Below, piece by piece: positions 1 to 64,000 of a stretch of DNA of 64,000 nucleotides. Below the pieces are notes generated by a model. That model was given only the letters and a program-made list of their open reading frames with translations, was not told where the DNA came from and made no database searches. Position 1 is the stretch's first letter, and each line of letters starts with the position of its first letter. The position numbers were made by a program, and so were the translations under genes. The DNA comes from Acidobacteriota bacterium (lineage in GTDB: Bacteria; Acidobacteriota; Thermoanaerobaculia; Multivoradales; J023). The stretch is from the NCBI GenBank assembly GCA_029263395.1, contig JAJCXO010000221.1, forward strand, positions 62,001-126,000, given 5' to 3'.

Positions 1-2844
1 GACTACCACACCGGTCAGCGCAACCATGCCAAAGACCGACAGGATTGCCAGATCGATGCCCATGAACAAGTGGCCGGCCACCGCACCGATGATGCCGAAC
101 GGCACCGCACTCAAGACGATCAAGGGCTGAATATAAGATTTGAACGGCACCGCCAGCAGGGCGTAGATGAGGATCGTGGCCAACAAGAAACTCTGTTGCA
201 GGCCCCCCAGGGTCTCCCGTTGTTGTTGCTGCTCGCCTTCGAGGGTGTAGGTCAGGCCCCGATAGTCGCCCATCAAGCGCGGCAAGTCGTCGCGCAAGAT
301 AGTGGCCAAGATTTCGTTGGCGTTGGCCTGATCAAGATCGACGTCGGCGGTGACGTTGACCGTGCGTTTGCGGTCAGTACGTACGATTGTTGCGTAGCCG
401 CGTCCGAGCTCCATTTCACCAGCGACAGAAAACGGCACCTCGTCGCCGGTTGGGGTTCTGATCCTCATCTGTTCCAGGCTGGCGAGAGACTGCCGCTCGC
501 GTTCCGGGTAGCGCACCATGACTTTGACTTCATCGCGGCCACGTTGGATACGCTGCGCCTCTTCGCCATAAAAGGCTTGGCGAACTTGCCGGGCTAGGTC
601 CGACAGCGAAATGCCCAGGGTTTCGGCCTGCGGCGTGACGGCTAGTTTGACCTCTTGTTTACCGGCACGGAATGAGTCCGAGATGTCTTCCACACCCGGG
701 TATTGTGCCACTGCCAATTTCAGCTCTTCGGCGGCTTGCCGCAGTTGGTCGAGATCGGGGCCGGCGAGCTGAATGTTGATCGCCTCGCCAGCCGAGAACA
801 ACGACGACACAAAAACCAACTCGACGGCATCTGGCACCGGTCCGGTCAGCTCTCGCCAACGACGGTTGAGATCCGAGGCTTTGACGGTGCGCTCTTCGGC
901 GGGGGCAAGCTCGATGTTGATCTCACCGAGATGGGACGATGCGACACTGCTCTGAAACTGGAAACGACTCTGACGGCTGCGGAAGGGTTGGTCGCCGATG
1001 GTGGTCAGCATATGTCGAAACGCATCTGGCTCCCCGGCCTCGGTGAGCTGCGCTTCGAGCTCGCGAGCCCTGGCTTCGACTTCGGCGAGCACACGGGTAG
1101 TGGTCTCGACCGACGTACCCTGAGGCATAGTCAGGTAAGCGACCAGATTGTCCGCTTCAACCGGTGGGAAGAACGAGAATTTGACCCGTCCGCCAGCCAC
1201 CATCCCGACCGTCAACAGCAGAATCGACACGCCGATGGCGACGGTAACGTAACGCCATTCGAGAGCCGCGGCGAGGGTCGGTCGATAAACTCGCGAAATC
1301 ATCCACTCGAGCATTCCGACCGTAGGTCGTTGCAAACGTTCGGTGAGCGCCAGCAGCGGAGCCAGGGGCCGTGGTCGATGGTCGAGATGCTTGAGGTGAG
1401 CCGGCAAAATCAACAAGGCCTCGATCAGCGAGAACAGCAGAACACTAATCACGACCAGCGGGATATTGCGCACCACTTTGGCGGTGGTGCCGGTGACCAA
1501 CAGCAACGGACCGAAGGCTGCGACGGTGGTCAGAATCGAAAAAATGACCGGTACTGCCACTTCGCGGGTACCGTCGATCGCCGCGTCGAGTCCCTTCTTG
1601 CCCATCTGCAGATGGCGATAAATATTCTCGCCCACCACGATCGCGTCGTCGACCACAATTCCCAGCACAATAATGAATGCGAACAGCGAGATCATGTTGA
1701 TCGACAGGTCGAGGGGAGGCATCAGCCAGAAGGCACCGGTGAAGGACACCATGATGCCAACCGACACCCAGAAGGCGAGGCGCAGTCGTAAGAAGAGCGT
1801 CAAAACCAGCAGCACCAACAACAGCCCGGCGCGACCGTTCTTCATCAAAGTGTCGAGACGACTCTGCAACAGCACGGTGTCGTCTTGCCAAACGGTGAGG
1901 TTGATACCTTCCGGCATCCGCAAGCTGGCTTGCTCGATATAGGCCTTGGTCTTGGCGGCGACCTTGGTGACGTCTTGATCGCCGACGCGATAAACTTGCA
2001 CCAGCACCGCCGGGTCGCCGTCGAAGCGCGCCGCCAAATCAGATTCGGCGAAGCCGTCCTTGACCGTCGCCACCTGGCCGAGGGTGAGGCGGGTGCCATC
2101 GGGTCGGTTGAGCAGCACCAGATCTTCGAATTCGTATCCGCTGTAGGCTTGGCCGTTGGTCCGCAGCAGGATCTCACCCGCTGCGGTCTCGAGCGATCCC
2201 CCAGGGAGATCGAGGGACGAGCGTCGCACCGCTTGTGCCACCTGATCGAAGGTGAGACCGTGGCGTCGCAAGGACTCTTCGGAAATTTCGATGGCGATCT
2301 CGTAGGGGCGCGCCGCCGCCAGTTCAACCTGGGTAATGCCATCGATGGCGGCAACTTCGTCCCGCACCTGCTCACCCAGCCGCCGCAGGGTCAGCTCGTC
2401 GGCCTTGCCCGAGACCGCGATCGACAGCACTTGGCGCCGCAGGATCGCCTCTTGGATGATCGGTTTTTCGGTTTCCTCGGGAAACGTGTCGATTGCGTCG
2501 ACACGGGTTTTGACGTCGTCGAGAGCATCGCGGGTGTTGACACCATCAATTAGCTCGATGATGACCGTACCCACACCTTCAGCGGCCGTCGAGCGCACGC
2601 GGCTGACCGATTCGAGATCCGCCACACGCTCTTCGATGCGAGTACAGACCGCTTCCTCGACCTCTTCAGGAGCTGCCCCGAGGTAGGGCACGGTGACGGT
2701 GATCAAGTCGACCGAAAACTCTGGGAAAACTTCCTTGCGGGTTTTCGATTGGATGCTGGTGAAGCCCGCGATGATGATCAGAACCATCAGCAGGTTGGCG
2801 GCTACGCCATTCTTGGCGAACCAGGCGAGGATGCCGTCTTTCAT
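1..2844 (-). CDS. RND-family efflux pump, inner-membrane transporter (3' end outside window)
   Basis: Inner-membrane proton-driven exporter of the AcrB/MexB (RND) superfamily. Translating the minus strand from the ATG at 2844 gives an open frame of 948 codons running off the window edge; about 90 residues of a usual ~1040-aa pump are missing. The N-terminus has the cytoplasmic MKDGILAWFAKN lead and the first membrane helix; a hydrophobic segment carries GIVVDDAIVVGE, the TM4-type acidic pair used for proton relay in RND pumps; near the edge the frame reads LSVFGMVALTGVVV, typical of the TM10-11 region. The ATG overlaps the stop of the adaptor gene (ATGA), so the two are probably translationally coupled. 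It completes a tripartite pump with the adaptor and the TolC-like lipoprotein. Substrate unknown. Confidence 0.93.
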   Translation of the reverse strand, partial: MKDGILAWFAKNGVAANLLMVLIIIAGFTSIQSKTRKEVFPEFSVDLITVTVPYLGAAPEEVEEAVCTRIEERVADLESVSRVRSTAAEGVGTVIIELIDGVNTRDALDDVKTRVDAIDTFPEETEKPIIQEAILRRQVLSIAVSGKADELTLRRLGEQVRDEVAAIDGITQVELAAARPYEIAIEISEESLRRHGLTFDQVAQAVRRSSLDLPGGSLETAAGEILLRTNGQAYSGYEFEDLVLLNRPDGTRLTLGQVATVKDGFAESDLAARFDGDPAVLVQVYRVGDQDVTKVAAKTKAYIEQASLRMPEGINLTVWQDDTVLLQSRLDTLMKNGRAGLLLVLLVLTLFLRLRLAFWVSVGIMVSFTGAFWLMPPLDLSINMISLFAFIIVLGIVVDDAIVVGENIYRHLQMGKKGLDAAIDGTREVAVPVIFSILTTVAAFGPLLLVTGTTAKVVRNIPLVVISVLLFSLIEALLILPAHLKHLDHRPRPLAPLLALTERLQRPTVGMLEWMISRVYRPTLAAALEWRYVTVAIGVSILLLTVGMVAGGRVKFSFFPPVEADNLVAYLTMPQGTSVETTTRVLAEVEARARELEAQLTEAGEPDAFRHMLTTIGDQPFRSRQSRFQFQSSVASSHLGEINIELAPAEERTVKASDLNRRWRELTGPVPDAVELVFVSSLFSAGEAINIQLAGPDLDQLRQAAEELKLAVAQYPGVEDISDSFRAGKQEVKLAVTPQAETLGISLSDLARQVRQAFYGEEAQRIQRGRDEVKVMVRYPERERQSLASLEQMRIRTPTGDEVPFSVAGEMELGRGYATIVRTDRKRTVNVTADVDLDQANANEILATILRDDLPRLMGDYRGLTYTLEGEQQQQRETLGGLQQSFLLATILIYALLAVPFKSYIQPLIVLSAVPFGIIGAVAGHLFMGIDLAILSVFGMVALTGVVV

Positions 2845-4034
2845 GACTGAGTCTCCGCTGACGCTTCGGGCATGACCGACCGCACCCGCATACCTTCAGT
2901 AGCGATATCAAGCGCCGAGATACACACTTTTTCACCCACGTCCAAGCCTTCACTGATCACTGCCTGTTCGCCATCGAGACGCAGTACCTGCACGTCACGG
3001 AAACGCAGACGGTTGTCGTCATCAACCACCAGAACTTGATAACCGTCACCGTTGGGGCGTAGAGACGATCTTGGCAAGACGATCAAGTCGGAGACCGCTA
3101 GACCTTGGATCTCAGCCTCGACAAACAGACCGACCGATAGGGGTGGTCGATTGTGCTCATCGCTCGCGCCGTAAGGGTCTTCCACCCGGGCCACCAGATT
3201 CATCATGCGACTGCGGCTGTCGAGCTCACCCTCGGTACGTACGATGCGGCCTTGCCAGCGGTGACGGTCACGGCCGAAGTTGGCCCATAACAAGGTCTCC
3301 GGTCCTGGTTTGGGTTGCGAGTCGCGATAGGTGAACGGCAGATCGAGGTACGACAGCTGATCCCCCGGCACCGGTAACCGAATTTCCGCATAGTCGGTTG
3401 CGTGGATTGTCGCCAAGACCGCACCCTTGGTCAGAAATTGGCCACGATCGACTCGCTTGGACCTTACCCGACCGTCAAACGGTGCACGGAGGCTGGCGCG
3501 TTCCAAATCGAGCTCGGCCTTTTCGAGCTCGGCCTTGGTGGCTTCGAGGCTGGCGCGAGCTTGGGCTACCTGCGGTTGACGCATCACCAGAGCCGAGGGG
3601 TCACCCTCGTCTCCCAGGTCGTGCCATTCCTCGATCGCCAGCTCAGCCTCTGCTTCCTGTTGCACCACGGCGAGTTCAGCCTGGGCGACCTGAGCCCGGG
3701 CGCGCCGTACCGCAACTTCGTAGTCCCGTGGATCGAGCGTCACCAGCACCTCACCCTTGTGGAAGAAACCTCCGGTTTCGAAATTGCGGGAGATCGACTG
3801 GATCTCGCCTGCAACCTGGGCGATCAGGGTGGTTTCTGTACGCGGCAAGACGGTGCCTTGGGCCTTGACGTCGAAGGTGAGGTCCTGGCGAGCCACCTCG
3901 GTCACCCGCACCAGCGGCGCCAAGACAACGCTCTCTCGGGTCTCCACTTCCGGTCGCGATTTGACCAGGGCTCGGGTTGCCAACGCACTCAGCAGAATGA
4001 TGACGACGGGGATAATGAGCTTTTTGAGATTCAT
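2841..4034 (-). CDS. HlyD-type periplasmic adaptor subunit of RND efflux pump
   Basis: Membrane fusion protein (397 aa) linking the RND pump to the outer-membrane channel. It has an N-terminal membrane anchor (residues ~4-22), a lipoyl-like half-motif around residues 65-90, an Ala/Glu-rich alpha-helical hairpin (~100-180), the second lipoyl half (APFDGRVRSKRVDRGQ, ~185-200), then beta-barrel and membrane-proximal domains. The start is set by the ribosome site: AGGAGG lies 6 nt before the ATG at 4034 but directly abuts the ATG at 4040, so 4034 is chosen. The 3' end overlaps the pump start by 4 nt, and the TolC-like gene ends 26 nt upstream. Confidence 0.92.
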   Translation of the reverse strand: MNLKKLIIPVVIILLSALATRALVKSRPEVETRESVVLAPLVRVTEVARQDLTFDVKAQGTVLPRTETTLIAQVAGEIQSISRNFETGGFFHKGEVLVTLDPRDYEVAVRRARAQVAQAELAVVQQEAEAELAIEEWHDLGDEGDPSALVMRQPQVAQARASLEATKAELEKAELDLERASLRAPFDGRVRSKRVDRGQFLTKGAVLATIHATDYAEIRLPVPGDQLSYLDLPFTYRDSQPKPGPETLLWANFGRDRHRWQGRIVRTEGELDSRSRMMNLVARVEDPYGASDEHNRPPLSVGLFVEAEIQGLAVSDLIVLPRSSLRPNGDGYQVLVVDDDNRLRFRDVQVLRLDGEQAVISEGLDVGEKVCISALDIATEGMRVRSVMPEASAETQS

Positions 4035-4060
4035 GATCATCCTCCTGGGTAGAACCCAGG

Positions 4061-5608
4061 CTATTGCCCCTCCGGGGCTTCGGAAGATCCCGCTTCGACG
4101 GTCGAGCGAGAGGGATCGGATGGTTCGGTTTCGGTGGCGGATTCGATCGTCGTGCCGAAGTCGCCCCCCAATGCCAGGTGAAGGTCAACGCGGTTGGTGA
4201 GTCGCAGCGCACGAACGGTGAGCAGACGGCTTTCACTCGAAAAAGCCAACCGTTGACTCTCGAGAATCGTCAAATAATCGCCGACTCCAGCCAGGTAACG
4301 GTCTTCAGCCAGACGAGCAGCAGCCTTGGATTCATCGGTGGCAGCCAGTTGGGCCTTCTCTTCCGCCGCCAGTAGACGCTCCGCTGCCAGTGTGCTTTCA
4401 ACCTCGGCGAAGCCGCGCAGTAGTTGTTGAACGTGTTGCGCCAGTGCCCGCTCTCGGCTCGCTTCCGCGAATTCGACAGCGGCGCGCAAGCGACCGCCTT
4501 GGAAGATCGGTTGCAGCAGGCTGCCAGCGATGCTCCACACCGAGAAGTTGCCGTCGATGAGATCGCTCAGGCTGTCACTGGACGTGCCACCGGAGCCGGT
4601 GAGGGTGAGTCGAGGGTAAAGTGCTCGGCGCGCCTCCTGGATCCGCAGGCCGGAGGCTTCCAGCCGTCGTTCCGAAGCTAACAAGTCGGGCCGCCGGCTG
4701 AGGAGCTCGGCGGGCAAACCGGTTGGAATGGCTGGCGGCACCTCGGGTAGCTCGAGCGGAGTCGCGTCCGGGTCGGAGCCGACGCGGCCCGACGGATAAC
4801 GACCCAGCAGAATTTCGAGCTGGCGTCGCGTCGCATCGAGCTGGCGTCGACGGAGCTCGAGAGCAGCCTCTGCCTGAGCACGGTTCGACCGGGCCAGGCG
4901 GAGGTCGAGCGGTGTGGTCACGCCGCGGCGATAACGGGCGGCGATACGATCGGTAGTCGTTTCACGACTCTCGAGGGTCTCACGGGCCAATTGAACTTGA
5001 CGCTCGGACTCCACCACCGTGAACCAGGCCTTGGCCACCTGACCGCTGAGCGAGAGCCTGGCTGCCGAATAATCGGCCCGCACCGCGTCGGCATCGCTCA
5101 GCGCTGCCGCCTTGCCAGCTCGCAAGCGTCCCCACAAATCCGGCTCCCAGCTGACGTTCAGGCTGGCGCCGTAGGACGAAGACTGTGACTTCAACGGTCC
5201 GTCCTGGCCCGGAATCGGCAGGCCAACGAAGATCTGTTCGCGGCGTGACGCGTCGAAGCCAGCGCCGATCTGTGGTTTCAAGGCTGCGCCCGCAATGCGT
5301 GCCTGGGCTACCGCGGCATCCACCGCCGCGGAGGCGGCTCGGAGATCATAGTTGTGTTCGAGAGCCTCGGTGAGGATCGTATCCAGTGCATCGACGCCAA
5401 AGTTTGTCCACCAGGGACCCCCGAGGGCTCTAATGTTCGAATTTACGATGTTCGCATCGTTGGTACTCGCAGCTCCGCTCCATGCATCGGGTACCGGCAC
5501 CTCGAGGATGGGCTCTTGGATCGCGGGTGAGGAGGCGCAACCCAAGGCGATCCCTGCGATCCCCGCCAAGACCAATCCTCGGTGGGGTCGAAAAACCGTG
5601 AAACTCAT
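4061..5608 (-). CDS. TolC/NodT-family outer-membrane efflux lipoprotein
   Basis: Outer-membrane channel of the tripartite efflux system (515 aa from the chosen start). A signal peptide ends in a lipobox-like LGC followed by ASS, implying lipid anchoring, as in OprM/NodT proteins. Two homologous OEP repeats of long amphipathic helices follow, with the family phrase SRRPDLLASERRLEASG in the middle and LLQPIFQGGRL in the second half. The longest frame starts at 5647, but ATG 5608 overlaps the stop of the TetR gene (ATGA) and gives a normal signal peptide, so it is preferred. The C-terminal ~30 residues are a Ser/Glu/Thr-rich tail beyond the usual domain. Confidence 0.92.
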   Translation of the reverse strand: MSFTVFRPHRGLVLAGIAGIALGCASSPAIQEPILEVPVPDAWSGAASTNDANIVNSNIRALGGPWWTNFGVDALDTILTEALEHNYDLRAASAAVDAAVAQARIAGAALKPQIGAGFDASRREQIFVGLPIPGQDGPLKSQSSSYGASLNVSWEPDLWGRLRAGKAAALSDADAVRADYSAARLSLSGQVAKAWFTVVESERQVQLARETLESRETTTDRIAARYRRGVTTPLDLRLARSNRAQAEAALELRRRQLDATRRQLEILLGRYPSGRVGSDPDATPLELPEVPPAIPTGLPAELLSRRPDLLASERRLEASGLRIQEARRALYPRLTLTGSGGTSSDSLSDLIDGNFSVWSIAGSLLQPIFQGGRLRAAVEFAEASRERALAQHVQQLLRGFAEVESTLAAERLLAAEEKAQLAATDESKAAARLAEDRYLAGVGDYLTILESQRLAFSSESRLLTVRALRLTNRVDLHLALGGDFGTTIESATETEPSDPSRSTVEAGSSEAPEGQ

Positions 5609-6285
5609 GATTGTGAGACCTCCATCGGCGCCGACAGGCCGCCGCACAGAAAGCGAACCAGGCGATCGACGAGACTGTCGAGGTCGCGGGTGTCGAGCTC
5701 GTCACCGTGAACCGCCTCGATCATCTGAGAACCAGCGATCGTGTGAGCCATCGTTCCGACCATGAATTGAATTCTCCACAAGAGCTCCTCTGGGCTGAGC
5801 TCGGGTAAGGCTCGGGAAAATGCCGCCCGGAACCGTCGAATCGCCTCGGCGAGCTCCCCGAGCAGGGACTCACGCAGCATGGGATCCGGCTGCGTCATGG
5901 CGCGGCCACAGATCTGTGCAAAATGTCGACCGCCATCGGGCAGTTCACGTCCGAACCGCACCACGGGTCCGACGAAGATGCCGACCAAGGTTTCGAGGCT
6001 TGGCCCCGCATCCCCGGACGCGGCTTCGGCTTCGTCGAGTAGGCGGAGGCGTTCAGAGTTGATCGGCTGCAAGTGACGGGCAATCACCGCCCGTGCGAGC
6101 GCCTGTTTGGAACCGAAGTGATAATTCGCCGCCGCCAGGTTGGTGCCGGCTCGGGTGGTGATCGCTCGCAGGGAAGCGCCTGCAACCCCGCGTTCGGCAA
6201 TCAGCGCCTCGGCAGCATCCAAGAGACTCTGCTTGGTAACAAGACCCTGTTTAGTATCGATGGGATCTGAAATGGTCTCAGTCAT
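5605..6285 (-). CDS. TetR/AcrR-family transcriptional regulator
   Basis: A 226-aa TetR-type repressor. The N-terminal helix-turn-helix spans about residues 18-64 (SLLDAAEALIAERG, then NYHFGSKQAL, the signature end of the TetR recognition helix). The C-terminal helical ligand-binding and dimerisation domain resembles the CecR/YbiH group. It is the first gene of the efflux operon and overlaps the lipoprotein gene by 4 nt, so it probably autoregulates and controls the pump. Two palindromic operator candidates lie 70-100 nt upstream of its start. Inducer unknown. Confidence 0.92.
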   Translation of the reverse strand: MTETISDPIDTKQGLVTKQSLLDAAEALIAERGVAGASLRAITTRAGTNLAAANYHFGSKQALARAVIARHLQPINSERLRLLDEAEAASGDAGPSLETLVGIFVGPVVRFGRELPDGGRHFAQICGRAMTQPDPMLRESLLGELAEAIRRFRAAFSRALPELSPEELLWRIQFMVGTMAHTIAGSQMIEAVHGDELDTRDLDSLVDRLVRFLCGGLSAPMEVSQS

Positions 6286-6302
6286 CTAGAATTTCCTGGC
6301 CA

Positions 6303-6335
6303 CTGTCTGTTGAGGCAAAACTGTCTGTTGAAGCA
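6303..6335. repeat. 15-bp direct repeat in the TetR leader
   Basis: CTGTCTGTTGAGGCA at 6303-6317 and CTGTCTGTTGAAGCA at 6321-6335 (14 of 15 identical, 18 bp apart) lie between the operator-like palindromes and the TetR start. Function unknown; it could be a second regulator site or part of the leader RNA. Confidence 0.55.
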
Positions 6336-6354
6336 GACCTGCTGTTGGGACGGA

Positions 6355-6387
6355 ACAAACGAACGCTTGAATCAAACGTTCGTTTGA
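6355..6387. promoter_or_regulatory. Tandem palindromic operator candidates for the TetR regulator
   Basis: A perfect 16-bp palindrome (TCAAACG-TT-CGTTTGA) is at 6372-6387. An imperfect copy (ACAAACG-AA-CGCTTGA) is at 6355-6370, with centres 17 bp apart. On the minus strand TACAAT, a plausible -10 element, sits at 6388-6393 just upstream of the perfect palindrome, so repressor binding would cover the start of transcription. Assignment to the adjacent TetR protein is inferred from position and symmetry. Confidence 0.6.
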
Positions 6388-6478
6388 ATTGTACGCCATC
6401 TCTGCTCCAACAGTTGCAACAAAAATCGATTCCCTCCCCAGAATCCTTTGGCGACTACTCAGGCCCACCCTGACAGGC

Positions 6479-8032
6479 TCAGTCGTAATGTTTGATCAGC
6501 GGCCACAGCTCCGCGGTTGAGAGTCGCAGGTTCCGACACACGTGAATCGGTACATCGCGTTCATAGGGGATGCAGTAGTCACAGCTGGCTGTACCCGCCA
6601 CCTCCACGGATTCGCAGCGCCGTTCGAGGTCCTCGCGGTTGCCGCCCAGCATGATCACGACCTCGCCGTTGCCCGGCCCTGGACCCCACAACCAGTAGTT
6701 GTTGTGGCCACTGGTCGCCGCTGGAAGATCGTAGGCTTCGGCAAAATAGTCGATCGCGCCGGCCCGGCCGTAGTTGGTGGTGAAGATCGTCGCCTGCTGG
6801 CGGTCAGCTTCAGGTAACCGATGGTAAACCTCGGCGACTGCCGCCGCTTTTTCCTTCCAACCGAACATGTCGGCATAAAACTGTGGCAGCTCAGCCAGCT
6901 CGTGCCCTTCCTCGGTACCCGGATCGACGCCCAGAGCTTGCGAGTAGTGGATGAAGCTCTCCACGGGAAGCATCGGCGTGGCGAGCGGCGCCAGCAGAAT
7001 GCCGCTAGCCACAACAGCGACTGCCGAGGTCCGCATCCAACGCCGTCGCAGCAGGCTTTCCCAGGCGACGCCCCCGGCAGCAAACAACATGGCGTAGGTT
7101 GGGGCCATGTAGCCGGCACGGGATTGGCCGTTGAGCAGCAACACGGCACAGGCCGTGATCCAAGCAATACCCAACGGGCGGAAGGCACGGCCGCTGGGAG
7201 CGAAGAGTAGCCAGCCCAGTCCAGCGAGCCACAGTAGGAGCGTGGTCGGATTCTGCTGCAAGATTTGTCCAGAGAGGAACGTCCAGGCGGAGAGTCCGGA
7301 GTACTTGCCGCTCATCGCACTTTCGATGAATTCGAGGTGAGCCCAGTTGTTGGTAGCGTTCCAGACCACGTAGGGCAGGAAACACAGGACGCTGATGGCG
7401 CCACCCGCCCATGCCCAGGGGGTGGCCAACCATCGCCGCTGGCGGGTGAGCAAGATGCCGATAAAAACACCAAAACCGATCCACAACATACCAACCTTGT
7501 TGAGTAGGCCGAGGCCAAATGTTCCGCCGAGCGCGAGCCACAGCGTCGGTTCCTCGGTACGGATGAGGCGGACTAACCAGTACGCGGCGAGGGCGGTCAG
7601 AAAAAGGTCGAAGACATTCATCGACCAGATCGACGCCAACGCCAGGTTCGAGCCTGCCACCATCGAGGCGGTTGCCGCTAGCGTGACCGCCCACCGACCG
7701 CCGCCCATTTCGCGAGCCAACAACCCAGTCAAGAAAACCACCCCGGCGCCAAATATCGCCGGCAGCAGCCTGATGGCGAACAGCGAGTCACCGAGGACGG
7801 CCCGGCTTGCAGCGAGCAAGAAGACCGAGAGCGGTGGATGGTCGATATAACCCCAGGCCAAGTGATCGGCACAAGCCAGGTAATACAGTTCGTCGCGAAA
7901 GATCTCGTAGCCACCCCACAGGTTGATCGCGAGGTGGAACAACAGCTTGGCGAAGGTGAAGGCCAGGATCAGATGCAGTATGGCGCGGTCACGAGACGGT
8001 TCGTCGGTTTGGGTTGTCAGGTCTGGGGTCAT
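6479..8032 (-). CDS. GT39/ArnT-like membrane glycosyltransferase
   Basis: A 517-aa polytopic membrane protein of the dolichyl-phosphate-mannose/ArnT-like (PMT_2, GT39) group, which transfers sugars from polyprenyl-phosphate donors in the periplasm. The first periplasmic loop has the acidic FRDELYYLACADHLAWGYID stretch with the catalytic Asp-Glu pair, followed by PPL(S). At least eight hydrophobic segments follow and a ~150-aa soluble C-terminal region is rich in Cys near the end. GGAGG lies 10 nt before the ATG. The gene stands alone, divergent from the winged-helix/TPR gene. The acceptor cannot be inferred. Confidence 0.88.
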   Translation of the reverse strand: MTPDLTTQTDEPSRDRAILHLILAFTFAKLLFHLAINLWGGYEIFRDELYYLACADHLAWGYIDHPPLSVFLLAASRAVLGDSLFAIRLLPAIFGAGVVFLTGLLAREMGGGRWAVTLAATASMVAGSNLALASIWSMNVFDLFLTALAAYWLVRLIRTEEPTLWLALGGTFGLGLLNKVGMLWIGFGVFIGILLTRQRRWLATPWAWAGGAISVLCFLPYVVWNATNNWAHLEFIESAMSGKYSGLSAWTFLSGQILQQNPTTLLLWLAGLGWLLFAPSGRAFRPLGIAWITACAVLLLNGQSRAGYMAPTYAMLFAAGGVAWESLLRRRWMRTSAVAVVASGILLAPLATPMLPVESFIHYSQALGVDPGTEEGHELAELPQFYADMFGWKEKAAAVAEVYHRLPEADRQQATIFTTNYGRAGAIDYFAEAYDLPAATSGHNNYWLWGPGPGNGEVVIMLGGNREDLERRCESVEVAGTASCDYCIPYERDVPIHVCRNLRLSTAELWPLIKHYD

Positions 8033-8054
8033 TATCTGCGGTCCTCCATGGGCG

Positions 8055-8096
8055 ATGTTCGAGCAAGGGCGATGTTCGAGCTTGGGTTATGTTCGA
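8055..8096. promoter_or_regulatory. Three ATGTTCGA direct repeats at 17-bp spacing
   Basis: ATGTTCGA occurs at 8055-8062, 8072-8079 and 8089-8096, exactly 17 bp apart, in the intergenic region between the divergent glycosyltransferase and the OmpR-type winged-helix gene. Head-to-tail repeats are the usual binding mode of winged-helix (OmpR/CadC) regulators, so this may be an autoregulatory site. That is inference. Confidence 0.5.
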
Positions 8097-8207
8097 AGCC
8101 CAAGACTGCCCGCGCTCCGCCTAACTTGCTATCGATCATGGCTAACGGCGTCCTAACGCGGCGCTAACGACGCCTTTCTGGAGGCCGAATCTCGCCGGCT
8201 CGTCGGC

Positions 8208-9698
8208 ATGAACAAACCACGCTGGTACGATGTCGCCATGACCGCCCCGGCACCCTCTGCCCGTTACCAATTCGGCCCGTTTGAGCTGGATCTAGCCGAC
8301 CGAACCCTGACCAAAGACGGCGTCGAGATTCCGCTGCAGGATTTACCGCACCGGTTACTCGCCGTTCTGGCGCAGCAGGCACCGGCATTGGTGACGCGTC
8401 AGGAGCTCCGTGAAGCCCTGTGGCCACCCGACACCCATCTCGACGTCGACGCCAGTCTCAACACCGCGGTTGCTCGGGTACGAGAGGCCTTGGGAGACAC
8501 GCCGGGTAACCCGCGTTATGTCGCCACCGTGCCGCGCCGAGGCTACAAGTTGGTGGCGCCTGTAGAAGCAGTGGAACCGGCGGAGCCAGTGGAAACCGTC
8601 GATCGCGAGACGGTTCCGCCATCATGGCGGGGCGCTAAGGTGGCGTTGGTGATCGCCGGAGTTGCCGGTTCGTTGGCCGTCGGCGGCTGGCTGTTACGGA
8701 ATGTGGAGCCGGACCCGGCATCCAACCCACCGGGGGAAACATCCGCCACCGCCGCGGCGCGCGAGCACCTCTTGATCGCTCGTCACTACGAAGATCGACG
8801 CTCACGAGAAGGCCTGGAGAAAGCCATCGCTGAATTCCAGAGCAGCCTGGCCCTCGATCCCACAAGCGCCCAGGCCTACAGTGGGCTCGCTAGCTCCTAT
8901 GTGCTGCTCGGCGTTTATGACTACTGGCGTCCAAGAGATGCGTTCGTCCCAGCCGAGACTATGGCTCAGCGGGCCCTCGAGCTCGATCCCGAGTCTGGAG
9001 AAGCCCATCTGGCGATGGGTCTGGTGAAAGTGGCCGCGAAGTGGGATTGGCAGGCAGCCCAAGCTGAGCTGGAGCGTGCCCGAGAGCTTGCTCCAGGTTC
9101 CGTCGAGATCCTCCACTGGCAAGCTGTCTTCTTCTCCGCCACGGGGCGGCACGAAGAGGCTGTCGCCAGCGCTGAAGCCGCCTTGGTCATCGACCCAACG
9201 TCGTCTGTCCTCAACACCGCGCTCGCCTGGCGTTTGTTCGAAGCCCGTCGTGGCGACGAGGCAATCGTGCAATCCCATCGCGCTCTCGATCTGGCTCCGG
9301 ACTACTACGATGCTTGGGACAATCACAAATGGATCCAGCTCACCTTGGGAGGCGAAACCGAAGCCGTTGAAGCTTGGGCCCGTTCCGAAACCCTCGAAGG
9401 TCGAGACGGCGGCGCGATCGATCGCGGCTATCGCAAATACGGCCTCGAAGGTCTGCATCGAGCGTCCATCCGCTCGCAGCTCGATCGTGTCGCAATCGGT
9501 CGCTACCACTCGCCCTATGACTTGGTCCTCGAGTACGCGGCCCTCGGCGAGGTAGAATCGGCGATGCTGTGGCTCGAGAAGTCCTTCGTCGAGCGAGAAA
9601 CCGATCTGGTCACCATGGCGGTTGATCCCCGGCTCGACGTCTTGCGCGGCGAACCGCGATTTCAAGCGATTGTTGTGGCGGTTGGTGGGGGTGGCTGA
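8208..9698 (+). CDS. Winged-helix (OmpR-type) DNA-binding protein with transmembrane segment and TPR repeats
   Basis: A 496-aa CadC-like one-component regulator. Residues ~20-115 form an OmpR/PhoB-type winged helix (FGPFELDLADRTL; DVDASLNTAVARVREALGD; RYVATVPRRGYKLVAP). One membrane helix lies at ~148-165. Residues ~185-480 are tetratricopeptide-like repeats (for example SLALDPTSAQAYSGLASSY). This architecture is common in Acidobacteriota. An internal ATG at 8238 (MTAPAPS) is an equally possible start; neither has a strong Shine-Dalgarno. Target genes unknown; the repeats at 8055-8096 are a candidate site. Confidence 0.88.
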   Translation: MNKPRWYDVAMTAPAPSARYQFGPFELDLADRTLTKDGVEIPLQDLPHRLLAVLAQQAPALVTRQELREALWPPDTHLDVDASLNTAVARVREALGDTPGNPRYVATVPRRGYKLVAPVEAVEPAEPVETVDRETVPPSWRGAKVALVIAGVAGSLAVGGWLLRNVEPDPASNPPGETSATAAAREHLLIARHYEDRRSREGLEKAIAEFQSSLALDPTSAQAYSGLASSYVLLGVYDYWRPRDAFVPAETMAQRALELDPESGEAHLAMGLVKVAAKWDWQAAQAELERARELAPGSVEILHWQAVFFSATGRHEEAVASAEAALVIDPTSSVLNTALAWRLFEARRGDEAIVQSHRALDLAPDYYDAWDNHKWIQLTLGGETEAVEAWARSETLEGRDGGAIDRGYRKYGLEGLHRASIRSQLDRVAIGRYHSPYDLVLEYAALGEVESAMLWLEKSFVERETDLVTMAVDPRLDVLRGEPRFQAIVVAVGGGG

Positions 9699-9773
9699 GT
9701 CAACAGGTTCGACATCGGAGGCTCCGAAGCCTCGATCATGCGCCGAGGCCGGTTCCGCGATAGGATCATTGTC

Positions 9774-10004
9774 ATGACGCAACCGGAAAAAGTCTTGCGC
9801 GCCGCCCTCTCGTTACCTGAGGCTGACCGCGCTGATATTGCCGACAGGCTCTTGCTGAGCCTCGACGCTTCCAGCCAGCGCGAGATCGACGCCCTCTGGG
9901 CGCAAGAGGCAGAATCCCGAATCGAGGCATACGACCGCGGCGAGATAGAGGTGATTCCCGGTAAGGAGGTCTTCGCTGCCGTCAGAGCGCGCCAGCGTCA
10001 ATGA
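9774..10004 (+). CDS. Type II antitoxin, addiction-module component family
   Basis: A 76-aa protein matching the short 'putative addiction module component' antitoxin family: ALSLPEADRADIADRLLLSLD near the N-terminus and a C-terminal Gly-Glu-x5-Pro-Gly-Lys-Glu-Val segment ending in AVRARQRQ. The frame is open from 9738, but the ATG at 9774 (MTQPEK) gives the usual family length. It overlaps the toxin start by 4 nt (ATGA), the standard antitoxin-first order. Confidence 0.85.
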   Translation: MTQPEKVLRAALSLPEADRADIADRLLLSLDASSQREIDALWAQEAESRIEAYDRGEIEVIPGKEVFAAVRARQRQ

Positions 10005-10294
10005 ACTACTCGTTTCTGGGGCCGGCTCGCGACGAGTTCGAAGAAGCCGTCGAATTCTACGACCATCACAGGGCTGGGCTTGGTGATGAATTCGAGCAAG
10101 AAGTCGAGAGCACGATCAGGAGGATTCTCGACCATCCAAAGGCATGGAACCCTCTTTCGCTTCGAGCACGCTGCTGCCGTACCCGGCGCTTCCCCTATGG
10201 CGTGATCTACCAGGTCCGCGATGATCAAATCCTGATCGTTGCCATCATGCACCTGAAACGGAAACCCAACTACTGGAAAGACCGTCTCGCATAG
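10001..10294 (+). CDS. RelE/ParE-superfamily toxin
   Basis: A 97-aa RelE/ParE-fold toxin. Visible family features are ARDEFEEAVEFYDHHRAGLG (helix 1 and loop), an Arg-rich central strand (CCRTRRFPYGVIYQV) and the C-terminal IVAIMHLKRKPNYW segment. It is coupled to the antitoxin by an ATGA overlap. Whether it is a gyrase poison (ParE) or mRNA interferase (RelE) cannot be told by eye; the RFPYGVIY strand favours the ParE group. Confidence 0.87.
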   Translation: MNYSFLGPARDEFEEAVEFYDHHRAGLGDEFEQEVESTIRRILDHPKAWNPLSLRARCCRTRRFPYGVIYQVRDDQILIVAIMHLKRKPNYWKDRLA

Positions 10295-10585
10295 AGGCTA
10301 ATCCAAAGCTCCATTCGTTCCCTCGCCAGCTTGCGCACAAATCGGAGCCTTGGATTTTGTGACTTTCCCTGCGCAGAGAACCGTCTTGAATGCCAATATT
10401 TCTCGTGTAGAGACGGTATTTGGTCGCGGATTAGCCGATAAGTAAACTCATTGGGCCGTTCCGTGTGAAGTCTGTTTCTGTGTCGCCAGTTCGTGCTCCT
10501 ATCTATAGGAATGGGTCGCGACAGGTGGGCAATAGATGGTTGTGATCCCATCGGGGCATGACCCGACTCGACTCAGGAGGTCGTT

Positions 10586-11275
10586 ATGAGAGCTTATGTC
10601 GCAGAGTCTTTTGGCACGTTCTGGCTGGTTCTCGGGGGTTGCGGCAGCGCAGTTTTGGCTGCGGCGTTTCCGGATGTGGGGATTGGCCTCCTCGGCGTCT
10701 CGTTGGCATTCGGCCTGACGGTGCTGACCATGGCCTACGCTATCGGTCACATTTCCGGCTGCCACCTGAATCCCGCGGTCTCGATTGGACTCTGCGTCGG
10801 CGGGCGGTTCCCGGCAGCCAAGTTGCTGCCCTACATCGTGGCGCAAGTGGTGGGAGCGGTGGTTGCCGGCGGCGTGCTCTACGTCATCGCGAGTGGCCAA
10901 TCCGGGTTCGATGTGGCGGCGGGTTTTGCGTCCAATGGTTATGGTGCGCATTCCCCCGGTGGCTACACGTTGGTCGCCGCTCTGGTGATCGAAGTCGTGA
11001 TGACGATGATGTTCCTCTTGGTGATCCTTGGCGCCACCGACTCGCGGGCTCCGCAGGGTATGGCACCCATCGCGATTGGCCTGTGTCTCACCTTGATCCA
11101 CTTGGTCAGCATCCCGGTGACGAATACTTCGGTCAACCCGGCGCGGAGCACCGGAGTGGCGGTTTATGTCGGTGATTGGGCTGTCAGCCAATTGTGGCTT
11201 TTCTGGGTAGCACCAATTGTTGGCGCTGTGCTCGGTGCCGTCGTCTATCGGTATCTCGGAAACGGCGACGATTGA
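10586..11275 (+). CDS. aqpZ: Aquaporin Z
   Basis: A 229-aa water channel of the MIP family. It has six membrane helices and two NPA half-helix motifs: [11 protein letters not shown] in the first half and [12 protein letters not shown] in the second. The start [20 protein letters not shown] matches bacterial AqpZ. AGGAGG lies 6 nt before the ATG. It appears monocistronic, downstream of the toxin-antitoxin pair. Confidence 0.96.
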
Positions 11276-11448
11276 CGGGTGTCGCGACGTCGCCTCGGCG
11301 TTGGCGTCTTGCTCGGGCCATTGAACGGGAAGCTGAGAACCTCGAAGCGATTCTTGTTCTTTCGCGGCTTCTGGGTGGCGACATCAGCCAAACACCGGCA
11401 GCTCACGTTTGGCAGCAGCGCGGCACGGGGGTCTGAAGTTTGCCTGAT

Positions 11449-11889
11449 CTAACCTGTCTTGAGTCGCCGGATCCGCTGTTGCTTCGCTACCGATCGTTGG
11501 TTCGCGTGTCTACGCTTGCGGTGTGCCCTCGACGCCCGACGCGAGACTCGATGCACCAGCCATGACTGCTCCAGTTCCGCCCAGGTCAGACTCAGTGTCT
11601 CCCCGAGCAGCTTGCGTGCCCCAGGAGTCGCCAGCATGGGTGACTGGAGCAGCTGGAGGTAAATTTGTGCCGGCACCCACCAGCGCTGGAGAGGTGCCAA
11701 TTGGTAGGGCTGGCGAAATGTGCCTTGCATGTACTCGAGCATGGAAAGCAGGAGTCCTTGCAGCTGCCGTTGGGGGGCGTTACAAGCTTCGAACTGCTCG
11801 GCGATCCTCTGGGCATCGGCGACGCGCCTCAGCCGGGTGCGGTGCGGGATCGAAGCCTCGTTTGGAATCGAGGTACCGTCGGGTGTCAT
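11449..11889 (-). CDS. Unrecognised basic protein, last gene of the mobile-type module
   Basis: A 146-aa protein I do not recognise. The start at 11889 is chosen because its ATG overlaps the stop of the upstream gene (ATGA); the open frame extends upstream to 11979. It is alpha-helical by composition, with a Gln/Leu-rich middle (QLQGLLLSMLEYMQGTFRQP) containing several Trp and Tyr, and a strongly basic C-terminus (SRRASRAHRKRRHANQRS) that could bind nucleic acid. It is the final gene of a six- or seven-gene minus-strand run starting near 17 kb. Confidence 0.6.
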   Translation of the reverse strand: MTPDGTSIPNEASIPHRTRLRRVADAQRIAEQFEACNAPQRQLQGLLLSMLEYMQGTFRQPYQLAPLQRWWVPAQIYLQLLQSPMLATPGARKLLGETLSLTWAELEQSWLVHRVSRRASRAHRKRRHANQRSVAKQQRIRRLKTG

Positions 11890-12431
11890 CAGCCAACACC
11901 TCCCCCAGCCTCCCGAACCTTGGCCGCGGTTGCGATCTTGCCGGCTATGGATTCGGCGGTGTCCAAGAGTTCGAAGCAAAGATCGAGTCCGCGGTTGTCG
12001 TCGAGCACGAGGAAGACTTCAATCATGTTGTAGATCGCGAGCAGCGTCGTGCACCATAGTGCGCCGGTGAAGCTGCTGGGTTTGTAGGCAGTGATCAAGC
12101 AGCGGATCTTGGCGAGGGTCTGGAGGGTCGCCAAGGTCTCTTCGTCGATCAAATGGCCATCCATCATGAGGGACACCAGCTTTTGAGGCTCGGGGCCCGG
12201 AGCCACCAGAGCGGGGAAGGAAAAGAGCGCGCTCCAACCGATTGCGGCGTCCAAGGTGTCGTGCTCGCCGTCTTGAAAAAGGTTCTCCAGCTGCTCGGCG
12301 AGTTGCAGCATGCCGGAGCGCAGGTGGTCTTCGGCGGGTTGGTGACAAGGAAAGGCGAGGATCGGAGCACGCAGGTTGTCGAGAGCGGCGAGGGCACGAG
12401 GATCGGGCTGCGAGATGGTGGTGGTGACCAT
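11889..12431 (-). CDS. Unrecognised helical protein in mobile-type module
   Basis: A 180-aa protein with no family I can name. ATG 12431 is preferred over the frame start at 12515 because AAGGAG lies 8 nt upstream. The sequence is acidic and hydrophobic, with helical segments (LQLAEQLENLFQDGEHDTLD; LDLCFELLDTAESIAGKIAT) and no signal peptide. Its stop overlaps the next start, and it follows the 12505-12930 gene with a 73-nt gap. Confidence 0.6.
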   Translation of the reverse strand: MVTTTISQPDPRALAALDNLRAPILAFPCHQPAEDHLRSGMLQLAEQLENLFQDGEHDTLDAAIGWSALFSFPALVAPGPEPQKLVSLMMDGHLIDEETLATLQTLAKIRCLITAYKPSSFTGALWCTTLLAIYNMIEVFLVLDDNRGLDLCFELLDTAESIAGKIATAAKVREAGGGVG

Positions 12432-12504
12432 GGTTCGGGCTCCTTTGATGATGAGAGGTGCTGAGGTCGAGAGATGGGGCGGTGTGACGACGTGGACCCA
12501 AGAT

Positions 12505-12930
12505 TCAGGCAGCACGCCGGTCGGCCACTCGGTGAACGTCGGTCGGCGACATGGTGGTGTTGGTGGCTCGTCTTAACTGCCGGATGGATGTTGGTCTTGT
12601 TGTCACGTCGTCAGGCCGTCCTCCGAGACGGGGTTGCAGGGCGTCCAAGGTTTCCCACCCTTTGGCCAGAAACGGGGCATCACAGCCGACCTCACACAGG
12701 TGCTCTTCCATGAGATCGAGGGTGGCGAGCAGATGGCTGCGAAGGCGAGTGGAGGCGTCATCGCTGCCGCCGCAGCTTTCGATCACGGCCCGGCGTTGCT
12801 CTAGCCTCTCCAAGAGCAGCAGCGCCTCCGCCGCTGGGCCGGGTGCAGTCCACAGGTCTTGGGACACTGGATCATCGTTCGGGTCGTCGGTATGCGAGTC
12901 GATATCGAGGGTGCTGAGTTGGTCGATCAT
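12505..12930 (-). CDS. Unrecognised small acidic protein coupled to the primase-like gene
   Basis: A 141-aa protein. The long frame runs from 13320, but the ATG at 12930 overlaps the stop of the primase-like gene (ATGA), and upstream codons are out-of-frame primase sequence. The start MIDQLSTLDIDSHTDDPNDD is acidic; the middle is a leucine-rich helix (PAAEALLLLERLEQRRAVIE) suggestive of a coiled coil; the C-terminus is basic. No family recognised; tight coupling suggests a shared replication or partition role. Confidence 0.6.
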   Translation of the reverse strand: MIDQLSTLDIDSHTDDPNDDPVSQDLWTAPGPAAEALLLLERLEQRRAVIESCGGSDDASTRLRSHLLATLDLMEEHLCEVGCDAPFLAKGWETLDALQPRLGGRPDDVTTRPTSIRQLRRATNTTMSPTDVHRVADRRAA

Positions 12931-15554
12931 GTGATGGCTCCTTCTGGATTTAGCGTGGATGAAACCCCGGGCTCCACAGATGCAAGCTCGGGTAGAGTGG
13001 CTGGAAGTTCGCGGTTGGTGGTGAGTTCCGCGGGGTCTGGCAAACCGGCCCAAACCCGGTCGGGTAAACCGGCCCGACCCGGGTCGGGTAACCCGGCCCA
13101 AACGACGGCAGAACGCACGAGGTCTGACCATCCGACGGGCAGGCCGACCTCGGGTAACACTTGTGGCGGGCTGCCGGCAACAGGTCTGCCGGCAGACGTG
13201 TAAGCGCGCAACAGGGTGAGAGCAGCTGGTAACAGGCACCCGCGATGTCGTCGGACCCGTTCTAGCACTTCGGCTCTGATCGCTGATGCTCTTCGCGATA
13301 CCGATTGGGGGCCAAGGCAACTCGTGATCGTGGCGATTGGACGCGAAAGCTCGAGTGACTCAGAAGCCAACCAAGTGATCGGATGAAAGATCCTCTCGTT
13401 GGCGCCTGGCCGACGGTAAGACCAACCACCTTCCGCCAGCGCTCGCTCCAAAGGTTCCGGAATCCGATCCTTGGTTTCTATCCACGCCAGGCGGGTTCCG
13501 GCTTGGGCTAGGCTGTTGAGGGATCGCCGAGTCAGGCGCCCGCCTCGGCATACGATGCTGACGATCGGCTGGCCGGTGAGTAGGGTGCTGGTGAGATCAG
13601 CGAGCCATCGTCGATCGGTGCCGCCGAGCAGAGTGATGGGCGGCGGTCCTTCGAACGCCGGGCGCGCCAAGGGGGTGAGCAAGCAGGCGAGCCAGGCCGC
13701 GAACTGTGACGGACAAACGAAGTCCTGGCCTTGAAAGACCTGCCGGAACAGCGCCAGGCTCTGGCGGCAGTGCTCTTTGGACGGCCTCGCCGGCACCGGT
13801 GCGAAGCGGGTTGACGGTACCAGCATGAGACCGGTTGCGGCGTCGTAGCCCGGCACTTGCAGCACTGAACCATCGGGGCGTAGGACCGGCACATCAACCC
13901 AGCCAGCCAACCACGGCAGCTCGGGCCAGCTGCCGCGGGCGAGGATCGCACGGGTTGTCCAGCGCGGGGGTTGTACTGGCTCCGGTTCGGTCCCAGGGCC
14001 GCGTCCGGTCCCAGGGTCGCGGCGTGAGGGGCTTACGAAGGTGCAGTGTTCGGCCAGCAACTCCTGGAGGCGAGCTTCGGGGATGGACTTGAGGACCGGG
14101 GCCGCCGCCGAGGACCCGCGGTGCGGCTGCGGGATCTCGACCAACTGGCCGCCATGTTCGAAGACACGGGATGTGCCCTTGGCGAGGGCCGTCAGTGCCT
14201 GGCGATTGACCTCGTGTTGGCGTGTGCTGATGACGATGACGGGTATGCCTGTGTCTGCTGCGTCAGAGTCAGGCCTGAGGTGGCGAGTGGAGCGGTCTGT
14301 TGCGTCCGCTGCCGTAGGGCGCTGGCTCGAGGGAAGCTGGCTCGAGGGCAGCTGGGCAGCCGCCGCGGCCGGGGCGGCAGGTGGTGTGGGGTTGGCGTCG
14401 TAGCCAAGATCGACGGGGCTTTCGATCCTGCCGAAGTGGGGACACCGGCTACAGTGCGAGTCGCGGGCGCCGAGATCGTCGGCGATCTCTCGACAGCGCC
14501 GTGGCCCGGCGGGCGCCCGCAGCTGTTGGTCGAATAGCTCGTCGGTTGCGAAACGTGAATAGCCGGGATGGGAGCGACTGAGAGCGTGGGCCAACTGCAG
14601 ACTGTCGACACCCGGGGCGGCGCACCGGCTGATGATGGAGAGGGCTGCCCGCCACCACGACTCGGGGAGACTGGCTCGTTGGGCGTGGCATTCGCGAAGC
14701 CAGGAACAGCCTTGCCAAACCGCTTGCATGTCCGCAGTCCCGGCGGCTGGGGAATCCGGGCGGCGGAAGCTGCCGACCAGGGCTTGCCACGAGCTGGTGT
14801 CGAGGGCAGGAGGTTCGGGTAGATCGGCGAAGGCTTGGCGCGGGTAGCGGTTCTCACCCGGGACCAGGGGGAAGCGCTCCACGGTCACCGGCTGGCGTCC
14901 GCCACGGGCGGTAAAGGTCCCTGCGATCGGCAGCAGCTGAGCGAGATCCGACTCAGCGGATAGATGCCAGCCCTCGGTGGCGGCGCGCTGTTCGAGCGCC
15001 CACTGGATTCGGTGTAGGAGCCCTTTGGCCTCCGCTGTGTCGCTCTCCGTGGACAATAGCCAAGGCTCCTCCAACAGCCACAAGACGCTCAGGCGATGTC
15101 CGGCAGCCATCACAATCGAGGGCGGACAGGGTATGGCGTCGAGCAAGCTCGAGGCGGCCTGACGATTCGGTGGCAGGGTGAGAGATTGGCCAGCATCATG
15201 GGCACTCGAACTTTCCCTGGTCTCGATATCGACCCTGGTCTGGATGTTGACCCAGAGTGCCGGTAGCGCCGTGGCCGTAGTGTCGGTGCCGCGTACATTG
15301 CCGAGGGTCACTCGCTTGCGGCGGCTCCTTGCGAGGCGTAGCGCGCTTGCCGAGTCTTGTAATGCGACGCCAAATGCCACCTGTCGGGTCTTACGGTAGC
15401 GCTCGGTCAGTCGCGCTGCCTGGCGCAGGCTGCGGCACCACGCGGTGCGCTCGGAGCCATTGCGAAAGGTTGTGGTGTGGAGAACGAGGCTTCCCGGTCG
15501 CAACGGATCGGGGAAGATGGCTCGAAGCAGCTCGAACGGGGTGACTTGCGGCAT
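12927..15554 (-). CDS. Primase/replication-like protein of an integrated element, apparently lacking a Walker A
   Basis: An 875-aa protein resembling the large primase-helicase-type proteins of phage-like and integrative elements. Residues ~120-175 (SSLLDAIPCPPSIVMAAG then HRLSVLWLLEEPW) resemble the archaeo-eukaryotic-type primase core, although the usual small-residue-rich GGxHxYW motif is altered. Residues ~350-375 hold a Cys cluster (CREIADDLG..CSRCPHFG), a likely zinc site. Residues ~550-580 (VLRPDGSVLQVPGYDAATGL) are typical of the lead into the helicase domain. Where related proteins have a P-loop, this one reads ITLLGGTDRRWLADL, without GxxxxGKT. The C-terminal WAGLPDP motif is tandemly expanded. 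AGGAG precedes the ATG by about 7 nt. Confidence 0.6.
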   Translation of the reverse strand: MPQVTPFELLRAIFPDPLRPGSLVLHTTTFRNGSERTAWCRSLRQAARLTERYRKTRQVAFGVALQDSASALRLARSRRKRVTLGNVRGTDTTATALPALWVNIQTRVDIETRESSSAHDAGQSLTLPPNRQAASSLLDAIPCPPSIVMAAGHRLSVLWLLEEPWLLSTESDTAEAKGLLHRIQWALEQRAATEGWHLSAESDLAQLLPIAGTFTARGGRQPVTVERFPLVPGENRYPRQAFADLPEPPALDTSSWQALVGSFRRPDSPAAGTADMQAVWQGCSWLRECHAQRASLPESWWRAALSIISRCAAPGVDSLQLAHALSRSHPGYSRFATDELFDQQLRAPAGPRRCREIADDLGARDSHCSRCPHFGRIESPVDLGYDANPTPPAAPAAAAAQLPSSQLPSSQRPTAADATDRSTRHLRPDSDAADTGIPVIVISTRQHEVNRQALTALAKGTSRVFEHGGQLVEIPQPHRGSSAAAPVLKSIPEARLQELLAEHCTFVSPSRRDPGTGRGPGTEPEPVQPPRWTTRAILARGSWPELPWLAGWVDVPVLRPDGSVLQVPGYDAATGLMLVPSTRFAPVPARPSKEHCRQSLALFRQVFQGQDFVCPSQFAAWLACLLTPLARPAFEGPPPITLLGGTDRRWLADLTSTLLTGQPIVSIVCRGGRLTRRSLNSLAQAGTRLAWIETKDRIPEPLERALAEGGWSYRRPGANERIFHPITWLASESLELSRPIATITSCLGPQSVSRRASAIRAEVLERVRRHRGCLLPAALTLLRAYTSAGRPVAGSPPQVLPEVGLPVGWSDLVRSAVVWAGLPDPGRAGLPDRVWAGLPDPAELTTNRELPATLPELASVEPGVSSTLNPEGAIT
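13033..13104. repeat. In-frame short tandem repeat in the 3' part of the primase-like gene
   Basis: A degenerate G/C-rich repeat of about 24 bp built on cggcccaaacccggtcgggt. In the protein it gives WAGLPDP, RAGLPDR and WAGLPDP in succession. Related element proteins usually have one WAGLPDP, so this looks like local slippage expansion that kept the frame. Confidence 0.7.
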
Positions 15555-15650
15555 AAGTTCTCCTCGGGTTGGGGTGCCTGGAAGGGGCGATTCAAGGGCG
15601 ACCGAGAGGGCCGGCGTCCGGCAGCGGACGCCGGCCCAAAGTTGGTGGTG

Positions 15651-16469
15651 TTAGGCGGCTAGCGGTAAGTTGTTCTGATCACTGTCCGTCGGCGGGTCCG
15701 TCGGTGGGTCCGTCGGTTCGTCAGGCACTTCCGTTTCGGGCTCCTCGTTGGCGCTTCTTCGGCGATGGGAGGAGCGCCGGACTCGGGAGGCCAAACCGTC
15801 GTGGCCGACCAGGGCATACAGCGCTTCGTAGAAACGTGCGACCTTGCCGACGAAGCGTGAGGCTTCGGCTACCTCGAGGTCTTTCTCGGACTGGCTGTAT
15901 TTGGAATCACTTTCGGTCCCTTCGAGACCGTGCAACGCGTCTTCGAGTCTCAGGTAGGGCCCTTCGAGGCCGCTGGCAGCTGCCTCGCGATCAAAAATGA
16001 CCCCTGCTTGTTGCAACTGAGGTAGGGCAAATTCGGGATTGATCAGATTGCTGTGGACGTGTCCTGTGAGCTGCAGCAGGGCGTCTGGATCCTCGGGAAT
16101 CCCCGGCGCGTCTTCGAAGATTCTGTTGCTACCACCCGGGCCGAAGATGCCATCGAGGGTGATGCGCAGCTGAATCAAGCGTTCGCGCAGCTCTTTGGCC
16201 GCGTCATCTCGCAGGCTGCGCAGGTTGCGGTCGACTTGCAGTTCGTGCACATGCAGGTTGTCGCGAGCGGTGAGCCGAGCGCGGATCGCCTCGAGCTGTT
16301 GCCCCAGGCACTGCTGGTATTGCTCGAGATTCACTACCTCGTGACCTTCCGGGAGCAGCAAGCGGACCTTGTCGGTGGCTGCCTGGGCAATTCGGGCCGC
16401 CTGTTGGCGGGAATGGCCGGCGAGCTGGCCGCAAGATTTGCGTAGCCGAGTGACAGCTTTTTTGGGCAT
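15651..16469 (-). CDS. Unrecognised helical protein in mobile-type module
   Basis: A 272-aa protein without a family I can name. AAGGAGG stands 5 nt before the ATG. The N-terminus is basic (MPKKAVTRLRKSCGQLAG), residues ~50-110 are charged helix likely to form a coiled coil (QCLGQQLEAIRARL; LRDDAAKELRERLIQLRI), and the C-terminus is a Pro/Thr/Asp repeat (TDPPTDPPTDS). It lies 96 nt upstream of the primase-like gene. Confidence 0.6.
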   Translation of the reverse strand: MPKKAVTRLRKSCGQLAGHSRQQAARIAQAATDKVRLLLPEGHEVVNLEQYQQCLGQQLEAIRARLTARDNLHVHELQVDRNLRSLRDDAAKELRERLIQLRITLDGIFGPGGSNRIFEDAPGIPEDPDALLQLTGHVHSNLINPEFALPQLQQAGVIFDREAAASGLEGPYLRLEDALHGLEGTESDSKYSQSEKDLEVAEASRFVGKVARFYEALYALVGHDGLASRVRRSSHRRRSANEEPETEVPDEPTDPPTDPPTDSDQNNLPLAA

Positions 16470-16481
16470 GGCTTCCTCCTT

Positions 16482-16808
16482 CTACGCGGCTTTGCTGAGG
16501 ACTTCAGCGAGGTCGAAATCAGCGGCGGTGACACCCACTTCTGGGGCATTGCCGAGTCGGATGGTGAGTCCGGTCGGGTCCACGGTGATGGCTGCGGCCG
16601 GGCAATCCTGCTCAGGGTCGTGCTGGTCGATGAGACGGGCGATCTGCATGAGAAATACTGCGGCAGCCGTGTAGTCGGAAAACGGGAAGTGGCGACTGAT
16701 GGCGATGGTTTGGGTGTCGACCGTCCAGCCTTCGGCCTCTCGTCTTGGGCGTTGGCGGCGGTCGGGCGGAACCGGCAGAATGTTGTCCTGGGTCCTCTCG
16801 GCTTTCAT
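16482..16808 (-). CDS. Small protein resembling pterin-4a-carbinolamine dehydratase fold
   Basis: A 108-aa protein. ATG 16808 is chosen over the frame start at 16868 because AGGAG lies 8 nt upstream. The pattern W-T-V-x4-I-A-I-S-R-H-F-x-F-x-D-Y-x-x-A-x-x-F, then ITVDPTGLTIRLG, then GVTAADFDLAEVL, follows the PCD/DCoH fold (helix with FxF-DY, strand with TVRL, then GLTxxDFxLA). The catalytic His-His-Pro is not preserved: the site reads DQHDPEQ. It may therefore be a non-enzymatic family member. The fold assignment is by eye only. Confidence 0.5.
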   Translation of the reverse strand: MKAERTQDNILPVPPDRRQRPRREAEGWTVDTQTIAISRHFPFSDYTAAAVFLMQIARLIDQHDPEQDCPAAAITVDPTGLTIRLGNAPEVGVTAADFDLAEVLSKAA

Positions 16809-17055
16809 GATCAGTTCTCCTATCGTGGGTCCAAGTGGTGTCGTGGCCACGGTGGGGTGGGTGGCCACAGTGGATTCGGGATGGCGCGGCTGTGTGTTGC
16901 CAGCGCGTCCCGGTGTTGGCGGCCGGGGGGATTCCTGTCCCGGCCGAAGAAGTTGTGATTAAGACGGTTCGGGCCGTGTGTCGAGGTGCCGTGTGTCGAG
17001 GTGCCGGCGCGTTGAGGGAACCGGCACGATGTCGGCATACAATCTTTGTATTCAT
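16612..17055 (-). CDS. Doubtful ORF with good ribosome site
   Basis: A 147-residue frame starting MNTKIVCRHRAGSLN with AGGAGAG 7 nt before the ATG, in keeping with the strong sites of this block. The rest is Pro/His/Arg/Thr-rich low-complexity sequence, overlaps the PCD-like gene out of frame for about 200 nt and looks like non-coding composition. The start may belong to a shorter or broken gene. Confidence 0.2.
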   Translation of the reverse strand: MNTKIVCRHRAGSLNAPAPRHTAPRHTARTVLITTSSAGTGIPPAANTGTRWQHTAAPSRIHCGHPPHRGHDTTWTHDRRTDHESREDPGQHSAGSARPPPTPKTRGRRLDGRHPNHRHQSPLPVFRLHGCRSISHADRPSHRPARP

Positions 17056-17221
17056 GTGTTTTCTCTCCTGTCTCTCTAAAAGTGGTATTCGTTAGACGCA
17101 ATTTGGCCGTGCGAGCTGCTAGAGCCCGACAGAACGACACGGTATTGACGGTATTGCCGTCGCTACACGGGTGTTGCGCCTAAACGGTATGGGCGCGGTT
17201 TTTAGTTGCTAATCCAGGTTA
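16809..17221. other. 413-bp stretch without a firm gene; holds direct repeats
   Basis: No convincing coding region apart from the doubtful ORF starting at 17055. It contains a perfect 15-bp tandem duplication (GTGTGTCGAGGTGCC at 16976-16990 and 16991-17005) and three iteron-like copies of ACGGTATTG/ACGGTATGG at 17139-17192. It lies between the HTH regulator and the rest of the block, so a promoter or replication origin could be here. Confidence 0.5.
17139..17192. repeat. Iteron-like 9-bp repeats
   Basis: ACGGTATTG at 17139-17147 and again at 17148-17156, and ACGGTATGG at 17184-17192. Short direct repeats beside a primase-like gene could be origin iterons or regulator sites; three short copies are weak evidence. 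Confidence 0.35.
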
Positions 17222-17803
17222 CTAATCCAGGTCAGGAATCTCACGAGGCTCGATGTTTCCTACCAACGCAGGCGGTTCGCCCGTCGAGTCCGAGGCTGTC
17301 TCGGTGGGTAAGGAAGCTATTTGTTCTCGCGACGATGGCGCTTCAGGTTCCAACGCACGCGTGATTTCACGCTCGATATCGTCTTCGATAGCGCTCAACA
17401 TCTGATCGATCGCGGCGTCGACAACCCTGCCGTGTCTCAACTTGCTTTCGATTATCTTTCGCTGGGCCGGGCTGAGCTTGCTGTAGTTCTCTCGATACCG
17501 TTCCGCCGCCCGGGCCAATGGCACGGTGGGCATATAACTGACTTGATCTTCAGGGACCACCATGACTCGCCGCCCGACATAATGGGTCAGTCGCTTGCAG
17601 ACAATTTCTGCGAACATCAAACGTGAGCATTTGGCCTTCTCGAATAAGATCTTCTCTTCTTTGGGTGAGGGCATTCCGCCCTTCTTCTCCCAGTTCCAGA
17701 TGACCTGGCGTTTCTTTTTGATGGCTGTAGCGATCTCCTCCTGTGAAAGATGTCCGTGCTTACGGATCCAACGCAGGATGTCGCCTGTGATCTCGTGAAT
17801 CAT
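17222..17803 (-). CDS. XRE-like helix-turn-helix regulator
   Basis: A 193-aa protein with an N-terminal helix-turn-helix (GDILRWIRKHGHLSQEEIAT and VIWNWEKKGGMPSPKEEKI, residues ~4-45), like Cro/XRE antitoxin-type regulators that read 'QxxxWExG'. The remainder is helical and acidic (LSAIEDDIEREITRALEPEA). The frame is open to a TTG at 17860, but that stretch contains an operator-like palindrome and a TATAGA box, so the ATG at 17803 is preferred. It heads the minus-strand module and probably controls it. Confidence 0.72.
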   Translation of the reverse strand: MIHEITGDILRWIRKHGHLSQEEIATAIKKKRQVIWNWEKKGGMPSPKEEKILFEKAKCSRLMFAEIVCKRLTHYVGRRVMVVPEDQVSYMPTVPLARAAERYRENYSKLSPAQRKIIESKLRHGRVVDAAIDQMLSAIEDDIEREITRALEPEAPSSREQIASLPTETASDSTGEPPALVGNIEPREIPDLD

Positions 17804-18576
17804 GATGGGGTCAGTGTAGAGAGATGTTTCTATAGATTGCAACAAAGCAAATGTCGTCAATGTTCGACGCTAGGCGAACATAAGTTGACACCTGGCGATA
17901 AAGCGTTCGATCGGAATTTGTCACGTCAACGCAATCTAGGCAAAAGACGGCAGTTTTTAGCAGTCGTCACCGAATAGTGTTGTATAAAATCTAACATCGA
18001 AAAATATCTTTCTAATGAGCGTATTAATCGCGCTCAGAGGGTGGCGATCGGCAAGAGAGTTCTATAATCCAGGGGTCTCCCAAGGGTTGGAGGGCCGAGC
18101 CGGCATCGCTTCCGGCGCGTTGCCGCGCGCACAAAAACACCTCCGCCGCATTGTTCGCTGCTGCGCGCGCGGACCCCGGCATATGGGTGGCGATCTGAAC
18201 CCCGGGGCAAGTGCCCTTCCGTAAACCGAGAGCGTTGAAGGACATAGCGCCCGCTCCGGTGCCACCCGCCGTGGCCTAGCGTGATGCCAGTCGACGGTGG
18301 ATCCTGCCGTCACGGTCAATAGCACCGGTTGCAGCACACCGTTACCGCGTCGTCAATCGTCCCTTTAGAGATTCAGACCACAGTTACCACGTTGTCCTTT
18401 AGGTCTCGAAAGAGTTCAGCGACGTTCCATCGGGCCACTTCGACTCTCGGAACATCCAAGTCGCGTGGGTCACTGCGGGACCGATGGTCTGCCTGCAAAG
18501 ATTCGTCGTCTCGGAGGCGTCCGAGGCGACCTTTTCGGCTCCGGCCATCGAACGGTCGAGTCCAACCGTCTAGCGC
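17804..18576. other. 773-bp region without a recognisable gene
   Basis: Between the HTH regulator and the MFS exporter, neither strand gives a convincing protein; the short frames are low-complexity. It contains the palindrome at 17861-17880 and an A/T-rich stretch at about 17960-18015. It may mark the edge between the mobile-type module and the biosynthetic locus, but no attachment site, tRNA or terminal repeat could be identified. Confidence 0.5.
17861..17880. promoter_or_regulatory. Operator-like inverted repeat upstream of the HTH gene
   Basis: TGTTCG and CGAACA arms (6 bp, perfect) flank an 8-bp centre that is itself partly symmetric, giving a 20-bp near-palindrome 58 bp upstream of the chosen ATG. 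Size and position fit an autoregulatory XRE operator. Confidence 0.5.
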
Positions 18577-19926
18577 TTAGATCGTGTCGGGGAGCTCGTC
18601 TTCAAGGTTACGTATTTGGGGGCGCGAGCTGGCCCACAAGGTGCTCACCATGGCGCCGATGGCAAGGCAGAGGTACATCAAACCGATCCCTCGACCCGGT
18701 CCGACGCCGAGCAGTCGGCCCGCCGTGGATGCTAGTGCGCCGCCTTCGACCATTAGGGGTCCAAAGACATAGTCGGCGAGGGGGCCAGCGAGGAAAAATC
18801 CGATCGGTGAGGTGATCTGGGCGATCAGGCGACGGGCAGCAAACACTCGACCTTGGATGTCGGGTGGCACTTTGCTTTGCCAGATCGCTTGGCTGCAGCC
18901 GCTCGTGAAGGCGAAGCAGAACATCATCAGGAAGAGGCTGATCGCCACCGACCAAGTTGCGGGTTGCAAGCCGACCCCGATCAATGACACTCCGAGGAGG
19001 AAACCGCAGATCAGGATGGCCCGGATTCGACGCCGCGGGCCGCCGGTGATGGTCAGCGTCAGACTGCCCGTCAGTTGGCCCGAGCTTTGGATCGCCATCA
19101 CGATGCCGAGTAGTGCCACCGAGGCAAACGAGCGCACTAACGGGATCACCAAAACAAAGGCGATGCTGAACGCTAGGTTCAATGCCGCAAAGTAGAGCAG
19201 GAGACCGTGGAGCCCAGGACGCAGGCGGATGAATTTCCAGCCTGAGATCGCCTCCTGCCACAGTGACCCACGGCTCTGCTTGCCGGCTTTGCTGGCCGGC
19301 GGTGGCGGGACGTGAATGAACAGCAGTGTCGAGACCGCAAACAAGAAGGTTGCGACGTCGATCAAGATGATGCCACCGAGGCCGATGACGGTGAAGAGGG
19401 CGCCGGCAATTGGTGCCGCAACCAGACTAGCCGAAGCTTGGCCGAGTTGGATCATGCCGCTGGAGCGGCTGAAGTGTCGCTTGGGTACCAGTAACGTGGT
19501 TGCCGCCATGTAGGCTGGCAGCTGGAAGGAACTCAGCAATGAACCGCTGGCAACTACCAGGTAGATGTGCCAAATCTCGAGGGCATCACTCCAGTAGAGA
19601 GCGGCGATCAGCAGTGTGCCGAGGCCGGATCCAAGGTCGGCGGCGAGCATGACTTTGCGCCGATCCCAACGATCGACAAGTGCCCCCGCGAAGGGTGCAA
19701 TGAGCAGGCCGGGCAGACTCACCGAAACTGCAATGAGGGTGAATTGGGTTGCCGACCCGGTCTTTTCGTACACCCAGACGCCGAGGGCAAAACGGGTGAT
19801 ACCCGAGCCGATGAGCGACACCAGCTGCCCGAACCAGAGCACGGCGAAGGTACGGAGGGCACCTGCCGCGGCGTCTAACGCTTTGTCCCGTGGGGTCGTC
19901 TCCTGCTCTGGCGGTTCAGAGGACAC
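18577..19926 (-). CDS. MFS exporter (EntS-like, MFS_3 group)
   Basis: A 449-aa major facilitator with about 12 membrane helices, of the group that includes enterobactin exporter EntS and many exporters encoded with nonribosomal peptide genes. The loop between helices 2 and 3 has the family motif (GALVDRWDRRKVMLAAD); helix 1 reads LWFGQLVSLIGSGITRFALG; a Gly-Arg-x-Phe-Ala-Ala-Arg motif lies in the second half (DIQGRVFAARRL). Translation starts at a GTG with AGGA 7 nt upstream. It lies downstream of ATP-grasp 1 on the same strand, across the nested inverted repeat. Export of a peptide product is inferred from position. Confidence 0.9.
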   Translation of the reverse strand: MSSEPPEQETTPRDKALDAAAGALRTFAVLWFGQLVSLIGSGITRFALGVWVYEKTGSATQFTLIAVSVSLPGLLIAPFAGALVDRWDRRKVMLAADLGSGLGTLLIAALYWSDALEIWHIYLVVASGSLLSSFQLPAYMAATTLLVPKRHFSRSSGMIQLGQASASLVAAPIAGALFTVIGLGGIILIDVATFLFAVSTLLFIHVPPPPASKAGKQSRGSLWQEAISGWKFIRLRPGLHGLLLYFAALNLAFSIAFVLVIPLVRSFASVALLGIVMAIQSSGQLTGSLTLTITGGPRRRIRAILICGFLLGVSLIGVGLQPATWSVAISLFLMMFCFAFTSGCSQAIWQSKVPPDIQGRVFAARRLIAQITSPIGFFLAGPLADYVFGPLMVEGGALASTAGRLLGVGPGRGIGLMYLCLAIGAMVSTLWASSRPQIRNLEDELPDTI

Positions 19927-19959
19927 GTTGGATCCTATCTAGCGGTAACGGCTGGGGTT

Positions 19960-20052
19960 CCCCCCTTTGAAAAAGGGGGGTTTGGGGGGATTTTCTTCGA
20001 TGCACTCTCGGCACTCCGGAAATCCCCCTCGGTCCCCCTTTTTCAAAGGGGG
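19960..20052. mobile_element. 93-bp MITE-like nested inverted repeat
   Basis: Two ~33-bp arms (19960-19993 and 20020-20052) are inverted copies of each other, about 28 of 33 positions matching, separated by 26 bp. Each arm is also a hairpin by itself (CCCCC-TTTGAAAAA-GGGGG, followed by GGGGGATTT). This compact form resembles non-autonomous palindromic repeats dispersed in many bacterial genomes. It sits between two co-oriented genes and would fold strongly in RNA, so it could also attenuate transcription. No second copy was noticed in the window. Confidence 0.65.
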
Positions 20053-20086
20053 AGGTCAGACAAGCCATGGAGAGAATGCCATACGA

Positions 20087-21505
20087 TCAGACCTCGCGGG
20101 CTTCGAAGACGATACCGATACGGCCGCCTTGCGAGATGTTGACCGCGGCCAACTGAGCCCGTGGCGCCATTCGAATGAATTCGCCACCGTAACTATCACC
20201 AAAAACGTAGAGCCCCCAAATAACATCGTAAGGTCCGGCACCGGAGTCACCCAGCTGGTACGTCTGTGGCAAAGGCTCGAGGTATTCCTGGGCGATCCAC
20301 CCGCCGTCTTCGAGCGCTGTGTCGACGTGTTGTTGCCACGCCTTGGTATCGACAAAACGACCGACAACCACCTGAAAACCGGCAAAGCCGAGGCCGGCTT
20401 TGATCACCATCTCTTGCTGGCGGTCGAGCAGAAGTTGGCGCATGGGATGCTGCTGGCCGTGTCGCTCCACAGGTTGGTCTCGCAGATGTCGAGTCCAGGG
20501 GATGTAGCGAGCGATCAGTTGCTGTTCTTCGGACGAGAAGCGAGGCGAGCTCTGGTGTTCCGACAACAACGCCAGGTTCCGTTTGTCGCCGGTTATCATC
20601 CCGATGAGCCCACAGTAGGGGTTGACCTTGCCGGCTTTTGAGCTGCGGAAAATCTGGCTGTTCTGATCCCCTGCACTTTGCTCGATGACGCTGCGGTAGC
20701 GATGGCCATCGAGTTCGAGCCAGCCCTCGGAAAACTTGAGTTCCTGGGCTTTGATGACCCGGATGTGGCCGTGGCGACCGCCACCCATCTGGCGCAGGAT
20801 GGTGTCGAATTCGAGCTCGTATTGCCGCACCGGGTGGCTGCCGAGGGATGTCCTGCCGGCGTCCGAAGCCACGATCAATACGTTGAGCTCCCGTTCACCC
20901 GGCGGCAGGCGACGCAGTGAATCGCGGACGACGTGGCGCAACAGAGTTCGGATCGAGTTGCGGCAGGTGAGCTCCAAGCCCTGTTCGGCGGCGAAAGCAC
21001 TGATTTCGGGATGATCGGTGAAGAGGGGCGCATACACCGTGTGCCGCCAACCTCCGAGGACGCCGAAGTTGTACTCGATACATTTGAGCCCGTCCGCCGT
21101 CGGTATGAAGTCCCCGCGACCGATGGTTTCGTGGATGAAATTCGGTTCTGAGAGCAACAAGCCTGCGGTCATTTCGCTGTCGAGGCGGTAGAAATCCGCC
21201 ACGGCTTTGGGGTCATTGGCGAAGAAGCGGCGCGGTAAATCGCGCACCAGGCGCGCCAAAGCGACGCTCGCTCGTTCGAATTCCCGCCGTTGTTTGGTGT
21301 CGATCAGCACCGGCCAGGGCTGAAGATAATCCTGGCTGGTGTCGACCCCTGAGGGTGTCGGCACCAACTCCAGCGCGGCGGCAAAAAACTCGTCGAACGT
21401 CGCCTTGTCCAGCAGACTTGGCCGACGTTCGACAAATTCCAGGAAGCTCCTGGCATGGCTCGAAACGGTGGCTTGCAACCGTTTCTGCTCGGTCGAAAAT
21501 TGCAT
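20087..21505 (-). CDS. Circularly permuted ATP-grasp-like protein 1
   Basis: A 472-aa soluble protein resembling the circularly permuted ATP-grasp / glutathionylspermidine-synthase-like ligases, which form amide bonds via acyl phosphates. Points of similarity are an acidic substrate strand (DGLKCIEYNFGVLGGW, ~140-157), GMITGDKRNLALLSE (~305-320), a nucleotide-binding strand with an early lysine (MVIKAGLGFAG, ~375-386), and WIAQEYLEP followed by VIWGLYVFGDSYGGEFIRM (~405-450). It is paralogous to the 56692-58248 protein, sharing these blocks in order. In this copy the glycine-rich loop reads KAGLGFAGFQVVVG where copy 2 has KAGQSHAGKGILVG, so a loop lysine is missing. Substrate unknown; capping or conjugating a peptide product is conjecture. 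Confidence 0.72.
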   Translation of the reverse strand: MQFSTEQKRLQATVSSHARSFLEFVERRPSLLDKATFDEFFAAALELVPTPSGVDTSQDYLQPWPVLIDTKQRREFERASVALARLVRDLPRRFFANDPKAVADFYRLDSEMTAGLLLSEPNFIHETIGRGDFIPTADGLKCIEYNFGVLGGWRHTVYAPLFTDHPEISAFAAEQGLELTCRNSIRTLLRHVVRDSLRRLPPGERELNVLIVASDAGRTSLGSHPVRQYELEFDTILRQMGGGRHGHIRVIKAQELKFSEGWLELDGHRYRSVIEQSAGDQNSQIFRSSKAGKVNPYCGLIGMITGDKRNLALLSEHQSSPRFSSEEQQLIARYIPWTRHLRDQPVERHGQQHPMRQLLLDRQQEMVIKAGLGFAGFQVVVGRFVDTKAWQQHVDTALEDGGWIAQEYLEPLPQTYQLGDSGAGPYDVIWGLYVFGDSYGGEFIRMAPRAQLAAVNISQGGRIGIVFEAREV

Positions 21506-21844
21506 GAAGCTACCGCCGACTATCTAGTTCCCGCCCAAGAAGGGTCTCCAACTGGGGCGGCGCTGTGGGCTGCGCGCACAGCTGCGTGACTCGCCTTGGC
21601 GCTCTTGAGCTGCCAACAGTCTTGTTTACAAGAGTTTGTAGACTTTGGGTTGGATCTCATGCTCATACATACTCGCTGCGTGCTCGCTCCACAGCGCCCC
21701 TCATCTAAGCGAAAACAGGTGTTTCTGGACGGCATCTATCTAGATTCCATCGAGCTTTGCCGTTTTCGGCTTTGCGAGGGAGACCTCGTGGGGCGCAGCC
21801 CACGAGGTCGACCGACTCTCGATGCGTTTCTGGGCGGACTCTAG
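21506..21844. other. 339-bp intergenic region with hairpin
   Basis: No credible gene. It contains the strong hairpin at 21782-21809 just past the DUF5916 stop, and the presumed promoter of ATP-grasp gene 1 nearer 21510-21650. No clear -35/-10 pair was picked out. Confidence 0.5.
21782..21809 (-). terminator. Hairpin downstream of the DUF5916 gene
   Basis: A perfect 11-bp inverted repeat (GACCTCGTGGG / CCCACGAGGTC) with a 6-nt loop, 36 nt past the DUF5916 stop codon. No U-tract follows on the minus strand, so it is a possible but not canonical terminator. Confidence 0.5.
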
Positions 21845-24133
21845 TTACCGCAGCCAGGCATAACTGAGCTTGACGAAGAGAGTCCGGTTGGTTTGTTCGA
21901 TTTCAGTCAACCGGTTGCCGAAGTAGTTGTCGGAGTAGCCCACAAAAAGCGCCGTCTTGGCGTTGAGCTTGTAAGAGAACAGGCCTTGGGTGAGTGCCGT
22001 CTGGAGATTCGGCTGGACAATGGATGGTGCGTTGTGGAGTCTCGGAACGCGCTCGGTATCGTTGTACTGCACAATGGCGCGGATAAAGGCCCGGTGGTTG
22101 AAGTGATAAATCAGCGTCGTTTGGGTCAAGTTGGCGATCAGGAAGGTGCCTTCGTCGATTCTGAATTCCCGCAATTCGTGGGAAAGCTCGCCAGTGAAGC
22201 CACGGCCGAGTTTGACTTTGCCCTGCACCCGAGCGGTAATGAACTCGGCCTGCCGGACGTTGAAGGTGTCGATTGACTTGCCACCGCGCACCAACATTTC
22301 GAACTCGGTCCGTCGGCTCGGCCGCGTCGACACATAAACGTCGGTGCGGGGATTGTCGAAGGATTGACCGAAGAAGGTCTCGAAGTTGTCGCGGATCGCC
22401 CACTGGACGATCGTCTGCCGGGGCCCTTCGTAAATGAAGGTCAAGTTGTTGCTTTCGTCGAACAGCTCGCCGTTGTCGTCGCGATGACCCTGAGAGTGGT
22501 CGAACTGCACCGCCAGCCGGGTGTACCAATCGTCCGGTTTACCCCAGAAGCTGCGCATGACGAGGCCTGAGATCTCGTCGAGCCCTGCCTGGCGCACGAA
22601 GCCGTGATCCGCTCGGAAACCCTCGCCGAAATCTCGGTAGCGTCCAATCGCTAGCCAATTTCGAGTCTGGTAGTCGTAACGTAGTTCGAGCGCATCGTCG
22701 TCGAACGAACCCAAGGGTTGATCGTTGGCCTCGGCGATGGCATCGGGATAGGTGGTGTCGGAAGCCAGGTACTGAAACCGCAGGATGCCAGATTTGCCGA
22801 TTTGAAAACGACCATCGAGTCCCAGCACGTGATTCTGGTAAACGTCTCCTTCACGACCGGTGTAGAGCAGCCCGAGGGTGGAGGTTTTGCCGACGTTGTG
22901 GCGATAACGCACCACCCCGCTGGTGACGTTTTCGTCGATGAACCCGCGGCCGGTGCGTTGGAACGTCGGAAAGCTGATGTTGTTGATGCGGTCTTCGGAA
23001 AACAGCACGCCGAAGGAGCTATTGCCCTGGCGCCCGGTGAGCTTGATGCCACCTTCGGGATCGGCGATGGTGCGGGTGTACACCGCCTGGATTGGCGACG
23101 CGAAAATTTCGGCACCGTCGAGGAAAAACGGGCGCTTCTCTGGAAAGAAGAGGGCAAAACGCTCATTGACGTCGAGTTGGGCCACGTCCGCTTCAACTTG
23201 TGAGAAGTCGGGATTGGCGGTGGCGTTGAGCGAAACGTTGGGGGTGATACCCCAACGCAGCGAGAGGCCAACCTCGGTTTCGTCGTCGGTCGAGCCGGCG
23301 CCAGTGAGGTTTTCGGTGTTCTGGGTGGTGACGGTCGGCACAATTTCGAGGTTCTCACCCCGTGGCAAATCGTTCAGCCCGGTCAAGGTGTCGAATTGAC
23401 AAACCTGGCAGTTGCGATCGAAGTCGCGAACGCTCGACCGCAATTGGTACTCGACGTTACGCGGATAGTGGCGGGTGGCGAGGAAACCCCAATTCTGCGG
23501 ACCACTGCCGCCAGCGAAGCGCAGCTGCCGAAACGGGATGGCGATCTCGACCACGTAGCCTTCGGCAGTGACCTTACCGGCGGAGTCCCAGATTGCGTCC
23601 CAGGACCAATCCTGGACACCGTCGTAGTCGACCCGCTGCCAGAAGTTGATGTCCTGGGCGGCGATGCCGATGTCGGTCAGGGTGCCGTCCATTTGTACGC
23701 CGAGCGGGTTGACTCGGAACTCGAAGGCTTCCCGCTGATTGTCGAAGGTGTCGACTAGGAAACCCACCGTGTCGTCACTGAAGGTGACATCGCGGTCACC
23801 CAACCGAGCGCGGATTTTGGCCGGCTCGGGATCGAAGGCGCGAAACGCAACATAGAGGTTGTTGTCGTCGAAGGTCACCAGGCATTCGGTCTTGACCAGT
23901 GGCTCGGTGTTGTTACCCGGTGCCCATTCACTGGACAGCGGAATTGATACCGCCTGCTCCCATGCGGGCTCGTCGAGTACCGAGTCGATTTGGATCTCGG
24001 ATGTTGCGGGACGAATGTTGAACTGGCTCCCGGCAGGGTTCTCCAACGCTGTTTCGTTGGCCTGGAGGGATCCCCAGGGAGTCATCAGGGCCCAGGCACC
24101 TAGGGCGCCTAGGGTCAGTACTGTCGGCCTCAT
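21845..24133 (-). CDS. DUF5916-family protein with N-terminal CBM9-like domain (outer-membrane barrel)
   Basis: A 762-aa exported protein. The signal peptide (RPTVLTLGALGAWALMTPWG...) is followed by a carbohydrate-binding-module-9-like domain (~40-240: IDSVLDEPAWEQA; DDNNLYVAFRAFDPEPAKIRA; EFRVNPLGVQMDG; EIAIPFRQLRF) and the DUF5916 C-terminal region of beta strands (~250-762) with the family stretch LFFPEKRPFFLDGAEIF. It ends in an aromatic strand, KLSYAWLR, like an outer-membrane barrel. The ATG at 24133 has AAGGAG 7 nt upstream and is preferred to the TTG at 24157. It lies 45 nt after selenoprotein gene 1. Role unknown; a decayed homologous 3' end lies at 41595-41879. Confidence 0.85.
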   Translation of the reverse strand: MRPTVLTLGALGAWALMTPWGSLQANETALENPAGSQFNIRPATSEIQIDSVLDEPAWEQAVSIPLSSEWAPGNNTEPLVKTECLVTFDDNNLYVAFRAFDPEPAKIRARLGDRDVTFSDDTVGFLVDTFDNQREAFEFRVNPLGVQMDGTLTDIGIAAQDINFWQRVDYDGVQDWSWDAIWDSAGKVTAEGYVVEIAIPFRQLRFAGGSGPQNWGFLATRHYPRNVEYQLRSSVRDFDRNCQVCQFDTLTGLNDLPRGENLEIVPTVTTQNTENLTGAGSTDDETEVGLSLRWGITPNVSLNATANPDFSQVEADVAQLDVNERFALFFPEKRPFFLDGAEIFASPIQAVYTRTIADPEGGIKLTGRQGNSSFGVLFSEDRINNISFPTFQRTGRGFIDENVTSGVVRYRHNVGKTSTLGLLYTGREGDVYQNHVLGLDGRFQIGKSGILRFQYLASDTTYPDAIAEANDQPLGSFDDDALELRYDYQTRNWLAIGRYRDFGEGFRADHGFVRQAGLDEISGLVMRSFWGKPDDWYTRLAVQFDHSQGHRDDNGELFDESNNLTFIYEGPRQTIVQWAIRDNFETFFGQSFDNPRTDVYVSTRPSRRTEFEMLVRGGKSIDTFNVRQAEFITARVQGKVKLGRGFTGELSHELREFRIDEGTFLIANLTQTTLIYHFNHRAFIRAIVQYNDTERVPRLHNAPSIVQPNLQTALTQGLFSYKLNAKTALFVGYSDNYFGNRLTEIEQTNRTLFVKLSYAWLR

Positions 24134-24178
24134 GCCGCGTCTCCTTGCTTTATTCAAAGCGATGCTCGAGTCGATTGA

Positions 24179-25177
24179 TTAGTTTGGCGAGCCAGCGCTA
24201 GCTGTTGCCGACCCGGCGCCAGCGTCGGCTTCGAGTAAGCGGCGGACTTGCTCATGGAGTTTGACGCCGTTGAGGCGCCGCTCCGCGGGCAGGGACTTGC
24301 CATGATGCATGTAGTAATCGGGTACCGGCGGGGTCTCTCCCCACTCGGTGCCGGGGGCGTAAACCAGGAACACATCCCAAGCCAGCTCGTCTTCGAGTCC
24401 GATGGGCTTCTGTAACATCTCTACCAGGGTGTGTTCACCGGTCCAGAAATGGGTGGATCGAGGGTCATTCAAGTAGACGCTACCGGAGGGGGCGTCTTCA
24501 GCGGTTTCTTCTCCCAACATCGGACCCCAGACCACAAAGGTCTCGAGCCGGTCATCATCAATTTCGTCGAGTACGTAACGTTGCACCACACGGGCGCTCA
24601 TGCGACAAACCGCTCACGTGGGGGAGAGGGTCAGCACCAACCGCACGTGATCTTTGTTGCGGTTGAATGCCTCGCGCAGCTCGTCTCCTCGATCCGACAT
24701 GGTGGTGACTTCGGGTACCCAGGGCTCCTCGCGGGGCATACCTGGTGGGTCTGTCCAGGTGAGATGGAACGGGATCGTCTTATCGCCGTCGACCACCTCG
24801 CCGGTGAGCTTCTGGCCGTCCTCGGAAAGCTCTCCTTTGAAGATGAAAAGGGCATTTTTGCCGCGTCGCTCCGAATCGCGGCGAAATTCGAGGGTCGCTT
24901 CCGAGCCGTCGAGCTGAATGGTTTCGAAGGGGTGGTAAATGTAGTTCTGCACCGGCATGTCAAAGGTGCCGGCGAGGGTGCCGTCGGGAGCCCGGCCGAT
25001 CTCGACCAGGATGTCAGCCTCAACCTCCGCCTTCTTGAGCACCAGCATCCCCTTCCAGATGCCTTCCAAGCTGCCTTGGGCGGCGAAGCTGGAGATCGGC
25101 AGCATCCCCAGGCTGATGCCGATGGCCAGTGATCTCCACCACCTGGGGTGGACAGTTGTCGCTTGTCTACGACCCAT
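24179..25177 (-). CDS. Secreted thioredoxin-like selenoprotein 1 (UxxC), read through TGA at 24614-24616
   Basis: Read as one 332-codon gene with an in-frame TGA at codon 188. The first part has a signal peptide and a beta-rich domain (GIWKGMLVLKKAEVEAD ... KLTGEVVDGDKTIPFHL). The frame then reads LVLTLSPT-TGA-AVC, followed by RMSARVVQRYVLDEI, ETFVVWGPMLGEE and DPRSTHFW. This is a thioredoxin-fold pattern with Sec replacing the first Cys of a CxxC motif (UxxC). Sequence on both sides of the TGA is homologous to the 55355-56323 gene, where TGA is at the same place. AAGGAG lies 8 nt before ATG 25177. The alternative, two separate genes, would give a second ORF with no ribosome site starting inside the fold. 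It follows the NRPS-PKS gene by 81 nt. Redox partner unknown. Confidence 0.82.
24578..24604 (-). promoter_or_regulatory. Candidate SECIS stem-loop, selenoprotein 1
   Basis: Downstream of the TGA the RNA can pair CGCC with GGUG around a CGUGU loop that begins 21 nt after the UGA. A weaker lower stem (UG/CA, then GC pairs across a small internal loop) extends it. Loop distance fits bacterial SECIS elements; the lower stem is poorer than in copy 2. Confidence 0.45.
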
Positions 25178-25258
25178 CTAGAGTTCTCCTTGTCTTTTCC
25201 TGTTGTGCTTGAACTATTCTGAACGGTGGAATTCAAATGCTAGTTTTGCCCAGTGACA

Positions 25259-28200
25259 CTACTGTTCTCTGGCGAGACGTTGCCGCAGTCGACGCGCCAG
25301 CTCGGCAACGTTGGGCGGATAATTCATGCTGACGTGATCACCCGGGACCGGTTGGATTTCGATACCGGCTTCCGCTAGCCCAACCCAGGGCAGTTCGGGC
25401 CTCGGCGCATCCCCCGGGCGGCGTTCGAGGGCTCGGAAGAAGAGCGCGGCTAGCGCTGCCTGCGGCTGGGGCTCGTAGGCATAAAGTGCAGCAACGTTGG
25501 CGCGGCTGACCCGATAGAGGCGGCGAATCTCGTCTGATCCCATCGCGGGTGCGTCGCTCGACCCGTGATCAGCGTTGGCAGCTCTGACCTCCAACACATG
25601 CGCGAGCTGTTCCGCCTCCGGCATACGACGGAGTTCGTCGACGGGTACCGGGCACGCACCGTTGAAAACCGAGGCCAGGATCGATGCCTCGTCGGGGCGC
25701 GGTGGCAGCTGGTCGAGGCATGGGGAGTCGAGTAACACCAACAGCGCCACCTCTTCGTTGGCCTCGCGCAGCTGGCGTGCCATCTCGAAGGCAACCGAGC
25801 CGCCCATCGAGCTGCCACCGAGCAGATAGGGGCCGTGAGGTTGCACTTGTTGCACCGCTTCCAGGTAATGCGTCGCCATAGCCTCGACCGACTCGAGGGG
25901 CTGCTCTTCGTCAGTGAGTCCGGGGGATTGCACTGCGTAGAACGGCCGATCGGCATTCAGCGTCCGGGCCAAATCGCGGAACCAATAGATGGTGCCGCCA
26001 ACTGGATGGACCATGAACAGTGGCTTGCCAGAGCCTTGGGCGCTCAGGCGTACCAAGCAAGACGGGCGTTCCGGCTGCCCCGGCTGTGCTTCCTGTTGTT
26101 CGCCGATCAGGTCGGCCAAGAGCGCCACAGTGGGCGCTTCGAGCAAGGCTGTGCCGCCGAGCTCGGCGCCGAGGGTGGACCGCAACATTGAAGGGAGGTG
26201 AAGTGCTGAAAGCGAGCTGCCACCAAGCTCGAAGAAGTCGTCGTGGCGACCGATCGGCTCAACCCCGAGAACTTCTGAGAAGGCAGTGGCGATGGCGCGT
26301 TCGGTCTCGGTTTGGGGTGCCGAGTCGGTGGGTGCGGTTTCGCCGTCGGTGTCTGCGGCCGGGGCCGAAGATGGGGACGGGGACGAGAGTGGCAGTGTCT
26401 TGACCACGTCGGTGCTTGCGGCACCTTGCCCCGGAGCCCGGTCGATCCAGAAGCGCTGGCGCTCGAAAGGGTAGGTCGGCAACGGTACCCGCCGCCGCTG
26501 TTCGGACGCCGAATAGGCGGTCCAGTTGATCTCGGATCCGACGGTCCAGAGCCTTCCCAAGGCCAAAAGCAACGCCTCGTATCCGGCCTGGTTGGCTTTG
26601 GGCGGTGGCTGCGAATGGATAATTGCGCCGGCGGCTGCTTTGCCGGGATGTTGGCGTGCGGCGGTTGCCAGCTGACGACCCGGCCCTACTTCCAGCAGCA
26701 GGCGTCCGGCGGGCTCGAAGAGCTCGCAGAAGCCGCGGTCGAGTTGCACGGCATGGCGCAGGTGCTGCCCCCAGTAGGCAGGGTTGGTGGCTTCCTCGGG
26801 ACGGATCCATGTTCCGGTCAGATTGGAGACGTAAGGGATGCTGGGCGGTTGCAGATCGAGGGTCGTGAGCTCATCCACAAAGGGGACTACGATCGGCTCC
26901 ATCATCTGCGAGTGGAAGGCATGAGAGGTGTGCAGTCGGCGATGCGTGATGCCACGGGCTTCGAGTCTCGCTGCTATTACGTCGATAGCGGCGGTTTCGC
27001 CGGAGAGAACACACTGCTCGGGGCTGCTGACGGTCGCCACAGTCAAACATCCGGGCACATGATCCTCGGCCAAGGCCAATGCGTCCTCGGCGGCCAACGA
27101 CACGGCCAGCATTGCACCCGCGGGCAAATCCTGCATCAGGCTGCCGCGGGTCGCGACCAGACGTATCCCTGCCTCCGGAGTGAAAACCCCCGCCACACAA
27201 GCCGCGACGTATTCGCCGAGGCTGTGGCCGAGCATCGCCTCGGGCTCGACTCCCCAATGCCGCCACAATTGCGCCAAAGCGAATTCGACAGCAAACAACA
27301 CGGGTTGCGCATGGCTGGTTTGGTCCAAGTCGACATCAGAGTTGGGTTCGAGCCATTGCCGCAGGTCGACCCCCGTCTCATCTTCGAGGGCATCGGCACA
27401 GCGATCGAGGGCTTGTTGGAAAACCGGTTCGTCGCGGTAAAGGTCGAGTGCCATGCCACGGTGCTGGGCGCCTTGACCCGGAAACAGGAAGGCATGTGAC
27501 CGGCTGCCGGAGTCGGCGACATCAGAGATCACGTGTTGCGGTGCGCCGCCGGTGAGCGCCACGATAGCCTCTTGGCGATCACGGCAGACGACAACCCGGC
27601 GATGGCGAAAGGCCTGACGGCCGACCTGTAACGTATAGGCGACATCGGCCAAGTCGAGTTCGGGATTGGCTTCCAAGGCCTCCGCGAGGTTGGCCGTTGC
27701 CGTGTCGAGGGCAGCCGGTGTCCGGGCGGAGAGTGGCAAAATTTTCCACTCCCGGGCAGCCGAGGTTGGCTCAGGAGTGGGCGCTTCTTCGAGCACCGCG
27801 TGGGCGTTGGTGCCGCCGATGCCAAAGGCGCTGACACCGGCTCGCCGCGGTGCGCCACCCGCTGGCCACGGGGTCAGCTTGGTGTTGACATAAAACGGAC
27901 TGGACTCAAAGTCGATTTTTGGATTCGGCCGGCGAAAGTTGAGGCTGGCCGGGATCTGCCGGTGTTCGAGCGCTAGGACGGTTTTGATGAACCCGGTGAC
28001 ACCGGCTGCGGCATCGAGATGGCCGAGGTTGGTCTTGACTGAGCCGAGAGCGCAGTAACCTCGCCGTTCGGTACTGGCGCGGAAGGCTTCGGTCAAGCCC
28101 GTAACTTCGATCGGGTCACCGAGGGGGGTGCCGGTGCCGTGCGCTTCAACGTACGAGATGGTCTCGGGATCCACCCCTGCCTTGATCTGGGCTTCGCGGA

Positions 28201-31200
28201 TCACCTCGGTCTGGCCTTCGACGCCCGGCGCCGTGAAGCCGGTGCGTAAGGCGCCATCATTGTTGCTGGCGGTGCCCAAAACCACCGCTCGGATGGTGTC
28301 GCCGTCGCGCCGGGCATCCGCCAGTCGTTTCAAGACGACCACGCCGAGGCCACTGCCGGTGGTCATCCCCCGGGCATCGGCGTCGAAGGTGCAGGTATGC
28401 CCGTCCGGCGACTGTACACCGCCCTCGGCATAACGGTGTCCCCCGACTTCGCGGTAGGCGACCGACACGCCACCAGCCAGTGCCATGTCGCAGTCTCCAG
28501 ACAACAGCCCCTGGCAAGCCGTGTGGATTGCGGTCAGCGACGTCGAACAGGCGGTTTGGACGTTGACGCTCGGCCCCCGCAGGTTGAGTTTGTAGGAGAC
28601 GCGGGTCGGCAGGTAGTCCGAGTTGTTGGAAATCAGCAGCTGGAATGGGCCGACAGCTTGGGCGACGTCGGAGCCCGTCAACAGCCTTGGCAGATAGGTG
28701 TTGGCGCTGGCACCGGCATAAACACCGACCCGATCACGATTGGCCGCGTCGCCATAACCCGCCACCTCGAGAGCCTGATGGGCACATTCCAGGAAGTGGC
28801 GATGTTGTGGGTCGAGGACCTGGGCTTCGCGTGGCGGAATCTGAAAGAAGGCGGCGTCGAAGAGTTCGGAGTCATCCAGGGCACCGCGCGCCTTGACGAA
28901 CTGTGGATCGGCGATGGCCGCTTCGTCGAACCCGGCCTGTCGCAACTCGTCGTCGGTGAAGAAGCGGATCAACTCTTCACCGGCGCAGAGCTTGCTCCAC
29001 AGGGTGTCGACGCTGTCGGCTGCCGGGAACCGTCCCGCCATACCGATGACCGCGATCGCCGTCCCACGTTCGACGGCAACCTGCGGCGAGGTCGCAGCCG
29101 CCGCCAGCGGAGCGATCACCGCTTCGTCGTCATCACTGAGGAACTCGGCCAGCGAGCGGACGGTCGGATAACGAAAAAGATCGGTCATCGAAACTTCGAG
29201 GCCGAGCGTCTCCGGCAGCTTGGCGTGGATACGTACCAGCAGCAGTGAATGCCCGCCGAGCTCGAAGAAGTTATCGTTGACGTCGAGATCATCGACACCA
29301 AGGACCTCACGCCACAACTCGACGAGGCGTCTTTCGACCGCGGCCCGCGAGCCCGACCGAGATCCAGACTGCGGAAGCGATGATGGACTCGGCTGCGGTG
29401 CTGGCTGGCGGAACTCCGGCGCCGCTAAGGTAATCTCTTGCGCCGCCCGCCACGCCTCGGGTGACGGCAGCGCTTTCCGATCGAGCTTGCCCGTCGGCGC
29501 CAGGGGCCATTCCACCAACGGTAGGAAGGCGGCCGGCAACATGTATTCGGGTAGTTTCTGGGCCAAGTTAGTGCGCAGGGTTGCCTTGTCGGGAGCCTGT
29601 CCGCGCTGAGGAATGAAGTAGGCTACCAGCCGTTGATCGCCCGGTGCGTCCTCGCGCACCAGCACCACTGCCTCGCGTACTCCGGGTTGTTCGCCGAGTA
29701 CCGCTTCTATTTCCCCGAGCTCGATGCGAAAGCCGCGGACCTTGACTTGGCTGTCGGCCCGGCCGAGGAATTGCAGATTGCCGTCCGGCAGATAACGGGC
29801 TCGATCGCCGGTGCGATATAGGCGACTGCCCGCCGTTTCGCCCCATGGGTCGGGTAGGTACTTCGAAGCGGTCAAGGTCGGCGACCGGGCGTAGCCGATC
29901 GACAGACAGTGGCCGCCAATGTAGAGATCCCCGGGAATCTCGATCGGGGTCAGTTCGAGCTGCTGACCGAGGACCTGGTAGCGAGCATTGGTGATCGGTC
30001 GGCCGTAAGGGATGCTCGGCCAAGCCGGATCAACCTCGCCGATCGGAAAGACATTGGACCAGATGGTCGCTTCGGTCGCCCCGCCGAGACTGATCACTTG
30101 GGTCCGTGGGAAGGTCTCGCGCAGGCGATCGGGCAACGGCACCGGAATCCAGTCGCCACTCAAGAAAACCAAGCGCAGGCTCGGTTCGCGGGTCAACTCA
30201 GCACGCAGTGGCAAAAAACTGGCGAGTTGCTGCAGAGCGGCCGGGGCGGAGTCCCAGAAGGTGATCGGTTCGTCCACTAAGATGCGCACGAGGCGTTCCG
30301 GGTCCCGCAGCTCGTCGCGACTGGCGATGCGGACACTGCCGCCTGCGGCGAGGGTGCCGAAGATGTCGTAGACCGACAAGTCGAACGTCAAGGCGGTGAC
30401 GAACAGCAGGCGGTCGTGAGAGTCGACCGCAAAACGACGGTTGACCCATTCGATCAGGTTGACTGCCGGCCGATGTTGTACCTGGACCCCTTTGGGTTCG
30501 CCGGTCGAGCCCGAAGTGAAGATGATGTAGGCCAAATCCTCGGGGTTGGTGATCGGTGTGAGATCGAGCTCGGGTTGGCGGTCGAGATCGGTGAGCGTCG
30601 CTACCTCCAAGTCGGAGATCGTGCCGTCGAGGTCACTGGCCTGCCGGTCGAGACAGACCGCGTGAGTGAGTCGCGGTAGATCCGCCAGCAATTGGACCTT
30701 CGGCAACAGATCGCCGCCGGTTACCAAGCAGCGAATGCTCATCCGCTCCAAGATGGTGCGGAGGCGTTGCTCCGGCCAGCCAGCGTCGAGCGGTACATAG
30801 GCGGCACCAGCCTTGACGATCCCTAATACCGCGGCAAGCATCTCCGGTGAGCGGTCCAGGTAAACTGCGATCAGGTCTCCGCGGCGTGTTCCGGTGGCCC
30901 GCAGATGGTGCGCTAGTCGATTGGCCCGTTGGTTGAGCTCGCCGTAACTCCACACGCCGCCATCGAACAGCACCGCTGGCTGCCGGGTTTGCTGCGCCAC
31001 TTGTGCCTCGAATAAAGTTTCGAGGGTCGCGTGTTCGGAGAATGGGCCGCGGGTGACATTCCACTCGGTGAGGATCTGGTGACGGGCAGCCTTCGGCAAC
31101 ATCGTGACCGAGTCGAGTTGTCGTCTAGGATCCGCGGCAACACTCGTCAAGAGTTCGCTGAAGGACCTTAGCAGCCGATCGATCGCACTCGTTTCGAACA

Positions 31201-34200
31201 GGTCGACGTTGTAATCGAGGCGAGCTTCCAGGCTTTGTGATCCGTCTTCGACGACCAGTCCGAGATCGTACTTCACGGTCCGATGCCCAGCCTCGAAGGC
31301 TGCGCTGCGCAGGCCGGGCAGGCCGAAGGCACCAGTGGATCGATCGCCGCGGTGGGCATCGAGCAGGAATACCACCTGGACCAGCGGATGGCGCGATAGA
31401 TCGCGTTCTGGTTGGAGGGCCTCGACCAGGCGCTCGAATGGCAAGTCTTGGTGAGCATAGGCACCGAGTGCGCCGTCGCGCACCTGCTTCAACAGGTCGA
31501 GGAACGACAGTTCACCGGCGAGTTGGGAGCGCATCGGCAGGAAGTTGGCGAATAGGCCAATCAATCGTTCGGTCTCGATTTGGCGACGGTTGGCGATTGG
31601 TGTTCCGATCACCAGGTCGGCCTGTCCGGTGGTGCGCCACAGCAGAGTCTTGAACGCCGACAGCAGCACCATGAAGAACGTTGCTCCGTTGCTGCCGCCA
31701 AGGGCGCGGAGCGCGGCGCCAAGGTCCAAAGGCAGCAACGTCCGGCGAGTTGCACCACGGTAGGTTTGGACGACCGGTCGCGGCTTGGAGATCGGCAGAT
31801 CTAGGACGTGGGGAGCGTCACGGAGACATTCGCTCCAATACTCGAGCTGGCGTGTGAGCTCGGCACCGTCTAACCAACGTCGTTGCCAGGCGGCATAATC
31901 GGCATATTGACAAGGTAACGTTGGCAAGTTGGCAGTTCGGCCTGACTTGGTAGCGCCATCTCCCGAACGGGCAAAGCTATACAGTGTAGCAAGCTCGCGA
32001 TCGAGAACATCCAGTGACCAGCCGTCCGCCACGGTGTGATGGAAGGTCAACAGCAGAATGTGGTCCTCGGCGGCGAGGCGGAGCAGCGAGGCTCGCCACA
32101 GCGGGCCACAACCGAGGTCGAAAGCCCGTGCGGCCTCTTCTCTAGTCAGTTGCTCCGCGAGGATCTTTCGGCTGACTTCAGGAAGGGTCGCGAGGTCGAC
32201 CACGGGTAGCGCAAACCGGGGTGCGGGATCGATCACTTGCCGTAGCTGACCCTCGATGACCGCAAAACTGGTCCGTAGTGACTCGTGACGTCGTGCGATG
32301 GCGATCAGGGCCGATGCCAGGGCCGACACGTCGAACTCACCACGATAACGCCCTGCAGTCGGGATGTTGTAAACCGCCCGATCCGGCAAGAGTTGATCGA
32401 GGAACCACAGCCGCTCCTGACCGAAGGACGGCAGCAGTGGAGTGTCTCTCGGTAATCGCCGAATCGGTTCGGTCGGCTCACGAGGCGTATCACTCATCAG
32501 CTCGCGGTCAAGCTCCTTGGCTAGCTCCTCCAATCGCGGCAGCTCGAAGACTCGGCGGACCGGCAGCTCGCTCTTCAAAGCCGTCCGCAAGCGGGCCACC
32601 AATCGGGTTGCCAACAAGGAGTGCCCGCCAAGCTCGAAAAAGTGATCCTCGGCTCCGACATGCTCGACCCCCAGCAGCTCTGCCCAAATGCCCGCGAGAA
32701 TTTCCTCGGCAGGAGTGCGAGGGGCGATGTAGCGGGGTAGGCCCTGGCGGTCCTGGTTCGGTGCTGGGAGAGCGCTACGGTTGACTTTACCGTTGGGTGT
32801 CAAAGGTAACGCCTCGAGCTGCATGAGCCGGGATGGCACCATATGGGCTGGCAACCGCTGGCCCAACCAGGCTTCGAGGGTCTCGCCAGCATTCTCGCTG
32901 TTGGCTGGTGTCCAATAAGCGACCAGCTGAAGGTCACCGGTCGACTGCTCGCGGGCGACCGCCACCGCCTCCTCGACCGTCGGGTGCTGGAGCATGACGG
33001 CTTCGACTTCGCCGAGCTCGATACGAAATCCGCGGATTTTTACTTGATGATCGGCGCGGCCCAGGAAATCGAGTCGGCCGTCCGCCAGCCAACGCACCAA
33101 GTCTCCGGTTCGGTAGCAGCGTGAGCCGGGTTCGGTAGCCAACGGGTCTGGCAGGAAACGTTCGGCGGTCAAGGGGCCGCGACCGAGATAACCCCGGGCG
33201 ACGCCAGCGCCAGCCAGATAGAGTTCGCCGATCGCACCGAGTAGTGCGGGCTCGAGCGCCCGCCCCAGGACGTAGGCACGGCTGGCACCGACCGCCCGTC
33301 CGATGGTGACCGGCAACGACGCACCGCGTTCAACCCGAGACCAGGTGGAATACGTCGTGTCTTCCGACGGGCCGTAGAGGTTGAAGACCCGTTGTACCGA
33401 GTTGACAGCATAAGCTCGCTCGACAAGCTCCCGTGGTAGCGGCTCGCCAGCGAGATTCACCGTCGTCACACCTGCTGGCAACGGCCCGAGTCGCAGCAGC
33501 TCGGCTAGTGCCGAAGGGACGGTGTTGATGAGTCGAACCTCTTTGGCTGCCGGTAGCTCCGGCAGCTGGAGGGCGTTGTCGGCGAGCACCACCGTGCCGC
33601 CCCGGGTCAGCGGCAAGAAAATCTCGAAGATCGATAAATCGAAGCAGATCGAGGTTGCAGCCAGGACACCCGCCAGCTCTTCGTGGCTGAAGGTGTTGGC
33701 GGACCAGTCGAGTAGACCGGCGGCGTTGGCGTGGGTGATCGCGACACCTTTTGGACGGCCGGTCGACCCCGAGGTGTAGATGAGGTAAGCCAGGTTGTCC
33801 GGCTGCGTCTGGACGACTGGTGCGTCGGCGGTAAGCGGGAGCCTGCCTTCCGCCTCCGCGGCGGAGATCTCGTCGAGATAGAGCACGCTTGGGATCTGAT
33901 CGTTCGATCCACTTGCTGGCAAGCATTCGCTCAGCTGGCGTTCGGTCAACACCAGCTGAGCTCCGCTGTCGGCGACCATAAATGCCAGCCGCTGCGCGGG
34001 GTAGGCTGGGTCTAGCGGAACGTAAACGCCGCCGGCCCGCAGAACACCAAGCATTGTCGCCACCATCGCCGGTGACCGAGGAAGACAGATGGCGACCCTG
34101 GTTTCTGGGATTAGTTGCAGACGTGCCGCCAGCCGTCCAGCGTGTGCTTCCAGTTGGCGGTAGGTGAGGCGTTGCTCGCCGTGGATCAAGGCTGTTGCTT

Positions 34201-35857
34201 CTGGTGTCGCGTCCGCCTGAGCTGCGAATCGTTCGAACAGGCCGCCTGTTGACGGTACCGACGCGGTGTCGTTCCACTCCACCAACATCTGGTGGGTTTC
34301 GGCGACGGCGGTCAGCGGCAGCCGGGTCAGCTGGAGATCTGCTGCATAGCTGGCAGCGTGCAGGAGGTTTGTGAAACGGTGCAGCCAGCGCTGGGCCGTC
34401 GTGCGATCGAAGAGGTCGCAGCTGTAGGCCAACTTGAGCTGGAGACCGTGCGTGCTCTCTGCCATCTCTAGCTCGAGATCGAACCGCGCCTCGCGACGCT
34501 CGATGGCCATGGTGGAGGCACGGGTGCCAGGTAAGGCGAGCGTCTCCCCGGACTTTGGTGCGAGCGACAGCAGCACTTGAAATAGTGGCGTGTGGCTGAG
34601 GTTGCGATCCGGCGCTAGCTCTTCGACCAGTTTCTCGAAGGGCAGCTGTCGATAACGGTTGCCCTCGAGGACCTCGTGTCGAACTCGTGCGATCAACTGC
34701 CGCCAGGTGGGCTCACGGCTGGCATCGAGGCGCAACACCAGGGTGTTGACGAACATCCCGACCAAACCTTCAACTTGCGGCTGGTCGCGCCCGGCGATCG
34801 GTGTACCTATCGCGAGATCGGTTTGCCCTGTGGTGCGTTCGAGCAAGGCCGTCCACGCTGCAAGCAAGACCATAAAGAGCGTCGATTCGGATGCTCGTGC
34901 GAGCCGTTCGAGGGTCGCGAGACTGTCGGTATCGAGATGCGCTTCGATCCGCCCGCCGACTTGCGAGCGCACCGGTGGTCGTGGACGATCGGTGGGAAAC
35001 TCCAAGACCGGCGGCAGACCGCTCAACCGCTGCCGCCATTTGGCCATCAGTTCCGACACTTCGGCGCCTTGCGAGCGGTGCTCTTCCCAAGTTGCATAGT
35101 CAGCATACTGGATTGGCAGTGCGGGTAGCTGTGATGGTCGGCCGTCGAGGGCGGCGGCGTAAAGTTCACTGAGCTCGCGCAAAAGGATGCCCATCGACAC
35201 ACCGTCGCTGACAATGTGGTGGACGGTCAGCAACAGCACATGCTCAGACCCTGTTTGACGCGACCCGGCATTCTTTTGGTGGAGCACCGTTTTTTGGTGA
35301 AGTAGCGTCTTCTGATGAAGCACCGTCTTCTGATGAAGCACAGTGATCCTGATGAGCGGTCCGACACTCAGGTCAAAAGGGCGCTGAGCCTCGGCATCAG
35401 CTCGACGGTGCGTTTCTCGACTGCGGTCATCAGCTGCCAGTGCCGTCAGGTCGACGACAGCGAGTGCGTCTGGTGTCGATGGGGCCAAGAGCTGAACGGG
35501 GCGTTCATTCTTGCTCGCGAAAACGGACGCCAACGCCTGTTGACGATGCTGAAGACGATCGAGGGCAGTGGCCAATGCGGCAACATCCAACGGGCCTTCG
35601 AGGCTGAATGCGCGAAAAATATTGTAAGCCGAGCTGCCAGGTTCATACCGGTCTAGAAACCACAGCCGGCGCTGGGCCAGAGATAGCGGAGCCGGCCCTG
35701 AGCCCTCGCGCTTCGGGATACCTCGCTGTTTCGACGTTGCCCTTCGTTGGCGTACTCTCTTCTCGAGCAGCGCCTGAATCGCGTCCGAACGCCGTGGTCG
35801 CTTCGCTGTGACGACGGTGCCGCGAGATCCTGGCCCCGAGCCGATGGGTTCGCTCAT
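25259..35857 (-). CDS. Hybrid NRPS-PKS: C-A-T-C-A-T-KS-AT-ACP-TE (terminal part of line B)
   Basis: A 3532-aa megasynthase. Domains: C1 (~58-500, HHIVSDG), A1 (~540-1030, YTSGSTGRPKG), T1 (GGHSL ~1077), C2 (~1135-1570, HHTVADG), A2 (~1640-2140), T2 (GGHSL ~2199), KS (~2263-2690, TACSTS, EAHGTGT and KTNLGHL intact), AT (~2785-3085, GHSLGEY; HAFHS typical of malonyl specificity), ACP (GGSSL ~3211), TE (~3265-3530, GGSSMGG and a late GDHVSM His). No ketoreductase, dehydratase, methyltransferase or epimerase. Hand-aligned pocket codes: A1 DLFNNALTYK (a form I associate with alanine, low certainty); A2 DLYDFSLIWK (near the cysteine-type DLYNLSLIWK). C1 holds a four-unit 18-bp minisatellite. The basic N-terminal ~50 residues could dock to the acidic tail of the preceding synthetase, whose gene ends 21 nt upstream. 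Confidence 0.96.
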   Translation of the reverse strand: MSEPIGSGPGSRGTVVTAKRPRRSDAIQALLEKRVRQRRATSKQRGIPKREGSGPAPLSLAQRRLWFLDRYEPGSSAYNIFRAFSLEGPLDVAALATALDRLQHRQQALASVFASKNERPVQLLAPSTPDALAVVDLTALAADDRSRETHRRADAEAQRPFDLSVGPLIRITVLHQKTVLHQKTLLHQKTVLHQKNAGSRQTGSEHVLLLTVHHIVSDGVSMGILLRELSELYAAALDGRPSQLPALPIQYADYATWEEHRSQGAEVSELMAKWRQRLSGLPPVLEFPTDRPRPPVRSQVGGRIEAHLDTDSLATLERLARASESTLFMVLLAAWTALLERTTGQTDLAIGTPIAGRDQPQVEGLVGMFVNTLVLRLDASREPTWRQLIARVRHEVLEGNRYRQLPFEKLVEELAPDRNLSHTPLFQVLLSLAPKSGETLALPGTRASTMAIERREARFDLELEMAESTHGLQLKLAYSCDLFDRTTAQRWLHRFTNLLHAASYAADLQLTRLPLTAVAETHQMLVEWNDTASVPSTGGLFERFAAQADATPEATALIHGEQRLTYRQLEAHAGRLAARLQLIPETRVAICLPRSPAMVATMLGVLRAGGVYVPLDPAYPAQRLAFMVADSGAQLVLTERQLSECLPASGSNDQIPSVLYLDEISAAEAEGRLPLTADAPVVQTQPDNLAYLIYTSGSTGRPKGVAITHANAAGLLDWSANTFSHEELAGVLAATSICFDLSIFEIFLPLTRGGTVVLADNALQLPELPAAKEVRLINTVPSALAELLRLGPLPAGVTTVNLAGEPLPRELVERAYAVNSVQRVFNLYGPSEDTTYSTWSRVERGASLPVTIGRAVGASRAYVLGRALEPALLGAIGELYLAGAGVARGYLGRGPLTAERFLPDPLATEPGSRCYRTGDLVRWLADGRLDFLGRADHQVKIRGFRIELGEVEAVMLQHPTVEEAVAVAREQSTGDLQLVAYWTPANSENAGETLEAWLGQRLPAHMVPSRLMQLEALPLTPNGKVNRSALPAPNQDRQGLPRYIAPRTPAEEILAGIWAELLGVEHVGAEDHFFELGGHSLLATRLVARLRTALKSELPVRRVFELPRLEELAKELDRELMSDTPREPTEPIRRLPRDTPLLPSFGQERLWFLDQLLPDRAVYNIPTAGRYRGEFDVSALASALIAIARRHESLRTSFAVIEGQLRQVIDPAPRFALPVVDLATLPEVSRKILAEQLTREEAARAFDLGCGPLWRASLLRLAAEDHILLLTFHHTVADGWSLDVLDRELATLYSFARSGDGATKSGRTANLPTLPCQYADYAAWQRRWLDGAELTRQLEYWSECLRDAPHVLDLPISKPRPVVQTYRGATRRTLLPLDLGAALRALGGSNGATFFMVLLSAFKTLLWRTTGQADLVIGTPIANRRQIETERLIGLFANFLPMRSQLAGELSFLDLLKQVRDGALGAYAHQDLPFERLVEALQPERDLSRHPLVQVVFLLDAHRGDRSTGAFGLPGLRSAAFEAGHRTVKYDLGLVVEDGSQSLEARLDYNVDLFETSAIDRLLRSFSELLTSVAADPRRQLDSVTMLPKAARHQILTEWNVTRGPFSEHATLETLFEAQVAQQTRQPAVLFDGGVWSYGELNQRANRLAHHLRATGTRRGDLIAVYLDRSPEMLAAVLGIVKAGAAYVPLDAGWPEQRLRTILERMSIRCLVTGGDLLPKVQLLADLPRLTHAVCLDRQASDLDGTISDLEVATLTDLDRQPELDLTPITNPEDLAYIIFTSGSTGEPKGVQVQHRPAVNLIEWVNRRFAVDSHDRLLFVTALTFDLSVYDIFGTLAAGGSVRIASRDELRDPERLVRILVDEPITFWDSAPAALQQLASFLPLRAELTREPSLRLVFLSGDWIPVPLPDRLRETFPRTQVISLGGATEATIWSNVFPIGEVDPAWPSIPYGRPITNARYQVLGQQLELTPIEIPGDLYIGGHCLSIGYARSPTLTASKYLPDPWGETAGSRLYRTGDRARYLPDGNLQFLGRADSQVKVRGFRIELGEIEAVLGEQPGVREAVVLVREDAPGDQRLVAYFIPQRGQAPDKATLRTNLAQKLPEYMLPAAFLPLVEWPLAPTGKLDRKALPSPEAWRAAQEITLAAPEFRQPAPQPSPSSLPQSGSRSGSRAAVERRLVELWREVLGVDDLDVNDNFFELGGHSLLLVRIHAKLPETLGLEVSMTDLFRYPTVRSLAEFLSDDDEAVIAPLAAAATSPQVAVERGTAIAVIGMAGRFPAADSVDTLWSKLCAGEELIRFFTDDELRQAGFDEAAIADPQFVKARGALDDSELFDAAFFQIPPREAQVLDPQHRHFLECAHQALEVAGYGDAANRDRVGVYAGASANTYLPRLLTGSDVAQAVGPFQLLISNNSDYLPTRVSYKLNLRGPSVNVQTACSTSLTAIHTACQGLLSGDCDMALAGGVSVAYREVGGHRYAEGGVQSPDGHTCTFDADARGMTTGSGLGVVVLKRLADARRDGDTIRAVVLGTASNNDGALRTGFTAPGVEGQTEVIREAQIKAGVDPETISYVEAHGTGTPLGDPIEVTGLTEAFRASTERRGYCALGSVKTNLGHLDAAAGVTGFIKTVLALEHRQIPASLNFRRPNPKIDFESSPFYVNTKLTPWPAGGAPRRAGVSAFGIGGTNAHAVLEEAPTPEPTSAAREWKILPLSARTPAALDTATANLAEALEANPELDLADVAYTLQVGRQAFRHRRVVVCRDRQEAIVALTGGAPQHVISDVADSGSRSHAFLFPGQGAQHRGMALDLYRDEPVFQQALDRCADALEDETGVDLRQWLEPNSDVDLDQTSHAQPVLFAVEFALAQLWRHWGVEPEAMLGHSLGEYVAACVAGVFTPEAGIRLVATRGSLMQDLPAGAMLAVSLAAEDALALAEDHVPGCLTVATVSSPEQCVLSGETAAIDVIAARLEARGITHRRLHTSHAFHSQMMEPIVVPFVDELTTLDLQPPSIPYVSNLTGTWIRPEEATNPAYWGQHLRHAVQLDRGFCELFEPAGRLLLEVGPGRQLATAARQHPGKAAAGAIIHSQPPPKANQAGYEALLLALGRLWTVGSEINWTAYSASEQRRRVPLPTYPFERQRFWIDRAPGQGAASTDVVKTLPLSSPSPSSAPAADTDGETAPTDSAPQTETERAIATAFSEVLGVEPIGRHDDFFELGGSSLSALHLPSMLRSTLGAELGGTALLEAPTVALLADLIGEQQEAQPGQPERPSCLVRLSAQGSGKPLFMVHPVGGTIYWFRDLARTLNADRPFYAVQSPGLTDEEQPLESVEAMATHYLEAVQQVQPHGPYLLGGSSMGGSVAFEMARQLREANEEVALLVLLDSPCLDQLPPRPDEASILASVFNGACPVPVDELRRMPEAEQLAHVLEVRAANADHGSSDAPAMGSDEIRRLYRVSRANVAALYAYEPQPQAALAALFFRALERRPGDAPRPELPWVGLAEAGIEIQPVPGDHVSMNYPPNVAELARRLRQRLAREQ
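35273..35344. repeat. 18-bp x4 minisatellite inside condensation domain C1
   Basis: Four 18-bp units at 35273-35290, 35291-35308, 35309-35326 and 35327-35344 encode a repeated six-residue T(V/L)LHQK unit. It lies about 20 residues before the catalytic HHIVSDG motif, where homologous domains have a short strand-turn. The last two units are nearly identical, so expansion appears fairly recent. Confidence 0.9.
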
Positions 35858-35878
35858 GATGGATTACCGATCGAGCGG

Positions 35879-38800
35879 TTATTGTTCGAGCGAGTCGGCG
35901 CTGGGTGTCAGATCGGAGTCAGCGTCTTCCGGCTCGGCCAGGAGTGCGTCTTCGACCTGGGTTGCCAACTCTTCGAGGGTTGGGTACTCGAAGACCACTT
36001 GTAATGCGAGCTCGATCCCGAGCGAGTCATGAATCCTGGCCAGGATGCGTCCGGCTTGTAGGGAATGCCCACCGAGCTGGAAGAAGTTGTCATGGACACT
36101 GATGCCCTCATCGCCCAAGACCTCTGTCCAGACCTCAGCCAGGAATTCTTCCACTGCCGTGCGTGGTGCCACGTGAGCGACTCGGTCCGGCGTCGATTCG
36201 GGCTCTGGCAGAGCCCTTCGATCCACCTTGCCGTTGGGTGATAGCGGTAGGGCCTCGAGCGAGTGGAAGCTTCCGGGCACCATGTAGCGCGGCAATCGGT
36301 CGCCGAGCCAGGAGGCGAGGTCCAATCCGTTGGTTCCCGTTGGGGACGGCACGAAGTAGGCGGCAAGGAACGGTTCGCCAGCTGGTGTCTCACGGACAGA
36401 TACTGCAGCTTGCGATATTCCTGGGTGCTCAGAAATCACCGACTCGATCTCTCCGAGCTCGATGCGGAAGCCGCGCAGTTTGACCTGGTTGTCGATGCGA
36501 CCGATGAAATCGATCCGGCCATCCGGCAAGTAGCGGACCAGATCACCGGTGCGGTAGAGCCGTTCATCGGGCTCGGTGGCAAACGGATCAGGCACAAAAC
36601 TCTCTGCGGTGAGCCGAGGTCGACGGAGGTAGCCGCGGGCGAGCCCGACACCACCGACCGTGAGCTCTCCCGGTACCCCGACGGGCACAGGCAAAAACCG
36701 CTGATCGAGGACGCGAACCCGAAGGTTGTCGATCGGGCGACCAATGGGTGGCGCCGCCGTGTCCACGGGTGCCGTCGCTACCGGTTCAACGACTTCTCGA
36801 GTCGCGACAACGGTACTTTCCGTCGGCCCGTAGTGATTCACGAGCTGAAAGGGTAGCGTGCGTTGGGGAGCGTGATGCAGCTTGTCGCCGCCGACCAGCA
36901 GAGCTCGCAACGTGAGCGTTTCGGGAGGCGGTTCCTGGAGCATCGCTTCAGCGAAGGGTGTTGCCAGGAAAGCGAGATCGATCGCTTCGTCGGCTAGCCA
37001 ACGGTAAAAGAGGGATGGTGCGGATCGCACCGCCTCGTTCGGGAAGTGCAAGCTGGCGCCAGCCGCCAGGTAAGGCCAGATTTCCCAGACCGACGCATCG
37101 AAGGCGAGACTGGCAGTTTTGGCGGCACGATCGCCAGGCGTGACTGCGTAAGTACGCTGGTGCCAAGACACGAGATTGAGTAGACCCCGGTGGCTGAGCT
37201 CGGTGCCCTTGGGGCGACCCGTCGAACCGGAGGTATAAATGATGTATGCCAGATGGCTTCCGCCGACCCGGCTCGCCGGTCGTTCGTCGGAAACCTCGGA
37301 AAGATCGGTGTCGACGGCGACAACTTGTGCCGGGAGACGCTCGGGCAGCTGGTTCCGCGAAAGCTCGTCGATCAACAACACCGAGAGGCCTGAGTCCTCC
37401 AGGGTGTAAGCGATTCGGTCGCGTGGATGTGACGGATCCAGAGGCAGGTAGGCACCCCCGGCCTTGAGGACTGCGAGCAGAGCTACTAGCAGGTCGGGTG
37501 TCGGTGCCATCGCGACGCCAACCAGCACTTCGGGCCCCACCCCGAGATTGATCAGCTGATTGGCCAGTTGATTGGCCCGAGTTTCGAGCTCGCCATAGCT
37601 CAACCGACGGCCGTCGCTGGAGGCGGCCAAGGCTTGCGGGTCGCCGTCAGCTCGTTGCTCGAATAGCTGGTGGACTAAGGGGGCCTCCGGCAGCTCGACG
37701 GCGGTCTGGTTCCAGGCCAGCAGCTGCATTCGCTCACTGTCTCGTAGCAGCGGTAGCTCGGTGATATTGGCTTGCGGATGTGCGGCGACGGCCCGCAGGA
37801 GCTCTTGGTAGTGCCCCCAGATGCGCTCCACAGTGACGGTGTCGAAGAGATCCGTCGAGTACTCCCACATGACGCGCATGATCTCGTCTTCGGCGCTCGC
37901 AACACGGCCAACTCGCTGTTCGGCCCGAGGTCGGAAGACGACGTTGAAGTCCGCCTTGGTTGAGCCGTTGTGGCGCTCCAGCAGCCGCCCTTCGAGGCCG
38001 GCAAAGTCGATGTCCGGTAGCGGTGAATCATGGAAGCTGAACATGTATTGGAATACGGGATTACGCGACAGGTCCCGCCGCGGCGCTAGTGCGTCTACCA
38101 AGCGGTCGAAGGGGAGATCTTGATGTTCCTGCGCGGCGAGGGTCATCGTACGGACTCGCGCCAGGAGTTCACGGAAGGTGGGCTGCCCGCGGACATCACC
38201 TCTTAGGACGATGGTGTTGACGATCATCCCGATCAGGGCCTCGATTTCGCGTAACGTCCGGTTGGCGACACCACAGCCGGTGACGAACAGCGATTCACCG
38301 CTATACCGATAGATCAAGACCTGGAAGGTGGCCAGCATGGTCATGAATAGTGTGACGCCTTCGCGGCGGCTGGCAGTCCGCAACTGGCCGTAGAGGTCTG
38401 CCGGCAGGTCAGCATCGAGGCGTGCGCCGCGAAAGCTCTGCCTTGGTGGTCGTGGTCGATCAGTTGGTAGGTCGAGCACCAGCGGACAACCTTCGAGTTG
38501 TTGGCGAAAGAAGGCGACGCGTTCAGCGAGCACCTCTCCCGTCATCCACTGTTCCTGCCAGGCCGCATAGTCGGCGAATTGGATCGGCAGTTCGGGCAAC
38601 GGTGATGGGCGCCCCGCGGCGAAGGCTTCGTAGAGCGCCATCAGCTCCTGTAGCAGCACGCCGACCGACCAGCCGTCGTGCACAAAGTGGTGTTCCGCTT
38701 GGATCAGTAGATGTTCGTTCTCGTCGAGGTGAGCCAAGGTCCATTCGGCAAGCGGTAGCTGGCTGAGGTCGAAGTCCCGTTGTACCACCTGACGCGTGAG

Positions 38801-40966
38801 CTCATCTGCCTTGGCTGGCCGCTCGTCGACCGGATAGTGCGAGAGGTCGACCTCCTGCAGGATGACTTTCCACGGCGGATGGATCCTCTGGATCGGCTGG
38901 CCGTCGACCTCCTCGAAGGTCGTGCGCAATACCTCGTGCCGTCGGACGATTTCGTCGAGCGTTCGGGTCAGAGCGTCTTTGTTCAAGACACCGTTGAGAC
39001 TCACCGTGAACTGTGCGTTGTAGGCGATGGCGCCGGGCACCAGCTTGTTGAGAAAGAACACTGCACGTTGTGGGAACGCCAGTGGCAGAGGCTGGTCTCG
39101 CGGCGCACGTCGCACCGGAGGCGGTGCGGGCAAACTCGCGGTAGGTCCAGTCGCCGGTTCCCCCGCCATCAGCTCGTCGAGATGCGTCGCCAACTCTCCC
39201 ACCGTCGGTCGCTCGAAGATGTCGCCTGGTGGCAGTTGGATGTCGAACGCCTGCCGCACCCGTGCCACCAGCTGTGCGACCAGTAACGAGTGCCCGCCGA
39301 GGGCAAAAAAATGATCGTGCAGGCCGATCCGGTCGCGGCTCAACAGTTTGCTGAAGAGCTCGGCGAGGCGTTGCTCTGTCTCAGTCCGCGGTGCGACCCA
39401 GGGTGCCGCCATCTGATCGTGGTCTGGCTCGGGCAAGGCATCGTGATCCACCTTGCCGTTGGGGGTCAGTGGCAGCTCGGTAATCTCCATCACTACCGAC
39501 GGCACCATGTGCTCGGGCAAGCGTTGTGACAGGTCGTCGCGGAGGTTGGGCATCGGCGTCTGGCGAGGCACCACGTAGGCCACAAGACTCAAGACCCCCG
39601 TTGCATCCGGCCGTGTGGTGACCACGGCAGTCCGCACTGCCGGGTGTTCTCCCAGTGCCGACTCGACTTCTCCGAGCTCGATACGGAAGCCGCGGATTTT
39701 CACCTGTTGATCGACTCGGCCGAGGAATTGGAGTGTGCCCTCAGGTAGCCAGCGAGTCAAGTCGCCGGTGCGATAGAGGCGTTCACCGTCGCCACCAAAA
39801 GGATCCGGGACGAAGCGTTCAGCGGTCAGCCCAGGTTGGCGCAGGTAACCCCGAGCTAGGCCAGCACCCCCGATCACCAGCTCACCGGCCTCACCGTCGG
39901 CTACGGATTCGAAATGGTTGCTGACCAGCTGTATGTGCTCGCCGGTTATCGGGCGGCCGATCGGCGGTGCAAGGTCGGTGTTCTGGCTCTGGCCATCCAG
40001 GGCAAGGTTGCTCGGGGCAACTTCGCCAGCCGTGGTGACGACTGTATCTTCGGTCGGGCCGTAGTGATTGACCAAGCGAAACGGCAGGCCTGGCGGTGGT
40101 GCCTGACGCAACTTGTCGCCACCTACCAATAGTGTCCGCAAGCTGAGGCCCTTCGGAGCGTCTTCGTCCAACATCGCTTCAGCCAGCGGCGTCGGCAAGA
40201 AGCTCAAGGTGATCTCCTGTTCCGCCAACCAGCGATAGAGATCTGCTGGTGAACTCCGAATCGCATCAGGGGGAAATTGGAGTGCGGCGCCGGCGGCAAG
40301 ATAGGGCCAGATTTCCCAGACCGAGGCGTCGAAGGCAGGACTTGCGACCTGAGTTGCGCAATCGTCTGGCGAGACGTTGTAGGTCTCGATGTGCCAGGCC
40401 ACCAGGGCCGCCAACCCAGCGTGGGTCAGCTCTGTACCTTTGGGGCGCCCGGTCGATCCTGAGGTATAGATGACGTAGGCGCGTTGTTGCGGGTCCACGG
40501 AGTCGTTGCGCACTTCAGCCGTGCGAGTAGATCCGAGAGGGTCGATCTCTAGCAGTTGGATACCGACGTTTATGGCAGCGGTGCGGTAACTTTCAGGAGG
40601 GCCATCGTCCGCGGGCTGAACGAGAGCCATCGTCGCTCCAGAATCTTCCAGCATGAATGCCAATCGTTCCGCAGGGTAGGATGGGTCGAGGGACAGATAC
40701 GCTCCGCCAGCTTTCAAGATCGCCAGTTGTGCGACCACCATCGACGGAGAGCGTGGTACCAGCACAGCGACCAACGTTTCCTTGCCAATACCTTGCCGAG
40801 ACAAGTCTGTTGCGAGAGCGTTGGCTCGACGGTCGAGTTCACCGTAGGTCAGGGCCTCATCACCCATGATCAATGCTGGTGCCTCTGGCGACCGGATTGC
40901 ATGGCTCGCTATCAGCTTATGGACCAAGGCACTCTGGCCTTGGTTAGAAGTCTTCATGTTTCCCAT
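35879..40966 (-). CDS. NRPS: A-T-C-A-T (loading and second module of line B)
   Basis: A 1695-aa synthetase. Domains: A1 (~20-500, TSGSTGRPKG ~170), T1 (GGHSL ~557), C (~600-1045, HHFVHDG ~760), A2 (~1075-1565), T2 (GGHSLQA ~1632). There is no condensation domain before A1, so it is a loading module starting from a free amino acid. Both A domains give the same hand-aligned pocket, DAWFLGHVVK, one residue from the leucine form DAWFLGNVVK. The open frame begins at 41077, but ATG 40966 (MGNMKTS) or 40957 suits the domain start better. The acidic C-terminus (EPEDADSDLTPSADSLEQ) probably hands over to the basic N-terminus of the C-A-T-C-A-T-KS-AT-ACP-TE protein. Confidence 0.95.
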   Translation of the reverse strand: MGNMKTSNQGQSALVHKLIASHAIRSPEAPALIMGDEALTYGELDRRANALATDLSRQGIGKETLVAVLVPRSPSMVVAQLAILKAGGAYLSLDPSYPAERLAFMLEDSGATMALVQPADDGPPESYRTAAINVGIQLLEIDPLGSTRTAEVRNDSVDPQQRAYVIYTSGSTGRPKGTELTHAGLAALVAWHIETYNVSPDDCATQVASPAFDASVWEIWPYLAAGAALQFPPDAIRSSPADLYRWLAEQEITLSFLPTPLAEAMLDEDAPKGLSLRTLLVGGDKLRQAPPPGLPFRLVNHYGPTEDTVVTTAGEVAPSNLALDGQSQNTDLAPPIGRPITGEHIQLVSNHFESVADGEAGELVIGGAGLARGYLRQPGLTAERFVPDPFGGDGERLYRTGDLTRWLPEGTLQFLGRVDQQVKIRGFRIELGEVESALGEHPAVRTAVVTTRPDATGVLSLVAYVVPRQTPMPNLRDDLSQRLPEHMVPSVVMEITELPLTPNGKVDHDALPEPDHDQMAAPWVAPRTETEQRLAELFSKLLSRDRIGLHDHFFALGGHSLLVAQLVARVRQAFDIQLPPGDIFERPTVGELATHLDELMAGEPATGPTASLPAPPPVRRAPRDQPLPLAFPQRAVFFLNKLVPGAIAYNAQFTVSLNGVLNKDALTRTLDEIVRRHEVLRTTFEEVDGQPIQRIHPPWKVILQEVDLSHYPVDERPAKADELTRQVVQRDFDLSQLPLAEWTLAHLDENEHLLIQAEHHFVHDGWSVGVLLQELMALYEAFAAGRPSPLPELPIQFADYAAWQEQWMTGEVLAERVAFFRQQLEGCPLVLDLPTDRPRPPRQSFRGARLDADLPADLYGQLRTASRREGVTLFMTMLATFQVLIYRYSGESLFVTGCGVANRTLREIEALIGMIVNTIVLRGDVRGQPTFRELLARVRTMTLAAQEHQDLPFDRLVDALAPRRDLSRNPVFQYMFSFHDSPLPDIDFAGLEGRLLERHNGSTKADFNVVFRPRAEQRVGRVASAEDEIMRVMWEYSTDLFDTVTVERIWGHYQELLRAVAAHPQANITELPLLRDSERMQLLAWNQTAVELPEAPLVHQLFEQRADGDPQALAASSDGRRLSYGELETRANQLANQLINLGVGPEVLVGVAMAPTPDLLVALLAVLKAGGAYLPLDPSHPRDRIAYTLEDSGLSVLLIDELSRNQLPERLPAQVVAVDTDLSEVSDERPASRVGGSHLAYIIYTSGSTGRPKGTELSHRGLLNLVSWHQRTYAVTPGDRAAKTASLAFDASVWEIWPYLAAGASLHFPNEAVRSAPSLFYRWLADEAIDLAFLATPFAEAMLQEPPPETLTLRALLVGGDKLHHAPQRTLPFQLVNHYGPTESTVVATREVVEPVATAPVDTAAPPIGRPIDNLRVRVLDQRFLPVPVGVPGELTVGGVGLARGYLRRPRLTAESFVPDPFATEPDERLYRTGDLVRYLPDGRIDFIGRIDNQVKLRGFRIELGEIESVISEHPGISQAAVSVRETPAGEPFLAAYFVPSPTGTNGLDLASWLGDRLPRYMVPGSFHSLEALPLSPNGKVDRRALPEPESTPDRVAHVAPRTAVEEFLAEVWTEVLGDEGISVHDNFFQLGGHSLQAGRILARIHDSLGIELALQVVFEYPTLEELATQVEDALLAEPEDADSDLTPSADSLEQ

Positions 40967-41594
40967 CTGGATTCCAACCTGAAGCTGCTGCGCGTAGCTC
41001 CACTGAGTGTGCGTTGCCGGCACACGCCTTGTTAACTCACACGTCATCCGTGGGCGCCCTGGCCTCAGGACAACCACGCCGACATAGCAAGAGAGTCGCG
41101 CTAAACGTTAGATCTTAACGAAAGAGAAAGCTTTTTCTCTGACCGCTCGCTGGCTGCGGCATAGCCCCTTGGGGGTCAGAGGGATGTCAACCTGTCCGAG
41201 ATCAGGGAGACTCTATCAAAAAATCTGAAGACATAGCGATTTTTCGATAGAAGAGGAACGTTCAATGAGGAGAGACAATCTCTACATTAATACTGCTGCC
41301 ACCGTTTCACTTCTCGTTTGAACGATACGCCTGGGCCCCTCGGTGCAGGGGTTGTCATTCCCAGAGATCGAAGCAGAAAGACCGCCATCATCTTCGGTCG
41401 AACCTGTGACGAGTCAGTTCTTTCCCTGTGCAGTTCAGTAAGGCAGTGTGGAATCAGCAAGGCTGCGTAGTTCAGTGAGTGGAAGGTCCGTGGAGTCTCG
41501 TTGTCAGCTCTGTGCGAGGGAATATTGAAATATTCAAAAAGGAAAATAAAAGATGCGAACTGTAATTCGATACCGATGAAATCTTTGTAGGTTT
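40967..41594. other. 628-bp intergenic region upstream of line B
   Basis: Lower GC than its surroundings, with no credible gene. It should contain the line B promoter. Two small palindromes are visible, AGAGAAA-GCTT-TTTCTCT (41123-41140) and AGAGA-CAA-TCTCT (41273-41285). No confident -35/-10 pair was identified. Confidence 0.45.
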
Positions 41595-41879
41595 TTATCG
41601 CAGCCAGGCGTAGCTAAGCTTGAGGAACAATGTGCGGATGGTTGATCTATTTCCATCACTCGAGTGCCGAAGTTGTTATCGAAGTAGCCTACAAAAAGCG
41701 CGGTCCTAGCATTCAATTTATAGGAGAAGAGTCCCTGGGTCAGCACCGTTTGGAGGTTGGGCTCGGCAAGCGACGGAGCATTGTGGAGGCTTGGAGTACG
41801 CTCGGTGTTGTTTTACTGGGCAATGGTGTGAATGGAGTGTTCAACGATTGAAGTGATAGATCAATATTGTCTGGGTCTT
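41595..41879 (-). pseudogene. Remnant of the 3' end of a DUF5916 gene
   Basis: Fragments in different minus-strand frames match the last ~95 residues of the 21845-24133 protein in order: TQTILIYHFNR, then TERTPSLHNAPSLAEPNLQT, then LTQGLFSYKLNARTALFVGY, then RTLFLKLSYAWLR and a stop. At least two frameshifts and an in-frame stop separate the pieces. The 5' end of the gene is missing, and the remnant starts 38 nt past the hydrolase stop. It shows that a second DUF5916 gene once followed line A. Confidence 0.85.
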
Positions 41880-41916
41880 GCTCTGATTTTTTTGGCGGTA
41901 CGTTGGCGCCGTGGCG

Positions 41917-43002
41917 CTAGTTCTTCTTCTTGTCACTGGGCGAGCCCGCAAGGAAGAGGCGGACCTCTTCGTAGAGCTGGTGGCGCTGCTTCTCGAGCGA
42001 TAACACGTGGGTGCCTCGGCCGATGACGACCAAACGTTTGATCGGGGTGGCGAGCCCTTCAAAGATCCAGCGTGCATCATCAAAGTTCGAAACCGTGTCC
42101 CATTCGCCACGCAGGACGAGGGTCGGCACGGTGATTTGGCTCGGATTCAGGTAGTGGCGGCCATGCCAAGCGTCGTCTAGATCGAGACGCCAGCCTCCAG
42201 GTTGGCGGACTGCGGCGGGCTCGCGGTTAGATGCGGTTTGGTCTTCGGCAAGCCAGGCAGCGCCCCAATCTCGCAGCACGCCGTCGGTCAATGCTGGTGC
42301 TTCCCCGTCTGGGACCTGGCGTTGGAAAAGTGCCAGGCGTCGTTCGGGTGTCATTTCCACGTAGGCCCCCTTGGGCTGTGGGCTAGGAGTCGGGTTCTCG
42401 CGTTGGCCAAAGGCGGCGAAGAGTACCAGTCGCTCTAGGGCATCGGGTGTCCGCCCAGCATAAAGCCCGGCCACCGTCGCGCCCCATGATTGGCCAATCA
42501 GGGAGAGTTTTTCGACTCCCGTCTCACGACGAATGTGATCGATTGCAAGTTGGACATCTTCGATAACCTCGACGGCACGCCCCAGAGGTTGATGAGCCTC
42601 AGTAGGTTCGGCCATTTCGGGGTAGGGGTCAGCCGCGCCATAGCCGAGTAGATCGAGTCCCCAGACGTCATAACCTGCTGCCGACAGGTCGTCCATCCAA
42701 GAGGTGCCTTGGATTCGGTAGCCAGCCCCGGTCATCGTCGAAAAACTGGCTGGATGAAGTATGAGGACCACTTTGCTGGTCGTGGCTTTGGCTGTTTTTG
42801 ACGGCAGATGCCACAGCGCCAGTTCGAGACCATCGATTCGGCTCGCTAGCCGCTGTTCTTGTGGCTTTGTATCCGCTGTTTCGGTAGCGACCAAAGCAGT
42901 CGAGAGCGTAAACAACAGTGTGATCGCCATTGCCATGCTGAGGGATGTAAGGTCTTTCATCCGGTACCGCTGTTTCCTGAAGAGACGGTCTTCCAGTTTC
43001 AT
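41917..43002 (-). CDS. Exported alpha/beta hydrolase
   Basis: A 361-aa alpha/beta-hydrolase-fold protein with an N-terminal signal sequence (TSLSMAMAITLLFTLSTALV, ~19-38). The nucleophile elbow is GQSWGA (~170), the likely acid is Asp in RGEWDTVSN (~297), and the likely His is in GRGTHVLS (~328). Its ATG overlaps the stop of the line A synthase gene (ATGA), so it is coupled to it. Because it is exported, it is not a normal editing type II thioesterase; it could process or detoxify the product in the periplasm. That is inference. Substrate unknown. Confidence 0.85.
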   Translation of the reverse strand: MKLEDRLFRKQRYRMKDLTSLSMAMAITLLFTLSTALVATETADTKPQEQRLASRIDGLELALWHLPSKTAKATTSKVVLILHPASFSTMTGAGYRIQGTSWMDDLSAAGYDVWGLDLLGYGAADPYPEMAEPTEAHQPLGRAVEVIEDVQLAIDHIRRETGVEKLSLIGQSWGATVAGLYAGRTPDALERLVLFAAFGQRENPTPSPQPKGAYVEMTPERRLALFQRQVPDGEAPALTDGVLRDWGAAWLAEDQTASNREPAAVRQPGGWRLDLDDAWHGRHYLNPSQITVPTLVLRGEWDTVSNFDDARWIFEGLATPIKRLVVIGRGTHVLSLEKQRHQLYEEVRLFLAGSPSDKKKN

Positions 43003-46000
43003 GTCAAGACTCCTTCTGCGGCCATCGGCTGCGGAACTTCAGCACAATCCACCGTTGCTGATTCGTTTCGGCGAGCCGGCCGCCGGGCCAGGGCGGGTGG
43101 CTCTTGCCGCAGCGTGATCGCCAGCCTCAAATGTTGCGCCATGTCCGAGAGGTTCGGTAACTCGTGCATCGTCATGTGGTTGCCTTGTACACGGATCGTC
43201 TCGACACCGCTTTCGGCAAGCTCGATCCAAGGCAGCTCAGGCCGTGGCGGGTCTCCGGCTCGGCGTTCGCGGGCACGGAAGTAAAGGAGGCTTCCGTCAT
43301 ACGGACGCGGTGTGTATTCGTAGAGGGCTTCCATGTTGGCCAGGATCACGGCAGCGTGGCGGCGAACTTCGGACGCGTCGAAGGTCGCCGGCAGCGTCCC
43401 TTCGCGGCTAGCTACGGCTGTCGCATAATCGATCTGCTCCTCGTCTGCCACGGTGCGGAGTTCGTCGATGGGGATCGGCAGGCGTACCGGGAAGGCGGCG
43501 GCCACCGCTTCAGCATGCCCTTCACGTAGCGGCATTTGGTCCAGGCAGGGAGTGTCCATCAGGGTCAGCAAGGCGACCTGTTCACCGTCAGCCTCGAGCT
43601 GTCGTGCCATCTCGAAGGCAACCATGCCGCCCATCGAGGCGCCGCCCAGCAGATATGGCCCTCGGGGGGCCACACCGCGGATCAGCTCGAGGTATTGAGT
43701 TGCCATGTCTGCAATCGATCGCAAAGGCTTCTCGCCCTCCTCGAGACCAAGGGATCTCAGAGCGTAGAGAGGTTGGCTGGGGCCGAGCTCGCGAGCCAGG
43801 GCCCGGAAAGTGTAGGCATGGCCGCCTACCTGATGCACCATGAAGAGTGGCCGTCCAACACCTGTTTGCAGTCGGATCAAACAGGACGATTCGATCTTGC
43901 CTCCACTCCCGGCGGCCTGATCCACCAACTCGGCTAGCGCGCCGAGGGTGGGGGCTTGGAGGAGGAAACTGGCCGGCAGCTCGATACCCATGGCCCGTCG
44001 TAAGCCGGCAGCTAGCTGAAGTGCCATCAGAGAGCTGCCACCGAGGTCGAAGAAATCGTCGTGCACTGCAACCTGGTCGACTCCGAGCATGCCTTGCCAG
44101 ATTTCAGCGACTGCCTGCTGAGTGGGCGTCAGTTGTGCATCCCATGGCGACGTCGGACTCAGTTGTTGAGGATCACTGGACTCGCCCAGAGCCACGGTGG
44201 AAGGTGGTGGCGGCTGGGCTGCCGAGAAACCAGGGGCGATGGTTTGCGGTAGGGTCTTCGGCCAATAGCGTTTTCGTTCGAAGGGATATAGCGGCAGTGG
44301 CACTCGCTGGCGGCGCTCACCGGCCCAGAAGGCTGACCAGTCGATGGCTGCCCCAGCCGTCCACAGTTTGCCGGCGGCAGTGAGCAAGGTGGTGTAGTCG
44401 TCGCCTCGGTCCTGAGGATGGGGCAGCGTGGTGACGGCGGCTTGGATGTTCGTTTTGGTCGAATGTTGGCGGGCCAGGGTACAGAGTTGGCGACCGGGGC
44501 CGATCTCGACCAACACGCGGTTGGGTACCTCGAGAATCTTCGTCATTCCATCCGCGAAGCGCACGGTCTGGCGTAGATGGTCACCCCAATAGCCGGGGTC
44601 GGTTGCCTGTGCAGCAGTGATCCAGCCTCCGGTCACATTGGAGACGTAGGGGATCTTGGGAGGTCGCAGCTCGACGTTGGCAACTTCGGAGGTGAAACGA
44701 GCCACCATCGGTTCCATCATTCTTGAGTGGAACGCGTGCGAGGTGTGGAGTTGTTTTGCCTCGATGTTCCGTTCGCCGAGTTTTTGGCGCAAGGCGCAGA
44801 GGGTTTCGACCTCACCCGCTACGACGCAGGCGGCAGGGCTATTGACGGCCGCCAGGGAAAGATGAGTGCCCTCGCTGGAGAGCCAATCTCGGGTTTCTTT
44901 TTCGGACAGGCCGACCGCGAGCATGTCGCCCGCCTGCATCTCTTCCATCAACTGACCTCGTCGCACGACCAATCGCAACGCGTCGTTCAGGGATACGACT
45001 CCAGCCAGACATGCCGCGACGATTTCCCCCAAGGAATGACCGATCATCGCCGCCGGCTGGACCCCCCACTCCATCCACAGGCGTGCCAGGGAGAGCTCGA
45101 CGATAAATAGTGCAGGCTGGGCGATTGCGGTTTGTTCGAATTCGAGGTCGTCTTCTTCAGTACCACCACCGATAGGGAAGAGTAGACGGCGTAGATCGGT
45201 TCCGAGCTTGGGCTGGATCAAGTCGCAGCATTCGTCGACACTGGCACGGAACGTGGGCTCATGGCGGTAGAGCTCGGCGCCCATGCCAGCGTATTGGGAA
45301 CCCTGTCCTGGGAACATGAAGATCGGTGTGACTTTTGCCTCAGCGCGCCGACTCGAATGGCTCTCAGTCAGGCTAGTGGTCGCTGTTCCGGAATCACGGC
45401 AGACTACAAACCGACGTTCATCAAAGGCTCTGCGGCCCACACCTAGGGTGTAAGCCACGTCAGCCAGTTCGACGCCTTCGAGGTTCTGCAGGTGATTGCC
45501 GAGATTGGTCGCGGCGGCTGCCAGGGCCGTTGGTGTTTTTGCTGATAACAGCAGTAACTGCGCCGGTCGCGATTCGGTGACCGGAGGAGACGCCGGGGCC
45601 TCCTCCAGCACCAGGTGGACGTTGGTGCCGCCGATCCCAAAAGAGCTGACCCCAGCCCGCCGCGGGCTGTCGTTAACTGGCCAAGGAGTGAGCGAAGTAT
45701 TGACGTAGAAGGGGCTCCTGCCCAGATCGATTTCTGGATTGGGAGCCTGGAAGTGCAGGCTTGGTGGAATTTGCTGGTGTTTGAGGGCCAGCACGGTCTT
45801 GATCAGTCCGGCTACACCCGCCGCTGCATCCAGGTGGCCGATATTGGTTTTCACCGAACCGAGAGCGCAAAAGCCGCGTTTCTCAGTACCTGAGCGGAAA
45901 GCCTGGGTCAGGGCTGCTACCTCGATCGGGTCTCCCACCGGAGTTCCTGTGCCATGGCCTTCGACGTAGCCGACCGTCTCCGGAGCAACAGCGGCCAGCC

Positions 46001-49000
46001 GCTGCGCTTCGCGGATTGTCAGTGACTGTCCTTCGACGCTGGGTGCCGTGAACCCAGCCTTGCCCCGGCCACCATCGTTGTTGCTAGCACTGCCGCGAAT
46101 CACAGCGTGAACGGTGTCGCCTTCGGCGAGGGCATCCTCCAACCGCTTGAGAACTACGATGCCGACGCCGCTGCCATTGACTACACCGCGGGCAGCGGCA
46201 TCGAAGGCGCGGGTGTGACCATCCGGTGAATCGATGCCACCTTCCTCGTAGAAGTAACCTTTGACCTCACCGGCATTGATGGTGGCACCCCCAGCCAGCG
46301 CCATTTCACAGTCACCGTGTCGCAAACTCATGCAGGCCAGGTGGATGGCGAGCAACGAGGTAGAGCAGGCACTCTGGACGTTGATGCTCGGGCCCCTCAA
46401 GTCGAGCTTGTAGGACAACTGGGTTGCGAGATAGTCGTGTTGGTTGCCGAGAAGGATCTGCCCCCGGCCTACCGTTTCAACCAGTTTCGAGTCCGCCAAC
46501 AGGGCCTCGAGATAACGGTTGAGACTGACGCCACCGTAAACTCCGATTCTCTGGTCATAGGTGTGCGGATCGTAACCAGCGTGCTCGAGTGCGTGCCAGG
46601 CGCATTCCAAGAAAGCCCGCTGTTGTGGGTCGGTGACCTCGGCCTGGCGGGGCGACATGCCGAAGAAGGCGGCATCGAAGGCCTCCGCCTGCTCGAGGGC
46701 GCCGCGCGCTTTGACGTAACGGGACTCGCTGAGCAGTTGCGGATCGAGACCTGCTGCGAGTAGCTCGTCGTCGGAGAAAAAGCGGATTGACTCGACCCCG
46801 GCGGCCAGGTTGCTCCAGAATTGCTCGATGTCGTTAGCGCCAGGAAAACGACCGGCCATGCCAACGATGGCGATCTCTCGGCTAGCCTCTAGGGAGACTG
46901 TATCTGCAGAGACCCTGCCCGTGGCAACGGACTCCATGCCGTCTTTTGTAGTCCGCGATGCTTCTGGGTCGAGGAAATGGGCCAGAGAGGTGACGGTGGG
47001 AAAGCGGAAGAGATCAACCATCAGCAGCTCCCGCGACAACATGCGTTGCAAGCGGGCGTGGCATTGAGCCATCAGTAGCGAGTGGCCACCAAGATCGAAG
47101 AAGTTGTCGTCAGGACCGATCTGCTCGATGTCGAGCAGATCGCACCAAAGCGAAGCGATACGCTTCTCAAGGCTATCCAGAGGGCTGGCTTTCGAGGTCG
47201 CCAAGTCAGTCTCCGGCGCTGCCAAGACAGCTTCCTGTGCCGCACGCCAGGCCTCGGGTGTTGGCAAGGCTTTACGGTCGAGCTTGCCGGTGGACGCCAG
47301 GGGCCACTCCGCGAGTGCTAGAAAAGCCACCGGCAGCATGTACTCGGTTAGTTTCTCGGCCAAGCTGGCTCTGAGCGCCGCAGCGCTGGGCGTTTGTGAG
47401 CCTTTGGGGATGAAATAGGCGACCAGCCGCTGGTTTTCCGGGGTATCCTGGCGCACCACCACGACAGCTTCACTCACTCCCGGCTGTTCGGTGAGTACTG
47501 TCTCGATTTCTCCCAACTCGATACGGAATCCACGGACTTTGACCTGGGAGTCGGCTCGTCCGAGAAATTGCAGATTGCCATCTGCTAAATAGCGAGCACG
47601 ATCACCTGTACGGTAAAGCCGCATCCCAGGCGACTGAGCAAAAGGGTCCGGCAGATACTGGCGAGCGGTCTGCTTTGCTTGGGCCGAATAACCCACAGAG
47701 AGGCAGTCTTCGCCGATGAAAAGGTCGCCAGGGACGCCGACTGCACAAGGCGCCAGGATGCTGTCGAGCACATGGTAGCGGGCGTTCGAGATGGGTTGAC
47801 CGTAGGGAATCGAAATCCAAAATGGATCGATATCCCCGACAGGAAAATAATTCGACCACACCACCGCCTCCGTTGCTCCACCGAGGCTCACCACTTCAGC
47901 CTTGTCGAACGAGGCTCGGATGCGATCGGGAAGACTCACTGGGATCCAGTCGCCACTCAGGAAGACCAGGCGCAGTGCAGTTTCAGCCATGCCAGGTGTC
48001 GGGAAGAACGGTAGGCACTGCTGTAGGGTGGCGGGTGCCGAGTCCCAGAAGGTCACCGGTTCGTGCTGGAGAATCCTCATCAGAATCTGCGGGTCACGGA
48101 TTTCAGCGCTCGACGCCATGCGGATACTGCCGCCAGCTGCGAGCATGCCGAAGATGTCGTAGACCGAGAGATCGAACGACAACGCGGTGACGAACAACAG
48201 CTGATCGTCTTTTCCAACCGCAAAGCGTTGGTTGACCCAGTGCACAAGATTGATTGCCGGTTGATGGCGCACCATCACACCCTTGGGTCGACCGGTGGAG
48301 CCCGAGGTGAAGATGACGTAGGCAAGGTCTTGCGGCCCAGCGGTCACAGCCGGCGCTGTCTCTGCTTGATCCGTCGCCTGCTCAAGGTCGATGACCTGCT
48401 CTGGCTCCAAGACTGCCAGGGCCTCAATGGATGGTCGACGGGCGACTTCGGTGAGGCAGTGGGTGATGCCGTTAGCCTCGATGATCCAGCGGATGCGGTC
48501 GTTTGGCCAGGTTGTCTCGAGCGGTACGTAAGCGCCTCCGGCTTTGTGAACCGCCAGCACTGCCACGATCATCTCCGGCGAACGATCGAAGTGAACGCCA
48601 ACCAGGACGCTCGGACCCACACCGCGATCAACCAACTCCCAGGCCAGCTGGTTGGCCCGACGATCGAGTTCACCGTAGGACACTTCGCGGCCTTCGAAGA
48701 CCACTGCAACAGCTGCCGGCGAGGTCTCCGCATGGTGCTCGAAGGGTTGGTGCAGCAGCAGCTCCGACGGGTAGGTCGCAGCCGTATCGTTCCATTCTGC
48801 AAGCAGCTGGTGGCGTTCGCTAGCAGCTAGCAGCGGTAACTCGGAGAAAGGTTGCTGAGTATCGACAGTGACCGCATAGAGAAGGTTGCGGAAGTGATTG
48901 CCTAGGCGAGCGATGGTTGCGGCGTCGAACAAGTCGCGGTTGTAGTTGAGGAGAAAACGCAGTCCTTGCTCGGTCTCTGAGGCAAAAATGGTGAGGTCGA

Positions 49001-52000
49001 AGTGTGCTTCCTGCCGCGGGACTTCAAGGGCCGAAACATCGAGGCCCGGGAAGTCGAGGCTCTCGGCTGCCAGGTTCTGGAGCGAAAAGAGGACTTGGAA
49101 CAGTGGCGAGTGGCTCAGATTACGCTCCGGGCTGAGCTCTCCAACAAGGCGCTCGAAGGGCATTTCCTGCTGAGCGTAAGCGCCGAGCATCGTCTCTCGG
49201 GTGTCGGCGAGGAGATGAGGGAAGCTCTGTCCTTCGCCGAGTTGGAATCGCAGCGCTAGGGTATTGACGAAAAGACCAACCAGGCTCTCGGTTTCGCGCC
49301 GCTGACGTCCAGCGATCGGTGTGCCGAGCACTAGGTCATCTTGCCCAGCGTAGCGCCCGAGCAGGGCGGCCCAGGCTGAGAACAGCACCATGAACGGGGT
49401 CGTCCCGGTCGTTCGCCCTAAGTCCTCGAGCTTGTTGCACAGTTCAGAATCGACGACCAACCAACGTCGAGCGCCGTTGAAAGTCTGCAAAGCCGGCCGC
49501 GGGCGATCGAAGGGTAGCTCCAGCACCGTGGGTGCGCCCTCGAGTTGATCTCGCCAGAAAGCCAACATTTCCTCCAGAGTGTCGCCCCGCACCCGTTCCC
49601 GTTGCCATACTGCATAGTCGATGTATTGCACGGACAATGCTTCGAGGGACGGCGTGTTGTTGCCTCTTGCTAATGCGCTGTAGATCGTCGTCAACTCGTT
49701 GGTGAGGACGGCGAGCGACCATACATCGGAGATGATGTGGTGCTGCGTCAACAGCAAGATGTGCTCTAACGGGGCCAGTCGCAGTAGTGTCGTACGCTGC
49801 AACGAGCCCGATTCGAAGTCGAACGGATGCCGCACTTCTTCCCGTCTTCTTAGGTCGCACTCGCGTCGCCGATCGTCTGCGTCGAGGGTGCTGAGGTCGA
49901 TGACAGGCAGTAGGACTGCATCGGCATGCGGAGCAGGACCCGACCGCTGAACCGGACGGCCGTCAACGTCAGCGAAGTGGGTACGTAAGATCTCATGCCG
50001 TCCGATCACGTGACGTACAGCAGTAGCCAGCCATTCGACTCGTATTGGTCCTTTGCATGCATAAGCTCGGGCGATGTGGTAAACCGCGCGATCAGGTATC
50101 AACCGATCGATGAACCACAGTCGTTCCTGGGCGAAAGATAGGGGCAGCCCTTCTCTTTCGCGTCGGACCGGTAACACTGGGGTAGGTTTGGGAGCACCCG
50201 AAGTCCTGACATTCTCGACCATCTTCGCCAACTGGCCGGCAGTGGGATGTTCGAACACGGCACGCAGCGGTAACTCGACGGAGAAGGCCTCTCGTAGGCG
50301 TGAAACGACTTGGGTCGCCAGCAGCGAGTGACCGCCGAGGGCAAAAAAATGGTCGTTCATGCCAATCCGACGAAGACCAAAAACTTCGGACCAGATGGTT
50401 GCGAGGATCTCTTCCACTGGATTGCTCGGCGCAACGTAGTCGGTGGCCTGGTCCCGGCTCTGGGCAATCGCCGACTGCGCTCGATCTGCGAGCGCCCTGC
50501 GGTCCACTTTGCCGTTGGGTGTCAAGGGCAGCTCGTCTACCCACAGCATGGTCGAAGGCACCATGTAATCCGGTAGGCGCGACGCTGCATGGTTGCGCAG
50601 CTCTTCGTCGGTAGCGGCAGAGGATGCAGCGACGACGTGAGCGATCAATTGATGACCTGCCGCCGAAGCTGAGAACACGCCCGCTGCGGCCTGCTTCACG
50701 CTCGGATGCTCTTCGAGAACGGATTCGATTTCTCCCAACTCGATCCGAAAGCCGCGCACCTTGACTTGGTGGTCACTGCGGCCGAGAAACTCGAGCCGGC
50801 CATCGGCGAGACGCCGAGCGAGGTCACCCGTGCGATAAAGACGGGGTTGGGGCCCAGTTGGCGACGGATCGGGAACGAAGTTGACTGCGGTCAACGCCGG
50901 CCTCCGCAAGTAGCCGCGAGCCAGCCCATCGCCGCCGAGGTACAAGTCGCCCGGGATGCCGGCCGCCACTGGGCGCAAACTTCGGTCCAACAAACGGACG
51001 ACGGTATTGTCGATCGGTCGTCCGATCGCCACCGGTCGCGAGGCAAGGAGCGGCTCGGCTGCAACATCGACCCTCTGGCAAGTCGACCAGATGGTCGTCT
51101 CGGTAGGTCCGTAGAGGTTCCAAAGTGAGGCGCACCGCGGTCCCAAGGCTGTTGCCAGCTCGGGCGGTAAAGCCTCGCCGCCGCACATTGCCTTGAAGCA
51201 GGAATTACCTTGCCAGCCGGCCGCCAGCAGCAATCGCCAGGTAGCTGGCGTGGCCTGCATTGCCGTGGCCTGGCAGCTCTCGAGCAATTCCATTAACCGA
51301 TCACCATCGGATGCTTCGTGACGACGTGCAACCACTACCGTGCCGCCGGTGACTAGAGGTAAATAGAGCTCGAGTCCGGCAATGTCGAATGACAGAGTGG
51401 TTACCGCCAGCAGAGTGTCGTCACAGGTCAAGCCCGGCTTTCGAGCCATGGTCTCGAGGAAATTGCCGAGGGCACGATGACGGACCTGGACACCCTTGGG
51501 TCGACCGGTCGAACCTGAGGTGTAGATCACGTAGGCAATCCCATCAGGATGAGCAAGCTCTGAAGAGGTGGATCCGTTACCCGTGATTAGGTCGCAGGCG
51601 TCCTCGAGCAACAAGAGTCGTTGCTCGAGTCCCTTGGGCAATGGGCGAGGTAACAGATCCACGATTTGCCGTTGGCTGAGGAGCAGCGCAGGTTGTGCGT
51701 CTTCGAGCATGAACGTCAAGCGCTCGGCGGGATAGGTCGCGTCGAGAGGCATGTAGGCGCCTCCGGCCTCGAGAATTGCCAACAGACTAACAACCAAGTC
51801 GATAGAGCGTTCGAGGGCCACGGCAACCAGGCTTTCTCCTGTCAGCCCTGTGGACCTCACACCCTGTTGCTTCAAGACTTCTGCCAGGGCTTTGCTACGT
51901 CGGTCGAGCTCACCGTAGCTGATCTGATCGGCGCCACAGACTACGGCGGTTGCGTCTGGGGTGAGAATCGCCTGGCGAGTGAAGAGCGTCGGCAGTGTGG

Positions 52001-55000
52001 TCGAAGAGGGGCGGTCCTGCTGACGATCGTTCCACTCTAGCAGTTGATGGGTTTCGGCCACGCTCAGCGACTGCAACTCCGAAAGCTGCCGTGTTGGGTC
52101 TTCAGCCGCTGCCCGCAATAGGTTCTTGTAGTGCTCTACCATCCGTTCGATGGTGGTGGTGTCAAAAAGGTCCGTGGCGTATTCCCAGATGAGACTGATG
52201 CCTTCGCGACTACCGATGCGCTGCTCGGCGCGTGGTATACAGATGATGTTGATGTCGGACTTTGCCGAGCCATTGTGGCGCTCGAGGACATCGCCGCTCA
52301 GGCCCGAGAATTCCAATGCCGGGACCGCCGAGTCGTGGAAACTGAACATCACCTGGAACAAGGGATTACGCGACAGATCGCGATCGGGTGCCAAACGCTT
52401 GACCAATAGGTCGAATGGCATGTCTTGAAAGCCATAGGCCCCGAGCCAGGTGTCTTGGACCCGTTGCAGCAATTCACCAAAGGTAGGTTCACCCGCCAGG
52501 TTGGTGCGCAACACGAGGGAGTTGACGACCATGCCGATCATCTTTTCGATCTCGCTCGTGCGCCGGTTGGCTGCGGCGGTCCCGACCAAGATGTCGTGAC
52601 TGCCGGAGTATCGATGGAGCAAGGTCTTGAAGGCCGCCAACATTGTGCTGAACAGGGTCACTCCCTGGTCGCGGCCGAGTTGACGCAATCGTTCATAGAA
52701 CTCGAAATCGAGCTCGACCCGCGGCGCGCCGCCGCGAAAGCTATGGAATTTCGGCCGAGGTCGGTCGGTCGGCAGTTCGAGTGCTGCTGGGCTGCCTGCC
52801 AGTTGTTGCGTCCAGTACGCGAGGTGGCGTTCGAGGACTTCGCCCTGCATCCACTCCCGTTGCCAAGCTGAGAAGTCGGCGTATTGGATGGGAGGGTCCG
52901 GTAGCGGCGACGGCAAACCGGCTTCGTAGGCTTCGTAGAGCACTTTCGACTCACGCAGCAAAAGTGCAAACGACCAACCGTCGTGGACGTAATGGAACTC
53001 GACTTGAACCAGGGTGTGATCGTTGGCGTCCATGCGCAGCATCGACCATCGGGCTAAGGGTAGGTCTTCGATTTCGAAGGGCCGACGCAACTCTTCGTGA
53101 ATCAGTTGTTCGGCGTGTTGCTCGCGCTGCTCAGCCGCCAATCGCGACAGATCGATGACCGGCAGTGATACCGCCGTCGAGTCGTCGATCTCTTGCACGG
53201 GTCCACCGTTACGGATCGGGAAGCGAGTGCGGAAGACCTCGTGTCGACGCACAATTTCGGTCAACACCCGTTGGTAGATGTCAGGCCTCATCGGGCCGCG
53301 AAAGCGAAACGTCGCGTTGGCGTTGTAGGCGATGTTGCCTGGCGCCAATTGGTGGAGGAACCACACCCGTTCCGCGGGAAAAGACAGCGGAATAGGTTGA
53401 TCCCGTGGCACTAGCTCGATCGGTGGAAGTACTTCGCCCGGGTCGCCTTTACCGAGCTCGGCGGTCAGTTCTGCGATCGTCGGCGCGGTGTAGATGTCGG
53501 CGAGCGGTACTTCGAACCCCAGGTCTCGGCGTAGTCGCGAGACTAAGCGGCCAGCGAGCAACGAATGCCCACCGATCGCGAAGAAGTGGTCGTGGATCCC
53601 GACCTTTTCGATCCCAAGGAGCTCTTGCCAGATCTTGGCGACGGCCTTCTCAGTCGAGCTCCGGGGCGCCTCGTAGGCCTCGTTTCCGAGATCTTCAGCT
53701 GGCAGTTCGAGCTGTTCCAGAGCCGTCCGGTCGACCTTACCGTTGGGGGTCAACGGAAGCTCCGCCAGCTCGATGATCGCCGTTGGTACCATGTGTGCCG
53801 GCAACCGCTGTTGGAGGCTATCGAGCAGCTGTGGCGTGAGCAGATCACCTCGTGGCACAACGTAGGCGACCAATCGTGCCTCTTCTCGTCCTCGACGGCG
53901 CGCCAGCACAACGCCGGTGCGGACCGTCGGATCTTCTTCGAGCACCGCTTCGATCTCACCCAATTCGATGCGGAAACCACGCACTTTGACCTGGTGGTCG
54001 ATACGGCCCAGGAAGTCGATGTCGCCATCGTGACGAGCACTGACCAAGTCGCCTGTTCGGTATAGGCGTTCCCCCGATCCACGGAATGGGTCGGGCACGA
54101 AGCGCTCGGCGGTCAATGCCGGGCGCCGCAGATAGCCGCGGGCCAGGCCGGGGCCACCAACGAGCAGTTCACCCGGCGTTTCCGGCGCAACCGGTACTAG
54201 GCTGTCATCCACCAGTTGGGTGCAGGTTTTGTCGATCGGTTTGCCGATCGATGGTGGTTTTGTCCCGCTGCTATTGCCTGGTGCCCGGGGGGCGGCGTCG
54301 CCAGCAGTCGAGACCACCGTATCTTCGGTCGGTCCGTAGTGATTGACGACCCGGAACGGAATGTCCGAGGAGGGCGGTTGATGGAGCTTGTCGCCTCCGA
54401 CCAACAACACCTCGAGGGCGAGACCTTGAGGCTGCGGCTCTTGCAGCATGGCTTCGGCAATCGGAGTTGGCAAGAAGCAGCGAGTGATCGCGTGCTCCGC
54501 TAGAAACCGAAAGAGCGCAGCGGGCTCCGCTCGCGTTGATTCAGGCGGAATAGTCAGAGTGGCTCCGGCGGTGATGTAGGGCCAAATCTCCCAGACCGAG
54601 GCGTCGAAGGCGGGGCTGGCAACCTGGGTAGCGCGCTCGCCGGGACCTACGCCGTAACATGTTTGGTGCCAGCTCACGAGGCTGTGGAGACCGGAGTGGA
54701 CGAGCTCGGTGCCTTTGGGTCGGCCGGTGGAACCAGACGTATAAATGACGTAGGCGCGGTGCGCGGGCGTCACGCAACACGGCAAACGCTCCTCACTCTG
54801 GTTTTTGAGGTTGGACCACTCGGTCGAAAGATCGATTCGACGAACCCCAGGAGTCGAATCCTCGGCCAGCCGGTCACCCCAAGTCATCAGGATCTGGATC
54901 TCCGAGTCTTCCAGCATGAAGCGTAGACGACTCGGTGGATCGCTGGGGGCTAGAGACAAGTAGGAGCCACCTGCCTTGAGAACACCAAGTTGTGCGACGA

Positions 55001-55250
55001 TGAGCTCTGCCGAACGATCGAGTGCTACCCCGACCAACACTTCGGCACCAACTCCGAGTTGCCGCAAATGATGGGCCAATCGGTTCGACCATCGGTCGAG
55101 TTCACAATAAGTCAAACAGCCATCTTCGGTGACCAACGCCACTGTGTCAGGCGTTCGTGTCGCTTGCGTCGCGAAGAGTTCCTGGACGCACGTAGCGTTG
55201 GTGGAGGTATCCAACGAGTTTCGGTTTGATAGGTGTTGGCTCTTCCGCAT
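42999..55250 (-). CDS. Hybrid NRPS-PKS line A: A-T-C-A-T-C-A-T-KS-AT-ACP-TE
   Basis: A 4083-aa complete assembly line. Domains: A1 (TSGSTG ~172), T1 (GGHSL ~560), C1 (~753, FHYVHDG: first His of HHxxxDG is Phe), A2 (~1245), T2 (~1640), C2 (~1839, HHIISDV: final Gly is Val), A3 (~2318), T3 (~2722), KS (~2795-3225, SACSTS, EGHGTGT, KTNIGHL), AT (~3310-3610, GHSLGE, HAFHS malonyl type), ACP (GGSSL ~3738), TE (~3790-4045, GGASMGG ~3867). Hand-aligned pockets: A1 DAWFLGHVVK (leucine-like), A2 DILQMGLIWK (close to glycine DILQLGLIWK), A3 DLYDFSLVWK (cysteine-like, almost the same as the last A domain of line B). No starter C domain and no ketoreductase. An in-frame TGA nine bases before the ATG fixes the start. 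The expected product is a tripeptide extended by malonate. Confidence 0.96.
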   Translation of the reverse strand: MRKSQHLSNRNSLDTSTNATCVQELFATQATRTPDTVALVTEDGCLTYCELDRWSNRLAHHLRQLGVGAEVLVGVALDRSAELIVAQLGVLKAGGSYLSLAPSDPPSRLRFMLEDSEIQILMTWGDRLAEDSTPGVRRIDLSTEWSNLKNQSEERLPCCVTPAHRAYVIYTSGSTGRPKGTELVHSGLHSLVSWHQTCYGVGPGERATQVASPAFDASVWEIWPYITAGATLTIPPESTRAEPAALFRFLAEHAITRCFLPTPIAEAMLQEPQPQGLALEVLLVGGDKLHQPPSSDIPFRVVNHYGPTEDTVVSTAGDAAPRAPGNSSGTKPPSIGKPIDKTCTQLVDDSLVPVAPETPGELLVGGPGLARGYLRRPALTAERFVPDPFRGSGERLYRTGDLVSARHDGDIDFLGRIDHQVKVRGFRIELGEIEAVLEEDPTVRTGVVLARRRGREEARLVAYVVPRGDLLTPQLLDSLQQRLPAHMVPTAIIELAELPLTPNGKVDRTALEQLELPAEDLGNEAYEAPRSSTEKAVAKIWQELLGIEKVGIHDHFFAIGGHSLLAGRLVSRLRRDLGFEVPLADIYTAPTIAELTAELGKGDPGEVLPPIELVPRDQPIPLSFPAERVWFLHQLAPGNIAYNANATFRFRGPMRPDIYQRVLTEIVRRHEVFRTRFPIRNGGPVQEIDDSTAVSLPVIDLSRLAAEQREQHAEQLIHEELRRPFEIEDLPLARWSMLRMDANDHTLVQVEFHYVHDGWSFALLLRESKVLYEAYEAGLPSPLPDPPIQYADFSAWQREWMQGEVLERHLAYWTQQLAGSPAALELPTDRPRPKFHSFRGGAPRVELDFEFYERLRQLGRDQGVTLFSTMLAAFKTLLHRYSGSHDILVGTAAANRRTSEIEKMIGMVVNSLVLRTNLAGEPTFGELLQRVQDTWLGAYGFQDMPFDLLVKRLAPDRDLSRNPLFQVMFSFHDSAVPALEFSGLSGDVLERHNGSAKSDINIICIPRAEQRIGSREGISLIWEYATDLFDTTTIERMVEHYKNLLRAAAEDPTRQLSELQSLSVAETHQLLEWNDRQQDRPSSTTLPTLFTRQAILTPDATAVVCGADQISYGELDRRSKALAEVLKQQGVRSTGLTGESLVAVALERSIDLVVSLLAILEAGGAYMPLDATYPAERLTFMLEDAQPALLLSQRQIVDLLPRPLPKGLEQRLLLLEDACDLITGNGSTSSELAHPDGIAYVIYTSGSTGRPKGVQVRHRALGNFLETMARKPGLTCDDTLLAVTTLSFDIAGLELYLPLVTGGTVVVARRHEASDGDRLMELLESCQATAMQATPATWRLLLAAGWQGNSCFKAMCGGEALPPELATALGPRCASLWNLYGPTETTIWSTCQRVDVAAEPLLASRPVAIGRPIDNTVVRLLDRSLRPVAAGIPGDLYLGGDGLARGYLRRPALTAVNFVPDPSPTGPQPRLYRTGDLARRLADGRLEFLGRSDHQVKVRGFRIELGEIESVLEEHPSVKQAAAGVFSASAAGHQLIAHVVAASSAATDEELRNHAASRLPDYMVPSTMLWVDELPLTPNGKVDRRALADRAQSAIAQSRDQATDYVAPSNPVEEILATIWSEVFGLRRIGMNDHFFALGGHSLLATQVVSRLREAFSVELPLRAVFEHPTAGQLAKMVENVRTSGAPKPTPVLPVRREREGLPLSFAQERLWFIDRLIPDRAVYHIARAYACKGPIRVEWLATAVRHVIGRHEILRTHFADVDGRPVQRSGPAPHADAVLLPVIDLSTLDADDRRRECDLRRREEVRHPFDFESGSLQRTTLLRLAPLEHILLLTQHHIISDVWSLAVLTNELTTIYSALARGNNTPSLEALSVQYIDYAVWQRERVRGDTLEEMLAFWRDQLEGAPTVLELPFDRPRPALQTFNGARRWLVVDSELCNKLEDLGRTTGTTPFMVLFSAWAALLGRYAGQDDLVLGTPIAGRQRRETESLVGLFVNTLALRFQLGEGQSFPHLLADTRETMLGAYAQQEMPFERLVGELSPERNLSHSPLFQVLFSLQNLAAESLDFPGLDVSALEVPRQEAHFDLTIFASETEQGLRFLLNYNRDLFDAATIARLGNHFRNLLYAVTVDTQQPFSELPLLAASERHQLLAEWNDTAATYPSELLLHQPFEHHAETSPAAVAVVFEGREVSYGELDRRANQLAWELVDRGVGPSVLVGVHFDRSPEMIVAVLAVHKAGGAYVPLETTWPNDRIRWIIEANGITHCLTEVARRPSIEALAVLEPEQVIDLEQATDQAETAPAVTAGPQDLAYVIFTSGSTGRPKGVMVRHQPAINLVHWVNQRFAVGKDDQLLFVTALSFDLSVYDIFGMLAAGGSIRMASSAEIRDPQILMRILQHEPVTFWDSAPATLQQCLPFFPTPGMAETALRLVFLSGDWIPVSLPDRIRASFDKAEVVSLGGATEAVVWSNYFPVGDIDPFWISIPYGQPISNARYHVLDSILAPCAVGVPGDLFIGEDCLSVGYSAQAKQTARQYLPDPFAQSPGMRLYRTGDRARYLADGNLQFLGRADSQVKVRGFRIELGEIETVLTEQPGVSEAVVVVRQDTPENQRLVAYFIPKGSQTPSAAALRASLAEKLTEYMLPVAFLALAEWPLASTGKLDRKALPTPEAWRAAQEAVLAAPETDLATSKASPLDSLEKRIASLWCDLLDIEQIGPDDNFFDLGGHSLLMAQCHARLQRMLSRELLMVDLFRFPTVTSLAHFLDPEASRTTKDGMESVATGRVSADTVSLEASREIAIVGMAGRFPGANDIEQFWSNLAAGVESIRFFSDDELLAAGLDPQLLSESRYVKARGALEQAEAFDAAFFGMSPRQAEVTDPQQRAFLECAWHALEHAGYDPHTYDQRIGVYGGVSLNRYLEALLADSKLVETVGRGQILLGNQHDYLATQLSYKLDLRGPSINVQSACSTSLLAIHLACMSLRHGDCEMALAGGATINAGEVKGYFYEEGGIDSPDGHTRAFDAAARGVVNGSGVGIVVLKRLEDALAEGDTVHAVIRGSASNNDGGRGKAGFTAPSVEGQSLTIREAQRLAAVAPETVGYVEGHGTGTPVGDPIEVAALTQAFRSGTEKRGFCALGSVKTNIGHLDAAAGVAGLIKTVLALKHQQIPPSLHFQAPNPEIDLGRSPFYVNTSLTPWPVNDSPRRAGVSSFGIGGTNVHLVLEEAPASPPVTESRPAQLLLLSAKTPTALAAAATNLGNHLQNLEGVELADVAYTLGVGRRAFDERRFVVCRDSGTATTSLTESHSSRRAEAKVTPIFMFPGQGSQYAGMGAELYRHEPTFRASVDECCDLIQPKLGTDLRRLLFPIGGGTEEDDLEFEQTAIAQPALFIVELSLARLWMEWGVQPAAMIGHSLGEIVAACLAGVVSLNDALRLVVRRGQLMEEMQAGDMLAVGLSEKETRDWLSSEGTHLSLAAVNSPAACVVAGEVETLCALRQKLGERNIEAKQLHTSHAFHSRMMEPMVARFTSEVANVELRPPKIPYVSNVTGGWITAAQATDPGYWGDHLRQTVRFADGMTKILEVPNRVLVEIGPGRQLCTLARQHSTKTNIQAAVTTLPHPQDRGDDYTTLLTAAGKLWTAGAAIDWSAFWAGERRQRVPLPLYPFERKRYWPKTLPQTIAPGFSAAQPPPPSTVALGESSDPQQLSPTSPWDAQLTPTQQAVAEIWQGMLGVDQVAVHDDFFDLGGSSLMALQLAAGLRRAMGIELPASFLLQAPTLGALAELVDQAAGSGGKIESSCLIRLQTGVGRPLFMVHQVGGHAYTFRALARELGPSQPLYALRSLGLEEGEKPLRSIADMATQYLELIRGVAPRGPYLLGGASMGGMVAFEMARQLEADGEQVALLTLMDTPCLDQMPLREGHAEAVAAAFPVRLPIPIDELRTVADEEQIDYATAVASREGTLPATFDASEVRRHAAVILANMEALYEYTPRPYDGSLLYFRARERRAGDPPRPELPWIELAESGVETIRVQGNHMTMHELPNLSDMAQHLRLAITLRQEPPALARRPARRNESATVDCAEVPQPMAAEGVLT

Positions 55251-55354
55251 ATTCCGATCTCAGTAATTTCGGTGTAAACGGCTTCCTGCCCGTAGACGAC
55301 CTCGTCGCCTACGCTCGCCCAGCCCACCCCCGGACGCTAGTGATGTCGGGTCGC

Positions 55355-56323
55355 TTATTCAGCCGGCGAATGGCCAGCCGAATCAGCGCTCGACAGCAGT
55401 GTCTCGATCTGTCCGCGGAGCGTGTTGCCGTTGAGTCGAAGCTCTTTTGGTAACGACTTCTCGACATGCATGACGTAGACAGGTTGCGGAGGTGTCTTCC
55501 CCCACTCAGCTGTTGGTGAGAACAGTTGGAAAGTGTCCCAGGCCAACTCATCCGCCGGTAAGCCAGCAGGGCCTTGGAAAAGCTTCGCTACGTCGTGGAG
55601 GGGAGTCCAGAAATGAATGGACCGTTGGTCGTGCAGAAAGGCGGTTGCAACCACCGCGTCTTCTGCCGTTTCCTCACCCAACATCGGGCCCCACACCATG
55701 TAGACCTTGAGTCGGGGGTCGCTGACTTCTTCGAGGATGTACTTTTGCACCACCCGGGCGCTCAAAAGGCAAATCGTTCACGTAGGTGATAGCAGTATCA
55801 CCAAGCGGACGTCGCCAGTGTCGCGGTTGAACGCAGCCTTCAACTCCTTGCTATCTTGCGCCAGGTCGCCAACGGACGGTGCATCCACTGTCCGCCGCTC
55901 GCTACCGGGCTCTCCGATGCGCTCGAGGAAGAAGGGGATGTTGCCACGGTGCTCAACCAGATGCCCACTGATTTTCTGGCCGTTCTCTGAGATCTCGCCG
56001 ATAAACGTGAAAGGAGCATTGGCGCCCCGGCTTTCGGAGTTCTTGAGAAACTCGAAGGAGACGTTGTTGCCGTCGGTCTTCACGTATTCGAGGGGGTGAA
56101 AGATCATCCGCTCGGCAGGTTGGTCGATGGTGCCGACTAGCTCGCCCTGAGGATCGCGACCGATCTCGACGGTGATTTCGAACTCCAACTCGGCAGCTTT
56201 GAAAACGATGGCGCCATCCCAAAGGCCTTCGAAACGTGGTTCGTCCGCAACAACCGGTTGGGTTACGAACATGGCAGAGAGTAGCACCGCTGCACTCCGC
56301 CAGAGATTCACTCTCGACTTCAT
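55355..56323 (-). CDS. Secreted thioredoxin-like selenoprotein 2 (UxxC), read through TGA at 55778-55780
   Basis: A 322-codon gene, with in-frame TGA at codon 182, paralogous to the 24179-25177 gene along its whole length. It has a signal peptide (SAAVLLSAMFVTQPVVA), a beta-rich domain (GLWDGAIVFKAAELEFEI ... KISGHLVEHRGNIPFFL), and LVILLSPT-TGA-TIC followed by SARVVQKYILEEV, KVYMVWGPMLGEE and DQRSIHFW. After the TGA there is no ATG near the start of the homology, only TTG, which argues against a separate downstream gene. GGAG lies 8 nt before ATG 56323. The gene precedes line A by 104 nt on the same strand and is divergent from ATP-grasp 2. Likely periplasmic thiol oxidoreductase; partner unknown. 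Confidence 0.84.
55742..55768 (-). promoter_or_regulatory. Candidate SECIS stem-loop, selenoprotein 2
   Basis: Starting 10 nt after the UGA, CUUUUG pairs perfectly with CAAAAG (6 bp). After an AG bulge, CGCC pairs with GGUG (one G-U) around a CGGGU apical loop. The loop begins 21 nt past the UGA and has G at its second position, both in line with known bacterial SECIS elements. Confidence 0.6.
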
Positions 56324-56691
56324 GATGTCATCTCCGTCCTAGACGCTGTCAGCGTCGTCGGCCAACTGGTGATCCGCCGAAACCTGGGGAACGATCAATT
56401 CACTTGGGTTCGACGGAGGGTCGCGAATGGCAGGCGTAATTGCTCAGTAATTACGCACAATGCAACAGCCGCTTCGTAGAAAATGCACAACTAAACGGCA
56501 AGAATGGGATTGGTCCCAGAAGGAAATCGTAGCATGAAGTGTACATCAAGTTTTTTTGCTCAGCAACTTAGGCGAGCTGTTTACCCGCGGGTAGATTCAA
56601 GGTAGAAATGAGGTTGTCAGAGGAGTCTTGAAGGCATTTCGTTGCAACCCGTAACGCAGCAGACCGCTAGGCAGCCGAGAGGAAGCCCGCC
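56324..56691. promoter_or_regulatory. 368-bp divergent promoter region
   Basis: It separates the minus-strand selenoprotein/line A genes from the plus-strand ATP-grasp gene, so promoters in both directions are expected. It is A/T-rich around 56480-56570. A 12-bp perfect palindrome, TACCCGCGGGTA, is at 56582-56593, and its core ACCCGCGGGT recurs at 56733-56742 inside the ATP-grasp reading frame. No sure -10/-35 pairs were identified. Confidence 0.45.
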
Positions 56692-58248
56692 ATGGCATTC
56701 GAGCGTAGAGATGACCATCACCCTTGGGGTTCACCCGCGGGTATCGAGCTCCCCGAAGAGAACGCTGCATCGTCAACCCACGCCGCCGTGACGTTCTCGG
56801 CTAGTAATCGGGCGAATCAGGAAAATCTGTCTCAGGCGGCAGCTAGTTTCCTGCAGTACGTGGAGCGCCACCCGCAACTCGTTCGCCGCGACGCTTTCGA
56901 ACCGATGTTCGCTGCCTTGCGGGAGGTCATACCCAACGTCCCGGGGATGCCCAAGGATCAACGGTATGGTATTCAACCGTGGCCGACACTGATCAGTACA
57001 GCTCGCAACCGTGAACTCGAACGGGTCAGCGTTGGGCTCTCGAAACTCGTCCGCGAGATACCAAGCCGCATTCTTGGCAACGATCCGCGGGTGGTCGCTG
57101 ACTTCTTCCAGCTCGACAGCGAGGGACTGGCTCAGTTGTTGCTCAGTGAACCCACCGGGTTCGATCCGGCCATTTGCCGCGTCGACCTCTTCGACACTCA
57201 GGATGGCCTCCAATGCCTCGAGGTCAACGCCGGCAGCGTCGGTGGATGGCAGGACACGGCGTTTGCGCCACCGTATCTCCGAGATATGGCGATTTCCGAC
57301 TTCATGGAGACGGCGGGCCTCACACCGCGCTTCACCAACTCGATCCGCGTTTTCCTGCGTAACATTGTGCACAGCAGCATCGCCAGTCCAGTGCCACAAA
57401 ATCGGCAGCTCAACCTGCTCTTCGTTTCAGCCGATCGCGACTTGTGGACCACAGACGATCATCCGATTGAGATCTATCAACGGGAATACGCTGCGGTGTT
57501 GGAGGAAGTTGGAGACGGCTGGACCGGACGGGTGACGGTTGTGCCGATGTCACAGGTCGAGTTGCGTGGCGGCGAAGTGTGGGCGGACGAGGTGAGATAC
57601 GATGCGGTCTTCGAGCAGCAAGACCGGATCACAGGCGTCAGCCGAGCACTCTTTCGTTCCTTCAAAGCCGGTTTCGTCAATTTGTATACCGGTCCGATCA
57701 GCCTGGTTCTCGGAGACAAGAGAAGCCTGGCCTTGCTTTCCAAGCTTGAAGGCTCTCGTTTGTTTACGCCGGAAGAGCGTGACCTGATCTGCTCCTATGT
57801 ACCCTGGACCCGCGTTGTCAGTCGTGGTCCGACGATTTACGAGGGAACCAAGATCTCGTTCCCGGATCTGCTCGCCAACCACCGTCAGGAGCTAGTCCTC
57901 AAGGCTGGGCAGTCCCACGCCGGCAAGGGCATTTTGGTTGGTCGGTCGGTGGACGAAGAAGAGTGGACTTCAGCGGTTGCGGTCGCTCTCGAATCGGGAG
58001 GATGGGTGGCTCAGAAGTACGTCGAGCCCGTGCCTTACATCTTCCAAGCAGGAGAGAACGGTTGCTGCCCCCACGAAGTGGTGTGGGGATCGTTCGTCTA
58101 CGGCGGTGACTATGGCGGCACTTATGCCCGAATGATGCCTTGCGGCGGCGGCGCCGTGATCAACGTCAGCCTCGGGGCGGTTGTCGGCCTCGTTTTCGAG
58201 GTCGACGACGCTAAACAGTTGCCGAACCTCAGTCGCCTTCGTAGTTGA
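56692..58248 (+). CDS. Circularly permuted ATP-grasp-like protein 2
   Basis: A 518-aa paralogue of the 20087-21505 protein. Shared blocks in order: DGLQCLEVNAGSVGGW (~165-180), LVLGDKRSLALLSK (~340-355), LVLKAGQSHAGKGILVGR (~400-420), WVAQKYVEP and VVWGSFVYGGDYGGTYARM (~443-480). This copy keeps a glycine-rich loop with lysine (HAGKG), as in ATP-binding loops, and so looks the better candidate for an active ATP-dependent ligase. It has ~35 extra N-terminal residues. AGGA lies about 10 nt before the ATG. It is the only plus-strand gene in the locus, and its 3' end overlaps the convergent ABC permease gene by 20 nt. Confidence 0.74.
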   Translation: MAFERRDDHHPWGSPAGIELPEENAASSTHAAVTFSASNRANQENLSQAAASFLQYVERHPQLVRRDAFEPMFAALREVIPNVPGMPKDQRYGIQPWPTLISTARNRELERVSVGLSKLVREIPSRILGNDPRVVADFFQLDSEGLAQLLLSEPTGFDPAICRVDLFDTQDGLQCLEVNAGSVGGWQDTAFAPPYLRDMAISDFMETAGLTPRFTNSIRVFLRNIVHSSIASPVPQNRQLNLLFVSADRDLWTTDDHPIEIYQREYAAVLEEVGDGWTGRVTVVPMSQVELRGGEVWADEVRYDAVFEQQDRITGVSRALFRSFKAGFVNLYTGPISLVLGDKRSLALLSKLEGSRLFTPEERDLICSYVPWTRVVSRGPTIYEGTKISFPDLLANHRQELVLKAGQSHAGKGILVGRSVDEEEWTSAVAVALESGGWVAQKYVEPVPYIFQAGENGCCPHEVVWGSFVYGGDYGGTYARMMPCGGGAVINVSLGAVVGLVFEVDDAKQLPNLSRLRS

Positions 58249-59122
58249 CTTCCATCCGTCCGGCTCGCCAGCCGGCGAAGGTCAGCACCAAGGCAGTGAA
58301 TATCAGCAGGCCCGGTACCGACATCCAGGGTGATGTCGCATCGGTGGTGACGGCGAGCCACCCCTCTGGCAACGGGATCGGGTAGAGCGTCCTGATGTAA
58401 TGAATCACACTGATCTTCTGGAGCAGGCTTGGCAGTATGAAATTGATCGATTCCCAGGCCCATATGAACGCCGCTGGAACAATCGCATTGCGGAAGAACA
58501 GTCCTAATAATAGGAAGACCGCACCGTAGCCGATGCAGGCCATGATGGCCAATCCGATGTAGGTCGTCAAATAACCCAAGCCGGGACCCTGCAAGATGTA
58601 CTGGGAGGCATCGCCGAGCCCAAACGGAATACAAATCAATAGAAACAAGAGCGTCGTGCTGACTGAGAACACACAGCAGGCCGAAATGAGAGCAGAACAA
58701 TACTTACCGGTCACTAGAACCCAGCGCCTCACAGGCGTTAGATAATAATAGTGCAGGCTATGTTCGAGGATCTCTGAGCGGAAGAGGCTCATGAACGTGA
58801 TGAGCGCGCTCAGAAAAATGATCGTAGGGAGATAACCGAGGAAGATTGGAGGGAAGCCTCCAAAGATGGGCGCAAAAACTTGAGCCACAGCTTCAGCTGG
58901 TCCAGATAAGACCTCGGTCGCTGGGGATAGTGCCCAAATTACGAAAAGTCCAACCGGCGAAAATGCCAGAAAATAGAGGCCGAAAGATCGACGACTCAGA
59001 AGATTGCGCCGCAGCTCGAGCCGCAAGATGCCAGCGATCTGACGGGCGATGAGACCCCAGTCGAGCCCCGAGGTGTTCGGGCTTACAGGCTTGGTGGACG
59101 ACCCGACGGCGGCGGAAGTCAT
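58229..59122 (-). CDS. ABC-2-type transporter permease B
   Basis: A 297-aa membrane protein with about six helices, of the ABC-2 permease type. Hydrophobic segments begin with [20 protein letters not shown] and continue through [38 protein letters not shown] and later helices. AAGGAG lies 8 nt before the ATG, which overlaps the stop of the second ATPase gene (ATGA). It is the last gene of a four-gene ATPase/permease/ATPase/permease operon, and probably pairs with the ATPase at 59119-60087. Export or self-protection for the peptide products is inferred from position. Confidence 0.85.
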
Positions 59123-60087
59123 CTGGCTTCTCCTTCGTTTCCGATCAGGTATTGATACACGGCGCGGACATCGGCATCTGCCACCGTCACCGTTTCGATA
59201 TCAACTTCCTCGTTGATCACGATTTCGTTCAACTGGCTATAGAAACGATTTGCATCACGAGTTTGGACTTCGAGACCTTGGAGGTCGTCGTGTAGCGAGG
59301 CTCCGACGATGTAATCGTGTTCGAACAAACGCGCGGCCACGGTTGATGGCTTGTTGCAGCGAATGAGAACCTGGATCGGATGGTCATTCATTTCGGTCCG
59401 TACTCCACCGATCTCTCCTTCGGCCACGACATAGCCGCTCGACAACAGCACTACGCGATCCGCAATCATGTCGACTTCGTGGAGAATGTGACTCGAAATG
59501 ATCAAGTGGCAGCCGGTCTCTGCCAGGTCTTTGAAGATGTCGATAACTTCGGCTCGGGCCATCGGGTCCAAGCCGTTCAGCGGTTCATCGAGAACCAGCA
59601 CCTGTGGACCGTGGCTGATCGCCTGGGCGAGCCGGACTCTCTGGCGCATGCCTTTGCTGTAGCCCGCAACTTTGCGTTCAGCGGCATCGGTCAAACCCAC
59701 TCGTTCCAGCGTTTGCCATGTGAGGTTGTGTGCTTCGCCGTGAGGAAAACCGTGGACTCGCAGGTAGGAGTAGATGAATTGGTAGCCGGTCATGCCACCG
59801 GGGAAAGAATCGAATTGAGTGCTGTATCCGAGGCGCGCGAACAGGTTCTGTGGTTGGCTTGGAGAGACTCCGAGTACCCGGACTTCCCCTTGAGTGGGTC
59901 GCAGCAAGCCGGTCATCAGATTCATCAACGTCGTCTTGCCTGAGCCATTGGGCCCTACCAGGCCAGTGATGCCAGCCTGGAACGTCAGGTTGATCCGATT
60001 GACTCCCAGAACCTCCCCATAGAACTTCGACACGTTGTCGAAGACGATGGTCTCTTCCACGGATTGAGGTTGTTGCTCGGATGCCAT
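59119..60087 (-). CDS. ABC transporter ATP-binding protein B
   Basis: A 322-aa CcmA/DrrA-type ATPase. Walker [10 protein letters not shown] (~48), signature YSKGMRQR (~155), Walker [14 protein letters not shown] (~175), and the H-loop SSHILHEVD (~210). The ~100-residue C-terminal extension is as in exporter ATPases of the DrrA group. Its start overlaps the stop of permease A (TGATG), and its stop overlaps the start of permease B. Confidence 0.93.
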
Positions 60088-60959
60088 CAGCTCACCACCT
60101 CATAGGCTCGTATTTTCCGATTCAGCATTTGGACGCAGCCAAAACAGAACAATGCGAGCGAGACCCAGGCAGCCCAGAGCGGGAGATTTTCGGTCACTCG
60201 GAGGCCCAGGAGCCCTTCCCATATCCGCCCGATCACAACCCCGAGGTTGATCATGCTGCCCCAGTCGGTGCGGAAAAGTGCGTTGATCATGAGGCCGAAA
60301 AATCCACCACCAAGGAAGACCATGAACATCACGAAGCCGGCTACCGGACGCCACCGAACCCAGGCTGAGACCGCCAGAGCCAATAGCGAGATGGTACAGA
60401 TCCAAGCCGCCGAGCCGATCAGGATACTGGCGGCGAAACGGGTGTTCTGGAACGCCCACCCCCAACCCGCGTAAATGCTCTGCAGAGCGTAAAGGAAGAG
60501 GCCTGGAATCCAAGTGATGACCGACAACAGGATTCCCAGCACTGCGAATTTCCCCAGTACGTACTCGGTACGAGAAATGGGTCGGCTCAGATAGAGCGGC
60601 AAGCCGTTGTTGGCTAAATCCTTCGAGACCAGGCCCGGGCCGATAAACAACGCCACGATGAACGCAAGCCCACTCTGCATGGCCATTACGATGCCAAAAA
60701 ACTCCGCGTTGATACTCATGAATTGACTGAAGAATTCCGCGGCCGCGGGGACGGCGCTGAAGATTTTGGCGGCGTTGTGGTAGAGGTAAATACGTCCGGC
60801 TTGGATCACCGGTGGCAATAAACAAAGAACAAAGAAGATCGTGAAGAGTTTAGACTTCGCAACCTCTTCATAGGCGTATCGTGGCAGCACTAGAAAGCGT
60901 GTCCACTGAGGAGTCAGGGCGCCTTTGTAGCGTTTGTAAGTGCGCTCATAAACTGCCAT
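60087..60959 (-). CDS. ABC-2-type transporter permease A
   Basis: A 290-aa membrane protein with about six or seven helices (for example [57 protein letters not shown]) and the conserved [22 protein letters not shown]-type loop of ABC-2 permeases. ATG 60959 (MAVYERTY) with a purine-rich GGGGG upstream is preferred to a TTG at 60965. It overlaps the upstream ATPase gene by 14 nt. Confidence 0.86.
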
Positions 60960-61896
60960 GGTCAACCCCCATTGGCGTTTCCATCGCTTTTAGAAAGATG
61001 TCTTGGAGTGAGTCTTTTTTATAGTCCAAGTGTCGGATCTGAACATTTTGTTCGGATGCGATGGCATAAAGCTCACGGATCGTTCGTTCCGGTGGCAAGA
61101 TGATCTTGATGCTCCGTTTGCCATGGAGAGCACACTCACAACCCAATTGCCGCGCACTCTCGATGAAGTGCTCGCGGTTGCCGTGGATTTTGAGCTCGAG
61201 GAACTTGCGATTGGCTTTGCGCTCTTGTTCGAGATTGCGGTAGTAAACAAGCTCCCCTTGTTTGAGGATCATGACCTCTTCGCAACATTCCTCGACGTCA
61301 CGCAAGAGATGGGATGACAACACGACGTTGACTTCACCGGTGTCGCGGATGTCTTTGATCAACTGGATCATCCGTTCCCTAGCCGGTGGGTCGAGGCCGT
61401 TGGTGGGCTCGTCCAAAAACAGCAATTTGGGTCCGTGAACCAGGGCCTGGGCAAGCTTGGCAAGCTGTTTCATACCGAGAGAGTAGCTCTCGAGCTTGCG
61501 GTAGCGTGCCTCCCCTAGGCCAACATAGTAGAGCGCTTCATGGGTCCGCTCCAGGGCCTCGGCCGGTGGCAGGCCTGAGATCTCTGCCATCAGGCGAACA
61601 AAACGCACCGCTGTCATACCGGCAATGAAGCTGTCGCGCTCTGGCATGTAGCCGATCAGGGCACGTGCAGCTTTGTCTTGCTGGAGGATATCTTTACCAA
61701 AAATACGCCCGCTGCCGGCGGAGGGTTTGTAGAAGCCGAGGAGGGTGTGAATGAGCGTCGTCTTGCCTGCGCCGTTGGGGCCGAGTAGACCGATGGCGCG
61801 GCCAGAGAACGCTCCGCTCAGGCTCTTCAAGGCCTCGAGCTTGCCAAAACGCAACGAAAGGGAGTCGAGCTCTATAACCGGATTCATAGCGACCAT
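60946..61896 (-). CDS. ABC transporter ATP-binding protein A
   Basis: A 316-aa ABC ATPase. Walker [10 protein letters not shown] (~39), signature YSLGMKQLA (~143), Walker [14 protein letters not shown] (~163) and H-loop SSHLLRDVE (~198). It is the first gene of the overlapping four-gene transporter operon. A second ATG nine bases downstream (61887) is equally possible, since neither has a clear ribosome site. It probably pairs with the permease at 60087-60959. Confidence 0.92.
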
Positions 61897-62039
61897 CTGA
61901 GTTGTGAAAAGGTACGGGAGATCGGTTCGGATCTATATAAACCTACGTCGTGAGGCGAGGGTTTGTTCCACCCCACACCAGATATCTTCAACTTTATTGA
62001 GGACGGTATTTTACCAGATATGAAAGGGCGTCACCCAAA

Positions 62040-62072
62040 TAACAAAACGCCGTCTCTCAATGAGAGACGGCG
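62040..62072 (-). terminator. Rho-independent terminator after the FecR-like gene
   Basis: A perfect 11-bp stem (CGCCGTCTCTC / GAGAGACGGCG, 62048-62072) with a 3-nt loop. On the minus strand it is followed by a T-rich run (TTTTGTT). It lies 26 nt past the stop of the 62099-64000 gene and separates it from the ABC operon. Confidence 0.88.
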
Positions 62073-62098
62073 CCACTAACCGGCGATCTGTCAGCGGT

Positions 62099-64000
62099 TT
62101 ACAGGCCTTGGAATAGTTGCTCGAGACCCGCGGGGTTTTTCATTCCCAGCATGTAGAGCAAAACGGACGTCAACGCGTCATTCTCGCTCGACGCCGCGAC
62201 CAGGATGCTACTTTCTTCACCATAAGCGTAGGCCAGCATCGGTGAGCCTTCATCCGTCAACGCATCGAGCGACCCTTGCTGCTCATCGTTGAGCTGACCC
62301 TTGGCCAGGCGTTCAGCGACGCTTTGCATGATACTTCCGAGGTCCTGGTAGATCAACGCCGAGAAGTTGTTGCGGCCATCGGCTGGCATCAAGGTGGTGA
62401 ACTTGCTCGAGTCAGCGATCGAGTAACCGGAATCGCGATGACGGATCGCTTTGTCCAACAAGGCGCGATTCGGTCCCAGCAACATGTAGCCCTCCACGAA
62501 GGTGTAGTGGATGCCGATGCCTCGAGCCTCCAAGGAGTAGAACAAGCGGCCTGCAACTTCCTCTTGCATGATCTCGACCTGGGTTTCACCCTGTTCTTGA
62601 AGATGCGTGTTGAGCTCGGCTACCGACTCTTCTAGTGCCCACTGCAGGCGCGCCGGATCGTAGACCTCGATCACTGCTTTCCAGGACGGAAACGGTAACA
62701 AGGGGCCGTCGAGCGCCACTGCAAACTCACCACCGAGTGACTCTGCAACATCCCCTCTGAGGCTGAAGCCGAGGCTTTGCTCGAGGTCACTCAGTAGACT
62801 GAGTTCACTTTGGTCCTCCACCAAGGCGTAGATGTCGTCCATCAATTGGACTGGATCCTTGAAGACGAAGGCACTGACTAGTTGGGCGTCGGGTGACACG
62901 AAGTCGAGCGCACCCATCGGGGCGGGCGCCGCCAACCACGAAGCCAAGCCCTTACGTGCTTCATTGAAGCTCAAGGAGGCGCGATGATGGGTTTTGGAGC
63001 CGAGCTTCTTCTGCTCGACCAGCAGGTGCCGTACATCGAGGAACCCGAAGCGTTCGATCCGTTGCCTCTCGGTATCCGGCTCGCCGGCTATCGCAGTGTT
63101 GACGACGCCCTCGAGATCAGCGGCGACGATGATCTCGGTGCCGTCCTCGTACAGCGCGGCGATTGCGGCATGGAATTCCGAGTCGACGAAGGGGTTGTGC
63201 TCACCGTTGAGGACGATATTCGCCACCCGGGTAATCTGCGAGGCATCCACCGTCGCCACCGCCAGATCGTCAGCGAACCAGATGAAGACTCGGTCTTGGC
63301 CACTGGCGCCGGGGGCAAATGGGTCTTCGACGAACACCAAGTCAGCATGGTCATTGGCGCTCATGATCTCGGCGAGTTGACGCTCGACGAAATCTCTCAG
63401 GCCCGCGGAGTCGACGATCTCGGCTAGGACCAACGGGCCTTCGAAGTCGTCAGCATTGGCCGGCGCATCGTTGGCCTCGGTATAACCCATGACCGCAACC
63501 TCGTCGCCCAGAAAGTCGCCGAACTCGGACAACCGTGCGACAATTTCGTCCACGTGAGGGGCAAATTGTTCCGCATCCTGTGAACTCCACCACTCGGCGA
63601 GCACTTCGTTGTTTTCGATGCGCTCTTGGATCAAGCGGTGGGTGTCTTCGATGGTCTCCCCGAGGTTGGGCAGTGCGGCGTACAGCACGCTGTTGGCGGG
63701 TGCCAAGTCGAGCAGCCGGCTGCTGTAGCGCAACCCGGGACGGGTGACGTTCTGGCGCAGTTCATCGCGCAGCTGAGAGTACTCTTGCAGCAACGACAAA
63801 TAGCGGTTGACGTCGCGACTCCAGGAGATCTCGTCCGGCACATCGACCCCGTCGAGGTTGACGTTGGTGGCGACCTGCTGGCCGGGATGCAGTACGTGCT
63901 CCTCACCGGAGTGAGCCACCACAACTTCACCCTCGATCACCGAGACGCGGGAACCCTTGGTGCCATGATTGACCGAGAAAATGGTGCCGGTGACCGACAC
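62099..64000 (-). CDS. FecR-like domain protein, N-terminus outside window
   Basis: At least 633 residues; the frame is open at the window edge, so the true start lies beyond it. The first visible residues (VTGTIFSVNHGTKGSRVSVIEG, then EVVVAHSGEEHVLHPGQQV) match the FecR beta-domain found in FecR-type anti-sigma factors and related exported proteins. The remaining ~550 residues are mixed alpha/beta with repeated FADDLAVATVDAS- and EGYMLLGPNRALLDKAI-like units resembling DUF3352-type proteins. No membrane segment is visible in the part seen. Function unknown; it has its own terminator and is probably not part of the biosynthetic locus. Confidence 0.75.
   Translation of the reverse strand: MSVTGTIFSVNHGTKGSRVSVIEGEVVVAHSGEEHVLHPGQQVATNVNLDGVDVPDEISWSRDVNRYLSLLQEYSQLRDELRQNVTRPGLRYSSRLLDLAPANSVLYAALPNLGETIEDTHRLIQERIENNEVLAEWWSSQDAEQFAPHVDEIVARLSEFGDFLGDEVAVMGYTEANDAPANADDFEGPLVLAEIVDSAGLRDFVERQLAEIMSANDHADLVFVEDPFAPGASGQDRVFIWFADDLAVATVDASQITRVANIVLNGEHNPFVDSEFHAAIAALYEDGTEIIVAADLEGVVNTAIAGEPDTERQRIERFGFLDVRHLLVEQKKLGSKTHHRASLSFNEARKGLASWLAAPAPMGALDFVSPDAQLVSAFVFKDPVQLMDDIYALVEDQSELSLLSDLEQSLGFSLRGDVAESLGGEFAVALDGPLLPFPSWKAVIEVYDPARLQWALEESVAELNTHLQEQGETQVEIMQEEVAGRLFYSLEARGIGIHYTFVEGYMLLGPNRALLDKAIRHRDSGYSIADSSKFTTLMPADGRNNFSALIYQDLGSIMQSVAERLAKGQLNDEQQGSLDALTDEGSPMLAYAYGEESSILVAASSENDALTSVLLYMLGMKNPAGLEQLFQGL

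Follow-up and report, generated by a model that had tools for sequence, protein, structure and literature searches.

Putative selenoproteins at both ends of an NRPS-PKS gene run in an Acidobacteriota genome

In an Acidobacteriota genome (GenBank assembly GCA_029263395.1), a reading frame next to an NRPS-PKS gene is interrupted by a TGA, which raises the question of whether this codon is a stop or encodes selenocysteine (Sec) and, if the latter, what a selenoprotein would do beside a natural-product assembly line. An earlier note, made from the sequence alone, had read the frame as that of a secreted oxidoreductase with Sec in place of the first Cys of a thioredoxin-type redox motif (SPT-U-AVC). 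The window analyzed here is the whole stretch of 64,000 nucleotides that holds this frame (positions 62,001 to 126,000 of contig JAJCXO010000221.1). The in-frame TGA, the motif and the coordinates were all correct in that note, and the gene (hereafter gene A) lies on the minus strand together with the other features of Table 1.

Table 1. Features of the window discussed in the text (window positions; NRPS-PKS 1 and 3 are also called NRPS 1 and 3).
Feature	Position	Strand	Basis
Selenoprotein B gene, paralogue, 322 aa, U182 (SPT-U-TIC), first gene of the putative operon	55355..56323	-	own-genome search
Sec codon TGA, gene B	55778..55780	-	sequence
bSECIS-like hairpin, gene B: GCGCC-CGGGU-GGUGC	55747..55761	-	
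NRPS-PKS 1: A-T-C-A-T-C-A(Cys-like)-T-KS-AT-T-TE	42999..55250	-	domain annotation
Last A domain of NRPS 1, Cys-like code DLYAFSLVWK	47688..48743	-	
Alpha/beta hydrolase in the putative operon	41917..43002	-	annotation
NRPS 2: A-T-C-A-T	35879..41077	-	domain annotation
NRPS-PKS 3: C-A-T-C-A(Cys-like)-T-KS-AT-T-TE	25259..35857	-	domain annotation
Last A domain of NRPS 3, Cys-like code DLYAFSLIWK, SLGGATEA motif	29891..31012	-	
AAGGAG, ribosome-binding-site-like, gene A	25186..25191	-	sequence
Selenoprotein A gene, 332 aa, U188 (SPT-U-AVC)	24179..25177	-	frame translation, homologue alignment
8-stranded beta-barrel domain of A (residues 39-143), predicted	24749..25063	-	AlphaFold, structure comparison
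Thioredoxin-fold domain of A (residues 157-326), predicted	24200..24709	-	AlphaFold, structure comparison
Sec codon TGA, gene A	24614..24616	-	alignment with Cys codons TGC in G034, G040, G069
bSECIS-like hairpin, gene A: GCGCC-CGUGU-GGUGC, loop 21 nt after UGA	24583..24597	-	
472-aa protein of no known family, recurs beside selenoprotein gene in G003, G035, G040	20087..21505	-	
MFS exporter, recurs beside selenoprotein gene in G035, G040	18577..19926	-	

Probable recoding of the in-frame TGA

Gene A starts at an ATG (25177) preceded by AAGGAG, and its frame runs through 187 codons to the TGA and then through a further 144 codons to a TAA, which places U188 within LTLSPT-U-AVCRMSARVVQ. At the 41 homologous loci that were read, the codon at this position was TGA in 33 and TGC or TGT in eight, i.e., homologues have Cys where this frame has its UGA. 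Such Cys homologues had been proposed as a check by the earlier note; they read straight through and neither end before the TGA position nor start after it. On the family tree, Sec and Cys replaced each other at least six times. A search of the same genome retrieved gene B, whose product is 48% identical to that of A (E 8.5e-94) with the TGA at the same codon, and a B orthologue in another genome (80% identical) also has its TGA there. For the sequence after the TGA, comparison of B with G003 gave a pN of 0.088 and a pS of 0.498, which points to purifying selection acting downstream of this codon.

All four genes of the Sec machinery whose presence was in question (selA, selB, selC and selD) are found in the genome, with scores of 68 bits for tRNA-Sec, 346 for SelB, 534 for SelA and 365 for SelD, the last with an in-frame TGA of its own. 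SelB was above the cut-off in 44 of the 47 genomes with the family versus 210 of the 349 without it (p 9e-7). The three family genomes without SelB above the cut-off are G382, in which the sole copy is a Cys version and tRNA-Sec is likewise missing; G323, with a completeness of 72%; and G300, a fragmented genome.

Using the bSECIS model of PMC13188914, with a stem of at least 5 bp and a G in the first two loop positions as the criterion, a hairpin was found in 33/33 TGA genes versus 0/8 Cys genes; the stem was missing in five of the latter, the loop G in two, and in one the loop was too near the codon. The hairpins of A and B have a 5-bp stem, a 5-nt loop and a spacing of 21 nt. With flanks, and with the hairpin required, their folding energies were -10.8 and -8.8 kcal/mol, respectively (only -5.7 for the hairpin alone), and a blind fold of the local A and B sequences was no better than that of shuffles. 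In the single-domain group of relatives, three pairs of the stem have changed on either side, and the covariation score of the stem exceeded that of all shuffles. The hairpin of the A/B group is present in all members and nearly invariant, so covariation is no test for it; given this invariance and the blind fold, we consider the A/B hairpin supportive and not decisive. The putative assignment of Sec is carried by the conservation pattern and the machinery. An ATG, TTG or GTG lies five codons past the TGA, right before the stem, in all five two-domain TGA genes (24599-24601 and 55763-55765 in the window, and also L026, L071 and L074) and in none of the three two-domain Cys genes. This triplet may stem from a hydrophobic residue combined with the SECIS stem.

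Gene A thus almost certainly encodes a selenoprotein, in which we infer that UGA is decoded as Sec. The start-like triplets speak for the opposite reading, in which the TGA is a true stop and the locus consists of two genes with a restart at 24601, or of a pseudogene. That reading is extremely improbable: TGA is kept over large distances with apparent selection on what follows it, the machinery is complete, and the Cys homologues are unbroken. Moreover, a protein begun at 24601 would start within the predicted helix behind the active site, and the sequence before this codon shows no evident ribosome site, much as the earlier note had argued; a split would cut the protein at its predicted active-site helix. 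A genuine stop was rejected on account of the continuous Cys homologues and the common TGA, and an altered genetic code was ruled out because TGA is the ordinary stop of other window genes (NRPS 1, the ABC transporter genes and the gene at 20087-21505), which shows that the code is not altered in general. An Rfam scan of the region returned chance-level matches only, and a search of a plasmid collection gave no match.

Protein family, gene neighborhood and the terminal Cys-ketide module

An AlphaFold model built from 34 sequences (pLDDT 91, pTM 0.84) predicts two domains behind an N-terminal hydrophobic helix that is, by inspection, a signal peptide. The best structural relatives of the C-terminal domain are GPX8, DsbF, ResA and DsbE/TlpA (Z 10-13), and the UxxC motif sits at the start of the first helix of the predicted thioredoxin fold; model and structure comparison back the UxxC thioredoxin-type fold that had been read from the sequence. 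Structure comparison places the predicted N-terminal barrel near those of the lipocalin and streptavidin type (Z about 11, a score at which many folds tie). Its sequence relatives precede alpha/beta hydrolases and beta-lactamases, and it therefore appears to be a reusable module. Searches of Pfam and NCBIfam gave no family match for A or B and only marginal thioredoxin-like scores among members (for PF00085, one weak match among 34 relatives), i.e., the proteins are TlpA-like thioredoxins by predicted fold and not by Pfam or NCBIfam membership.

Relatives of the C-terminal domain were found in 47 of 396 sampled Acidobacteriota genomes and, within the order, in 15 of 72 genomes; they share SPT-U/C-xxC, a VWxPxL segment, D-x-R...W, A-W-D, W and P-x-P. 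Two-domain members group into one clade (98/92), and a class-wide profile search retrieved exactly eight such genes, in 7 of 149 genomes. Five of these genes have TGA and three have Cys, so Sec is not essential, and both versions occur within single families (G035/G034 and G071/G069). Some single-domain relatives are fused to HMA (L046, L048) or MerT (L047) domains (genomes G112, G156 and G279), which suggests that some members of the family have a role related to heavy metals or mercury. The earlier note had described neither selenoprotein B at the far end of the run, nor the barrel domain, nor this wider single-domain family.

All eight two-domain genes, from seven genomes and four families, adjoin NRPS or NRPS-PKS genes, lying upstream or downstream of them or between them, versus 1 of 16 single-domain loci (p 3e-5 by genome, a value that overstates independence because the genomes are related). 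The recurrence extends the pairing first seen in the window. The gene order around the two-domain genes varies among genomes. At the lone single-domain locus near an NRPS (L115, G036:C73) the Sec gene lies by the end of the NRPS operon on the opposite strand, and the single-domain copy in G069 has no NRPS linkage. These results indicate that the selenoprotein is very probably a member of the biosynthetic cluster.

Within the window the same-strand order is B, NRPS-PKS 1, hydrolase, NRPS 2, NRPS-PKS 3 and A, and from strand and order this run would form a single transcript. It contains two TE-ended lines that share their type of terminal Cys-ketide module (25259-55250), with a selenoprotein gene at either end. 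In the congener OFTM268 (Acidobacteriota), the sole match in a pattern scan of genome contigs, a B gene lies upstream of an orthologous NRPS (proteins 80% and 75% identical). Upstream of the cluster, at 58229-61896, lie ABC transporter genes that encode two ATPases and an ABC-2 membrane protein; two of these genes are kept beside gene B in OFTM268.

The earlier note had called a link to the cysteine-like last A domain speculative. A terminal C-A(Cys-like)-T-KS-AT-T-TE module, with the A code DLYAFSL[VI]WK and a [SG]LGGATEA motif, is present in 5/5 complete lines (the two in the window and those of G035, G034 and G040), and this shared module supports the link. Contig ends truncate the lines of G003 and G071; in G069 the gene is surrounded by NRPS genes that have Cys-like A domains, and no TE-ended module was seen in the part read. 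Solved relatives of the last A domain include the Cys-activating BmdB and PchE. The code found in the window is two positions off published Cys codes, which include DLYNLSLIWK (PMC12283262). The C domains before the Cys-like A domains of the window have HHxxxD motifs and not the cyclization motif, so a free thiol would be expected on the product, and no ketoreductase or cyclization domain was seen in the assembly lines of this cluster type. The other A codes (DAWTLGHVVK, the Gly-like DILTMGLIWK and the Ala-like DLFVNALTYK) are too uncertain for product prediction. Twelve further stretches of the class near strong matches to this A domain, some cut by contig ends, contained no selenoprotein homologue, and a TE-ended Cys-ketide module was not seen complete in any of them. 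Cys-like A domains are also found in NRPS lines that lack a selenoprotein gene (G000:C138, G069:C31, G035:C50 and G071:C113).

Proposed role and rival explanations

The best explanation overall, and one that we consider probable, is that A and B are cluster selenoproteins performing periplasmic thiol-disulfide chemistry on the Cys-ketide product. According to this scheme, SelB and tRNA-Sec would decode UGA as Sec, aided by the hairpin about 21 nt downstream, and both proteins would be secreted through their signal peptide, with a lipocalin-like barrel and a TlpA/ResA/GPX-type domain bearing the UxxC active site. The assembly line would add Cys and then one malonate-type unit before release by the thioesterase, and the free-thiol product would be exported, probably by the neighboring MFS pump. 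In the periplasm the barrel would bind the peptide, Sec would attack the peptide's thiol or disulfide, and the exchange would be completed by the resolving Cys. The substrate that we infer, the thiol of the Cys-ketide, has roughly even chances of being the true one. The direction may be oxidation (disulfide formation, possibly between two products) or reduction (keeping the thiol active, or self-protection), two options that the sequence does not separate. This genome has one putative selenoprotein per TE-ended line, and the two thiol products might even pair through a disulfide. Tentatively, and with somewhat less confidence, the two-domain family could represent a selenium-dependent tailoring or handling step in NRP biosynthesis dedicated to Cys-ketide-thiol peptides.

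Two other roles have to be weighed against product handling. The cluster selenoprotein could instead protect the producer, acting in the periplasm as a reductase or peroxidase to repair the damage done by a thiol-reactive, redox-active or metal-binding product. The predicted fold near GPX and DsbE/TlpA is compatible with such protection, the HMA and MerT-type fusions of single-domain relatives fit a stress role, and the location at the edge of the operon suits an accessory gene. We regard it as rather unlikely, since the strong match with the Cys-ketide-TE module points to the product thiol and the presence of two diverged copies, one per TE-ended line, is more in keeping with product handling. 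A general periplasmic selenoprotein that stands beside NRPS genes by chance or shared regulation, with no role in the pathway, would agree with the occurrence of single-domain relatives across the phylum without NRPS linkage, and the count is less independent because the genomes are related. This is very unlikely: the adjacency holds for every two-domain gene across four families in differing arrangements, the neighboring lines share their terminal module, and G069 also has a single-domain copy with no NRPS linkage.

Significance and comparison with known systems

If this reading is true, selenium becomes part of natural-product biosynthesis in the form of a catalytic residue. Standard gene callers end these genes at the UGA, and cluster-mining tools would therefore miss the enzyme. 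The signature of a Cys-ketide-TE module plus an SPT-U/C-xxC gene makes likely thiol or disulfide products findable, and a direct test of what Sec adds is offered by G035/G034 and G071/G069, family pairs in which the enzyme occurs naturally with either Sec or Cys. The earlier note knew of no description of this combination; likewise, no selenoprotein of an NRPS or PKS pathway was found in the literature searched or in the 2026 catalogue of prokaryotic selenoproteins (PMC13188914). As far as that literature shows, the family would be new, as would its two-domain form and the occurrence of that form in a Cys-ketide NRPS-PKS cluster.

Secreted UxxC thioredoxin-like selenoproteins are themselves a known kind (PMC13188914), and single-domain members may already be counted under the broad Trx-like heading. 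A and B resemble TlpA/ResA/CcmG/DsbE-type oxidoreductases and thioredoxin-fold GPX in the predicted fold of residues 157-326 (Z 10-13), in U/CxxC and in the signal peptide, and differ from them in having no sequence-family match, in the N-terminal barrel, in the attacking Sec and in the NRPS-PKS linkage. With the catalogued UxxC selenoproteins (Trx-like, DsbG-like, GOS_C, SaoT and HUIPC; PMC13188914, Table 1) they share the predicted thioredoxin-type fold, putative Sec as the first residue of UxxC and the bSECIS-like hairpin; however, the family described here has no match to their NCBIfam or Pfam models, and none of those proteins has been described in an NRPS cluster. The grd, prd, SAO and Tso operons likewise hold several selenoprotein genes each, but they are catabolic, metal-related or have no role assigned, whereas the operon described here is an NRPS-PKS cluster (PMC13188914). 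Finally, the selenobacteriocin (TIGR04081, PMC13188914) also places Sec in a natural-product context, with the difference that there Sec is part of the peptide itself, while here it would belong to an accessory protein of the NRPS-PKS pathway.
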